NCBI RefSeq assembly: GCF_025024155.1
Contig: NW_026251775.1
Coordinates: 124,001 to 188,000 of the forward strand
DNA from: Gamsiella multidivaricata
Lineage: Eukaryota; Mortierellomycota; Mortierellomycetes; Mortierellales; Mortierellaceae
Length of the DNA: 64,000 nt
Direction: 5' to 3'
A program made the translations under genes and the position numbers. Numbering within the stretch: the first letter of the stretch is position 1; each line of letters starts with the position of its first letter. Of the stretch, positions 1 through 64,000 are shown in pieces. The notes below the pieces were generated by a model. It saw only the letters and a program-made list of their open reading frames with translations, did not search any database and was not told the origin of the DNA.

Positions 1-45
1 ACGATAGTTTATTTGATATGCGCAAAGAACGGACAAGTAAAGTAT

Positions 46-896
46 TTATTGGATCTTGGCAAGGATCTCAGACTCGCGGAAAAGAATGAGCTCCTCGTTA
101 TCGACCTTGACGGCGCTGCCGCCATAAGGAGGCAAAAGGACCTTGTCGCCCTCCTTGAGCTCCGAAGGAATAAGCTTGCCGTCCTACAGCAAGCACGAAA
201 ATGAGTACCGATGTCAGTAATTTATTCCAATCTGTTCTTTCTGCAATTGACGGCGTCGGTGACAAAAGCGAAGGACTCACTTGGGTGACCAGTCCCTTGC
301 CAACAGCAATGACATGACCCTCGTTCAAGGCCTCCTGTGCCTTCTCGGGAATGTAGATACCGGAAGCGGTTTTCTATTCGTTTGTAGTGACATAGTGACA
401 TACAGAAAAACAATCAGCTTCATGTTCCTAATCTACGACCTTCCGCTCCATTCACGGAAGCAGAAGCAGTGTTATATGCAATTGCTTCCTCTTAAATGGC
501 ATACCTGCTGAGGCTTAATGCGCTGGACAAGAACACGATCCATCATGGGGACGATGGTCTTGGAGAACTTAGTGATACGGGAAGCCTATAAAGAGCAGGA
601 CGCGGATGATGTGAGTCTGCATTCTTTGATCTACCTCAAACGTGGATACGAGCCAGCCATCGAGGTGCAGACGCACGTCGTCCAGATAGCTAAAGAGCCA
701 CGCAAACCCCGGGAGGGCCGATACACTGTGTTGAACCAGTTCACTCCAAAGTTCAAGGCCTGCCGGTGTTGTAGTGTGAGGGTCACACTGATCAGGCAAG
801 CTGATCGTGCTGTTCCTGGGATCCTGTTGGCGTTATATGCTGACACATTGCGAACCGCCAAGCAAGAGTCATGCAAGGATTTCCACGACTTACCAT
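46..896 (-). CDS. HSP10: Mitochondrial 10-kDa chaperonin (HSP10/GroES family)
   Basis: Co-chaperonin that caps the HSP60 ring in the mitochondrial matrix during protein folding. Four exons (896..894, 585..505, 373..281, 183..46) join to a 104-aa protein. Family features seen are [11 protein letters not shown] near the N-terminus, the mobile-loop stretch [21 protein letters not shown], and the C-terminal [11 protein letters not shown] followed by LFRESEIL. The length matches the family (about 100-106 aa). Exon 1 is only the ATG codon: GTAAGT follows the start codon directly and the next exon opens with GCT TCC CGT. The gene is divergent from the bS6m gene, with 273 bp between start codons. Family assignment is secure; the one-codon first exon is inferred from splice signals and frame. 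Confidence 0.92.
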
Positions 897-1169
897 GGTG
901 AATTGTGTAATGCGATTTATGATTGAGCTGGAGAACAGTTGCAGAGAAGAGGAACGAGTGCGCGAGTATCCGTTCCAGACTTTTCTTTGCCTTTCTATGC
1001 CCACTGATCCGAACGTGGGGAAATGAAAAAGCCACGGGAAGAGCAGTCATTCCCACTGCTGCCAGGGGTAGCTCTGAATAAACAAGGCGACTATATGATC
1101 CGGTAGCACATCGCTTCGCCCAATCGTTCCGTTATTCATCAACCCCGGCTCTCCAGAAACATACATACC
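897..1169. promoter_or_regulatory. Divergent promoter of HSP10 and bS6m
   Basis: This 273-bp gap separates two divergent start codons, both of mitochondrial protein genes. At 973-985 the bases read TTC-CA-GAC-TT-TTC, an imperfect heat-shock element in which two of three 5-bp modules fit the nTTCnnGAAnnTTCn consensus. That would suit HSP10, but one imperfect match can arise by chance. No clear TATA box was seen. Confidence 0.35.
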
Positions 1170-2002
1170 ATGGTCTTTTACGAGCTCTTCTGCATCTCAA
1201 GGACACGCCTTGTCGAGGTATGAAACTCCTGGACCGTCAACTATAACTTCAGGATCACGGATTGGGCGTCTCAACTCAGCAAGAAAGGAGATCACCCTTC
1301 AGATCGATAACAGGGTACATCTTTCTAAACCTCGCGATGTTGATCACGGAATCCGCCAGGAAAAGTTCTGCGCTTAATCGCACGAGATGCCTTAGAGACT
1401 ATGGATGACAAATATCAATGACGTCCCTTGCTGCGACGTCCGGGATTTTTTTTAAAGCAGGAACGACCCAACCAGTAAACTGGATCCTCCAACTGCATCT
1501 GCTCCCCTGCTGTCCTTAAAACTGCCACTGACCAGAAAGACTGACGCCAATTGAACTCGCAAAACTGAATTGTTAATATCATCTTATGCTTTGATCACCT
1601 TAGGCCAACTTGAAGGATTTGGTCAAGCAGACATCCTTGGTTGTCATGAATAAAGGAGGCGTCGTCAGAAGTTTGAAGCCTCTCGGAGAGAAGCAATTAC
1701 CGTACCGCATTAAAAAGCATCAGGAGTATCATATAAATGGCTTGTATGTCTGAGGCGCCTTGATGCTGTGTTTAAGCGGGATTGCGGTTTCATTGAAAGC
1801 AAGTGTTAACCAAGCGCACCTTGATATCCAATCATTCATTAGCCAATGGACGATGCAATTCGATGCGAATCCTACCGCCGTCAGTGAACTGAACAAGCGA
1901 CTGAAGGTCGACCCTCGCGTTCTCCGTCACGCCGTCATCCGCTTGGGCTCGAAATTGGAGGACATCGTCGCATCTGCTGAGAAGACTGGAGGGAGGGTAT
2001 AA
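1170..2002 (+). CDS. Mitochondrial small-subunit ribosomal protein bS6m (MRPS6/Mrp17 family)
   Basis: Component of the mitochondrial ribosome small subunit. Exons 1170..1217, 1604..1743 and 1843..2002 join to 115 aa. The protein starts MVFYELFCISR (the S6 beta-1 strand). It continues with LVVMNKGGVVRSLKPLGEKQLPYRI, the usual S6 core in which a central strand is followed by a basic turn. After the second intron comes WTMQFDANPTAV, matching the FDANP-type strand of the family, and the protein ends KLEDIVASAEKTGGRV. Length and order of elements fit fungal Mrp17. The intron phases agree (phases 0 and 2). It shares a short divergent promoter with HSP10. Confidence 0.87.
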
Positions 2003-2273
2003 AGGTTACGTTTGAAGGAAATCATGGGAGCATTTAGAACAAGAGAATGGCGAGGAAGACATCCTTTGCACTGTGTAGAATAAAGACCATCAAAGCATAC
2101 CATGCTCCATTTCGTCCATGTGTAAGATATCTTTTATTTCTTCGTTTATGCCACCATTGCTACGATGGTGTTTGGTGGCTGATGTGGACCGTTTTTCGCT
2201 TTTCGCTTTTCGCTTTTTTTTATCCTTTCTGTGCTTCCAAACCTCACCTCACTTTCAAGCTCATCCATTCACA

Positions 2274-3889
2274 ATGATTCTGGGATTCTGGGGTACGCCA
2301 TGGCGACAACTCAACAGGAGTGGCCAATCAAAACATATTTGGATTCATGAGGCTAATGAATTTCACTAGGATACGACGAACGGAATCTCAGCTGACACTG
2401 CGTTTGTTACTACGTTCCTCCTTTGTCGCCACCCGCTTTTAGGTCTGACAGTCTTTCCTGAAAAGACATACACACAAATTGTCGAGGACTCCTTCAAGTT
2501 GTCCATGGTATGTTACAGGAGCCACTAATGGCTTCGGATCGTCTTCAAGGATGAGGAGGAATACATCAAATTGATATACTGATTTCTGGTTCTTCGTGCG
2601 ATTCTTATCATTAAGGCTGCCTTGGACGAAGAGACTAAGCCTGGTCGTTCGTCCATTCGCGTCACTATCAATAACAAGACATTTATTCTCTGCTCGCTGA
2701 TTGCCGACCAAATCGAGCAGCAGAACCTGGACTTGGTTTTCACTGAGGGAGAGGAGATCAGTTTCTCTGTTTCTGGTGACAAGTAAGTGACAAGAGGCCG
2801 AAGAATGCATTATTTGTGTCGATCATGTTAAGAAGGAAGGTGATTCTAATACCAATTAACTGCAATTTAATTCAACTATAGCGCTGTCCATCTTTCAGGA
2901 AACTACCTGCCTGAGGATGAGGGTATGGATTACGATGAGGAGGATATAGAGGGCAACATGGATGATGAGGATGAGGATGATGAGGATGATGACGAGGACG
3001 AGGAAGACGAGGCGATCAGGATCCTTATGGCCAAGGGTGCCAAGCGTATTGCTGACTTTGACGGCGATGAGGAGGACGACGATGATTCGGAGGAGGACCC
3101 AGACTTTACAGGAGAGGATGACGAAGATGAAGACGAAGATTCAGACGACGAAGATAACGACGGAGATGATGATAACGAGCAGAGAGAAAACGATGATGAG
3201 GATGACTCGGACAGCGACGAAGACGAGGACGAGGAGGAAGAGGAAGAGGAGGAGGTACCCACAGTGAAGAAACAGCTCGTTGTTGAACCCGTACCGCCTC
3301 CAGCTAAGAAGCAAAAGGTGGCCGAGGAGAAGGCCGTTCCTGTCAAGGCCAAGGAGGAACACAGAAAGAAGGAGGAACCCAAGGATAAGGAAGAACCCAA
3401 GAAGAAGGAAGAGGGCAAGAAGGACAACATTAAGACCCTTCCCAACGGCCTGATCATCGAAGATGTCAAGGTTGGAAATGGCGCTCGCGCTAAGGCAGGG
3501 AAAAAGATTGGTATGCGCTACATCGGTCGTCTCACCAACGGTAAGGTCTTTGACAAGAATACGAGCGGGAAGCCTTTCCAGTTCAACTTGGGCCGTGGCG
3601 AGGTTATCAAGGGATGGGATCTTGGTATTCAGGGCATGCAATTAGGTGGTGAGCGCCGTCTGACTATTCCTTCAACCCTTGCGTAAGTTACTGCTCGATT
3701 CACGACGAACTGAAAGCAGTGCTGTTTAACTCAGACGCTCGATGCACGTACTTTATTATGGCTGGTAATTGATTCTGCCTCTCTCTGTTATCATTGTCAA
3801 TGGATAGATACGGCGAGAAGGGCGCACCTCCATCAATCCCCCGCAATGCCACATTGGTCTTTGAGGTCAAGCTGGTGACTTTGAAGTAG
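2274..3889 (+). CDS. FPR3: Nucleolar FKBP-type peptidyl-prolyl isomerase (FPR3/FPR4, FKBP39-like)
   Basis: Proline isomerase of the nucleolar FKBP family, which acts as a histone chaperone and in rDNA chromatin. Exons 2274..2292, 2443..2507, 2616..2782, 2882..3682 and 3808..3889 give 377 aa. Residues 1 to about 100 form the nucleoplasmin-like N-terminal domain (MILGFWG, then [19 protein letters not shown] and a [13 protein letters not shown] strand). A long Asp/Glu-rich region follows (about 2925-3255), then a Lys/Glu-rich linker. The C-terminal FKBP domain shows [15 protein letters not shown], the ligand-pocket [26 protein letters not shown] and a terminal VFEVKLVTL. The last intron splits the Ala codon of TLAYGEKG. 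S. cerevisiae has two paralogs (FPR3, FPR4), so the symbol marks the family. Confidence 0.9.
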
Positions 3890-4253
3890 AGGAGAACGCG
3901 TCGCAAGCACATTGCATCGGAACAGCGGGACAATACTCGTACGCCTCACCCATGTCACATCATATCCAGCATCATTCATACTATCTAGTTCCTATTATAA
4001 TAAAAAGTAAAAAAGCCTTGCCAAGGTCTCAGAGAGTGTGGGGTGGGGCCAGGAATGGGAGGTATGGGATGGATATGTGAGGGGCATCAGTAACGCGACT
4101 TCGCTCAACGCTGGATTGAGCGTATGCAGCCCATGCGATCCAGCGACGTTTTGACCTTTGAGCCTGCTACTTTTTGTCCTTTGTTCGCTGAGTTGCAAAA
4201 AGAAAACTTTTTAACATCGAGCCTCACTCGCCAGCCCTTACCCTCCTTCAGCA
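3890..4253. other. Intergenic region between FKBP and NAP1 genes
   Basis: This 364-bp gap holds the FKBP 3' end, including an AATAAAA-like stretch near 4000, and the NAP1 5' region with a pyrimidine-rich leader just before the ATG at 4254. No further gene was recognised. Confidence 0.4.
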
Positions 4254-6355
4254 ATGGATCAGTCTTCAGGTAACTAAGCAACAGCATCCTCCTCCTTTCT
4301 ATTACATCCTCATAACAATCAGACAATGAAGACACTGTAAAGGTGCCTTGGGGTCGAACTGCTTGTTGCTGCGGTGGAACTATCGTAGGGGACTACTGAA
4401 TGCAACACCTTGGACTACAGCTGGGGATGAAAACACGACTCGGCAAGCAACGCACACGCCATCAAGCCTTGGATGATCAACAAATGGGTCGAAGAGGATG
4501 CAACACTCGCAGGACAATGGATGTCTAATAGTAGCAATGCTATCACTCGCGCCACTATTCAGCAACTAAAACGCGCTACTACAAGCAAGGCTGCAAAGCT
4601 CGGACCAACCTCAGCTGCAGAGTGACAGCTGATAGCGAAGCACGAATATGTCGAACGAGAATGAAGTTTTCCCCGACCTAACACTGCGTTGCCTTCTGTA
4701 AACTCATAGCCAACGTTGATATCAAGAAGAAGCAGCAGCAGGAAGCCCCCACGCCCCAGAATACGCCCATTTTCTCCGCGCCTATCAATCCCTCTGTGCC
4801 AGCTAGTGAAGAAGATATGGAGACCATCCAGACCCCAGGTATGCAGCTGTTATCTCTGTATCTCATTCTCATGACATGATGCAGAAACGTTCCTTCCGTC
4901 TGCTTTCCTTTCCTATCCTTTCCTTCCTGCACTATCAGCACCGCCCCTTCTTTGGACCTTTTGTTGTGAACTGTGCACAATAATTGCGTGTATGTTGAGT
5001 CTGAAGGCGCGTCTGCTGGATGTCCTCGCCTGCTCTTGGGTTTATTCTTTGGATTCTTCACCCTCCCCAACAAATTTTTTTTTTGAGTTGGATACCTGGT
5101 GCTTAACATTTATCTTTCTTTTTTTGATCTTTTTGCCTATACATTTCTAACGAACACCTCAATCACAACCTTCCAAATGACTGACTTAGGAACCCGCGAG
5201 AACATTCTCGCTAGCAACCCTCAGCTCCTCTCCATGCTGCAGGGTCGTCTCGGCGGCTTGGTCGGCGCCCCCTCAGGCTATCTCCAGACCTTGGGCCCTG
5301 ATGTCCGTCGCCGCGTCAAGGGGTTGAAGTCGCTCCAGCACAAGCACGCCGCCCTCGAGGCTGACTTCCAGAAGGAGATCTTGGCTCTGGAGAAGAAGTA
5401 TCTTGAGCTTTACACTCCTCTCTACCAAAAGCGTTCCGAGTACGTCAACGGTAAGGCCGAGCCCACCGATGCCGAGGTCGAAGACGGCGTCAGCGATGGC
5501 GAGGAGGAAGAAGAGGAGAAGGAGGAAGATGACGATGAGAAGGATTCCGAGAAGGTCGAAGGTAACACGAAGAAATACATGCTTATGTTCATTGCAGTTT
5601 GCTTCTGGATCCGCTTCTATGGGACGTACTGACCTAAGTGGCAACCGACCTTTGTTTATGCACAATTAGGTATCCCCGAGTTCTGGCTTACTGTCCTGAA
5701 GTCCCATCCTCAGTTCACCGATGTTATTACAGAGAAGGACGAGGACGCATTGAAACACTTGGTCGACATTCGCTTGTCGTACTTTGAGAAGCCTGGATTC
5801 CGCCTGGACTTTGAGTTCTCTCCCAACGAGTACTTCACCAACACCACCTTGTCCAAGACTTACTTTTACCAGGAGGAGCTCGGATATGGCGGCGACTTTG
5901 TCTACGACCATGCTGAGGGCACCAAGATCGAGTGGAAGGAGGGCAAGGATCTCTCGGTTACTATTGAGACTAAGAAGCAGCGCCACAAGGGAACCAACAA
6001 GACTCGCGTGGTCAAGAAGACAGTCCCAGCCGAGACCTTCTTCTCCTTCTTCACTCCCCCAGTCGCACCCGAGAATGAGGATGAGATTGATGATGAAGAC
6101 GAGGATATTGATGAGAAGCTGGAGGCCGACTATGGCTTGGGTGAGGAGCTCAAGGACAGCATTGTTCCTCGTGCCATCGACTGGTTCACCGGCAAGGCTC
6201 TGCAGTACCAGGATAACGATGACCAGTACGACGATGACTTTGAATACGAAGACGACGAGGAAGAGGAGGGTGACGATGACGATGATGACGAGGATGATGA
6301 CGATGATGATCTCCCCGCCAAGGGCGAGAAGGCCCCAGAGTGCAAGCAGCAATAA
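4254..6355 (+). CDS. NAP1: Nucleosome assembly protein 1 family histone chaperone
   Basis: Binds H2A-H2B (and linker histone), shuttles histones to the nucleus and supports nucleosome assembly. Exons 4254..4269, 4710..4838, 5190..5561 and 5670..6355 give 400 aa with consistent phase-1 junctions. After a short unstructured N-terminus the NAP core begins near NILASNPQLLSMLQGRLGG. The long dimerisation helix is seen in LQHKHAALEADFQKEILALE and the next segment KKYLELYTPLYQKR. Then follow an acidic loop, the GIPEFWLTVLKSHP motif, LVDIRLSYFEKPGFRLDF and the FFSFFTPP motif. The protein ends in an acidic tail (about 6205-6320). The first 16-bp exon is inferred from a good donor (GTAACT) and frame; the true start could differ. 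Confidence 0.92.
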
Positions 6356-6612
6356 ATGGGTTACCTCGGCCAGTCCTTTTTTTAACACACTATTGCACCT
6401 GCAGATCGTCTTTACCTGATCTCGTTCTCCTCTAATACACATCCTCTCTTACAATCCATGATTGTTTCCTTGTGTCGCGTCCACCATGTGTTCCTTTTTG
6501 CCAGTGCATATTCCAATAAAATTTATTAACATTATGTGTCGCAGGAGCGGCTAGCAAAAGAATGGAGCATATGTTCAAAAGATGACGAGAAAGAGGAGAA
6601 GGAAGAGGACAT

Positions 6613-8843
6613 CTACAGCTGGAAGTCATAGTGGATGGCCTGATCGAAGAATCCACAGAACTGAGGACGGAGACCTCCAGCCGAGACGGAGGGGGTGGTG
6701 TCGAACAAATAAACGTTCTGGTTGCTGCTGCTGTACTTGGGCCAGCTAGGGTAGCTGTCGCCGCCGTAGGCAGTGGGGTTGGGGTTACCGCCAGTGGTGG
6801 CAAAGGCCGTCCAGCGGTCCATGACCATTCTTGAGAGCGCAGCATCGGCGGCGGTCCAGGGGTAGTGCTCGGGATCGTTCATCAGAGCAGGGCTGGCAAA
6901 GACGAGAGCAACATCATCACCGTGGCAGACGTGGTTGGCGCAGAGATCGCCTGAAGGGCGGTTGGGATTATAGCCCTTTTGGAACTGATACTGGTAGACA
7001 TCAAGACCAGAAGCGGCATAGGCCTTAGCAAGGTATTGGGTTGGGCAGATCCAGAGGTAATCAGAGGCAAAGTCGCCCTCGGCCTCACGAACACCGTCGG
7101 GGTTGGAGCCATCGATCGGGTAGAGATTGTAGCCAATGGTGACCATGGAACGCTGATAGCCGAGAATAGTGCCGAGGGTGAGTCCAAAGACGGTAGGAGG
7201 CATAGGGGTGGACTGACCCAAGCTGGGAAGGAAACCGATGGCCTCGTTCTTCATGGTGCCGATCATCAGGGGAGCCTTGTGGATGCCTCCGTCTTTTCCG
7301 GCAATCAACTGGTCAAAGTTGTTAAAGATGAGAAGGCCGTCGATCGAGGGCTTGATCAGCTCGAGGAAGGACTCTTCAGGGGCCATGTTGATAGCTTGAC
7401 CGACAATGGTGGTCTGGGCATTCAAAATATCAGAGATGTTCTTGGAACGCATGCAAGCAAGATCAGCACAGTTGAGGAGAGTCATGGCACCACCACCGAT
7501 GACGGTCGAGGCAGTCTTGATGTCGTTGAAGGGGAGGTCAATGGGGTCGGACTGAGAAATGGCAGCACTGAAGAGATTCTTGGTGGCAGCAGGCATGGAC
7601 AGGAGGGTGCGGATAGCGTGGCCTCCGGCGGACTCACCGAAGATGGTGACCTTGGAAGCATCACCTCCAAAGTCGCCGATGTGATCCTGGACCCACTTGA
7701 GGGCGACAAGCATGTCGCGGACACCCATGTTGCCGGGAACGGTCGAGCGGCTGATGCCGGCATCGACGCGCTCGAAGAAACCGAGGAGACCGAGACGGTA
7801 GTTGATGGTGACAACGACAACCTGGCCACGACTGGCCATGTTGGCGGGGTTGAAGGCGGGGTCGGTGCCGGTGCCGGTGGTGAAAGAACCGCCGTGGAGG
7901 CTGTTTGTTCATGTAGCAATCAATAGGGGAATATGTGCGCGCCTGGTTAGTTCATGGTGGTACAAGGTATTATTGCATTTCAGGTTCTTTTGTATTGCCA
8001 GACTTACTAGAACATAACAGGGAGCAGGCTCTTCTTATCAGCGTTCAGCTTGGGGGTGAAAACGTTCAAGAACAGGCAGTCCTCGTTGCCGCCAGGAACG
8101 TCGCCAAGCTGAGGGCACTTGTTACCGGGAGCAGTGGCATCGACGGCGCTGATCCAGCTGGTGGTGATAGGGACAGGGGCAGCGAAACGCAGGGAGCCGA
8201 CAGGGGCCTTGGCGTATCGGATACCCTGGAAACGGAAGCCCATGGGGTCACGGGCACCGGTGACGAGACCAAGACTGGTGCTGACTGTGACCTTGCCCGA
8301 TGTATTGATATTGGAGCAGAGCGCGGGCAAGAGACGCAAGCAGGAGCCACCGGTCTTAATAGTGGCCTGACCGTTGTTCATGACCAAAGTGTCGCACTTG
8401 GTAATGTAGTTCGGGTCACTGGCACCGGTGTCGATCCAGAACTCGGTAGCGTTGGGTGCACTCTGGGCCAACATCTTCTGGACCGAGGACAGGGTGCGGC
8501 TTTGGGCCGAGAAAAGGAGCTCACCCAACTTGCCGCAGGAGGCGGCACTGCGGGCAGCGATGCGCTGATCGGGGAGGAGGATGAAGGGGAAGTTGGCGCC
8601 ACCAACCTCAAGATTGTTATCGACCAGAGCTTGGACGCTGTTGAGGATAAGGCTGCTTGTCGCGGTGGCGGACACGCGGGTGTTAGCGGCGCTGGTGCTG
8701 GAAGGGGAAGGAGTCGGGGCGGTGGTAGCACCGCTAGGAAGGGTGGTGGAGTTCATATCGGTCTCTGGGGCGATCAGGACCTGCGCGAGGGTCGCCTGGA
8801 TGGAGACCGCTGCCAGGAGGCAGGAAATGGTGAATGTTCTCAT
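6613..8843 (-). CDS. Secreted type-B carboxylesterase/lipase
   Basis: Alpha/beta-hydrolase of the carboxylesterase type B family, which hydrolyses carboxylic esters or lipids. Two exons (8843..8008 and 7900..6613) give 707 aa. A signal peptide is evident (MRTFTISCLLAAVSIQATLA), so the product is probably secreted. The oxyanion-hole motif YLHGGSF spans the splice junction, the nucleophile elbow is GESAGGHA (near 7630), and the acid and His regions are MKNEAIGF and CHGDDVALVF. GIRYAKAP and NEDCLFLNV are further family signatures. About 180 residues of Ser/Thr-rich, family-atypical sequence lie between the signal peptide and the catalytic domain, making it longer than the usual 550 or so aa. It is convergent with NAP1. 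Substrate unknown. Confidence 0.88.
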
Positions 8844-11800
8844 GACGGAGCACTGGAAGACAGAAGGGTCGTGGGGGAGGCGGGTGGAGGGAAGGGGTAA
8901 GGGGAAGGGATCCTGGAAAGGACAGGAAGGACAGGGGTTGGTGGGGTGACAAGGAAGTAACGAGGGGCGAGAAGTGCGCGCAGGCAATCTTTTTATGCTT
9001 TCTCTCGTTCCTGGTGCCGAGGAGAGGAATGTTGATCTCTGCTGGGGCCTGGTTTATTTTCTGTCTTTGTAATAAAACCTTGTGGGCGAGAGAATGAAAA
9101 AAAAAAAAAAAAAGAGAGCCGCGCGAGAAGACTGATTAACAACAGCACTGGATGGAGTAACAGCAACTTAAAACCTCGTCGGCATCTTTTTTCTTCACTT
9201 GCTGGGTGTCTCCATCCAGATACGGGTGTTATCGTACAATCTGTCCACCGTGTGAAAGCTATCTATATTCCGAGAGGACAAAATGGATCGCGTTGCTCCT
9301 GAGCGGTGTCAATTGTCTTGGATGAATGTGGTTTACATTGGACCCAAGCAGGATGCGGAGAATAATGAACACACCTCCCGCCTCTCCCCCCTCCCCCCCT
9401 TCCTTGCTTGGATGCCAGCGGTGGCGCAAGTGTGGGACAGTGAGTTAGTTTGCACCCTGACGATAAAGATAGATGGACGAGATGGACACATGTACAGAGT
9501 ACGTTCATCTAATGATGCTTCGTTTGCGTGGCTGCATGGCTGCATGGCTGCATGGCTGCATGTTGTGAACCTTACAAAGCATGGTAGGACAAAGAGCACT
9601 AAGAGGAATCTGAAATCTGCTCACTTTTCTTTCCATGCACCCACCTCATTTCCTGTTTTACTTCTTTAGCTCCATAACAATAGAACCCGCAAGAAGTACA
9701 GCCTAACCCATTCAAAAAGATGGGCGGCCCCTTGACTAAATCTTGCCGACGCTGTTGTTGGTTGCTTCCAATCCTATCTGCTCTAAGGCTCTCAAGTTCA
9801 TAGTTCTGTCCAATCCTGACTCTTGTTTCGCATCGCCAGTCGACAGACGGCACCCCATAAGCACCCAAGGCGACGCGCACCATGCCTGGCTCTTTCAATA
9901 CAGCATCGATGCTCTAAGGTTCAGACAGAACACTTCGCATACCAGCAGAAACGTGTTCCCCGAGAGCATGCGTTCGACGCGCTTTCTTCGTTCAAAGATC
10001 TACTACTCCTGTGTAAGTCGGGCTCATTTCACCCACTCAATATCCACAGCTGGTCGCCCATACTTTCATTTTGTGCACAACTAAAATTATCATTATGGTT
10101 CCCCGTTAATAATTGCCTGTAATTCAACCCCGAACTGCCTTACTTTTATTCTTGTAATACGCTCATCACCACGCGAAGAGAAAAACGAGGGTTTTATTAA
10201 TTTTTATATAGAATCACTGCGGCCTGAAGGAACACTTTCGACATCTCAAGGTTTCGCCTTCAAAAGCAAATAATCCCTCGTGCTCTCCAGATTCCATACC
10301 GGTTTGTTTGCGGATTGAAAGCCTGCGCTGCGAAGCCTGAATTGATAGGCCATGTCGTGACCATTGAGCCAAGGAGGAGGAGCAGCTCACAAGTCTACCT
10401 TCTGTTCTAGCTTGCATGTTTATATAGCACCTTCGAGGCACTCTAGTTGAGGAAGCGCGAAAAATAGTCATGCAGAATAGTGAGCAGCCTTCTTTGCAGC
10501 GGTAAAACTATGACAAAATGCTATTTTTCTATTCAGCTTTCAAACGACGCTCTTTTCGATCAAGAATCTGGTTCCCAAATGTCCTTTCTGGCTTGTCGAT
10601 CACTTCCTCCTGTATTTGTCCTAGACTGTCCTTCCTTGAAACGTGCGTTGGTCGCGTGGAGCGCGGCATAATTATACGCCGGCGCCTATTCCGCCGATTT
10701 CCTTTTTATGTTCTATGTGACTATGTCGAGCTTTCGTATCAAAGTCAAAAAGCCAGTCTATTTTCGGTGAAGGTACCGATTCCGAAGAAATAGAGTATTT
10801 CCCGTCGAAGTGATTCGAATACTGTATAGAGTGAGAGACGGGGAGGGATGGAGTGGGATGAGCTTTTTCGCAAACAACTGTCTCGCCAACTTCCTACATA
10901 GGAGCCATTGTCGAAGCAACATTTCAGACGCTTGCTGGAGCATAAAGATCCGTACCGTAAAGACACCGGCTTACTAATTGCCCCACCATCCAGTTGCACA
11001 CTTTCACGAAGTAAATGAGCGTGGGATGGCTGCTGCATCGCAAGGAAGCAAGATGCGTCTTCCTGGACCACTCGGGACATGATGACACGGTAAAATAACC
11101 CGTGTATTGATGCTGTGGCTTCGACAACGAATGACAAAGTACGCCCTCAAGTGGCATTGAAAGACTGAATATTGATTACGTCCCTGGACCTTCAAGACTG
11201 GGATCCAGCTGCACAACTTGAATACGGTGGCGAAATAGGAACAGGACATTCAGACGGTTATGCAATTAGGGACAGAGTGTTGAACTTGGATGGGGGCGTA
11301 ATGGTTCTGGCAGGTTTGCTCCTGCACAACGCTTGACTTCCACAGCCTCCCAAGTCGCGACATGCATACCTTGTTCCATTACAATGTAACTGTCTGTGGT
11401 GTACTTTCCTCTGACACGAATTGCCAAGCAAGAGTAGAGACGGGAGCCGTGTGCCTGAACCTCTGCCACAATAGTCCAACAAGTGTTCCTGCCTCCATCC
11501 GTCTCTCACACCGCAGTCCTGACCTTCAATATCAGCATCTTTTTCAAGCAACGATCGAGCGCGGAGGGCTAAGAACAGCGCCTCTCAATGCCTTCGATCT
11601 ATGCACAGGAGTCAAGACAGAGTCTCTTTGCCCTACCAGACCCCTAGCCCGAATGTGCTGTTGCATCTCCATGTCCCTGTAATTAATGTCCATTATTCTT
11701 TTGATCTTAATGCACAAGAGATGTAGTCTTCAAAAGGACCTTGTTTGTAAGTGTTATTCCCAGTTGATATATCTCATTCTAACTTGGTCTCTGTAGTTTG

Positions 11801-12777
11801 TATTCAGACTCTGGTTCCTGAACTTGGGGTTCCTCCTCATTGCTGCCGACTGGTACGCGACTTATTACATTAAGTCAATTTCAAAGTTCTGTCGGCCGTA
11901 CCATTGGGCGAAATCCTGCGTCGCGCTCATTTGCTGCGACCAGGCTCTTAATGCGAGTCCATGTCCAGAACTCCACCGAGGGTGGACCTGGACGACGACA
12001 CGGACAAGCAGACCGAGGCGCTCTTTGAAAGGCCAAGCAAGATCATTCCTTCAAAAAGAAGCACTTTTTAAGAAGACATAGAATAAGGCTTCTATTATCC
12101 GTTATGGCCAACACACCGAACAAACCAAATTCGTTCGCGATCTTGCTCCTTCTCGCCAAACATTATTCCTGGAAAAATAAAAAAAATGACTGCATCTAAC
12201 ATGGCGGTCAAAAGATGCATTTCCGAGTCTAAGATAAGTTATACATCCTTGTATGATGGCCGCATGAGTGTAGGTACAGTGTTCAATACGGTTGACGCAT
12301 TCGACTGTGCTATAGATATTGATCCTGTCCTTCAGGACGGATTTAATAAAAGCCGTTTGAAATCAGGTGACGCTCATACGGAGACGCTCATCGCTTGGGC
12401 TGCGCTGTAATACGTTGTTTTGCTGGCGGCCTCTCACTTCAGCTCCACCTTCACTGCCTGCCCAGTTTTGTTTACATATCCTCCTCTAACCATCGGTGCA
12501 TGAACGCGTGCAGGCTGAACAATCGTCCTCACCATTGTCCAAGACCAGATTGCCCGCTTGCACTTCTTGCTCAGGTAATCATCCATCCTGTTCCAGCAGA
12601 ATTGTCCTTCTTTCTGTTGAGGTGCAATCTTTATGACTGCATGTGACGATCAACTGTCTAATCGCAGCCTCGTCCTCAACCAACATTGTAGATCCTACCA
12701 GGAAGCATCACTCATTTTAACCTTGTCCCACCAATATCACCATAAGTCCTTCGAAAGATACATATTTCACTGCTTCT
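8844..12777. other. Long intergenic stretch without a confident gene
   Basis: This gap of about 3.9 kb holds the carboxylesterase promoter, a poly-A run near 9098-9113, four copies of an 8-bp unit (TGGCTGCA) at about 9529-9562, and several short open frames without recognisable domains. The interval 11840-12080 has a presequence-like reading frame, noted separately. I found no convincing multi-exon gene, but a small or lineage-specific gene could be hidden here. Confidence 0.4.
9529..9562. repeat. 8-bp tandem repeat (TGGCTGCA) x4
   Basis: About four direct copies of an 8-bp unit are visible in intergenic DNA. It looks like a small minisatellite that could vary in length between strains. No coding context is evident. 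Confidence 0.7.
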
Positions 12778-13810
12778 ATGGACGATAGAGGCGACCGTAA
12801 GCGCAGGCTTACCGAGGAAGCAGGACAGCCCGCACAGGTGGCCGTCAACGGCACATCGGCGCCTTTCACTCCTCCAGCCAACAAGCGACAATTCACAGGG
12901 AGCGGTAGCTCAAGTCCGCTCAATGCCGCCAAAGACGAAACAGAAAACATGACAGCTGCTGAGGTGAGAACCAGTGCCTGAAAGACATCACTCGCCATTA
13001 TTTTTGTGATCTTCTTTGATGGACTCGGGCTTTAGTTTTATGTAATCTTGCAGTATCTAACCACATATAGAATTATCACACTACTTCGATCGTCTAGGGC
13101 GTTCTTCTCAACTTCCAGAAAGAGGCTATTTGGAGACAGATTCAGGAATACAAAAGAGAGGCGACAAGAGCGAAAGAGCGGATACTCCAGCTAGAAGACA
13201 AGCAAACGGATTGCGACACTCAGATCAATTCCATTGATTCTTACTGGAGCAAGGTATGGGGTCAAACAGTTGTGGACGCTCGCCTTGCTAAAAAGAAATG
13301 TTGCGCACAACATGCTAAAAACGAATTTTTCCCGCCATTTTTCCCGTTGAAAACTAGTTGCTGGATGACCTGAAAGCAATGATATTGACCTCCAAAATTA
13401 CAGTGACTAGAGAGGATATGGTCTTGCAAGGTATGAACCGTGTATCAAGCAGTTACAATGTCACTGGAATCGTCTATGGAATCTCATCAGCTTTATGACA
13501 TGCATTATAGACGAAAAAAGTTTTGCCTCATTACTTTCTCAAGGGATGAATTCTGAGCAACAGAACCAGGAGCCGGAGCAGGAACAGGATATCCGAGAGC
13601 TTACTGAAATGGCCCTAAAGCCATCAGTAGAGGAAGCTGCTTCGAGACGCACAAAGGAAATCGCATTAAAGTTGTTACGCAGAGTTGAAGAGTGGGCGGA
13701 GCAGCACAATACCTTCTGGGACACCGTATGGGAATCAGGTAGGCCTATCAAGATTATGGATCTCGCTCACAAGAAGTATTAATTGTCTACAGTACGAATA
13801 ACATCCGCGG

Positions 13811-13854
<44 letters not shown>

Positions 13855-16041
13855 GCATAGACCCATCTTTACAGCAAAGCAGCGAAATCCAACAGTTGTC
13901 CGCACAACACAATATCATCACACAACAATTCAAGAAGGGACTGTCTGATATTGACCATCTGCAGGCCAAGTGTCACCAGTTCGCAGACCACGTCATGCGA
14001 TTGAAGAACGGCCTGGAGATGACCCAAAACCGACTCAAGGAGACAGCGGAGGAGATGGACGAGTCAACAGCACAGCTGAAACGTTTGGAGAGCAACATCG
14101 AGCGCGAAAAGAATGCGCTCGTATCATCAGGATCCAACAGCACCGGAGTGTCAGATGTTACCGTCCCTACTGCTCTTGCATTGACTGAGATGAGCGAAGC
14201 TTCGCGGGAGGAGCTACTGCAGTTCCGCAAACTTGCAGTTTCACGCTTGGAAGAACTGGAGGAGATGAAAGGACAGAGGACACAGCTGAAGGATGAGCTG
14301 GACAAGATCCGTGCACAACTCAGCCATCTTTCGGACGAGAAGACTCAGGATTCGCAGTATGTCAGAACTCTTTTGGTTCAAATCCAGTCAGTCCGCCATG
14401 ACGCCGATCACTGCCGTGGCGAAGTCTTGAGGTTGAGGTCGGATCTGGATGACCTTCGCACGAGCCGTCGCAGGTTCGTCGATACATTAGAAACCGAAGA
14501 GAAGAACCGAAGGGCTACGCTGGAAGCAGAAGTCAAGAAACTGGAGAATGATATTACTCGTGTCAGGGACAGCCGTGATCGCTTCCAGCAGATGTATGAG
14601 AATCGCTGCACCAAGGACGACTATGAGATGCAGCAAAACCAGGAAATTCGGAAGATTGCCAACACGCGCAAGGTGAGGATGCATACAATATTCAGGGTAT
14701 CTGCTTATCATCAAGCAGTAAGTGTGAAACGACTGACAATATTATTTTCTTGTGCCATGTATGTCGCAATAGGACCGTATCACCGCCCTTACCGCAGAGA
14801 TTCAGCGACTCCAAACAATGCTGGCTACCAACTCTGACGACTGGAGCTCGTACGCCTTTTATTTGAAGGGATCCAATGATAAAACGACTCTGATGGATCT
14901 TCGAAACAAGCTTGGCGTGGCGGAGGAGCAAATCAAGTCGATCAGCATCGAGCTGGAGTCATCCAAGGAGACGGCATTACAGGTTCGCGATCTTGCAGCC
15001 GTAAACGCATCTGAGAGCGAACTCAAACAACAAGTGGAAATGCTGTCGACTAAACTGGCACAGCTGGACAGCCTGGTTGGATCAAGGGCGGACGAGAAAA
15101 TCAAAGAGCTCGTGGCAACGATTATGACGAAGGATCAGGCTATCGAGCGCCTCGAGCTCAAGGTCCGAGCCCATGAGGCAGTCCAAGCGCCGCTGCTGAA
15201 CGAGCTGCATACTGTTGCTAATGCTTGGGGTCAGCTTGAGGAGGCCACGTCCCGCAAGGCCATTGATCTCGCGCAAAAGGAGGACCTAATATTTAAACTG
15301 CTTTCGGACAAGACCAGACAAGAACAAAAGTGCAATAGTTTGATCCGCGCCAAGGAGCAGAGTGCCAATATGACGGCGGTGATGAAGCGACAGTCGGACA
15401 TGCAACTGGACCAGGTTCGAAGACTGGAGGAGCGGGAGAAGAACCTGAGCCAGCAAATGGTACGTGCTTCGAGATCCAAGTTAATGGCATTTTTCATTGT
15501 TTTTACCTTATACTACTATTCTGACAAGTATATGTTGTTATTGTTTTTTGCTTTGCTATTACAGGCCACGCTGGAGAAGGAGCAGACTGTACTCACGGGT
15601 GAGCTCACGGTCCATAAGTCGAAACTACAAGAGTTTTCGCAGCACAACTCTAGCTTTAAGGAAAAGTATGCCAAGCAGGAGGAGCGTTTGGTTGAGCTGC
15701 AGACACTGCTGAAGGAGAGGACGGACGCGTTTGAGAGTGAGTCAGCGTCACGGAAGCGGGCACAGGAGGAGTTTGAAACGATGAAGCGCAAGATCGAGGA
15801 GCATGCCAAGAAGACTGAGGGATCTTCAGGGGACTCTGAGGCGTCGAAGCAGGCGGCGCGGTACCTGAAGCTGCTCAAGTGTCCAGCGTGCGATGTTAAC
15901 TTCAAGTCGCATGTGATCTTGCGCTGCATGCATGTGTTCTGCAAGAGTTGCATGGACAAGCGGATGGAGTTGCGCCAGCGCAAGTGCCCGACCTGTCGCG
16001 AGAACTTTGGCGCCAAGGACGTGAAAGAGATCTATCTCTAA
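12778..16041 (+). CDS. BRE1: E3 ubiquitin-protein ligase Bre1 (RING, histone H2B monoubiquitination)
   Basis: RING E3 that works with Rad6 to monoubiquitinate histone H2B during transcription. Seven exons (12778..12963, 13098..13253, 13358..13430, 13511..13738, 13861..14672, 14773..15459, 15565..16041) give 872 aa with matching phases. The N-terminal region has the conserved FQKEAIWRQIQEYKRE and LEDKQTDCDTQINSIDSYW segments of Bre1/RNF20. Most of the protein is coiled coil. The C-terminal RING (about residues 820-858) shows CPAC, CMHVFCKSC and CPTC, ending VKEIYL. The intron before exon 5 carries a 41-T homopolymer immediately upstream of its acceptor. No truncation was seen. Confidence 0.92.
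13813..13853 (+). repeat. 41-nt poly-T tract in Bre1 intron 4
   Basis: An uninterrupted run of 41 T lies in the intron 13739..13860, ending seven bases before the splice junction (GGCATAG). It acts as an extreme polypyrimidine tract and is likely length-polymorphic or prone to sequencing error. Confidence 0.9.
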
Positions 16042-17288
16042 ATCAAGAATTTATTGTTATATTGTGTTTGTCATTTCATTCTGTTTGCTGGATTTACATC
16101 TTTCGGTATCATCCTCTCCACTTATGTTTTGATCCTTTCATTTCTTCATAGAACAACAGGCGCCTTTTTGTCTGTCTTATCTATTCGCTTTTGCATTCCC
16201 TGTTTCTTTGTTGCAATAAGTGGAAGTTCATTATTATTTTCGAGCCGATTTGTAACATAGTCTTTTTCTAATTGTACTTTTACCTCTTAATAAACCCACT
16301 CTCGTGGTGGATTCGATCTGTCTTCAGTGGGGCATAAGGCGTGCCAGGTACGCATAGCCCCTTTGTGATCGCCACTTGGCACTGCAGTAGGCTAAACGAT
16401 TCAGGGACAATTTCAGAACGCGTGCTGCGCTTGGTGGAGCAAACGCATGTATTTTTACAATATCAAAATGCTTCGAATGCAGAGGGTATGAGGTGCAGGT
16501 ATCATTGCAGTCCCTTACTCGCTCTCTTCGCGGTACTCAGTTTCAAAGCAGCATACCCAGCTGTCTTTCTGCCTTGAGTATAACAGATGCGTACGTCGAC
16601 GTTGCATGGGAAGGCGCACTTTTTTTGGACTCAGTGTATATCATGAGCATGCGAGCATTATTCCTGCGCGTAGCCCCGTTCTCTTGTCGCGCTCCTGTGA
16701 ACATGTCGATATGAAACAGGCAATACCACTTGACGCAATCGGTCCACGCATCTTTTTCATTATAGCTGGCGAAGCGTTTGGGAGTGTCCGTTTCCGTTCA
16801 GTTGTCGCGTTAGAAGCATGACATTTGTACTTCACGCTTTTTTAGCCGTCAGACACACTGTTGATGAACCCCCCTTCTCCCCCTCTCCCAAAGTCTAGGC
16901 GTGTAGATGGATGGGTGGCATTAGGAATGAAAGCCATCTCGGACAGGGTTGACCAGGCAAAGGCTCACTTGTTCTGAAGAGAGAGACAGAGAGGGAGCAG
17001 AAGAAAAGGAGATTGCTCTCGGTGTGCTCACAGCGCCTTTATACTTTCATGACAAGATGTTTGGCTGGTGCCTTAAAAGACACGCACAAATGGAATGCAA
17101 TTTAGACAGACCAGTGGAGGGGGATATTTTTGGGTCTTTTGTTCGACTCCCATCATATCATCATCTCTCTTCCCTTTCCATCCTAATTGTCCCATTCCAT
17201 CCACTCCCTCTCGTCCCATCGTCCGCAATTCATCTTTACTTCCTTAATACCCAGGAACTTATCACTAGAAATACTCACTACTATCACC
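16042..17288. other. Intergenic region between Bre1 and septin genes
   Basis: About 1.25 kb. It holds the Bre1 3' region and the septin 5' region, which is pyrimidine-rich from about 17150. No open frame here has recognisable domains or supported exon structure. Confidence 0.4.
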
Positions 17289-19125
17289 ATGGCACACGTA
17301 AGACGGAGACCATCATGAGCGTTCTGTGTCCCGATTCCCCGACCAACTCTTCAGCCAGTGGCAAACAAAAGGTTTCTGACTTTTCTCTCGCACCCATCAA
17401 TAGCGCATTGGACGCAGAAAGAACGTCAAGAAGGGATTTCAGTTCACGCTGATGGTTGTCGGTAAGGACCTTCGCTCGCATCCAGCAACGCTTTTCAATT
17501 GCTATCAATTGGAAGACAACACATGAGCGGGTATAATGATACGCGGTTATCCAAGCAGCAATTGGTTCTCATCTCTGAGTTGTTTCCTCTTGCTTAGGTG
17601 CCTCCGGTCTTGGTCGCACCACCTTCATCAACACGCTGTGCGATGCTGATGTTGTCCCTAAGCGTGAATCTGACGAGCCTGATATGGCCCACGTCGAGGA
17701 GGGCATCAAGATCAAGCCCTACACCGTTGGTAAGTATTACAGCGCCACTCTGCGTTCTTCAGTGGCTCTGGAGCGGCTTCGGTTCCTTATCAATTTGTCT
17801 AACATTGTGTGGTATTTCGCTGTGATAATAGAGCTCGACGAGGATGGTGTCAAGATCTCGCTCACTGTTGTCGACACCCCCGGCTTTGGTGATATGATTG
17901 ACAATGAGTACTGGTAAGTCTGAGCCAGATTTATTGAGCAATTGGACCCCAAATTTCGGCATGCGCTTCCCCCTTCTATGCACTTTTTGTTGTCATTTTT
18001 TTTTTTTTTCCTTCATGTCTTTCAGGAGAAGGGAACTCAGCTCCTCCCTGCCTAATACTTATGATGCCGAGTTCACTCTCCTAGCCTATTGATGGTAGAG
18101 GACCTTTGTACTAACAAGCTTTGCTCCTATCCCTTCTTTGGGTATTCAATCAATGTAGTTTCCAGGAGATTCTTGGATATCTGGAGCGACAATACGATGA
18201 TATTCTATCGGAGGAGTCCAGGATCAAGCGTAACCCACGGTTCCGCGACAACCGTGTCCACGCTCTCCTCTACTTTATTACCCCTACTGGCCACAGGTAA
18301 GGCGGCAGGAGATTTTTCTTTGAAGAGGCACTTCAATTACTTCAAAGGCAGTCGCTCCACCCTAATCTCGCAACTTCATTAACATCTCGCGGTTTTACCC
18401 ATTCCTTACTGTCTTTTAGCCTGAGGGAGATCGATATTGAATTGATGAAGCGTTTGAGTCCCAGAATTAACGTTATCCCAGTCATTGGCAAGGCCGATAC
18501 CTTCACCCCTATTGAGCTGGCAGACTTCAAGAAGAGGGTATGTCCACAGTTTGTCAACACTCACTTTATTCCACCATCGTTTGCAGAAGATCTAAAGCAA
18601 ATGAACCTTTTTGTGTTATGTAGGTCATGGAGGACATTGAGCACCACAATATCCCAATCTACAACTTCCCCTTCGATCCCGAAGAGGATGATGAGGAGAC
18701 CATTGACGAGAACAGCGAGCTCCGTTCCCTCCTTCCTTTTGCATTGATCGGATGCGAGGAGGAGATCATGGTGAACGGCCGTAAGGTCCGCGGCAGACAG
18801 TACCCATGGGGCATTGTCGAGGTCGACAACACCCAGCACTGCGACTTTGCCAAGTTGCGTTTTGCTTTGCTCAGGTACGAAAACAACATGCAGAAAGGAG
18901 CAGTGAGCTACAGGAGGATTTTTTTAATATCTTTTTGGGCTCTCTGATCCTTGTTATTTTTGTCTGCACCATGTTTTTCTTCAATTTGGACTAAACGTCT
19001 TATTTTGATTCTCGTTGAACCATAGCTCGCACTTGCAGGACTTGAAGGAGATCACTCACGACTACCTCTACGAGAACTACCGTACCGAGAAGTTGTCTCG
19101 CAGCGCCGAGAACCTGTCCGAGTAG
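17289..19125 (+). CDS. Septin GTPase (Cdc11/AspA-like P-loop)
   Basis: Septins assemble into filaments at septa, hyphal tips and membrane collars. Eight exons (17289..17297, 17422..17461, 17598..17729, 17832..17913, 18159..18296, 18420..18537, 18624..18874, 19026..19125) join in frame to 289 aa. Motifs seen are G1 GASGLGRTT, with Arg for the usual Lys as in the Cdc11/AspA class; G3 VDTPGFGD; and G4 region VIGKAD (AKAD in most septins). The septin unique element GRQYPWGIVEVDN, CDFAKLR and DLKEITHDYLYENYR follow. The product ends just after the unique element, with no C-terminal coiled coil. Exon 1 encodes only Met-Ala-His. Septin identity is secure; the subgroup is inferred from the P-loop. 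Confidence 0.88.
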
Positions 19126-19456
19126 ATACTGGATATCTGCAGGATCGTTTTTCACTCTTTATTATTATCGTCATTTCCCCCAATAATTATAACCACCACT
19201 CGTGCTGGAAGGTCGACCCTGATGCGCCGTTCTTTTTTTTTTTTTTATTCTATAATCCTATTGGAACCCATTTACACGCAATAAACGAATTTCAGACTAA
19301 GACTTTTGAGCGTCCCTTTCTGGAGTCAGGATAGGGCACGGCATGGTGCACAACGGTCGTGACTGTCCAATATTACGTTCCTCTCAATGCGTTAGCGAAC
19401 AGTGTCTCAATACTCGCTTGATACACTCGACATACATCTCGAAAACAGGAAAGGCA
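19126..19456. other. Septin-PTPA intergenic region
   Basis: The 331 bp hold the septin 3' end, with a T-rich run near 19230-19247 and an AATAAA-type signal near 19280, and a short promoter for the next gene. Nothing else was seen. Confidence 0.4.
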
Positions 19457-20806
19457 ATGGCGAATCAGGAAGCAGCAGTGACATCAACAATAACATCGAC
19501 AGGAAAGGACACATTTGTCGTGCCTGTGAAGTGCATTAAGGATGAAGCTCGGGACCTGCCATTCTTCCAGAAGTCTGAGGCATACGCGCGTCTCATGTCT
19601 TACATTCTGGCCCTCAACACTGCGGTCCTGAACCGCAAAGTGTCTGATGCAGTACCGGAATCAGAGGTATGTCTGTCTGTCTATTATTTGGTGACAAACT
19701 CGACTATCGAATCCACGCGTCGTGGCATCGTCTCGTACTCGACGTCAATGTGTGTCCCAGGCGCGTTTGTTCTAACCCACTCTGTCGCCTCGCTCTAAAA
19801 CACAATATTAGTCCATCAAGAAAATCCTAGAGCTGTTCGACACACTCGACCACTGGATCGCCCTCGTCCCTCCAAAGCCAGATCCTCAACGATTTGGTAA
19901 TCTCGCCTTCCGGGAATATATTCTGCTGCTCGAATCCAAAGCGACCTTCGTCCTCACGACTCTCCTCCCGCCCTCACTCCACCCCGCGATCAAAGAACTC
20001 TCCCCATACCTCACCCAGAGCATGGGTCACGGCACACGGATCGACTACGGGTCAGGACACGAGCTCTCCTTTGTCGCATGGCTGTGCTGTCTCGAAATCA
20101 TTGGATTCCTGCACGGGGAGGATCATGCGGCCGTGGTGCTGACGGTCTTTGTGCGATACCTGGAGTTAGTACGCAAGTTACAGCGGACATATCAATTGGA
20201 ACCTGCGGGAAGTCATGGCGTGTGGGGACTAGATGATTATCAGTTCTTGCCATATCTATGGGGAAGCGCACAGTTGCGGGATCATCCGACGTTGCGGCCA
20301 ATTGCTATTATGCAGGAGACGAGTGTGCGGGAGCATGCGTCGGAGTATATGTACTTTCGAGCCATCCAGTTCATTCATGAGGTATGTGCACAGTGATTTT
20401 TATATTGTTAACCATGCTAGTACAGGTATATGCTTGTCCTTGATTATGGCCTAAACTTTTTTTATTATATTATATTTATTTTCTTTTCTTTCCTTTTTCT
20501 TTGCGAATCCAGACAAAGCGCGGCCCGTTCCACGAGCATTCACCTGTGCTGTTTGAGATCTCGGGCGTGCATCACTGGGCAAAGGTGAACTCGGGCATGG
20601 TCAAGATGTACAAGGCCGAGGTTCTGAACAAGTTCCCGGTTGTCCAGCACCTGCTTTTCGGAAGCCTCCTGCCCTGGCGACCCGCGGATTCGCCCGTTGA
20701 CTTTGCGATTTCTGCAGTCCCTGCGACTGCTTCAGGACCTGGACAGGCACCAGCTCCGGTCGCGACGGGCGTGCCAAGAGGTGTTCCCGGCGCGATTCAA
20801 CGGTAG
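19457..20806 (+). CDS. Serine/threonine-protein phosphatase 2A activator (PTPA/Rrd family)
   Basis: Peptidyl-prolyl isomerase-type activator that reactivates PP2A-like catalytic subunits. Exons 19457..19666, 19812..20381 and 20513..20806 (all phase 0) give 357 aa. Seen are [15 protein letters not shown] and [15 protein letters not shown] at the N-terminus, and the PTPA signature [17 protein letters not shown]. Then come [15 protein letters not shown], the C-terminal [16 protein letters not shown] and [18 protein letters not shown] with FGSLLPW. These elements and the length fit yeast Rrd1/Rrd2. I chose the internal Met (MANQEAAV) because the upstream part of the open frame has no family similarity. 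The paralog (Rrd1 or Rrd2) was not resolved. Confidence 0.9.
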
Positions 20807-22810
20807 ATTAGCGTATCTGGAAAATTTTGGGAATAAGGTGAATAGAAGATTAAAACTCATTTATGATGGCAGTGGTGCTTGGGATCTCCTGTCCGTGCGC
20901 AGGCATTCTGCTGGCACTTTCACACTATCGGTCTGATCTCCTGATCTTCTTTTCCTGTTTGGTCTTAGAAACAGAAATGTCTGGGGTTCTACTTGAATCA
21001 TTGTTCCGGATGTTTTTAACTGCTGCGCGAAAAAAAATGCTGTGCTTGTGATTTAAGGTTTTTTTTCCAGGACGCAACGTAGCGATATCTTCCATCGTCT
21101 TTCATCTTCATCTCCATCTATTTTGCACCGCGCTTTAACTATTAAGGCCCCTGTCGAGTTACCCATCTGGAGCTGCAAGGAAGACTCCACATCCGACGCA
21201 GATGCTCTCGACTCTCAATCGATTGCGCTCAACCTTCCTATCCAAAAGTTAACTTGGGTTTGGCTTAAGCGAGGATTTCAGGGATGTTGTCTCAACATCA
21301 GGATGTGCATCTATCCGAGCGAGTATGAGCCGTCGACAACCTATATGATCCCTTGACACAGCAAAGCCTGAGTGAGTGCTTTAGTTTAAAACACAGGAAC
21401 GAAGATGGAAGGGAGAGAAGCGGCTAGGGGTCAACCAGGCGCGACTACTCTCGACCACGGACTGTGAGGCGATCCATGCGAAGGACAACTGAGTATACAA
21501 AGGCATTCGAGTTCGCGGGTATATTCTGATAGGGTAGGGGCAATGGTAAACGATAGAGAAGGCGATGGAAGGGCTGAGTGGGGTAGCGGAGGAAGGGAGG
21601 GTATAGAGCGCACTTGGCTTTGGTTGAGATGATTGACTTGGGCCTGGCGAACTTGACAGGACTCGGCGAGTCTGACGCGCTGAGTGGGCCTGGTCCTGGG
21701 TGCTGGATTCTGGCGTTAGTGCCGTATCCTAATACTGTCCAGGTTGAAACGGACTCCATGTGCCTAAGAAAAGGCAGGAAAACAGAGAACGATAGGCAAC
21801 AAGTCGATTTGGCGAAAAAAAAAAAAAAAAAAAAGGCGCCGTCGATTTCTAATACAACAGCAGTAAGCGACGTGCATCAGACATACTTCGATGACCCTCT
21901 ACCTCATTCCCCTTGACCATGGCGAGCCCAGGTGGACTAGACTTTGGTTTACTTTTGGTTGCTGTAATCGATCGGCTGAGGTATTGACAAAAAGAAAAAA
22001 AGAAAAAAAGAAAAGAAAAGCGCAGAAAGAGAATACGCCATTAGAATCGAAGCGTAGACATAGAGACAACCTACAACGCAAGGCGCAAATACAAGGCACA
22101 TAACACTAAGCACCAGATACCAGACATCATGCACAAACAAAGCAGAGAAGAGCGTACAGCGCCATTTTGCATGGAAAGAGCAATAAGGCCATACCTTTGT
22201 GGACTCAACCAGTCGTTATTGCGGTCCTACTGCACTGCTGTCGATGTTCGCTAGAGCTAACATCCTTTTTGCAGCGTCGCATGTCAACCCTGTCTTTACA
22301 TGGCAAACAGCAGGAGACGAGATGTCTCCGCTGTGCTGTGCAAGCAGCAGAGACATCATTGGGTGCAGCAGATTAAAGGCGCGAGAAATAAAAAAAGGTG
22401 GGCTCAGGTACAGGTACAGCCATGTATAGTCTAGCTGACTAGAAAAGAATACCACGCATTTGTAGACACAAACATAGTTTACAAAGCGCGATGAAATAAC
22501 TCTATGAGTGCTGTAACGTAACTGAAAGAGGATGTTTCCCCATAGTATCGATCAATGGATGGCAGTTTGTTATGAGTGCATATGTGGGTGCTTGTTTTTT
22601 TTTTTTTTGTTTTGAAATGGCGGAGGAAAGGGAGGGGGAAGGAAAGTCAAGGAGTCGAGTTTATTGGAAGGCAACGCGTCGCGTAAACACAAAAAAACAA
22701 TATGTGGACGGCGTCCTTAAACGCGCCCTCGATACTGCAGTCAGTACTCTGACCAGTCCGGCCCGAGAGATTGTATCGGTGTTTGCCACGAGTCATCTCC
22801 GCTGGAAGAA
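20807..22810. other. Intergenic region downstream of PTPA
   Basis: About 2 kb with no recognisable gene. It contains an A-tract near 21814-21833, AAAG-rich stretches near 21990-22020 and a T-tract near 22597. This is the left margin of the accessory block. Confidence 0.4.
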
Positions 22811-23260
22811 TGGCCCTTGATTTCGTTCACATTGAGCAGAGTCTTCTTCAGGAATGAAATTCCGAACTTGATGCAGAGCTTTTCTACGTCCATTTCCCTT
22901 GCTTAACAAAAGAGTCCTAATTTGAACAGGCCTGTTATCGAAACTATTATGGGATGCCATGGTGATGTCCTCAAATAGCTCCGTTTGTTCCATTTGTCCA
23001 AAGAAACCATCGATATCACGGCATTTGCAACTTTATTGGGGTCTTATCCTAAACTGAAGAATGTATTTGCTGAGTTCCATAATAATAATTCGGATAACGA
23101 GCTGCTGAGGACATTCTTCCAGCGTCCCTGGGCTTGGCTCGTGCTGAAGAAACTCTTCCTGAAGCACATCACGACGACTCTGCTGCGCGAGGAGGAGAGA
23201 ATCGAGCCGTCGTCTCTGTCGCTTGCGCTGCTTACTGTCTTCGTCGTACGTGGGCTTTGG
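22811..23260 (+). pseudogene. Fragment of an unidentified gene with stop codons
   Basis: An open stretch from about 22984 to 23248 encodes a plausible helical segment (LGSYPKLKNVFAEF, FFQRPWAWLVLKKLF, SSLSLALLTVFV). It is bounded by a possible acceptor (AAATAG) and donor (GTACGT). Upstream, the ATG at 22810-22812 begins a frame that reads MALDFVHIEQSLLQE. It then hits TGA but continues with protein-like sequence (NSELDAELFYVHFP) in the same frame, which suggests a decayed gene. I do not recognise the family. It could also be an unusual intron-containing gene. Confidence 0.3.
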
Positions 23261-23437
23261 GCGGTATGTACATGAGGCTGTTTCTCAGTGTAGTTTATGT
23301 CTTGTTCTTCTTTTCCATCTGTGCATGACCATTGGGATTGTTTTTTATTTTTATTATATTTTATTTTTTATTTTTTTATTTTTTTTGGTGATTTATTTCT
23401 CTCTTGGAGTTTACCAATATCAGACACGCTCTACTCG

Positions 23438-26400
23438 TCAAGTCTGACTCTCGGAATTCTCAGATTCACCTTCCTTCACTCCAGCAGCAGCAGTAGAGTC
23501 TAAAGACTTCTCATCAATCGCGCCTCTTTGTTGTAACAACATCCGATGCATGTCATCGAGACCGATGGCGTCCTTGATCTTTGCACCCGTGGCCACCAAT
23601 CGATACGTCGATCCCCATTTCAGACGGACATCCACCTCGCCACCGCCCTCCTCCGTCATTTTCCACACATACAGAGATGACAGTATATCGCCTGAGGCAA
23701 ACTCGAGAGGCACTACAGGGTTCTAGGCAAGACACCTCACCGGTCCCATCGTGACTCGAATGACAGCCACGCAAGTCCAAGTTGAGGTAGAATCAACTAA
23801 CTGCGACTTCAATAGCCGAACTGTTGAATCTAATCCACCCGACAGGATCCCTTGAGACGACCATGGAAAGCATGCAGGTGGACCTCTGTGTCCCTTTAAA
23901 GCGAACAGCTCCTGCCCCGATTTTACATCCCATAGATGGATATCGGACTGGGCACCCTCCTTGAGTGCCTCGTCATCGTCTTCACTTTCGCCAAAGTAGA
24001 GAGAGTCGCTCCAGGCGAGCATTGTCCCGCGGGGCGAAAACACGAGCGCCCCAGCATCGATGTCTAGAGTTTCTACATGCGCTGCTTTGCACATATCATC
24101 CGACATGTCCCAAACCCGCGCCGTACAGTCAATGACATAGGAGACAAGTTGTAGACCTTCCGCCGCAACTATCACGCCCTTGATATACTTTGTGTGTCCC
24201 TCCAGAGTACAGACTTCGGCGCCAGACATTAGGTCCCAAATCTTGACTACTCCGCCGCTATCTCCTGTTGCGAGCCACCGACCACACGGCGAATAGGACA
24301 ATGCGGTCACCGACTTGACACCCTACATGGATACTGCATTATCGTTACCAGTCGTCCGCTCCACGAGCTTAAGTTTGTTGAAGTGCGTTTTGATGGCTAT
24401 TTGTTTTCCATCGGGCGATTACTCTGCGTAGCAAAGTTTTTGTGGATCATTGATGATAGCTCCAGGAGATCCTGTCTGCGCATCCCACTCACGGACAGTA
24501 GGATCGAAGCCACAAGAGAGGACGGACTTGCCATCCGGCGAATACATGGCTCTCATGACAGGTCCTGTGTGTAGTTGTTTCTGCAGCGTATCAATGTTCT
24601 GTGTCATTCCTCAGATCCCAAACACGCACTGTCTCATCACCGCCGAGAGATATGGCTTCGCGATCATTCAAAAAGGCAGCCCCCAACGCCACTTTAGAGT
24701 GGCCACTGAATGTGTGAACAGGTTCTCCTGTTTCTTCGCTCCAAATGTTCGCAGTTCGATCATCGCTGGCAGAAAGAATCCATTGACTGTCTGCAGAGAT
24801 TTCCAAGGAACGAATGTCACTATTGTGGCCCTCCAGGATGATTGGATCGTTTTCAGTATCAAGATCCCATATGATAATGTCGCCGTCTGTTCCCGCGATC
24901 AAGCGTTGGCTACCAGGGATGTAGAGGAGACTCCATGCTTTCCTCGACCCGAGACTGAGTTCCATTTCGTGGGATCCTGAGGATGCCTCCCATAGTCGTA
25001 TTGTCTCGTCCATACTCCCTGATGCAATTTGTTGTCCGTCGGGTGACCATGCAACGGCTCGAACTTCGTCCGTATGGCCGGTGAGGACAAAGATAAAAGA
25101 TTTCGAATCCAGATCCCAGACACGCGCAGTCATATCTTTAGAGCCAGATACAAGCTGCAGCTCATTCGGCGAGAATGCCACCGAGGTCACTTCATCTGTG
25201 TGACCCTGCAAAGCGAAGGAATCGGTTTCTTCCTGGAGGCTCCACACCCGAATAGACGAATCCTTACTTCCAGACACGATTCGATTGCCTGCTTTTGAGA
25301 AAATCACACATTCGACTCGGTCTGTATGCCCTCGAAGTGTGCGGATAGTGCTCCAACCTGCGGTATCGAGCAGTCTCATTTCGCCGTTCTCAAATCCTAG
25401 GACAAGGGCCTTCTTGTCTGGCGAGAGAGCCATAGAACAGGCTCCGGGTACCTTTCAATATGGCTTCTCTCCAAACTGCACGTTTCCCATCTGTGCATTC
25501 CCAAAGTCGACGCCTCGCAGCCAGGTTTTGGTGAGGTTGACACCAGTCATATCTACATCTTGAAGCTGAGCGAAATCAAAGTGGCCTCTCCACTCAAATC
25601 TGCACCAGGGATCTTAATCCCTCGAAGGTCCGATCCGTTGAGCTTCACCCCTGCCTGCACCAGAATTGTCATGGCGTTGGCCGATGCCTGACTCACAGAT
25701 GGCTGTGTTTTAGAGAGGTTGATAATGGTGTGCAATTGGTCCTTGAATTGAGAGTTCGCATTCGCGTGCTCCACCAAGAAGTGCACAATCGACGATTCAG
25801 AGACAATATTTCTCTTATTGAGGGGGTGAGCCGCAAGCAGTGATATATCGGAAGTCGGATCAAGACAGATGGAGAGATCAGAATACTGCGCTTCATCGCT
25901 TGATGGATCCAAGTCGCGAAGGTCCTGAACAAAGTCGCAGAGCCGGCAAGAGTAGAAGAACTCGAGAATGGATCGATGGGGGAACGAAAAGATGGTCTTC
26001 TTTGGTCCGACGCTTCCGCCAGAGCTCGGTGAACTTCTCCGAGGCGGTATGACTGTTCAATTGACACGATTGTCGCAACAGTTTGACATCCGGTGTCGCC
26101 TTTGGACCAAAGAACCGAGCCTTCCATCCTCGGCCATCTGCGGCAGAATACTCAATAGCATTCACTCCTCCTTGCTCAATAAAGACAGCATGCGCCAACC
26201 GCATCGAGAAATGGATGCTATAGAACACAAAGTCACTCTCAATTGCCCCTAGAGCTTCCTCCTCGATATTGCTCATCCTCATTCGTAGATCGCCTAGTCG
26301 ACGAACTTCTCTCTCAAGATGTTGCTTGATAAATGCACTGTAGGGATTGAAGCGGGTCGTTGTGGTTCTGGAGAGATCATTGTTGCTCCCAACAACACTG

Positions 26401-28871
26401 AGAAGGGTGACAAGGACGAGCTTGAGCATGAACGGGTTCTTGACCAGTGCTGTCAGATTGGACAGGCACTTCATGTACGTATCTGTGCTCCAAATGGGTC
26501 GATCATCAAAGATATCTTTTGCTTCTCTGGTGTCCCTGAACTGACCGATGAAGTTCTCAATCTGGTCAGACTTGAAGGGGACAATGACCGCTTCCTCGAA
26601 AAGAGAAGAGGCCTCAGACGCGCTTTGGTTAGCTGCGGGTCGCGGCACAAAGTAGTTGCGGTACGTTGGAGTGAGGTACTGGGTCCTGCAAGTGACCACA
26701 ATCTGAAAGGACTTCCATCTCTCATCCTTGATTCGCGAGTGAAGGTGGACCCACTGACGGCACTCATCATACCCATCGCAGATGAGAATGACTCGTCGAT
26801 GCTCCTTGAGCTCTTGAATCTCGACATCGGTGAATCCATAGAGAGTGAGCGTTCGTTTCACAATGTTGCTTTCATCCAGTTTTCCCATTGCCTTGAGGTC
26901 GATGAACAGGGGGATCGCTCCACCAGGCTGGTATTTGTCCCAAAGTTTTCGTTCAAGTTGTCGGTTGTATGTTAACTTGCCGGCGCCTGAGTTCCCGAGG
27001 ATCAACATGATCTCTTTCTTGTCGTTCAAGAAGGACGTGACGCGATCTTCCAAGGGATCAAGCTTCTCTGCAGAGTCTTGTAGACTGACCTTGGACATCA
27101 ATGGGATGTAGATCCCAAAGCTACCCTCGCACGTCTCACTTTGAGCCTTAAGGAGCTTTGGTTCCAAATCCGCGGTCTTGTTGACTCTTTTCAAAAGTGC
27201 AGACACTATTGGCTGTGGCAGGCGCTGTCCCAACAAGTAGGGGAAAGGGAAAGCTTCCTCGCCACTCTTCTTGTCCAAGCTCTGGATGGTGGCTGAGGCT
27301 TGAGTCTTGATCGCCTCTTCGACAGCGACATCCAAAGACGGATTCAGGACGCGGGCCGTCGCGATGTGGTTGAGGATTGTGAGGATCCACTGTCTGACAT
27401 TGCCGAGAGATGTAGTGGCAAACAACTCACCAAGGAATTTGATTGCTTGTCCACGTGTGGTCACGTCCCAAGTTGGATCCACTGCAATATCACCAAGCAG
27501 CTGGCATATACCCCATTGGAACATGTACCCCTGGTGGCTGGGTGCTTCACGAACAAGGGTGTTGAGATCCGCAAGTTGACCGCGCCGGACTAGTTCCTGT
27601 GCTCCACGGAGGGAGATATACCAGAGACCCTTCTGTTTAGATCCGAATGCGTCTTTCAGACATTCCGCAAGCTCCTGGCCATTCTCGATCATGGCATTGA
27701 AGTCCTCAACCCCTGCCTTCACAATGTCAACAGTCTCCTCGACAGCGGCTTCGATGTCCTTCAGTCCTCGTCAAAGTTGAGTTGCATCACTCCCGAAACT
27801 TTGATGAGACCTGTGGCCATGCCAGCAAAAAGTCGAAGTGATCGCTGTAATTGAGATTCGTTGTTGGGTACCCACTGTAGGGCCTGAGACCCATAGATCG
27901 CCTGGTACGTATCTCAAGAAAGGATTTTCATGACTCCTGAGTCCAGAGAGAGCCTTGCCAAGAGGATCATGCTGGAGCACTCGATCTAGACCTTCGACAT
28001 TTTGGTCAGCCATGACACCGAGCACCTTGGAAACTGCGAGAGCCAAGTGGAAAGAAAAGTCTTCGGATTTGGAGGCTGTGCCTTGCAGGCGCTTAGAAAT
28101 TGCATCGGGAATGTTGATCAGATCGTCGGCCTCAATGTAGCCGGGAGGGGCGTCCTGGACAAGCTGAGTCAGACCTTGAAGCTTGTCGACGTCCAAAAGT
28201 GGGTCTGTCATAAGGTCGGCCACGAAGCTTGTCAGAAGAGATCGAAAATGACCTCTCTCTAGGACTGGCCCAACGAGGACAAGCTCGCGAATGGCTTCAA
28301 CATTCTTGATAGGATCGGACATGAACTCGCTGACGATCCCAATCAACAGCTGACAGACCCTGTCTCTTTCTACCGACTTGCTCTCGACTGACTTTAGCCA
28401 GTCCACATCCCCCTGACTGAGAGATGATTCAGTGGCATCTGATGATGGGCTTGAGAGCGAGGTTGACGAGGATGACAATGGAGATGCTGGCGTCTCTAGG
28501 GTACGGAGTAGATGGGCACAGTGAACCAATTGAGTGATGTCCTCGATGCGCTGACCGATCTTTGGAAGGTCCAAGTTCACTGTCCTCGTTGTGTTCTTGG
28601 GAAAGATATTGAGACTGAGCACTGACTGGGCGACAAGATCTGGATTCGAATTGCAAGGTGCCTGTGGGATTGATAGGTCATCTACTGTCGATTCCAGCGA
28701 CTTTGCTGGTAACGGCGAGTTGTCGTGCGAGTTGTTGTGCGAGTTGTTGTGCGAATGATGCAGTGCCTTCTCGATTTTGTCTTTCTTTCTATGGAACCAG
28801 GACGAGAGGCTTGACTTGCTGGATTTCATGCTCGAGTCACTGGTCAAGGTTGGCGATTGTGACGCGGTCAA
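23438..28871 (-). pseudogene. NACHT-WD40 (NLR-like) gene, degenerate
   Basis: Third member of the NLR-like family in this window, inactivated. From 28871 downward: a Ser-rich N-terminus; an ARM-like helical region matching the intact genes (LVLVGPVLERGHFRSLL, LTQLVQDAPPGYIEADDL); a NACHT domain (27722..25893) with P-loop GNSGAGKLT, where Leu replaces the usual Ser, and Walker B ILICDGYDE; a pentapeptide-like segment (GIKIPGADLSG); and about ten divergent WD40 repeats to 23726. The C-terminal tail resembles the tail of the intact gene (MLLQQRGAIDEK). Against the intact paralog the frame breaks near 27905 (4-base insertion), 27775, 25985, 25590 and 24600. In-frame stops lie at 25455-25457 (TGA), 24419-24421 (TAA), 24323-24325 (TAG) and 23723-23725 (TAG). 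These breaks are not explained by good splice sites. Confidence 0.85.
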
Positions 28872-30975
28872 GATAAAAGGGACGTCAGGATCTGGATCTG
28901 GATCAAGGTAAGTCAGGAATCACGAATCAAGATCAAGAGTAAGTTGACAAGACTTACGAGTCGTGGGGACTGGAGTGTTCAGGAGGCAGAGAGAGCAGGT
29001 AAGTGTGTTGAAGGATTGTTTATTGGTGTGGTTGGGACTAAGGAACTAATCTTGGAGGGGAACACACTCCAGCTTATATAGAAAAATAAAGATAAAAAGG
29101 ATGTGTCTAGACTCTTATCAAGTGATGAATGCTTGAGCTGACGCTCAAGTACCTGGTTGTTAATAAAGGGATCTAGATGTGTAGAGACAGGCCTCGGCCA
29201 TAGCAGTGCGCGTAGAAGACGCGTTGTTTAGGGATATGGAATCGTAGAAAACATAAAGGTTAATTCTAGCGAATGAGAAAGGTCGCAAACAGAGAGAGCA
29301 AATGTGGGCAAGGTTCGCCTTGTCCACAAAAGCAGTCACTTTTGTTAACAGCGATCGAGGTTCTCCAGATGAGATCGAGATTTGGGAGGCGTCCGAGTTC
29401 GTCATGGCTATTCTGTCGTTTGCGTTAAAGGCAGAAGTGAACTGTAGTTTGTTGAAGGAATTGCCATGGTCAATAAGTTAGTCACTTGTGGCTGCCAAGC
29501 GTTCATAGCCACGTTGCTTTTTCCTGCATCGAATTCGTCGGACGCGTTGTCGATGCTTTGTTTTACTTAAGGGGTGTTTATGTATATCGACGGGTGAAGT
29601 GGATCTGGATTGCGCTCGCGCGTCATTTGTTTTATTGTTGTGTCCACTCACAGGGTGATCCCTTGATCTGAGAGGACAGCTTAAAACGCGGGCAGGTCGG
29701 TTCTGCAACACCTGAAACAGTTGCTTGCTCCAAACAATTTCTTTATTTCATTGTGTCGTGAACTCGGACTAGGCAAGGCAAGGATGACCTTTCCCAATAC
29801 AGGACAAGGCCAGGGGAGGGGAAGAAGAAGTTCAAGGCAAAGGTTCAAGGTGTTTCCAAGGATGTATTCAAGTTACTAGGTAAAGAACTAACTGTGAAAG
29901 AGGAGTGTGTTTAAATAGCTAACAGGGGAATGAAGGAAGCTACAGACCTTCTGTTCCTAACTTTTCAGCGGAATTACTTGGGTGTTCCAAAAATTGTCGT
30001 TTTCAATTGGTATTTGGGCCTGCCTGAGCAGGCAATGGCTCGAAGCTATCATCCGTTGGATTATGGCTGAACGTCTCCAAGTCAGAATCCGTGCTAGAAC
30101 GCGACGATTACCGCCTTTTCCGATTTTTAGTTGAATACGGATAAGACTTTGGTCCCTGTATCATATCACGTGTGGTATGTGGTCTTGGAAGGCGGAAGAG
30201 ATAAATGCATTGCAGACGACTTTAATTGAACGAGGTATTGTAAGCAGACGAGTATCCTTGTTGATACGAGCTGCTGAGGTTAAGCATTCTTGTTGCACAG
30301 ATTTGTTCTTACGAACAACATCTCTCTTTTTGTTCTTTAGTCAGAACGCTTAAGGGGCACTAATATTAAGGAGGCTATCTTTCAGTTTCCCTAAATCTTT
30401 TTATCATTAGTAATAGAACCAATAATATCAGAATAAAAATCCTTCACACTATTTAAATGTACCTTTTTTACATCTCTCATTACATAACATTACACGATCA
30501 CAAAAAAGAGACAATTGTGAGAGTAAAGGGGAAAAGATGCAAAGCGGAGGGTGAGAGTGAAAAATCACACTTCACACCTGATCCCATCACTGTACTTATC
30601 CCATCAAAAATGTTGTTTTCCCTACCCGAAGAGCTTCCTTTTTTATTTTTTTTCAATCGCTCTTTACATCGACAATTTGTTTTTGTTGGAACCTCTCGAT
30701 GAGAGCTCATCACCACTCATAACAGCAATTTTTTTTCGTGAATTCAGTAATTTTTTTCACAACCTCAGCAATATTTTTTTTGTACAGCACTAACCCCTGT
30801 CGTCTTCCCCCACCATCTTCACTCACTGCGTGTACGACGTTGAAAAGTTATAGCAACCGAGCTTTCATAGCGACCGTTGTTTCTCTTGTTTCATACTGGA
30901 GTATTCTTCATCGCATTAGTGATACTTTGCTTGTAGAAATATTTATTTCAAGTTCTTCACTTTACCACCGCATTA
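28872..30975. other. AT-rich intergenic region in the accessory block
   Basis: About 2.1 kb upstream of the NLR pseudogene. Apart from the 80-bp dispersed repeat at 30009-30088 it holds AT-rich DNA and short open frames without domains. I see no supported gene. Confidence 0.4.
30009..30088 (+). repeat. 80-bp dispersed repeat, copy 1
   Basis: Matches 57940-58019 over 80 bp in the same orientation with about four mismatches and no indel. It contains a perfect 6-bp inverted repeat with a 4-nt loop (GCCTGC-CTGA-GCAGGC). The flanks are unrelated, so it looks like a dispersed element or remnant. It lies about 1.1 kb upstream of the NLR pseudogene start. Confidence 0.8.
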
Positions 30976-33542
30976 TCACTGTCCATCAACAATCTGGCAA
31001 AGTTTTGGCTTCTTGAATGAAGGTCGGAGCCATGAAAGTGGTACTTTAGGGTTGGGACTTGCATGGACTTTTACCCGACGGAGCTGATCGACGGTCTGTT
31101 CAACTTTCGCCTTAGCATGCTCAAAGACCTCCACCAAGTGGACAAGAGGGAAGGCGTTCATGGCGTCAGGGGCAATATAGGCGGCTGCAAACTTGTTCAT
31201 GATATAGGTAGCCTCGGCATGGATCCGCATTGTATAAAACTCTACCCGCGGCTCTAAAAAATAACGGATATAGAGAAGGATAACATAAATGGCATGGGAA
31301 AGCTCAGCGCAGGGTATCAAAACATTCAACAAGAACAGTGCATGACATACCGCGAACGAGCAGGCCAACGACGCACACATCGTCTTCGGGCAGCAACTTC
31401 AGAATCGAATCCAACGCCACTTTCATTTCTTGACCGAGCTTAGTTAGATCGTCCCATATCTGACAAAGCCCCGCGTTCTTGGCGATCTTGCCCTCCAATA
31501 ACACAACGGAAAGTTGCTGCTTTCCAATCTGTGTCGTGGTTGCATAGTCAGGAATTAACAAGTTGGACTCTGAACCCCTGGTCTCGACTTGCGTCGGAGT
31601 CCTACGAAAAAACATGATTAGTTGTATACAAAATAGTAACCAAACAACCGGACTTCGAGCAGTATGAGCAAAACTTACCAATCGCTCTTAGTATGTCGCA
31701 GCTTGCCAAAATATGTATCCAAGAAAGGTCCCAGCTGAGACTTCAAGTATGTATCCTCATTGCGCGTTTGAGTGTTCTAGAGCTGTGCAGTGTCCGCCAT
31801 CTTCGTCATGATAGACTTGAGAGTGCGATTCAGGGGCGGCGACTCATCCAGCAGCTTTGCGAATGTCTCAGACTTATTTTGCGCCAGTCGATGTGCCCAC
31901 TGATGAGCCTCTGCGACGTCTTCATTTGAGAGTGGCAGCACGAAGTCTCTAACGGCATCGCAGAGAGAATCCCAGATCAGATCCTCGACCTCTCCTTGCA
32001 AGCCACCAGTTTGGTATTCTGCTTCAACTAGGAAAACGAAGTTGACCGCCCTTTGCAATGTGTTTTTTAAACTGGTGTTAGAAAGAGTCCCGTTCACTTG
32101 CATTCGCTGTTACATTTGAGATGGCAGAATCACCATTATCCTCAACTTACAACTTCTCAAATGGTTCCGTTAGACCACCGTTATTTTCGACGATCCTATT
32201 CCTACATGCCATTAGGTCCCCACCGATATCAATCTCGTTATGCACCCAATTGCTATCGACGTCTGAATCCAATCTTCCAGAACCATCCAAGAAGTTCCAA
32301 GAATAAAGTCTGGAAGTTGACTGATTGAGATCCTCTTGATCCACAAAGTTCATATCTGCAGGGTCGGTGGACGGGAGATCTGATCCAAGTAAATGCTGAG
32401 GAGAATAGATTGGTGGTGTTGTACCTGGGCAGTAACCGTCGTCGTCAACAGTGGAGGAGGGCCTGTGCTGAGGGGGCACTAAACAGTTCAAGTCCTTGAC
32501 ACATTAGCACTAATTTGGGAACAAGGAGTCTTATCATGAAGCTAGGTCCACCTACAATCCTCCAACGTCAGGTTGCGACTGGATGGAACTATTAAAAGAA
32601 ATGAGATGACAGTGATGAACAAAGCAGTTCCATTTGCTCAACAAACAAAACCTTGACAGTTAATTGATAAGTCTTCTTACTTTTCTCCACTCCCTCTCTT
32701 TTTTTTTCCGTTGAGTTAGATTCATCCTCCAATACTTGAGACCTTTGAATCAGATCTTCAATGGTCTCTTCGCCTCCACCATCGTCTTCGTCCTCGTCTT
32801 CGTCCTCGTCTTCATCATTGATGTCCGCGACTGTCTTGTCTACACTGGAAGACCCCATGCTCTTGGTAGCCATAAATCCACCCACAGCCGTTTCATCTAT
32901 TTCCGGACCTCCTTCGACACCACCATACTCGTCCCTAGCCATGGTGATTCCACTCCTTTTCTTGTTTGAAGCCTGCAGCGTTCGACGAGCAGTTCGCTTT
33001 CCGGTTGACTTCACTGACAGGGTCCGTGTAGATGAGCTCGACGCGGCATCATTCTCTGCAAACGGATCAACCGAGTTATTCTAGTATCACCAGTAATATA
33101 TAGAGAACGAAATTCAAATGGTTAACATAGTGTATAAGATATGCTAACAAAGAGCATGTTCCTCGTCAATCTTAAAACTCTTTAAAGATCTTACCAAAAC
33201 ATTGATGAGACTAGTCTGTAGTTCATTCTGAACGACACGGTGCTCGAAACCTTTCAGTGCATGTCGGTTTAGTAGCTCCTCGGCATGGTTTACGGCAGTA
33301 ACGACGTTTTGTTCCACGGAATAAAACACCCTTAGCGCTTTAGCGAACGCCCGCACATCTCTGCTAATAGCTTTGATGTCAACAAGTCCTTCAAGTCCTT
33401 CCAGAAAGACATCCTTCTTCTGACCCGAGAGGAGAAACCCCGATAGATCCCATTCCGCAACCGCCGTGTCAAGAAAATAACTTCTTGTATCCACGGTTGA
33501 TGGGATGTGTTTGAAGTATCCATGATAATTGGGACGACTCAT
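30976..33542 (-). pseudogene. Unknown multi-exon gene with PD-(D/E)XK-like signature and one in-frame stop
   Basis: Seven exons fit with matching phases: 33542..33195, 33080..32681, 32588..32556, 32478..32151, 32071..31679, 31601..31351 and 31253..30976, totalling 677 codons. Order: a helical N-terminal region (MSRPNYHGYFKH, AVAEWDLSGFLLSGQ); a Lys/Arg-rich stretch (KSTGKRTARRTLQ, a possible nuclear signal); an Asp/Glu run near 32775-32812; and a C-terminal domain with LLIPDY then VVLLEGKI. The spacing of PD and E-x-K resembles PD-(D/E)XK nucleases, but this is inference from a short motif. The frame is broken by one TAG at 31777-31779, with protein-like sequence continuing in frame on both sides and no suitable splice pair. 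Either a recent pseudogene or a sequencing error; no homolog recognised. Confidence 0.55.
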
Positions 33543-33664
33543 GACACTATTGCACAAATGAGCACTGGAAAAGAATGAGCACATCAGTGAAGATGGTTTG
33601 CAAATAGAATCAATAATTTATACAACAATAATATATCTGAAGGTGAATAAAGGTCAAGCAATGC

Positions 33665-34066
33665 TGCCACTTCATGGGCCGACAGAAGCACATGAAGGTG
33701 GGAGAATTTTAGTTTCCACCAAAGAACGATACTGTACCTTGATGCATCCGCCTAATGGGCCGACAATGCATCTGGTGGTCATCCCTTCCCGCCTAATGGG
33801 CCGACGGAAGAGTGCGAAGATAGGAGATTGTAGTCTCCACGACACCCCCACTAAGACCCACCAAAAGAACGATACTGTACCTTGATGCATCCGCCTAATG
33901 GGCCAACAATGCATCTGGTGGTCATCCCTTCCCGCCTAATGGGCCGACGGAAGAGTGCGAGGATAGGAGATTGTAGTCTCCACGACACCCTCACTAAGCC
34001 CCACTAAAAGAACGATCTGTAACCTTCATGTATCCCCTGAAAGGGCTGATATTGTATCTGGCAGAC
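33665..34066. repeat. 143-bp tandem repeat, about 2.8 copies
   Basis: The phrase AAAGAACGAT recurs at 33721, 33864 and 34007, a strict 143-bp period. Each unit holds two copies of a CGCCTAATGGGCC submotif and a GGAGATTGTAGTCTCCAC palindrome-like stretch. A more divergent partial unit precedes the array and a partial unit ends it. It may be a satellite fragment or a transposon end; no coding frame. Confidence 0.85.
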
Positions 34067-34397
34067 TCAACAAATTGGCGGCAGGAGGTGAATGTTAAAC
34101 GCTACGATTACCTGCCTCAAGTAGGATAATGAGACTGCGCGAGAATTAAGGTTTTTGTGTTTGAAGGGAAAGAGTAGTGGAAAAGAGAGAAAGAAGGAGA
34201 AATGGAGGTAGGAGCAATGGGTACAAAGAACGGCATGGATGCGAAGATGGTAAGGGCGTGAGAGTGATGGTGATGGCGGGAGTGGTGGCAAGGTAGCAGT
34301 ACATTTCAGACGTAAATATGTCACCAAAGTGCCATAGTTGCACATGTATTGACTTATAAACACAAATTGGTCTGTCTAGCTCTGAGGAAAAAAAAAA
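34067..34397. other. Non-coding stretch between tandem repeat and zinc-ribbon fragment
   Basis: Purine-rich sequence near 34160-34290 without a supported gene. It is probably the 3' flank of the zinc-ribbon gene. Confidence 0.3.
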
Positions 34398-34761
34398 TTA
34401 TGCCACTGGTCTCTTGCGCCGACCTGGCTTTGTCTCCTCTTCCAGTGCCATCCATTCTTCTGGTTGTTCCGCCTCCTTGACACCTAATCGTCCCATCAAA
34501 GACTCGACAGACTGACCGCAGTCTTCCATTTCCCAAATGTAATTTCCATCCTTGTCGTACGGCTGATAACAGTGAGGTCGCTGCTGGTGAAGAAGGTGTC
34601 CCTGAATGATATTGAACATATTGTGACCTGCCATCACGTTTCGATGGATCTTGGCTCCGCATGTTGGCGTTGGGCAATAGAGCTGACGGATGTCGACTTG
34701 GCCAACAAACTCGTGACAGACCGGACATTTCTTTGAAGTGTAATGTTCGTTCACACCAACT
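34398..34761 (-). pseudogene. C-terminal zinc-ribbon fragment of a TnpB/Fanzor-like protein
   Basis: About 120 residues remain. They start VGVNEHYTSKKCPVC, followed by CPTPTCG and HRNVMAGHNMFN. The order TSK-CxxC, then a C-x4-C pair, then HR(D/N)xxAxHN is the OrfB/TnpB zinc ribbon plus RuvC-III motif found in Fanzor proteins. At the position of the third RuvC catalytic aspartate the residue is Asn, so nuclease function would be lost. The 5' part of the gene is missing because a TIR element begins at 34762, directly upstream of the remaining codons. The tail is Glu-rich and ends RRKRPVA. The family call rests on motif pattern only; other zinc-ribbon transposases are possible. Confidence 0.5.
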
Positions 34762-34937
34762 ACAATAGGGGGTTTCAGTTATTTACGAAATCCGCCTTCA
34801 AATCCGCCCGTTCAGATATCCCATCCCGACGTATTCTTTCGCGGATTTGGGAAGTAGCTTGTTACAATCATCACCCCCGCTAAAAAGATAAATCGCACTC
34901 CTTCCATCCTTGTTATATTCCCTTCTATTTTATCCAC

Positions 34938-35309
34938 ATGGATAAGAACTGGCGTGCAGAATCTCTCTCGCCATCCCACGAGTCCACCCAAATGGCCCAA
35001 GTGGAGGAGACTACATCGTGCATTGTCCCCACAGCCATCCTTCCCAAGCAGAAAGCAGTACCAAAAGTGATACCAAAAGCGACTGGTTCGGCAACAAAGG
35101 AACGCTTTACAAACGACGACCTCGATATCATCATAACTTGGCTGGAACACCCGCCCAACTTCAAAAAGATTTTCGGATCCTCAGGGCAGACAACTGTGGG
35201 CCAGCCTTTAAGGACAGCAAACCAGGGTTATGTGGAGTTGGAGAGTGTAGGAAACGTGGTTTTGAAAAAGAAGTTAGGTCGACGTTGCTGTGAACGAACT
35301 GTGATGTAG
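34938..35309 (+). pseudogene. Truncated Myb/trihelix-like ORF of the TIR element
   Basis: The 123-aa frame contains RFTNDDLDIIITWLEHP and NFKKIFGSSG, which look like the start of a Myb/SANT-like DNA-binding helix set, as encoded by the accessory ORF of Harbinger elements. The C-terminal 25 or so residues lie over the antisense transposase remnant and are probably out-of-context sequence after an internal deletion. Function is inferred only. Confidence 0.4.
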
Positions 35310-35443
35310 CGGGATTCGGAAACAAAGGAATATAAAAGGATAGCATCTTCTAGCTCCTCGGCATCATCATCACTGTCCATTAGAAAAGCAATCCAGTTTT
35401 TCGCGTCGGAAAGAAACTGCTTTCGGTCAGATGTGTAGGGCAT
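35228..35443 (-). pseudogene. Truncated transposase N-terminus of the TIR element
   Basis: The frame starts MPYTSDRKQFLSDAKNW and continues DSDDDAEELEDAILLYSF and VSESRYITVRSQQRRP, ending shortly afterwards. The acidic helix followed by an aromatic/basic segment resembles the leader of fungal DDE Harbinger-type transposases. The catalytic DDE domain is absent, so the element is non-autonomous. Confidence 0.4.
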
Positions 35444-35689
35444 GTTGTTACAAGGATGGGGTTTAATATTATTAATAAAGCGTTATAGCAAGGAATACAC
35501 AGAGGATGGAATGTTTACTTGAGCACTTAAAGGGAGCCACAATGCGGATTTGGATGCGGATTTGAAATGCACCACTGGGAGGGCTGATGTATTTGGTCGG
35601 CGGATTCGACAACCAAATACGCTCCGATTCGGGCTCGTAAAAAATTCAAATACGTTAAAAAATGTCAATAACTGAAACCCCCCTATTGT

Positions 35690-37016
35690 CTTCTGGGGGC
35701 ATGACAATGAACGTGACCTTTTTAAAGGGAACAGTCCAGTCCGTATGAAGCTGCTACAGCTGGACTGTGTCACGGACCTGTGCATACAACTTGAGGCGAC
35801 AGACAAGGAGACTGTTATCGATATCCTTCGCAAGAGCCCAAGTCTCACGGCGCTTAACCTCCAGTGTCATCCTGATGACATTGCTCGCATTGAAGACACA
35901 GTGGCATCGACAAGGGAATCGATGCTTTTTCAAGGACAGAAATGCGCACTCCAAAGACTTCGCTTATCAACAGTTCCAATTATTATTCCTACAATCTTTC
36001 ATGGCACCTATATCACCATTTGCTTTAGTTTTCACAGCGACTCGACCTCGTACGACACATCTGCTGAAGCCTCACTTACGTATAAAAGCATAAAAAGCAT
36101 GCCGCACTCCGTTTTTAACCTGATCCGCCATTATCGATCGTACCTGAGAAAAGTCGACATCTGAGAGAACACAGGGGATAATATCGCCATCATCTTCGAC
36201 AGTATCATAGGAGAGGCTGGATCACATATAATGTCCCTGAGATTGGATCCGTATGATCTGACGGATATTGGCATGGATTGCGTCGAGCGGGTGCTGGAGC
36301 GGTCGAAGGACCTACAGGAGCTTAAAGTCGATATCAGCGCTCTGCAGGAACTCAACCAACAGAATAAACTGGCGCGGCTGCTTAGAGGACAAAGCAAGAG
36401 GTTGACTGCCCTAAGTCTAGAGGGTGACTCGGCCCATGAATGGATACCCAAAGCTGCAGAGCTTTGTCCGGCAAGGTGCGATTTGCCGATCCTGAGAGGA
36501 TTTTGTCTGTCGTGTCCCAAGCCGTTCAAGGTTCCTCATCCGTTTGTCCAATGGATCGTTAGCATGGTTTCACCTTGGTCAAGGGTCAGTGCTCTAATGC
36601 CCTATGCTCAATGGTTTGCTACTCAACCAAGCCCGATGACTCTAGATAACGTCGAGGAGCTATTTCAGGATACATATTTCCCCCCATTGCTGGAGATCGC
36701 GGAGATGTGGATGCCTCTGATGGATGTCTACTTGAAGGGGCTAGAATTTGAGCCGGAGGATTGGAAGAGAATCATAGCAGCTCTCGATCTCTCAACCTTA
36801 GAGACCCTTAATCTCAGCAACAGCAACTTTTCCCAAGAGCAGCTCACGACTCTGATTGAGCTGATACCTCAGGGTACAAATCCTGTGAGAAGGTTGAAGC
36901 TGCATCTTTATCACACAGACCTAGTCATTTGTCCAAGTACGATCACGCTGCTTAGAAAACTTGCAGAGAAAGCACCCCATATCGAAATCGATATTTACAA
37001 CCCTTGCGACTCTTGA
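35690..37016 (+). pseudogene. Leucine-rich-repeat-type protein with in-frame stop
   Basis: One reading frame runs from the TIR border to 37016. It encodes LRR-like strands such as LLQLDCVTDLCIQLE, PSLTALNLQCHPD, LKVDISALQELNQQ and LSTLETLNLSNSNFSQEQL. A single TGA (36162-36164) interrupts it, and sequence on both sides reads as protein in the same frame (LRKVDI, then ENTGDNIAIIFDS). Met codons at 35745 and 36231 could start shorter products. Large LRR/F-box-like families are common in Mortierella-type genomes. No F-box is seen here, perhaps because the 5' end was lost at the element junction. It could be a readthrough or a miscalled base. Confidence 0.5.
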
Positions 37017-37781
37017 CTTTGTGAATAAAAACATGCTCTGCGGACATCACAGCTTCTTTTTATATTTTATGGAGGCGAGTGTGTACACGAGTTTTCATAC
37101 TGCGAGCTTGCATGCCACCGGTCCCCGATCCGTGACACATAGTCTCCGTAGAAATATGGTCACTAATTCGCTTCTCGTGTTTCAAAGGTCGAGCCCTTCC
37201 CCCTCTCTTCCCCTTTTTCTGAATCTACTACCGCTCGGTGTCAGTCCTATAGTTGAAAGAGTCATGATCCTACACTAATTTGGTCCAATCACATTTCTGT
37301 ATTTATTTATTCAAAGACATGGTGTTTTTGTTGTACAGGCAGGAAAGGAACAGGGTCAGTTGGACAGATATTGCTACATGATGTATGTACGTTTATGCGC
37401 ACGGTCCATGCAGTGAGTGCACGGACGATCGTGACGCTGATGATGATGATGATAGTGATGATGCTGAGTGCTAGTGATGATGAGGATGAATAAAAATAAC
37501 GATGGACTAGTATAGTCATGACAACATGTTTAGTAAAAAAGAGGTCATCCGTTTCTTTTTTTTTTTGTCTCCTTTTAGAGTCATCTCAAAGCTGCTGGAC
37601 TCTTTTGCAGAAAACCATAAACACGCCAATATGCGTCATGATACCATAGACTAGAATCACCTCTCAAGAGAATGTTCATCTCTCATATAGAATGTAATAT
37701 GCAAAAGAATGAGGTATGTGTGTTTATTTGTTTTGAAATGAAAGAATGCAAGTGGTGGGCAATGCAAAAGGAAGGATTTCC
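37017..37781. other. Intergenic region with simple repeats
   Basis: About 0.77 kb. It includes a GATGAT-type microsatellite around 37438-37490 and the 3' region of the PAQR gene. No gene was recognised. Confidence 0.4.
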
Positions 37782-39396
37782 TTAGATGGCGATCAGTCCG
37801 CCAACTGGCGCAATGCCCTCGAATCCAGAGGGGCATCCAAACTCGTATCGCCGTTCCCAGAACGACAATGCGGCTGTGAAGTGGAAGTACACACCACCGA
37901 GCACACAAAGGTGCCAGAGCTGATGGGATGATCCGAGGTGATCGAAGCGTCCTGGGAACAGTTTCTCGGGGTATTGGTTCGCATAGAGGAAGACACCCAA
38001 GAGATACGATCCCATCGATTTGAGCAGAGGGAAGATCCATTCCAGAGTTGGACCAGCACCCTGGATCAGCATCAGATGGAACACTGGGAGCAATGCGGAG
38101 GCAGCCATAGAGATGAAAAAGGTGATACGAAGCCAGCGTGTCTCTATTGAATTGAAGGTGATAGATAAAGCTGTTAGTTTTCACGAGCCTAATTTTGAGT
38201 GTAGCCATAGACGGATAAATGTTTTTTCGCAGTCGGAGTAGTCTGTTTCCGGTTTCTGCGGGGTCTCTGAATCCGTGGCGGAAGGTTCCAGGAGAGCCCA
38301 AAGAATGAAAGAAAAAAAAATTGTTACCTTTTTGATCAAACCAAGACAGCCAAGGGATGACAACTCCAGCAACGCCAAACAGGGCTGTGGCAGAGATATA
38401 CGAGTTGCGGAAGACGGATTCACAGTAAAAGCCATAGTATTCTGTGACGACGACGCTTGCTGCAATCAAGACCGAGATGCCGACATAGTCCAGACAGGCC
38501 ATGCACTTCATTGTTCCCTCATGTGCGATCTGGGCAAAGGTGTGCCAGAGCGACGACATCAACAGACACTTGTACACTGCCAAGAAGAAGACCAAGAAGA
38601 CTAGCTTGTCGTATCCATCTGCAGGCATGTAGGGCAGGTTCCGGACCGGGGTCGAGGTAGGGGTGGAGAAGTATGGGTTCGATCCTGAGAAGAAGTAGAT
38701 GCCGACAGCCAAGAAGTAAAAGAATCCGAGCAGATGGGTCCAGATGTTGCCGGATTCGTTGTGGACGTAAAAGATGGACTTGAAGCACTGTGTCTTTGAG
38801 GAGAGGAAACGGTATCCAGAAAGGATGTATTTGTTCTCCTGCCACTGTTCCGGAAGCTCCTCGAACCGCAACAGCCGCTTGGCGCCCTCGAGAGCGGCCC
38901 TGCGATGAGCACCGATGGTGTCGATGGTGTAGTCGATGATGGCCCGACTGTCGACTTTTTCAAAGATGCCGATGGCGTCGTCCATGCGCTCAAAGGAGGT
39001 CTGCTCGAGCTCGACGTACTTTTCCTCGAGGATCATGACGGCGGTGCTGAGCTTGTCCTTGAGGGTTGATTTGGCCTGGAGGGCATGCTGGTAGGTGTCC
39101 TCCATGATCCTGAGGGTAGTGCGGACCTTGTCGTCGATGGAGGGCATTTCGAGGGTGGCATAGGTCTCCTCGAGCTGGCGCAGGGTGGCGTCGACTTTTT
39201 CGAGCGAGGGGGCCTCGATGGAGCGCAGCTTGTTTTCGATTTTGACGAGGAGGGTGTCGAGCTTGTCGAGGATGGCGGCGTCGATGCCCTCGAGGTCGAC
39301 GGGGAGCATGGCGGCGGCCTTTCCGGCCACGGCCTGGACAGCCTGGACGCCCTTGCGGATGGAGTTTGAGCGGGTTCTCTTTTTGAGATCGGACAT
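37782..39396 (-). CDS. IZH3: PAQR/hemolysin-III family membrane protein (Izh3-like)
   Basis: Seven-transmembrane AdipoR-related protein. Yeast members (Izh) act in zinc and lipid homeostasis, probably as ceramidase-like hydrolases. Exons 39396..38328 and 38143..37782 give 476 aa. Residues 1 to about 190 are charged, helical and coiled-coil-like, an extension found in Izh3 but not in short Izh proteins. The core shows FYVHNESGNIWTHLLGF (the first PAQR motif), SSLWHTFAQIAHEG and, near the end, HLGSSHQLWHLCVLGG, supplying the conserved Ser/His metal ligands. The intron lies between transmembrane segments. The G|AG junction keeps the frame (DQK-ETRWLRITFF). Substrate unknown. Confidence 0.87.
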
Positions 39397-39592
39397 TGGA
39401 GAGTGGGCTGTGTGGGGAGGAGTGGGGAGTGAAGGAAAAGGATGAGAAGAAAAGAAAAGAAAAGGCGGGGGAGTGATGAGGAGAGGATCGGTGAGGAAGG
39501 TGTGATCTGTATGGGAGAGGAGGAAGAGGTATATACAGCGGGTGCAGAATATGAATGGGTGGGTGTGTGTGTGGGATCAGGACAGTCTGATG

Positions 39593-39768
39593 GGAGGAAT
39601 CGGAGGAAGAGAAGAGAGGGAAGGAGAAGAGAGGGGAGAGAGGGAAGGGAGAGAAGGAAGGGAGAGAGGAGAAGAGGAGAGGAGAAGAGAAGGGAAGAAA
39701 AGAGGGCGAGAAAGGAAAGACGAGAAGGAAGAGAGAAGAGAAAGAAAAAAAAGAAAAAAGAAAAAGGC
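39593..39768 (+). repeat. Polypurine (GA-rich) tract
   Basis: About 175 bp almost purely of G and A on the + strand. Such mirror-like purine tracts can form triplex (H-DNA). It sits about 200 bp upstream of the PAQR start codon. Confidence 0.85.
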
Positions 39769-39899
39769 TCTGTCTGTTTGTGGTATTTGTGGCCGGATGA
39801 TCCTCCCTTCCGCCAATCCCCTCTCGCCCTCAGGTCCCACAGCGCAGTCTGCCTCTGCCGGTGGATGGATGCACCTCCCTCCGCCCGCTAAGCTCGCCT

Positions 39900-40012
39900 A
39901 CCCGCTCACTCTCACTCTCACTCTCTCGCTCTTACTCTCTTACTCTCTCTTACTCTCTTACTCTCTTACTCTCACTCTCTTACTCTCTTTCTCTCTTTCT
40001 CTCCTCCTCCTG
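39900..40012 (+). repeat. Polypyrimidine CT-rich repeat
   Basis: Repeated CTCACT, CTTACT and CTCTCT words over about 110 bp form an imperfect microsatellite that mirrors the purine tract 130 bp upstream. Confidence 0.8.
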
Positions 40013-40473
40013 CCGCCTTTGCCTGCTCAGCCAGGGAGGGGCTCATTTGCTTCCTGGCCGTTGTCCCTTCGACTGCTCTCACCAGGAAGCAAGGCCCCGG
40101 CTGTGCTCTGTATTCCTCTCTCCAGACAGATATATCCATCTATCCATCCATCATGACTGCTATTATTAGGACACAAGGAAAGCAGACTACGGCCAGCTAG
40201 CCATGAAGGGTGAGCACTCTCGCAGTCGATCCACACCGCCCACACCGCCCACACGCCCTGCGGCTGCACCCGCGCATTGGTCCGCTTCCTAGTCTGCCAA
40301 TAAAATCCCTCGCACCCTGCCACGACCCACGCACACACCACCATCCCCCCCCTCCACTTCTTTCTTTCCCCTGGGTTACGGTGTTATGCGTTTGTCCTGG
40401 TTGTTTGGGTTGTTGGATCGCTTAGTCGCTTGATTGCTTGATTGCTTGATTGTTGGGGAAAGAAGAACCCGAG

Positions 40474-40558
40474 AGACAGCGACAGAAACAGAGACAGAGA
40501 CAGAGACAGAGACAGAGACAGAGACAGAAACAGAGAGGAGAGACAGACAGACAGACAG
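40474..40558 (+). repeat. GACAGA minisatellite
   Basis: About ten copies of a GACAGA/GAGACA 6-bp unit, followed by four GACA units, in intergenic DNA. Confidence 0.85.
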
Positions 40559-41065
40559 CAGTTGCCGGCGTGGGGATAGCGTCGGGCGAATCGGACGCTA
40601 TGACGATGCCCATCACATGACCAGTTCCTCCTCTCCCCTCCCCCACAGCATCCAGGACCGAGAAGCAGCCAACCAATCATTGTGTCATAGTTGGAAGGGC
40701 GCTTTTCTTTTCTTTTCTCTGCTTCTTCCCCTTTGCCTTTGTCCGACTCCGCTCTGCGATGTCTGTAATGGAATGTGTCTTCGCACAGTCAGCCACCGTA
40801 TAAAAGAGAGCGCGCCTTCCCCCCGCCTTCCCTTTTTCTTTTTTCATTCTATTTCTTTTGTATATTATAATCTCCCTCCATAACGACCCTCCTCCCTCCA
40901 CTCTCTCTCTCTCTCTCCATACACACACACTCTCTCTCTCTTTTATCTGTATATATATCCTGCACATCACACTTTATCTCCTGCATAAATAATATCGCAT
41001 TGCATTGCATCCCATCCCATTCCACTCCACTCCACTCCATTTCTTACTCTCAGTAACATAGCATC

Positions 41066-41857
41066 ATGGCCGTAACCGAGCACTTCAGCCCCCTGTCTGC
41101 AGACATCCTCGCCCTGCATGAGCGGCACCAGCTCTACGCGTCAAGGAAAAAGGGCGCCGCCCTCAGAGGCACCCTCGACACTTCCATGGCCAAGCTCAGC
41201 ACGCCCACCGCACCAAAACCCTCCTCCGCCTCATCCCCCTCATCTCCATCAAAAACACCCCTCGTCTTCAAAAAACCAACAAACCACCAGTTCTCCTGGG
41301 CCGAACTCTCAAAAATGGTCGCCGAGAAGGATCTGGGTCCCATGGGCCGATCGGAAGCTGTCCAGGAGGCCTACCAGAAGGCCATCAAGCGTCGCACCAA
41401 GAAGTACGGCTCTCCCGATGAATATATCCGCCAGCGAATCCTCCACTGGCCCCCTGCGGAGAAGGACGATGCCTCCTCGGACGGTAACGAATCCTCAACC
41501 TCGTCCGCATCCCTGTCCCCACCCTCATCCCCCACTGGACCTGTAGATCCACTCGAGATTGCCCTGAAGAAGAACGAATTCCCATACTCTGTCAAGCCTG
41601 GTATCGAGCATTGGTTGATCTGGTCGCGCCAGCCATTGACGGACGAGGCCTGGATCCGGGCCTTCCTCCAGGAACGTCTGCCCGGTCGGGACTTCTTGTT
41701 CTTCACCAACCCACCCGAGCTGCGGAGCGTGCCCTCGATCTCCCACGTACAAGTCTTCACCAAGGGTGAGGGCGCCGTCTTGGACGAGGAAGATATCGAG
41801 AACAAGAAGGATGAGAAGGACGCTGCCGCCGCCGCCGCATCTGAGGAATCAACATAG
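41066..41857 (+). CDS. GIG1: DUF3605 family protein (N-acetylglucosamine-induced protein 1-like)
   Basis: A 263-aa single-exon protein of the DUF3605 family. The Candida member Gig1 is induced by N-acetylglucosamine; biochemical role is unclear. Seen are FSWAELSKMVAEKDLGPMGRS, YQKAIKRRTKKYGSPDEYI and the LHW segment. After a Ser/Pro-rich insert come FPYSVKPGIEHWLIWSRQPL and FTNPPELRSVPSISHVQVF, which are the conserved blocks of the family. The C-terminus is a charged Ala/Glu tail. The start codon follows a CA/CT-rich leader and fits a fungal context (ATCATGG). The middle insert is lineage-specific low complexity. Confidence 0.8.
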   Translation: MAVTEHFSPLSADILALHERHQLYASRKKGAALRGTLDTSMAKLSTPTAPKPSSASSPSSPSKTPLVFKKPTNHQFSWAELSKMVAEKDLGPMGRSEAVQEAYQKAIKRRTKKYGSPDEYIRQRILHWPPAEKDDASSDGNESSTSSASLSPPSSPTGPVDPLEIALKKNEFPYSVKPGIEHWLIWSRQPLTDEAWIRAFLQERLPGRDFLFFTNPPELRSVPSISHVQVFTKGEGAVLDEEDIENKKDEKDAAAAAASEEST

Positions 41858-42746
41858 ATACAGACAAGCCTTGCGCGATCCCTAGACAACACTTTTACAT
41901 CTTCATCTTCATCTTCACTTCTCATTTGGCTGATCGCCATCCTTTTTACATAGTAGCATAGTAACATAGCAACAGAACATGACTCCTCTCCTCTCACATT
42001 AAACGTGTTGCATGAGACATACCTACCTGCATTTTATCTAGAAGAGTCCGTTGATCTGTATTATCCCATCTATCGTACGAATAAAGCAGCCTCTGGCACT
42101 CCCCTCCTGCCCAATTGCTCGCAGCCGCCTATACGCATTCCCATGCCACTCGATCTCATTTCTGCCCAGCTTGAAAGGGGCGATATTATGATGCTAAAAA
42201 AACCCCCCCGCAGTGTACATTCTCACCATCTTACCATCACCCCAGCCCTTTCTCTTTTTTTCTTTCTTTCTCTCGTCTTCCCCATTCTCTCCCCCATCGA
42301 CACCGTTCCCCGTTTCACTTTTCGGAGATTCGCTCGGCACACTCAGCTTGGCAGTGAGTAAAAAAGAACGCAAAAGAGAGTTACTAGCTGCGTCATAGCG
42401 CCTATTATCTCCCACCAATCAGCGCCCTGGTTGCAGATCGGGTTAAAAGTCCGGTTTATCTTTTCTTTACTGATTCTGCAATACAAACATTTTTTTCCCA
42501 TCTGCTGGCTATTGTGGGGATTCTCGTCGTCGCCGTTCTTTTTTGATTCCGTGAACTCGCAACCCACACTCACGACACCACCCATTGCTGTGCCTGTGCG
42601 CACTTCCACTGCACGCACTCCCTCAACTGCATCCTTTTTTTTTCTGTCTTCTTTTTTCTGACCCCAGTTGTCTTTTTTTTTTTTTTTCGTTTGCTTCGGA
42701 GTTGAGTCCATCTAATCTGCCGCGGGGAAGGGGCTTTTGAGCTCCG
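41858..42746. other. Intergenic region upstream of the pectin-lyase-fold gene
   Basis: About 0.9 kb, pyrimidine-rich with T tracts near 42637 and 42671-42687. It holds the DUF3605 3' region and a promoter; no gene was recognised. Confidence 0.4.
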
Positions 42747-45700
42747 ATGTGCCGTCCATTTTGTGTTCTGCTGACAAACGCGACATCGTCCACACCCACA
42801 ACAAATCCCACCAGCCATCCAACACACTCTCCGCCCACACAGCAGCCGCACGTGGGGTCTCAGATATTCTCCGTCGCAGACCACAACCGCTACCCCACAC
42901 TCTCCACCGCTCCATCCCCGACTGCAGCGGACCTAGGAATGCCCGAGGGAGTCGGAGCGTCGATCAAAATTCCATTCGCCGCCCGTATCTCGACAACAGC
43001 ACCACCAACAACAGCGACAGCAACTACAACAACAACAATAGCGACGACCGTGAGACCCATGATGTCTCCGATTCCTCGTTATCGAGCCCAGATCTACGCG
43101 CACAACAACAGCCTATCCAGACATCCCCCTCCCTCCCCAGGTCTAGGTCCAGGTCCAGACAAGAACCGTAACAGATATGTCTCTCCCACAGCCCTTCTCT
43201 GGGTCATCTCCCTCCTCCTCCTCGGGACCGTCATCTCCGCCAAAGACCCTCCCCTGAATCCCAATAATACGCCCGCACAGCTCTCTCCTGCTGACATCGT
43301 CCCATTCGATCCACTCGTCCCCCTCTCAGAGCAGCTCACGATCCCTGTTGCCGCAGGTGTCCCACCTCTCTCAGCCACGGTTCCTGAACTGCAGAGACAA
43401 AAAGAACATGTATACATCCGGCGACTCGAGATCGAACGTGTGCAGCGTCGGGGATCCTTCTATGTCGAGCTCACACCTACGGATATCCAGATGATGAAAC
43501 CCGGAATGGCTCCTCAGAACCTGATAAGGTATTCAAAGGAGCCGCTGCCGTGGGAGGGGATGCCTGAGAACGAGGAGGGGGGCGGGTTGTCGCAGGAGGA
43601 GGAGGATTATACAGCACTCGAATATCCGTATTCACCCTGGGGAGACGAGTTTCAGTACAGGGCTAGGACGAATAAGGACAAAGGTGGTGAGGAAAAGAAA
43701 AGGGTGAACGAGGATGGCGTGCAAGTCATTGCTGCGGGACGTCCTTCAAAAAAGAAGGGTCAGCACCATCGAAACGATCCCCTGCGGAAGCCAAACAAGC
43801 AGCGAGGGTATACAAAGCAAGAGGAAGAGGAGTCCTGGGTGGCACAGATGGATATGGACGATGGTGCTACTGATGTTGTGGACAGGGACCTCATTCGAAT
43901 CAAGATCACTCCTGCGGATCCAGCTCCCTTCAAGGAGAGCTCAAAAAACCGCGTAAGCAGAGCGTCTTCTTCGTTATCGCAAACAGGCAGGACTTTGAAA
44001 GCGGAAGAGGTAGGGGAGTTTGGCGTACAGGCGACGGATTTGGATCCGAATGTGGGTGAGAATATTAGTGAGGTGGTGGATCCGGCTGTTTGGGATGCTG
44101 AGGGGGGACCGCAGAGAGGTCCGGTGGGCACACAGGAATATATGGAGAATACAGACGATGGAGGCCCATCGAGTAGTCTTCCAGATACCACCGAAAGAAT
44201 GAAAGTAAATGCGGAGAATTGGAAGGAGGATATGTGGTCGAGGCCGGATGAGATTGATCTGTTAGGCCATGAAGCAGAGGTGGATTGGCTGGACGAACAG
44301 GATAGGGTCCAGCAGTGGGCTAGGAAGGAGAGGAAGAAGATGGAGTATCGTCGTCCTCAGCATGGTGCAGAGGACGACACAGGGAGCAGATCTAAGGATG
44401 AAGCTGACGAGAATGCATATAGCGGTGAGGGAGGTGTTGGTAGAGGTAAGGAGATGGGTACGAACGTCTTTGGCCAAACCAAAGACCATCACCGCATGCA
44501 GTCAGAGTCGCCCGAGGAGATCTTTCACGATCTCGAGTGGGAGATGAAACATGGTATGGACAATGAGCATTTTCACTACGGTCAACGCGCGATACATGTC
44601 TATCGCTAACCATTTTTTTTTTTCATACTAACTCTAGGCGGACTAAACCCGAAGCATTTCCACCCAGGATTCCAGATGCAACGCATCCATCCCATGGCCT
44701 CAAACCAGGACATGGACCAAGACCGCGACGAAGACGGCATCATCTTCCCAAATGTCCACTCCAACGAATCCTACAGCAAGATCGTCCAACCCATCAAGCC
44801 CGGAAACCCAGATTCACCACTCGGCTACCTGGCTTACAACCGGCAAGGTGATCGCATCATGGACTTTAGCATGGTCGGCTGGAACGAAGGAAACACGGAC
44901 CTACCAGATACAACAGCCGATGTTCCCGCCATCGAGCAACTCTGGCCACGACCCGGAGCTGATAGCGATACTGATCAGGGAGACGATACGAAAAGGATCC
45001 AGAGTGCACTCGACCGCGTCTCCGTCCTTGCGGAAGGTCGGCTTGCAGCACACGATGTGGTACCGAGAGGTGCGCTCGTGCTTCAAAAGGGAGTGTACAG
45101 GATCTCGAAACCGCTCAAAATCCATCATGGCGGGATCTTGTTCCGTGGAAACCCTGCAGGTGGCACCAGGATCGTCTGTCAGTGGAAACCCACCGGACCG
45201 CGCTACGCGATCGAAGTCGAGTAAGCCTCCAGGTGTATCTCTCCTTCAAAAGATTGAAAACTGAAGCAGTGGAAACTCTGTATTAATATGTTCGTCTTTT
45301 GATAACGTATGGATCATCCTAGGGGGAAAGCGGATGATATGTTACCTGGTACCAAGATCCCCATCGTCTCAGACTACACGCCGGTCGGCTCGTTTCATCT
45401 CAAACTCGATCCGACATACTTTCAAGACACTTCTTTAAAAGTAGGCGACCAGATCATCGTGAGCCGGGTCGGTAACGACCGCTGGATCAAAGACATCGGC
45501 ATGGACGACTTCAAGTCCCGCAAGAAGGGCGTCAAACCCTGGAAGAAGATGCACGCACGGATGTACCGCACCATCCGTTCGCTCAACGCCCAAACCGGGA
45601 TCATCCAACTCGACGCACCCTTGCCGATCTCGATCTGGCGACAATACGGCGGTGGGTTCATCACACAGTACCGTGACCACAAGATCCGTGCCCTAGGGAT

Positions 45701-46490
45701 CCAATATCTCGACATAGTCTTTCCCAAAAACATTTGGCGCCGGACTCAGGATATGCTCGACCGCGAGGGGCGGGGGAGTAAAGACTACCGGTTCTCGTAC
45801 GAGATCTTTGCGAATTACGCCCTCCGCCTCGATCGAGCCTGTCACGTCTACGTCTCCCATCTCACCTCGGCCTTCTTCCACAACTTTGTCTCTGTTGGTA
45901 CGGACGCCCACCACATCACGTTCGAATCTATCGTCCACTCCTACCCAGACGAGATGCTCTCCGGTCAATCGGCCTTCCAGCTCTCCGGACAACTGATCCT
46001 CGTCAAAAACTCGCTCTCCCAGGGCTCGTTCCACTTCCTTGCGGATATCAATCACGTCATGGGCCCCAATGTCTTTCACCGATTCCAGGCCATTAACATT
46101 GGAAGACCCTACCACCCCACGCCTTCTGATTTCGCCCCCGGAGAAATCGGTCCGCATATGAAGTTCTGTACCGGGATCCTCGTCGACCAGGTCGTGACGG
46201 ACGGCTCGATCCAGATCGTGAACCGGGGGGATATGGGGACGGGCCAAGGGTACTCTGGTGCAAATTCCGTGGTGTGGAACTCGCGTGCGCGGGAGGGGAT
46301 CCTGACCCATCGACCGAGGGGAACTCAGAACTTTGTGATCGGGAGCGAGGATCTGGAGGCGAAGGATCGACAGGCCTGGGATGCACATGGGTGGAAGGAA
46401 CATTTGGGCGCGGAAGTACTTCCGGGGAGCCTGTATCTTCGCCAGTTGGCTGATCGGTTGGACAGACTGAATAGAGGCTGGGTTGTGTAG
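42747..46490 (+). CDS. Membrane-anchored pectin-lyase-fold (parallel beta-helix) protein
   Basis: Three exons (to 44553, 44638..45220, 45323..46490) give up to 1185 aa. The open frame begins at 42747, but Met codons at 42939 or 43059 are also plausible starts. A hydrophobic segment ALLWVISLLLLGTVISA after about 140 residues suggests a type-II anchor or internal signal. A long acidic/Ser linker follows. The C-terminal half shows the pectate-lyase-superfamily pattern: DDTKRIQSALDRV, then GALVLQKGVYRI and HHGGILFRGNPAGGT, then beta-helix turns (HVYVSHLTSAFFHNFVSVG, HHITFESIVHSYPDE). It is probably a cell-surface polysaccharide-modifying or binding protein. No catalytic residues could be assigned, so the activity is unknown. 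Confidence 0.7.
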
Positions 46491-46866
46491 GAGGCTCGAG
46501 GTGGGGGTGATGGTGGTAAATATGGTAGCAAAAAAAAAAAAAAAAAAAAATGCGAGAGTATTCTTCACATTTTTTTTTTATATTTTGAGCTGTAGAGGGG
46601 CAGTAAAGTGTTTTGCGTGTGCTTTTTATTGCTCACAGCACCATGTAGACAGATACCAGCCCTAGGTTTGTATAGGCATCCAAGGCAAAAGGACGCGTTG
46701 GTGGGACGTCCATTCCACAAATGGACTTAAGGGCCACTCAATGCTCATATTGGACTGGGTCACTTTTTTTTCTTCCTCCCTTTTCTGTCCTTCCCCACCA
46801 CCACCTCCTCCTTCCCCCTTCTCCCCTGCTCCCTCCCTCTTCTACGAACATACGCATTCGTCGGAT
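46491..46866. other. Short intergenic region
   Basis: The 376 bp include an A-tract at about 46530-46550 and a T-tract at 46570-46579, then a CT-rich leader of the next gene. No gene was recognised. Confidence 0.4.
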
Positions 46867-49552
46867 ATGTGGGGCAACGACGCTGACAGGAAGCATCGAC
46901 TCGAGGAGATCCTCCAGCGAGAGGACCACAGCGAGAGCGAGAGCGAGAACGACAATTCGAACAGCAACGGCGGCGACAAGCACCCAAAGTCCGAGAGCGA
47001 CAATGACGCCCACATGGACGATGAGGACCTGGCTGCTGCCCAGGCCACCGCCGAGGGCTTCTGTGTCGAATGCAAGGACCAGGAATCGTTCTATTCGTGC
47101 GAACAGTGTGCGGAGGACTTTTGTGAGGTCTGCTATGGTATGTTCCATTCCAGAGTTTGTTTCGAACAAACCATCCATCCATCTGCAGCAAACTGCAGCT
47201 CATCAAAAAAAAGAAGCTCGCCCTTGACACTGATCTCCTCATGTTGCTCCATCACTTTTCTCGACTGAAACCCCCTCAACCCCTCCCTCCCCCTCACCCA
47301 TAGCGATGCTCCACCGTACCGGAAACCGTGCTCGCCACCTCAAAAAGGAGATCTTCAAGCCCAATGGAAAACCACAGACGCTCGCCCCCGCCACCGCCAC
47401 CAACGGGATTTCAGCCTCGACCTCGACCTCGAAGGGCAGTTCCTTGAGTGACGAGACCTTGAAGGATCTTCCCGAGTCCAAGGTGATCGTCTCGAGCGGA
47501 TCCTCGACCTTTGGGGATTGGGTCATTGACCGATCAAAGTATATCCCCATGCGTTTGGATCTGACGGAGCGAAAGCTCTTGCGGCTGTGAGTTTTGTCGG
47601 TTGATCACGAAAGAAATGCTTGGACTATTTTTTCTATCTTGTTCTCCACTTCCCCCCCCCTTCTCTTGTGTAATTTCGCTAATGACGCCCTGTACGCTCT
47701 AACTTTATGGACTAAAATAGTCTTGAGGCTGCACTGAATGTGAGCGAGTATACGGACAAGGTCGATATTCTCTCCTACACCAGCAAATCCAAACGGATCA
47801 TCCATCAGATCAAGGATCTATGCGCCATCATTTCAGGACTTGTAGGTGTGTACCAACAGGATACTGCAACGGATTAACAGAGACGAGAAAAAAAAAGGAA
47901 AACCAGCAGGAGGAAAAACCAAATTCATTCACCAGTTTGTTCGCTCCTTTTGTGCCGATTTTAGTGGCCAACGACTACCGCCGTGGACAAGAGTTATTTG
48001 CGGAAAAGTCCTTTGAGGATAACGAGGAGTTCTTCCAGATCATTTTTGAGATTGGTCGTCGCCACAAAATCATGAACCCCGAAAAGATGAGAAGCGCCTA
48101 CGGAAAGCTCATGTACCTGCTGATGGACTCGACCATGGACGAAATCGAGTCGACATTGGGCTTCAGCTGTGTGATTCCGATCAAGACCGTATACTCTTTT
48201 CTGAAGAGCCGTGATGGATTGGAGATACTGAGGAACGATCTCGTTGCGGATGCCACAAAAGAAATTGTCGCCGACGGCAAATCCCGTCAACAAATCCAGC
48301 AGGAGATCCGGAGCAAGGAGCGGGCTATCGAAGCACTTAGTCGGAAATACGCCAACGAGAACCTGACGCCGGACGAGATCAAGGTCTGCCTGTACTCTAT
48401 CGGTGACAATCACAGCTTCTTGAGGACGAACCGGTAAGTACACGAGTTGCGGCGTCGACTTTTTTGTGAGGCGTCTTGTATCCCCTGGCTTTTGTAGTGG
48501 CTCCATTGAACTAATTTACATCGACATCTCCACGTGTAGTGATCCTTGCGACAAGATGCTCAAATATCTGACAACATACTTCCAGCCAACAACGGTCGAG
48601 GAAGGTTTCTCGCTCGCGATTCAGTCCGGCCGTCAAGGCGCTCGATTGACCCACAACCACGAGACACAGTACTGGTACATCAACCAAACCCTCAACCTCT
48701 GGCGCGAGATCGCCCATGAGATGTTCTATCTCTGGATGCTCTCTGACGACGACATGCTGAATAACGACTACCGACTCCGCGACACTGGTCAGGGGTTGCA
48801 GCGTCTCCAGCACTGCCCTGCGGTGTCGAAGGCGATGCATACGATTCTGCACAAGGCACAGCAGAAGGCAGGATACTGGGTGGGCAGCTCTGTGATCCAT
48901 CTGGGGGACAGTAACGTCCCGAATGCGTTCATGTTCATTGACAAGTACAACCAGGTGGCGAGGATATTGAACCCGATCATTCTGACACTGGAGAAGATTG
49001 ACAGTATCGCCAAGGACGAGGGTATTCATGCCTATATCCGCGACAGCTTTGGAGGGGTGACGAATTTGAAGAAGACGATTGTCTGCGACTTTTTCCGCAT
49101 GGCCTTTGATGGATCTGGTGCCGACAACTTTTTCTCTGCTGGTATGTTTTGAGGATGTGCTTTTTTTGCAGCGCCGAGTAGGGAGCATGGACGCAAGACC
49201 GAGTCTACATCGACGATCTGTGTACCTTTGTTTTAATTTTTTTTTGTTTCTTTCTTTCTTCTCGCGTGCTAGGATCCTGTATTGACGGAAGATTGACATC
49301 TGCCTGGAACTGGTGCTCACAGATCGAAAAGAAGCCCTTCTTCCCGATCTTTTTACTCACTGTAAGTGAAATCATTCTTTTGTTGGCAAGGACCTCGAAG
49401 GGAGGCAGGCAGCCAGTCTATTTGATGCATGAAAAAAAAAAGTCAGTTAACTAATGTTTGCTGTCTATTGCGATATTTCTTTCTTTCTTTTCATATGTAT
49501 ACATGTATATGTCTAGGGATTTACTGGATTCGATGGCGAGACGTGGTCGTAG
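46867..49552 (+). CDS. B-box zinc finger plus DUF2009 (UPF0652) protein
   Basis: Seven exons (46867..47137, 47304..47586, 47721..47845, 47965..48433, 48540..49141, 49273..49361, 49517..49552) sum to 624 aa with matching phases. The N-terminus is acidic/Ser-rich, then a B-box-like zinc site: FCVECKDQESFYSCEQC, followed by CEVCY and, after the intron, MLHRTGNRARH. The DUF2009 region covers the rest: NDYRRGQELFAEKSF, IFEIGRRHKIMNPEKMRS, YGKLMYLLMDS and DPCDKMLKYLTTYF. It ends with LGDSNVPNAFMFIDKYNQV, RLTSAWNWCSQIEKKPFF and GFTGFDG. Proteins of this kind are conserved in fungi and plants (S. pombe UPF0652 type); their role is not established. No defect was seen. Confidence 0.82.
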
Positions 49553-51425
49553 ACACTCATCCCCCTTACATTCAAGTACTTAAAACAGCTATTATAGAAA
49601 CGCCTCGATTGCTTTGGATATTTTGCAAAGAGATAAAATAAACCAAAGGTTAGAAGAACCCGATAAGGAGCGACAATTGGTCCCCCTATTTTTGCACTGC
49701 ATTTTCACCACAGCACTCATGCCCAAGGAAGCAAAAAGGGCTCTTGTGCGACATTCCCCCTCCTAAAAAGGACAGTGCGTCCAGGCACCTGCCAACTATC
49801 TCACTTGAAACATCTCGAATCTTTCTTTGCACGAGGACAACTTTGTAGACCCCCCGCAATTGCTAGCCTTCCATACCAGCCCCTCACCATCCTCCCCTAG
49901 AACCTCGATCCTCTTCGAACGGGGACCCCGCAAGTGCAACACACCAACACCAACATACACAGAAAAAAATAAACACAAAAGAAGCCCGAAGAGCAGCCCT
50001 GGTCCAAACCTGTCGCATCCATATCCCCGTCGTTTTCGGAAACCGGTTCCCGCCAAAGAAACCGCCACATGTGCCGATGGAAGAGTCCGCGGGACGAAGG
50101 ATCAGAGAGCCAGACGTAGCAACATTTACTGGACGACGGAAACCAGGGAGTCAAGTAGATAGTTCTGTAACGTATGTTTAGGGTGGAAGGATATTTATCA
50201 AAGGCACCCAAGTGTGTGGTATCTAATTCTGTGCACACACCCCCACTGCCTCCAGAACCAAAGGGACCCATTGTGGTCGTGCCAGTTTCGATCTCATTGG
50301 CATGAAGTGGAACGACTGTTGTTTTCTTTCATTCCTAAGCATCCGAGAGCCCATTATACGTTACACGAGGGCGAGGGAGCAATCTGACTGCAAGTTTGGC
50401 ACTCTTTCCCCCTCTTCTCACATTTTCCCACTTTCCTACCTTTCCCACTTTCCCACCTTTCCACTTTCCCACTTTCCCTTCTCCCCACATCCACCCTTCC
50501 TTAATCCACCCTTCCTTGATCCATCAGGAACTGTCTCGTATCTCTTTCATCTTTTCTCGCTCTTCTGTCTGTCTCAAGTGCGTCTCTGCTCCATCTCAAT
50601 AAGCACAGCCCAGCGGTGACTCATTGGTAACGAAGACACGATTTATCTGCCAAAGCCCCACCCCTGAATGTGCCTGAACAACCACAGTCGAGTCAAGGAG
50701 TGCTAATGCTAGAATGGCCGAGATCAGGAGAACAGCCTATTCATGTGCAATGGATAATAATCCCTTCTTTCATGCTCACAGGAATCTCTGCTAGAAGTGA
50801 CAGGGAAGCGAATATCCCTTCACTCGACCCGCCTTGTTCGTGTGCAGACCGTCTTCAATAAAGAATTGGGATAGAAAACGTTTCATAGGGGCGGACCATT
50901 TCCTCAGCTGGTGAAAGAAACTCGAGAAACAGATTCCTGTTGAGGTGAGGCAGTGTTTCTTGTCAGTCGATAGTAGCCTGCCTATAGGCATGTTTTAAGG
51001 TTATTTAATTCTTCATGTCTTCACAATTGGGCAGTTGGTATATATCGCTGCTAGGAAGGAGGCACGGAGAGGACAAATTATTCAGGACTACCTCTGCATC
51101 TAACCAAAGGAAACAAAGAGTCGAATAAACACTTCCGAGGTAGGGGGCGCCATCACTTGGCAGAGCAGCCACATATGATCTAGTTCATGCAGCTGCTATG
51201 TATATCAATGGTTATATTTACCATAGTTCATTCTGCTCCCACTGCGTCTGTAGTATACCAGCCCACTGCGACTTGTTGGTCCCCATTGTGTTACTGAAGT
51301 GCCTGTCAAGTACAAGTACGTATACTGGTACTCACACAAGTAGATTAATCGACTCACAAGGTCACTAATATCGTCGCCATCTGCTCTATGATAACAGGAG
51401 AACCCATGCCCCTCAGAGAAGCAAC
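49553..51425. other. Intergenic region and promoter of NLR copy 1
   Basis: From about 50339 the sequence is duplicated upstream of the second NLR gene (58092 onward); the left 0.8 kb is unique. It contains stacked CTTTCCCAC-type pyrimidine words at 50400-50500. No gene was recognised. Confidence 0.5.
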
Positions 51426-54400
51426 ATGTTTGACAGAGTTTTTTCATCGCCGCGAAAGGCTCTCTTGCCACAAAAGGAGTTGGAACTCGCCAACTTTCAC
51501 ATGGAGAATGCGCGTAAAACCAAGGATCGGGAACTTGCATTAGCGTTGTGCGACGATGCGGAGACTGCGTTATCCCGGATGAAAAGAGCTGCGAAAAAGA
51601 TTCTTACAACTCCCTTGTCCGTCGAGGATCAAGCCCTGCGCGATGGATTCGCTGGCGCCTGCCTCGAGCACGGCAACTTGTTGGATAGCTTAGGATATAG
51701 TGAAATGGCGCAGGCCAGCTACAAGAGAGCAGAAAAATGGGGGTAAGTGACAGAATACCTGCGCTCTGCTGGTTCGCATTAGCCCGGCTAGATCATACGT
51801 CGCATCTAATGCATCTCTCAATTTTGTTGACTGGCCCTCTGACTTCAACAGCCATGTGCGTCCTACAAAACATCCGGGTCCTGCAGTTTCATCTGTCACC
51901 GACAGCGCCCGCCGCGACATGGCACGGATCTCTAAGGATATCTTTCCCGATGACATGCGTCTGCCCACCGTCAAGATCGCGTTGCCAGAGGCAGATGAGC
52001 GACTCTGCGATACTTCCCAGCTCGCTTACTGCCTTGGTCTTCTGCAAGTGACGCCGTCGCCCGAAGAGGTCTTTGAGCCAGCAGCAGGAAATTGGGTGAA
52101 ATCCATAGAGAAGAATGCAGAGGAGAAGGAGAGGCTCAGGACGCTGGCGACAGATGTGATCCGGGCATTCACTCGTGATGAGCTCAGGGATGCCAATGCC
52201 GTCGCAGAAGTCGTGTGCCTGGCCCCAGTCCTTGAAAAGGAATATTTCCACTCTCTACTCATGCTGTTTGTCGATGGCGTTGACAAGTCCAGTCTGCTGG
52301 ATGTGCAGTCCCTCGAAGGACTGGCGCAGTTGGTCCAAAGTGCTCCCGAGGGCTACCTCGACTCGGATGACCTAGCCAGGATCCTGAACAGCCTCAACAC
52401 CCGCTTACAGGATACTCACACTCAGTCTTCAGATCACATCGGCCGTCTCACGCTCGCAGTGTCCAAAGTCCTGGATGCCATGGCCGATACCAAGGTCTCA
52501 GGCTTAAAGCGTGTAGAGCTGCACGAGCCACTCTCTGCCTATTTGAATGGACTACAAGGCAGCAGTGACCCTTACTTGGTGTACCAGGCTGCCTACGCCT
52601 TCCAAGCACTGCAGTGTGTCCCAGACAACGAATCACCATGGCAAGCAACAATGCGGCGCACTGGAATTGTGTTGAAGGGCGTCTCGGGACTAGTTAGTGC
52701 TGTAAAAGGTCTGGACGTCAACGGCTTCATCACAGGACTCAGTCATCTTCAGGAGGGACTGGGAGAGGTGATCCAGGTAGCGAAAATCGGTTACGAAGGC
52801 GTGAGCGCACTGGTCGAGAGTGGACAAGGACTGCTGGAATCTCTCAAAGTCGGTCTCAGCTTCAACCAGAAACGTGCCTGGTACACAGCTCTGCGCGGAG
52901 CAGACACACTGCTGCGGGACGGTCAACTTGCCAAGTTCAAGACCCTGGTCTGCGAAGCGCCTTGCCGGCGTGATCTAGCATTTCAACTAGGAGTATGCCA
53001 GCGCCTGGGGGACCTTGCGGCCAATCCACTGTGGGACATAGAGTCTCGCCAAGGTGCTGTTGCGTTTCTGGGCGAGATGTACCGAAATGATGCAGAGTGG
53101 GGTCAGCAAGCTCTCGTCAAGCAATGGATCCTTGACATCCTTATGCAGTTGGCTTCGACATTTGGCTCAGCTATGCCAGGTATGTATGATGAACATGAAC
53201 GGATACGTGAGAGGCTCTTGCCTTATTATGAGGTATGGAGTTCACCGCCTAGCAGGTACTAATAGCTATGCTATATTCTATTCTGGTCTATGCGATACAT
53301 GGTGTAGTCGTCGAATCTTTGTTGCAAGAGCTGGAATCGAATGGCGATGAGACGAAAAGGGTTCTTTATCAGGACTGCCGAGAGGAAAATCGAAGCCTAC
53401 ATCCGCTGCAGGTCGCCTTGCCAACTGTCGCGTCCCCGTCATTGCTTGATCTTGTCCAGAACAAGCCCGATGTAGAAGCCGACCTGAGACGACTGAGAAA
53501 GCAACGATTGAAGGAACGAGGCAAAGTCGTGTACATCCCTCCTCAAGCCAAGGCTAACCTGCAAGCGTCCGATGACAACTTGTTCGACTTGACAAAAGAA
53601 GTTGAAGCCTTCCTGAGCAGTGACCGTAAGGTGATGCTCCTGCTAGGCGATTCGGGTGGAGGCAAGTCGACCTTTAACCGGCAGCTCGAGTGCGACTTGT
53701 GGGATGCCTACAAGAAAAAGGAAGGCAGGATTCCGCTCTTTATCAGCTTGCCTGCAATCGACAAGCCAGAACAGGATCTGATTGCTAAACATCTACGGAA
53801 GGCAGAGTTTACCGAGCCCCAGATCCGAGAGCTGAAGGACTACCGCAGATTCATCTTGATTTGCGATGGATATGACGAGAGCCAGCAGACACACAACCTG
53901 TACACGAGCAACCGACTGAATCAGGAGGGAGGATGGAGGGCTCAGATGGTCGTTAGCTGCCGCAGCGAGTACCTTGGGCTTGATTATCGGGATCGGTTCC
54001 AGCCAGCAGATGGCAATCACCAAGCAGAACCAGCGTTTCAAGAGGCGGTCATTGCACCATTCTCCATGGATCAAATTCAAGAGTACATAAGGAAATATGT
54101 GTCCGCGACCAGACTGCTCTGGCAGGTGACGGACTACTTGAAGGCCCTGAATCTGATTCCCAGCCTGCAGGACCTGGTCAAGAACCCCTTTATGTTAACG
54201 CTGTCCTTGGAGGTACTGCCGCGCATGGTGGATCCAGGACAAGACCTCTCGGCCGTGCAGGTCACGCGAGTCGCGTTGTATGACCAGTTTGTGGAGCAAT
54301 GGTTGGAGCGAGGCAAGAAACGGCTCGTTGAGAAGAAGGACTTGAGCTACCAAGAGAAGAAGGTGTTTGAGAACTTGTCGGACGATGGTTTTGCACAGAA

Positions 54401-57344
54401 CGGAGTTGCCTTTCTGAAAGCGTTAGCGGTAGCGATGTACGAGAAGCAAGCGGGCAATCCGGTGGTCGAGTACTCGCCCTTTCGCGATCAAGGGACATGG
54501 AAAGAAGATTTCTTTAGCCGAGAGAACGAGAAGCAGCAGCTCTTGCGTGAGGCATGTCCTCTGACGCGCAGTGGCAATCAGTACCGGTTTATCCATAAAT
54601 CACTGTTGGAATACTGCTTGGCCCGTGCGGTATTTGAGCCGCGAGATGGAGAGAACGCGAGTCGCGCGGCCTCGCCTCAAGCCCTGCCACGTCGAGGGAG
54701 CGTCCATTCCGTCATGAGCTTCGAAGACCAGGCTACTGTAGAGGAACCCGTGGCATCCACTGCACAGGCCGTGCTCGATTCGCCCCTGGCACGAAGAAGC
54801 TTTGCGGGCGAGCCGTCGATTCTGCAATTCTTGGCAGAGCGTGTCCAACAGAAACCTCTCTTCAAGCAGCAACTGCTCGCCACGATCGAATGCTCCAAAA
54901 CCGACAAAGAGGCACGCAAGGCGGCAGCCAATGCGATCACGATATTGGTCAGAGCGGGGATGCCGTTTATGGGTGCAGATCTGAAAGGCATCCGGATTCC
55001 AGGAGCGGACCTGAGTGGGGGCCAATTCGATTCTGCTCAGCTACAAGGGGCAGATTTGAGAAAAGTCAAGCTTCGCAATATTTGGCTGCGTCAGGCCAAT
55101 TTGAACGACGCACAGATGTCGGGTGTGCAGTTTGGGGAATGGCCGTACCTCATAGAAGAAAGCAGTGTAAGTTCCTGCGCGTATTCGCCAGATGGGAAGT
55201 TCTGTGCGGTAGGCCTCAAGGACGGCACGATCAGCGTGTATGACACTTCGACTTGGACAAAAGCCCACACCTTGTACGGTCATACCGACTCAGTTTGGAG
55301 CGTGGTGTATTCGCCCAGTGGCCAGCAGATCGCCTCGGGAAGTCGGGACGAAATGGTGCGACTGTGGGATGCGCAAACCGGTGCACCCGGTCTGATCTTA
55401 AGCGGCCATACCAACTGGGTTATGAGCGTGGTGTATTCGCCCAGCGGCCACCAGATCGCCTCAGGCAGTAGCGACAGCACGGTGCGACTGTGGGATGCGC
55501 AAACCGGTACACCCGGTCCCATCTTAAGCGGCCATACCTCCGATGTTACGAGCGTGGTGTATTCACCCAGCGGCCAGCAGATCGCCTCGGGAAGTGACGA
55601 CAGCACGGTGCGACTGTGGGATGCGCAAACCGGTGCACCCGGTCCCATCTTAAACGGCCATACCAGAGAGGTTACGAGCGTGGTGTATTCACCCAGCGGC
55701 CAGCAGATCGCCTCAGGCAGTAACGACAGCACGGTGCGACTGTGGGATGCGCAAACCGGTGCACCCGGTCCCATCTTAAACGGCCATACCAGAGAGGTTA
55801 CGAGCGTGGTGTATTCGCCCAGCAGCCAGCAGATCGCCTCGGGAAGTTGGGACAACACGGTGCGACTGTGGGATGCGCAAACCGGTGCACCCGGTCCCAT
55901 CTTAATCGGCCATACCTTCGCTGTTATGAGCGTGGTGTATTCGCCCAGCGGCCACCAGATCGCCTCGGGAAGTGGCGACGAAACGGTGCGACTGTGGGAT
56001 GCGCAAACCGATGCACCCGGTCCCATCTTAAGCGGCCATACCAACGGTGTTACGAGCGTGGTGTATTCGCCCAGCGGCCAGCAGATCGCCTCGGGAAGTT
56101 GGGACAAGACGGTGCGACTGTGGGATGCGCAAACCGGTACACCCGGTCCAATCTTAAGCGGCCATACCGGAGAGGTTATGAGCGTGGTGTATCAGCCCAG
56201 CGGCCAGCAGATCGCCTCAGGCAGTAACGACAGCACGGTGCGACTGTGGGATGCGCAAACCGGTACACCCGGTCCCATCTTAAGCGGCCATACCTCCAAT
56301 GTTACGAGCGTGGTGTATTCGCCCAGCAGCCAGCAGATCGCCTCAGGCAGTAACGACAGCACGGTGCGACTGTGGGATGCGCAAACCGGTGCACCCGGTC
56401 CCATCTTAAACGGCCATACCAGAGAGGTTACGAGCGTGGTGTATTCACCCAGCGGCCAGCAGATCGCCTCAGGCAGTAACGACAGCACGGTGCAACTGTG
56501 GGATGCGCAAACCGGTGCACCAGGCCCCATCTTAAGCGGCCATACCTCCTATGTTGACAGCGTGGTGTATTCGCCCAGCGGCCAGCAGATCGCCTCGGGA
56601 AGTTGGGACGAGACGGTGCGACTGTGGGATGCGCAAACCGGTGCACCAGGCCCCATCTTAAGCGGCCATACCTCCTATGTTGACAGCGTGGTGTATTCGC
56701 CCAGCGGCCAGCAGATCGCCTCGGGAAGTATGGACTGCACGGTGCGACTGTGGGATGCGCAAACCGGTGCACCAGGCCCCATATTAAGCGGCCATACCAG
56801 AGAGGTTACGAGCGTGGTGTATTCGCCCAGCGGCCAGCAGATTGCCTCGTGCAGTCACGACAACACAGTGCGGCTATGGGATGTGAATTCGGGTCAATGT
56901 TTGGCAGTTGTTCAAGGTTTCCATGGGCCAATCAGAAGCATCACCTGGAGTGCTACTCTAAACGGCACCTATATCGCAACCGGCTGTGAGGATAAGTCTG
57001 TTCGCATGTGGCAGGTCATAGAAGAGGATGACCGCTATCAGGTGCGCCTGCATTGGAGTTCGATGCATGACAGACTTACCGTGTCAAATACCTTTATCCA
57101 AAACGTGCAAGGCTTAAGCAGGATAAACATGCGGCTATTAGAACAACGCGGCGCTGTGGGCGAGCCCATTCCGCCTTTGGGCTTCCGCGAGGCGAGCAAA
57201 AAGCTAATGACCATGGCGTCCGTAGCGTATAAACTCAAGGCGCCGTCAAACCACAGTATGATGGATACCGCTGCCACGGTCGATTCTCCCGCTGTGCAAT
57301 CAGCAAAGCCGGTCGACTCGGCGGATGTCTTTCCGCTTGCTTGA
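51426..57344 (+). CDS. NLR-like receptor: TPR/ARM-like helices + NACHT + pentapeptide + high-identity WD40 (copy 1)
   Basis: STAND-type receptor expected to oligomerise on ligand binding. Exons 51426..51742, 51852..53179 and 53308..57344 give 1893 aa. Apparent stops near 53260 lie in intron 2 (GTATGT, branch TACTAAT, GTGTAG). Domains: 1-106 helical with a TPR-like hairpin (HGNLLDSLGYSEMAQASYK); about 107-600 ARM/HEAT-like helices; NACHT with P-loop GDSGGGKST (about 662-670), Walker B FILICDGYDE (to about 739) and NPFMLTLSLE; a helical end FIHKSLLEYCL; pentapeptide-like repeats (GADLSGGQF, QGADLRKVKL, about 1102-1155); one degenerate WD40, 13 near-identical 42-aa repeats (about 1206-1751) and a final divergent blade. 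No HET, Goodbye or Patatin effector domain was seen. Likely roles, by analogy with HET-E, are allorecognition or defence. Confidence 0.88.
55278..56915 (+). repeat. WD40-coding array, 13 x 126 bp (NLR copy 1)
   Basis: Thirteen direct 126-bp units in frame, each encoding GHTxxVxSVVYSPSG, then IASGSxDxTVRLWDAQTG. Third-codon positions are largely identical between units, so the array is kept similar by unequal crossing-over or conversion. Differences concentrate at repeat residues 4, 5, 7, 23 and 25, counting the Gly of GHT as 1. Array length is expected to differ between isolates and to be collapse-prone in assembly. Confidence 0.95.
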
Positions 57345-59123
57345 AAGCTGAAGGTAATGCAGATTGGAAGTTAGCAATGGTATCTTGACTTTTTGTCATT
57401 GCCAGTCTTTTTGCGCATGGATTGTGCTTTCTAACGACAATATACAGAGTAGTCTTTGTCCATGACAAGTTCACAAATTAAGAGTGGTAGTCAAGAGCAC
57501 AAACTAAAGCACCCAATGGGTTTGAAAAACCAAAGAACAGGAGCGAAAGCGATAAACAATGAAGAGATCAAAGCTAGGGTGTGGGGTATTGTTCGCCCGT
57601 AAATGTTGACCACGGCACCTCGCTGTCTTAAGTAATACGCGCAGGAGAAACATAGGTCTTCCGATTTTAAGCAATTCCCTCGCGAAGAGTATCGTCTCAG
57701 CTTCCTTCACCGACCCTGGCCGATATCACCAGCACCACCGCTGCGACCAACGCCAGATCTACAGCCAATAACGCGCTCGCCATACTGAAGCAGAATTCAG
57801 TAAGCGTTGGATTGTGTACCCACTAAGGGAACGTGAGCTGGGTCTAGACCGTCGTGAGACAAGTTAGATTTATCCTATCGATAAAGTATTGCAATAGTAA
57901 ATGAACTTAGCACGAGAGAAACCGTTCATTCGGATAACTGGTATTTGGGCCTGCCTGAGCAGGCAATGGCCCGAAGCTATCATCCGTTGGATTATGGCTG
58001 AACGCTTCAAAGTCAGAATGATGCTGATTGTTGTTAGAGTTCGTTGGCTAATTGCACAATTCTCAGTGCTGTTGATTTCCTTCTCTCCTTTGCATCCGAG
58101 TCCATTACACGTTGCACGAGGGCGAGGGAGCAATCTGACTGCAAATTTGGCACTCTTTCCCCTCTTCTCACACTTTCCCGCTTTCCCACTTTTCTATTTT
58201 CCACTTCCCCTTCTTCCCACATCCACCCTTCCTCAATCCATCAGGAACTACCTCGTATCTCTCATCTTTTCTCGCTCTTCTGTCTGTCTCAAGTACGTCT
58301 CTGCTCTATCTCAATATGCACAGCCCAGAGGCGACTTATTGGTAGTAAAGGCACAGTTTATCTGCCAAAGCCTCATCCCTGAATGTGCCTGAAACAACCA
58401 CAGTCGAGTCAAGAAGTGCTAATGCTAGAATGGCCGAGATCAGGAGAACAGCCCGCTCATGTGCAATGGATAATAATCCCTTCTTTCATGCTCACAGGAA
58501 TCTCTGATAGAAGTGACGAGGGAAGCGAATATCCCTTCACTCGACCCGCCTTGTTCGTGTGCAGGCCGTCTTCAACAAAGAATTGGAGTAGAGAACATTT
58601 CATAAGGACGGACCATCTCCTCGGCTGGTGAGAAACAGATTCCTGTTGAGGTGAGGCAGTGTTTCTTGTCAGTCGATAGTGGCCTGCCTATAGGCATGTT
58701 TTAAGGTTATTAATCCTTCATGTCTTCACGATTGGGCAATTGGTAGATATTGCTGCTAGGAAGGAGGCACGGAGAGGACAAATTATTCAGGACTACCTCT
58801 GCATCTAACCAAAGGAAACAAAGAGTCGAATAAACACTTCCGAGGTAGGGGGCGCTATCACTTGGCAAAGCAGCCACATATGATCTAGTTCATGCAGCTG
58901 CTATGGATATCAATACCATAGCTCATTCTGCTCCCACAAGGTCTTTAGTATACCAGCCCACTGCGACTTATTGGTCCTCATTGCGTTATTGAAGTGTCTG
59001 TCAAGTACAAGTACGTATACTGGCTACTCACACAGGTAGATTAATCAACCCCACAGAGTCACTAATATTGCCCCCATCTGCTCTATGATAACAGGAGAAC
59101 CCCTCCCCCCTCAGAGAAGCAAC
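57345..59123. other. Spacer between the two NLR genes
   Basis: About 1.8 kb. The first 0.75 kb is specific to this spacer and carries the 80-bp dispersed repeat. From 58092 it repeats the 5' flank of NLR copy 1, with small indels. No additional gene was recognised. Confidence 0.5.
57940..58019 (+). repeat. 80-bp dispersed repeat, copy 2
   Basis: Second copy of the sequence at 30009-30088, with about four mismatches in 80 bp. It keeps the GCCTGC-CTGA-GCAGGC hairpin. It lies just outside the left edge of duplication unit 2, about 1.1 kb before the NLR copy 2 start codon. It has no counterpart upstream of NLR copy 1. Confidence 0.8.
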
Positions 59124-62100
59124 ATGTTTGACAGAGCTTTTTCGTCACCGCGAAAGGTTCTCTCGCCACAACAGGAGCTGGAACTCGTCAACATTTACGT
59201 AGAGAATGCGCGCAAAACCAAGGATCAGGAAATTGCTTTAGCGTTGTGCGACGACGCAGAGACCGCGTTATTCCGGATGAAAAGAGCTGCGAAAAAGATT
59301 CTTACAACTCCCTTGTCCGCTGAGGATCAAGCCCTGCGTGATGGATTCGCTGGCGCCTGTCTCGAGCACGCCAACTTGTTGGTGAGCTTAGGACATAGTG
59401 AAATGGCGCAGGTCAGCTACAAGAGAGCAGAAAAATGGGGGTAAGTGACAGGGTACCTGCTCTCTGCTTGTTCGCATTAGCTCGGCTATATCATACGTCG
59501 CATCTAACGCGTCTCTCAATATTGTTGACTGTCCTCTGACTTCAACAGCCATGTGCGTCCTACAAAAGATCCAAGTCCTACAGTTTCATCTGTCACCGAC
59601 AAGGCCCGCCGCGACATGGCACGGATCTCTAAGGATATCTTCCCCGATGATATGCGTCAGCCCACCGTCAAGTGCACGTTACCAGACACAGATGAGCGAC
59701 TCCGCGATACTTCCCAGCTCGCCTACTGCCTTGGCCTTCTGCAAGTGACGCCATCACCCGAAGAGGTTTTTGAACCAGGCGTAGGGAATTGGGTGAAATC
59801 CACAGAGAAGAATGCAGAGGAGAAGGAGAGACTCAGGACGCTGGCGACAGATGTGATCCGAGCATTCACTCGTGATGAGCTCAAGGATGCCAACGCCGTT
59901 GCAGAAGTCGTGTGCCTGGCCCCAGTTCTTGAAAAGGAATATTTCCACTCTCTACTCATGCTGTTTGTCGATGGCGTTGACAAGTCCAGTCTGCTGGATG
60001 TGCAGTCCCTCGAAGGGTTGGCGCAGTTGGTCCAAAGTGCTCCCGAGGGCTACCTCGACTCGGATGACCTAGCCAGGATCCTGAACAGCCTCAACACCCG
60101 CTTACAGGATACTCACACTCAGTCTTCAGATCACATCGGCCGTCTCACGCTCGCAGTGTCAAAGATCCTGGATGCCATGGCTGATACCAAGGTCTCAGGC
60201 TTAAAGCGTGTAGAGCTGCACGAGCCACTATCTGACTATTTGAGTGGACTGCAGGGCAGCAGCGACCCTTACTTGGTGTACCAGGCTGCCTATGCTTTCC
60301 AAGCACTGCAGTGCGTCCCAGACAACGAATCACCATGGCAAGCAACGATGCGGCGCACTGGGATTGTGTTGAAGGGTGTCTCAGGGCTTGTTAGTGCCGT
60401 AAAAGGCCTGGACGTCAACGGCTTCATCACAGGACTCGGGCATCTTCAGGAGGGACTGGGAGAGGTGATCCAGGTAGCGAAAATCGGTTACGAAGGTGTG
60501 AGCGCCCTGGTCGAGAGTGGACAAGGACTGCTGGAATCTCTCAAAGTCGGTCTCAGCTTCAACCAGAAACGTGCCTGGTATACAGCCCTGCGCGGAGCAG
60601 ACACACTGCTGCGGGACGGTCAACTTGCCAAGTTCAAGACCCTGGTCTGTGAAGCGCCTTGCCGGCGTGATCTAGCCTTCCAACTAGGAGTATGCCAGCG
60701 CCTGGGGGACCTTGCGGCCAATCCACTGTGGGACATAGAATCTCGCCAAGGTGCTGTTGCGTTTCTGGGCGAGATGTACCGAAACGATGCAGAGTGGGGT
60801 CAGCAAGCTCTCGTCAAGCAATGGATCCTTGACATCCTTATGCAGTTGGCTTCGACATTTGGCTCAGCTATGCCAGGTATGTATGATGAACATGGACGGA
60901 TGCGTGAGAGGCTCTCGCCTTAATATGAAATATGGAGTTCACGGCCTAGCAGGTACTGATAGCTGTACTATATTCCATTGTGGTCTATACGATACATGAT
61001 GTAGGTGTCGAATCTTTGTTGCAAGAGCTGGAATCGAATGGCGATGAGACGAAAAGGATTCTTTACCAGGTCTGCCGAAAGGAAAATCGAAGCTTACATC
61101 CGCTGCAAGTCGCCTTGCCAACTGTCGCGTCCCCATCATTGCTTGACCTTGTCCAGAACAAGCCCGATGTTGAAGTCGACCTGAGACGACTGAGAAAGCA
61201 ACGATTGAAGGAACGAGGCAAAGTCGTGTACATCCCTCCTCAAGCCAAGGCTAACCTGCAAGCGTCCGATGACAACTTGTTCGACTTGACAAAAGAAGTT
61301 GAAGGCTTCCTGAGCAGTGACCATAAGGTGATGCTCCTGCTAGGTGATTCGGGTGGAGGCAAGTCGACCTTTAACCGGCAGCTCGAGTGCGACTTGTGGG
61401 ATGCCTATAAGAAAAAGGAAGGCAGGATTCCGCTTTTTATCAGCTTACCCGCCATCGACAAGCCAGAACAGGATCTGATCGCCAAACATCTACGGAAGGC
61501 AGAGTTTACCGAACCCCAGATCCGAGAGCTGAAGGACTACCGCAGATTCATCTTGATTTGTGATGGATATGACGAGAGCCAGCAAACACACAACCTGTAC
61601 ACGAGCAACCGACTGAATCAGGAGGGAGGATGGAGGGCTCAGATGGTCATTAGCTGCCGCAGCGAGTACCTTGGGCTTGATTATCGAGATCGGTTCCAGC
61701 CAGCAGATCGCAATCACCAAGCAGAGCAAGCGTTTCAAGAGGCGGTCATTGCGCCATTCTCCATGGATCAAATTCAAGAATACATCAGGAAATATGTGTC
61801 CGCGACGAGGCCGCTCTGGCAAGTGACGGATTACTTAAATACCCTTGATCGGATTCCTAGCCTGCAGGACCTGGTCAAGAACCCCTTTATGTTGACGCTG
61901 TCCTTGGAGGTACTACCGCGCATGGTGGATCCAGGACAAGACCTCTCGGCCGTGCAGGTCACGCGAGTCGCGTTGTATGACCAGTTTGTGGAGCAATGGT
62001 TGGAGCGAGGCAAGAAACGGCTTGTTGAGAAGAAGGACTTGAGCTACCAAGAGAAGAAGGTGTTTGAGAACTTGTCGGACGATGGTTTTGCACAGAACGG

Positions 62101-64000
62101 AGTTGCCTTTCTGAAAGCGTTAGCGGTGGCGATGTACGAGAAGCAAGCGGGCAATCCGGTGGTCGAGTACTCGCCCTTTCGCGATCAAGGGACATGGAAA
62201 GAAGATTTCTTTAGCCGAGAGAACGAGAAGCAGCAGCTCTTGCGTGAGGCATGTCCTCTGACGCGCAGTGGCAATCAGTACCGGTTTATCCATAAATCAC
62301 TGTTGGAATACTGCTTGGCCCGTGCGGTATTTGAGCCGCGAGATGGAGAGAACGCGAGTCGCGCGGCCTCACCTCAAGCCCTGCCACGTCGAGGGAGCGT
62401 CCATTCAGTCATGAGCTTCGAAGACCAGGCTACTGTAGAGGAACCCGTGGCATCCACTGCACAGGCCGTGCTCGATTCGCCCCTGGCACGAAGAAGCTTT
62501 GCGGGCGAGCCGTCGATTCTGCAATTCTTGGCAGAGCGTGTCCAACAGGAACATCTCTTCAAGCAGCAGCTGCTTGCAACGATCGAATACTCCAAAATCA
62601 ACAAAGAGGCACGCAAGGCGGCAGCCAATGCGATCACGATATTGGTCAGAGCCGGGATGCCGTTTATCGGTGCAGATCTGAAAGGCATCCAGATTCCAGG
62701 AGCGGACCTGAGTGGGGGCCAATTCGATTCTGCTCAGCTACAAGGGGCGGATTTGAGAAAAGTCAATCTTCGCAATATTTGGCTGCGTCAGGCCAATTTG
62801 AGCGACGCACAGATGTCGGGAGTGCAGTTTTGGGAATGGCCGTACCTCTTAGAAGAAAGCAGTGTAAGTTCCTGCACGTATTCGCCAGATGGGAAGTTCT
62901 GTGCGGTAGGCCTCGGCGACGGCACGATCAGCGTGTATGACGCTTTGACTTGGACAAAAGCCCACACCTTGCGTGGTCATACCGACTCAGTTAGGAGCGT
63001 GGTGTATTCGCCCAGCGGCCACCAGATCGCCTCAGGCAGTGAAGACAAGACGGTGCGACTGTGGAATGCGCAAACCGGTGCACCCGGCCCCATCTTAAGC
63101 GGCCATACCTCCTATGTTACGAGCGTGGTGTATTCGCCTAGTGGCCAGCAGATCGCCTCGGGAAGTCGGGACGAGACGGTGCGACTGTGGGATGCGCAAA
63201 TCGGGGCATCCGGTCCCATCTTAAGCGGCCATACCTCCTATGTTTGGAGCGTGGTGTATTCGCCCAGTGGCCACCAGATCGCCTCGGGCAGTGGCGACAA
63301 CACGGTTCGACTGTGGGATGCGCAAACCGGTGCACCCGGTCCCATCTTAAGCGGCCATACCTCCACTGTTATGAGCTTGGTGTATTCGCCCAGCGGTCAG
63401 CAGGTCGCCTCGGGAAGTGTGGACAGCACGGTGCGACTGTGGGATGCGCAAACCGGTGCATTAAGTTCCATCTTAAGCGGCCATACCAACTGGGTTACGA
63501 TCGTGGTGTATTCACCCAATGGCCAGCAGATCGCCTCGGGAAGTTGGGACAACACGGTGCGACTATGGGATGCGCAAACCGGTGCACCCGGCCCCATCTT
63601 AAGCGGCCATACCAACTGGGTTACGATCGTGGTGTATTCGCCCAGTGGCCAGCAGATCGCCTCAGGCAGTAACGACAGCACGGTGCGACTGTGGAATGCG
63701 CAAACCGGTGCACCCGGTCCCATCTTAAGCGGCCATACCAACTGGGTTACGAGTGTGGTGTATTCGCCCAATGGCCAGCAGATCGCCTCAGGAAGTGCGG
63801 ATTGCACGGTGCGACTGTGGGATGCGCAAACCAGTGCACCCAGTCCCATCTTAAGCGGCCATACCAACTGGGTTACGAGTGTGGTGTATTCGCCCAATGG
63901 CCAGCAGATCGCCTCAGGAAGTGCGGATTGCACGGTGCGACTGTGGAATGCGCAAATCGGTGCACTCGATTCCGTCTTAAGCGGCCATACCTCCGATGTT
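59124..64000 (+). CDS. NLR-like receptor, NACHT + WD40 (copy 2, 3' end outside window)
   Basis: Paralog of the gene at 51426, same intron positions: exons 59124..59440, 59549..60876 and 61005 to beyond 64000. The frame is open throughout. A TAA at 60922 that ends the unspliced frame lies inside intron 2, which supports the splice model. P-loop GDSGGGKST (near 61345) and Walker B ILICDGYDE (near 61555) are intact, so the ATPase should be functional. The pentapeptide-like segment follows near 62670, then eight complete 126-bp WD40 units and the start of a ninth. Residues at the variable repeat positions differ from copy 1, with NWV/NDS and ADC combinations recurring, so ligand specificity probably differs. 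The C-terminus is not seen. Confidence 0.87.
62975..64000 (+). repeat. WD40-coding array, 8+ x 126 bp (NLR copy 2, truncated)
   Basis: Units start at 62975, 63101 and every 126 bp to 63983, where the window ends in the ninth. The first blade (GHTDSV) corresponds to the first blade of copy 1. Later units differ in order and in variable residues, so the arrays have been reshuffled since the gene duplication. Confidence 0.95.

Follow-up and report, generated by a model that had tools for sequence, protein, structure and literature searches.

The window, a stretch of 64,000 nucleotides from the soil fungus Gamsiella multidivaricata (lineage Mortierellomycota), contains in its last part a 7.75-kb tandem repeat (unit 7753 bp) that holds two intact three-exon genes, ∼91% alike in DNA. 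The repeat unit starts ∼1.1 kb upstream of each ATG. Gene 1 (51426-57344) encodes a protein of 1893 amino acids and gene 2 (59124-65167) one of 1935; the final 1.2 kb of gene 2 lies beyond the window and was taken from the assembly. In both genes the frame is open from ATG to stop and the introns are of the GT-AG type, in agreement with the two adjacent full-frame NLR-like genes described in the sequence-only reading of this DNA, the end of gene 2 being outside the window. The exon structure is matched by P0165, a protein named G. multidivaricata that is 100% identical to locus L022 in pieces of 106 and 444 residues. The features are as follows.

50316..58068, + strand: tandem duplication unit 1 (promoter region, gene 1, spacer); BLAST against downstream DNA, homology from 50316 and 58069
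58069..64000 in the window, on to ∼65895 outside, + strand: tandem duplication unit 2; same BLAST
51426..51742, + strand: gene 1 exon 1; ATG and GT donor
51743..51851, + strand: gene 1 intron 1, 109 bp; GT-AG, gene 2 counterpart 90.7% identical
51852..53179, + strand: gene 1 exon 2; open frame, splice sites
52102..53148, + strand: ARM_5 (PF23948) of gene 1; Pfam E 9.3e-74
53180..53307, + strand: gene 1 intron 2, 128 bp; GT-AG, gene 2 counterpart 89.1% identical
53308..57344, + strand: gene 1 exon 3 including the stop; open frame
53631..54107, + strand: NACHT ATPase of gene 1, Walker A GDSGGGKS; Pfam E 6.2e-10
54966..55079, + strand: pentapeptide repeats of gene 1; Pfam PF00805, E 2.7e-11
55164..55277, + strand: divergent N-terminal WD40 repeat of gene 1; translation
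55278..56915, + strand: 13 near-identical 42-residue WD40 units of gene 1; mean amino-acid identity 81%
56916..57032 (end approximate), + strand: divergent C-terminal WD40 repeat of gene 1; translation
59124..59440, + strand: gene 2 exon 1; open frame, splice site
59441..59548, + strand: gene 2 intron 1, 108 bp; GT-AG
59549..60876, + strand: gene 2 exon 2 (ARM_5); open frame, ARM_5 match inside
59793..60848 (G000:C145:183793-184848), + strand: ARM_5 of gene 2; profile match
60877..61004, + strand: gene 2 intron 2, 128 bp; GT-AG
61005..64000 (end at 65167, outside the window), + strand: gene 2 exon 3, first part; open frame
61328..61804 (G000:C145:185328-185804), + strand: NACHT of gene 2; profile match
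62975..64000, + strand: WD40 units 1-8 of gene 2 and the beginning of its unit 9; unit comparison

Both proteins follow the same order: ARM_5, NACHT (Walker A motif intact), pentapeptide repeats, one divergent WD40 repeat, the near-identical units, a second divergent WD40 repeat and a tail. The gene 2 array comprises 14 near-identical 42-residue units in total (mean amino-acid identity 76%), so the propellers, with 13 and 14 such units, are as internally repetitive as had been proposed; including the divergent end units, the WD40 repeats number 15 in gene 1 and 16 in gene 2. Exon 1 by itself gave a TPR_8 match only, below the Pfam cut-off. A HET domain was not found in the scan of exon 1 or in that of exon 2 and the NACHT part, which returned the ARM_5, NACHT and pentapeptide families only, and it was absent among the matches listed for the whole-protein scan (25 of 58 families). 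PADLOC models searched against the ARM_5 exon and the NACHT-pentapeptide part yielded 0 families at E up to 0.01, and the search by sequence for solved relatives of ARM_5 gave none that was convincing (best E 0.04). An N-terminal domain, NACHT and C-terminal repeats, the hallmarks of fungal NLRs, are present together in one intact protein, and NACHT, pentapeptide repeats and WD40 occur in the combination that marks this kind of NLR in a Mortierellomycota species. The domain scans agree with the initial assignment to NLRs of the NACHT-WD40 type in an early-diverging fungus. As judged from their domain sequences, the predicted proteins are NLR (STAND, NACHT-repeat) receptors and not HNWD proteins, because ARM_5 lies at the N side and a HET domain was not found; the likeness to HNWD proteins pointed out earlier does not extend to membership of that class.

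The duplicated unit shows 91.5% DNA identity over 6577 aligned columns. Between gene 1 and gene 2, identity amounts to 92.8% in the promoter region, 90.7% and 89.1% in the introns and 91.1% in the 3' flank, and at the protein level the linker-NACHT-pentapeptide core of 609 residues reaches 96.2% identity. The shared promoter, introns and ATPase domain had been called almost identical, a wording that suits the core protein but is too strong for DNA of only ∼89-93% identity. Comparison of the two genes yielded dN/dS values of 0.054 for ARM_5 and 0.08 for NACHT, which marks strong purifying selection on both domains (range 0.05-0.08). The corresponding values are 0.37 for the N-terminus, 0.29 for the linker, 0.18 for the part after NACHT, 0.23 for the tail and 0.85 for the pentapeptide part, the last derived from 8 changes only. 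For the colinear WD40 units dN/dS is 0.69, and the suggested check of the arrays against NACHT thus gives 0.69 versus 0.08. Across all compared domains dS ranges from 0.05 to 0.25 with its minimum after NACHT, where local gene conversion may account for the low value.

The sequence-only reading had itself named an assembly duplication of the second copy as the finding that would speak against it. Such an artefact is highly improbable, because dS is 0.05-0.25 in all domains compared; the introns are ∼10% different, and the frame of copy 2 is intact. A third copy at the contig end does resemble an artefact of this sort, switching between sources and carrying indels. This further copy begins at ∼65895, runs off the contig end at 72693 and has broken frames. 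Over the first 1.5 kb it mostly matches copy 2 at 98-100% (with one 200-base step at 93.5%), over the next 1.8 kb it matches locus L009 on contig C115 at 97-100%, a following ∼0.5 kb returns to copy 2 at 99-100%, and the last 2.5 kb are 100% like L009 apart from 3 indel columns. Judged by this pattern, the third copy is probably a chimera of the assembly; it may also be the product of a genuine recent conversion. We rejected it as evidence of a triplication on account of the switching between copy 2 and L009, the contig end and the broken frames. The third copy went unremarked in the first reading.

Tandem copies are usual in this genome: NACHT gave at least 42 matches, of which 16 have a same-strand neighbour no more than 10 kb away (two of these 16 sit in one reading frame on contig C90). 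ARM_5 gave 53 matches, with several genes matched in pieces. Of these places, 20 stretches outside this contig were retrieved, followed later by one more. Among the matches listed, proteins named G. multidivaricata match the genome at 99-100% at five loci (P0012, P0165, P0166, P0218 and P0233). P0012, the counterpart of locus L006, is identical to it at 770 of 778 positions, with one substitution in the body and the remainder at a splice joint, and stops within its fourth WD40 repeat. The sixth protein so named among the matches listed, P0164, reaches 90% at its best match, a hint of a gene absent from this genome. The pair arose by tandem duplication, as had been claimed, but the word recent is to be taken as relative: dS reaches 0.25, whereas all but one of the six G. 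multidivaricata proteins match at 99-100%. If these proteins come from a different isolate, the duplication predates the separation of that isolate from this one.

Since the duplication, both WD40 arrays have been rebuilt. For only three of the 13 copy-1 units (unit 1, by a tie, unit 5 and the last, unit 13) is the closest copy-2 unit the one in the matching place, which substantiates the earlier statement that the arrays differ in order and residues. The array ends mainly remain comparable, the last unit of copy 1 being nearest to its counterpart at the end of copy 2 (23 differences versus 35 or more), and most inner units pair best with non-corresponding places. Block duplications are present in both arrays: a stretch of 220 identical bases recurs in copy 2 at a distance of ten units, and one of 141 in copy 1 at a distance of six. 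From 222 WD40 units in the fetched loci, 186 were kept at an identity of at least 62% to the consensus; one of the 14 copy-2 units dropped out. Outside the variable codons, the nearest relative of these 186 units lay in the same gene only in 35 cases, in another gene in 119 and in both in 32; these counts include copy 3, and the figure of 119 is inflated because the units of copy 3 and L009 are identical.

Residue variation within the units is concentrated at five positions. With genes 1 and 2 pooled, entropy is highest at positions 23, 5, 4, 25 and 7 (at least 1.9 bits each; next 1.23), and the 25 distinct units display 23 combinations at these positions. In the two genes Val6 is wholly unchanged and the codon of Asp24 changes only silently. 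For the HET-D/HET-E unit of Podospora, Paoletti et al. 2007 (PMC1805685) report positive selection on codons 7, 9, 25 and 27 and purifying selection on codons 8 and 26; they place codons 7 and 9 in the d-a loop, codons 25 and 27 in the b-c turn, and all of them on the top face. The four selected codons correspond to positions 5, 7, 23 and 25 here, around Val6 and Asp24, with an offset of two set by our own alignment of both patterns. Four of the five variable positions thus coincide with HET-D/HET-E selected codons, and in this respect the proposed comparability to HNWD proteins is supported. The positions numbered 10, 11, 12, 14, 30, 32 and 39 in PMC12222747 fit with an offset of seven in five of seven cases; the other two would be positions 3 and 32 here, which hardly vary in genes 1 and 2. 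Among the less repetitive proteins of the family, 41 of 119 have four of the five positions in their top five and 7 have all five. Part of the pattern is accordingly generic, because the same positions tend to vary in less repetitive relatives. No site-wise selection study on Mortierellomycota WD40 arrays was found in the titles and abstract openings of open-licence papers among the matches listed; the detailed match of variable positions to HET-D/HET-E appears to be new, in a gene family that is already known.

Rates at single codons were estimated with an FEL-type fit of our own (fixed kappa, FastTree topology, no recombination term) for three sets: 175 units from the fetched loci with copy 3 left out, 73 units from seven related loci, and the two genes (26 of 27 units, 25 distinct). 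Positions 4, 5, 7, 23 and 25 have beta > alpha in each of the three fits. In the 175-unit set this is significant at positions 4 (p 0.0033), 5 (7.6e-5), 23 (7.2e-4) and 25 (0.016), with beta < alpha at 24 of the 42 positions; after Bonferroni correction for 42 tests only 5 and 23 remain. The 73-unit set gives p < 0.05 only at positions 5, 23 and 36, with 4, 7 and 25 at p 0.09-0.12, and the two genes give p < 0.05 at 4, 5, 23 and also 36. Position 7 does not reach significance in any of the three fits. Statistically, selection is well supported at positions 5 and 23 and less so at 4 and 25; at 7 such support is absent. An earlier counting test on the large set, whose tandem-array table includes copy 3, gave p 0.013-0.34 at the five positions, none significant after correction. 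Single-step codon pairs yielded dN/dS of 4.07 at the five positions and 0.28 elsewhere for the two genes, and of 1.05 and 0.18 for all loci. The ratio of the single-step non-synonymous rate at the five positions to the synonymous rate at the others is 0.73 (two genes) and 0.35 (all loci), and the single-step dN/dS of individual genes at the five positions is below 1 in 5 of 12 loci and undefined in two.

The value of 1.05 over all loci, the weakness of the single-site counting tests and the variation of the five positions in less repetitive relatives would fit a reading in which the arrays are homogenised by recombination and the five positions are simply unconstrained, without diversifying selection. 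We regard this as unlikely, given that in the 175-unit set beta > alpha is significant at all of the five except position 7, and that in genes 1 and 2 position 6 is fixed and position 24 has only silent changes.

Many Mortierellaceae carry the family; the closest protein among the matches listed is from Mortierella sp. AD094 (85% identity over the core). NACHT-PPR-WD40 receptors have been described in Mortierellomycota and are held to derive from Mycoavidus (PMC11291939), a shared helical N-terminus termed NLR_Helical has been reported (PMC9815663), and 26 N-NACHT NLRs have been counted in Entomortierella parvispora (PMC12258605). We infer that ARM_5 is the same domain as NLR_Helical and that PPR in PMC11291939 stands for pentapeptide repeats. 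The remark that such NLRs are best known from Ascomycota and Basidiomycota is corrected by these three reports from Mortierellomycota, and because NACHT-pentapeptide-WD40 receptors of this phylum have already been published, the Gamsiella pair is an addition to a known family. What the pair adds of value is the agreement of its variable positions with those of HET-D/HET-E, together with the rebuilding of its arrays.

Full-length homologues occur in bacterial endosymbionts: Mycoavidus cysteinexigens (1969 residues, 72% core identity), Mycoavidus sp. HKI (1911 residues, 69% identity) and Glomeribacter sp. 1016415 (1871 residues). Positions 5, 23, 7 and 25 also lead the entropy ranking of these three named proteins (37 units). 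In the family trees, which are only tentatively rooted, they form one group inside the Mortierellomycota family together with 13 (first tree) or 12 (second tree) nameless proteins that are presumed to be bacterial. The first tree comprised 119 of 202 rows, those lacking an organism name being dropped except for 13, and the second comprised 73 rows. The AU test did not reject a clade uniting all fungi, with distant bacteria and archaea as outgroup (p 0.908; the constrained tree scored above the free one), nor did it reject a clade that sets the fungal rows apart from the bacteria and a divergent fungal group together (p 0.256). The AU tests are compatible with both directions of transfer between fungus and bacterium. 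Two scans of a collection of genome contigs for the bacterial genes found no relative. Host and symbiont might have receptors of one family that present the same hypervariable recognition surface on either side, the symbiont versions having come from the fungal host, against the published direction, to serve as decoys or rival receptors. We consider this quite improbable; if true, the propellers of both partners would diversify in response to one another or to a shared target.

Our preferred reading, of moderate confidence, is that the products of both genes are intracellular recognition receptors of the NLR type and probably act like other STAND proteins. We favour this reading because of the domain order, the intact frames, the purified ARM_5 and NACHT domains, the rebuilt arrays and the variation concentrated at five positions. 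NLRs in general provide the model, in which grip on a ligand frees the NACHT switch and thereby activates the effector end. By analogy with related families, the WD40 sensor, whose 15 and 16 repeats would suffice to build two propellers, would bind a foreign or modified protein through the hypervariable top face of its propellers. Binding would then release the NACHT switch, with nucleotide exchange and oligomerization, and activate the N-terminal helical ARM_5 part as a signalling or killing end. Candidate ligands would be proteins of a fungal partner, a symbiont or a parasite. A two-propeller arrangement has a counterpart in HET-E, where two seven-blade propellers are described as forming a clamp (PMC12222747).

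Two further proposals concern what such receptors sense. Sensing of bacteria, above all Burkholderia-related endosymbionts, or of mycoviruses is a possible role, suggested by the full-length Mycoavidus and Glomeribacter homologues and their shared ranking of variable positions; a homologue in a symbiont, however, says nothing about the ligand of the fungal copy. Policing of vegetative fusion between strains, as by HET-D and HET-E, is rather doubtful. The variation does fall on the HET-D/HET-E selected codons, and the match of P0164, only 90% as against 99-100% for the other five proteins, hints at differences in repertoire; yet P0164 is a 387-residue fragment from a 1.8-kb contig that may be a short-read chimera, and a HET domain was not found. 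Recognition of a parasite or endosymbiont fits equally well as allorecognition. If the receptors behave as their sequence suggests, Podospora-style recognition diversity (interchangeable WD40 units in a conserved frame, with variation at the same top-face codons) would also be at work in Mortierellomycota, far from Dikarya. They would then offer a second system for asking what such propellers bind, and the close endosymbiont homologues make a receptor role in fungus-bacterium symbiosis directly testable.

The best solved relative is 2YMU, a repetitive WD40 protein in the PDB (E 3.7e-126). Like these arrays it is made of near-identical WD40 units; unlike the receptors, it is a 577-residue chain in which residues 12 to 576 are matched by WD40 units alone. 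With the HNWD proteins HET-E, HET-D and HET-R of Podospora anserina, whose recognition function is known whereas that of the Gamsiella pair is predicted from sequence, the pair shares a NACHT domain followed by near-identical 42-residue WD40 units, the swapping of units within and between genes, repeats sufficient for two propellers, and variable pairs that flank a conserved residue (7/9 and 25/27 there, 5/7 and 23/25 here). Mean unit identity is 81% in copy 1 and 76% in copy 2, the latter falling short of the 80% given for HNWD (PMC12222747). The pair differs from HNWD proteins in having ARM_5 and no HET domain found, in the pentapeptide repeats that lie between NACHT and WD40, in the number of near-identical units (13 and 14 versus usually 11) and in the extra variable position 4. 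The Mycoavidus and Glomeribacter proteins (P0015, P0024 and P0136) resemble the pair in length and domain order, contain 12-13 scored WD40 units and have positions 5, 23, 7 and 25 first in the pooled variability ranking, but they reside in bacterial genomes and group with proteins without an organism name, apart from the fungal rows. The reported NACHT-PPR-WD40 receptors of Mortierellomycota (PMC11291939, PMC9815663) share with the pair the phylum, the domain order, the long helical N-terminus and the Mycoavidus homologues, their published identity to Mycoavidus being ∼45-50% (PMC11291939) compared with 72% for the Gamsiella core.

The tandem array of ARM_5-NACHT-pentapeptide-WD40 receptor genes lies downstream of a plus-strand DUF2009 gene (non-canonical E2 ubiquitin-conjugating enzyme) at 47727-49152 of the window. 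As assembled, the array includes a third tandem copy, probably an assembly chimera, which is a mosaic, with indels, of copy 2 (gene at 59124-65167) and the family gene on contig C115.

65895-72693 in window numbering (G000:C145:189895-196693), beyond the window at the contig end: third tandem copy

A divergent member of the same family is found inside the window.

24591-28919, minus strand: divergent family member with ARM_5, a borderline NACHT and WD40 repeats

In this member, ARM_5 is carried by two open frames and the WD40 repeats look divergent. Its NACHT scored 23.7 bits against cut-offs of 26.7 and 26.8 in two profile searches, and the Walker A motif reads GNSGAGKL, in which the lysine is not followed by serine or threonine.

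Elsewhere in the genome, the family members L008, L015, L024 (contig C137) and those on contigs C110 and C132 have uninterrupted frames of 1865-2011 residues across ARM_5 and NACHT; therefore, intron 2 of the two tandem genes in the window apparently has no counterpart in them. A further locus lies on contig C90.

G000:C90:166652-176651: L017, two NACHT modules within one open frame

The single L017 frame comprises 1883 residues, and its two modules group in different clades. Two modules are also present in several relatives' proteins, for example P0121, P0123, P0122 and P0003.

Among proteins grouping with endosymbiont sequences (the Glomeribacter protein P0136, P0112, P0133 and others), WD40 units within one protein are up to 80% alike, and the variable positions are the same.
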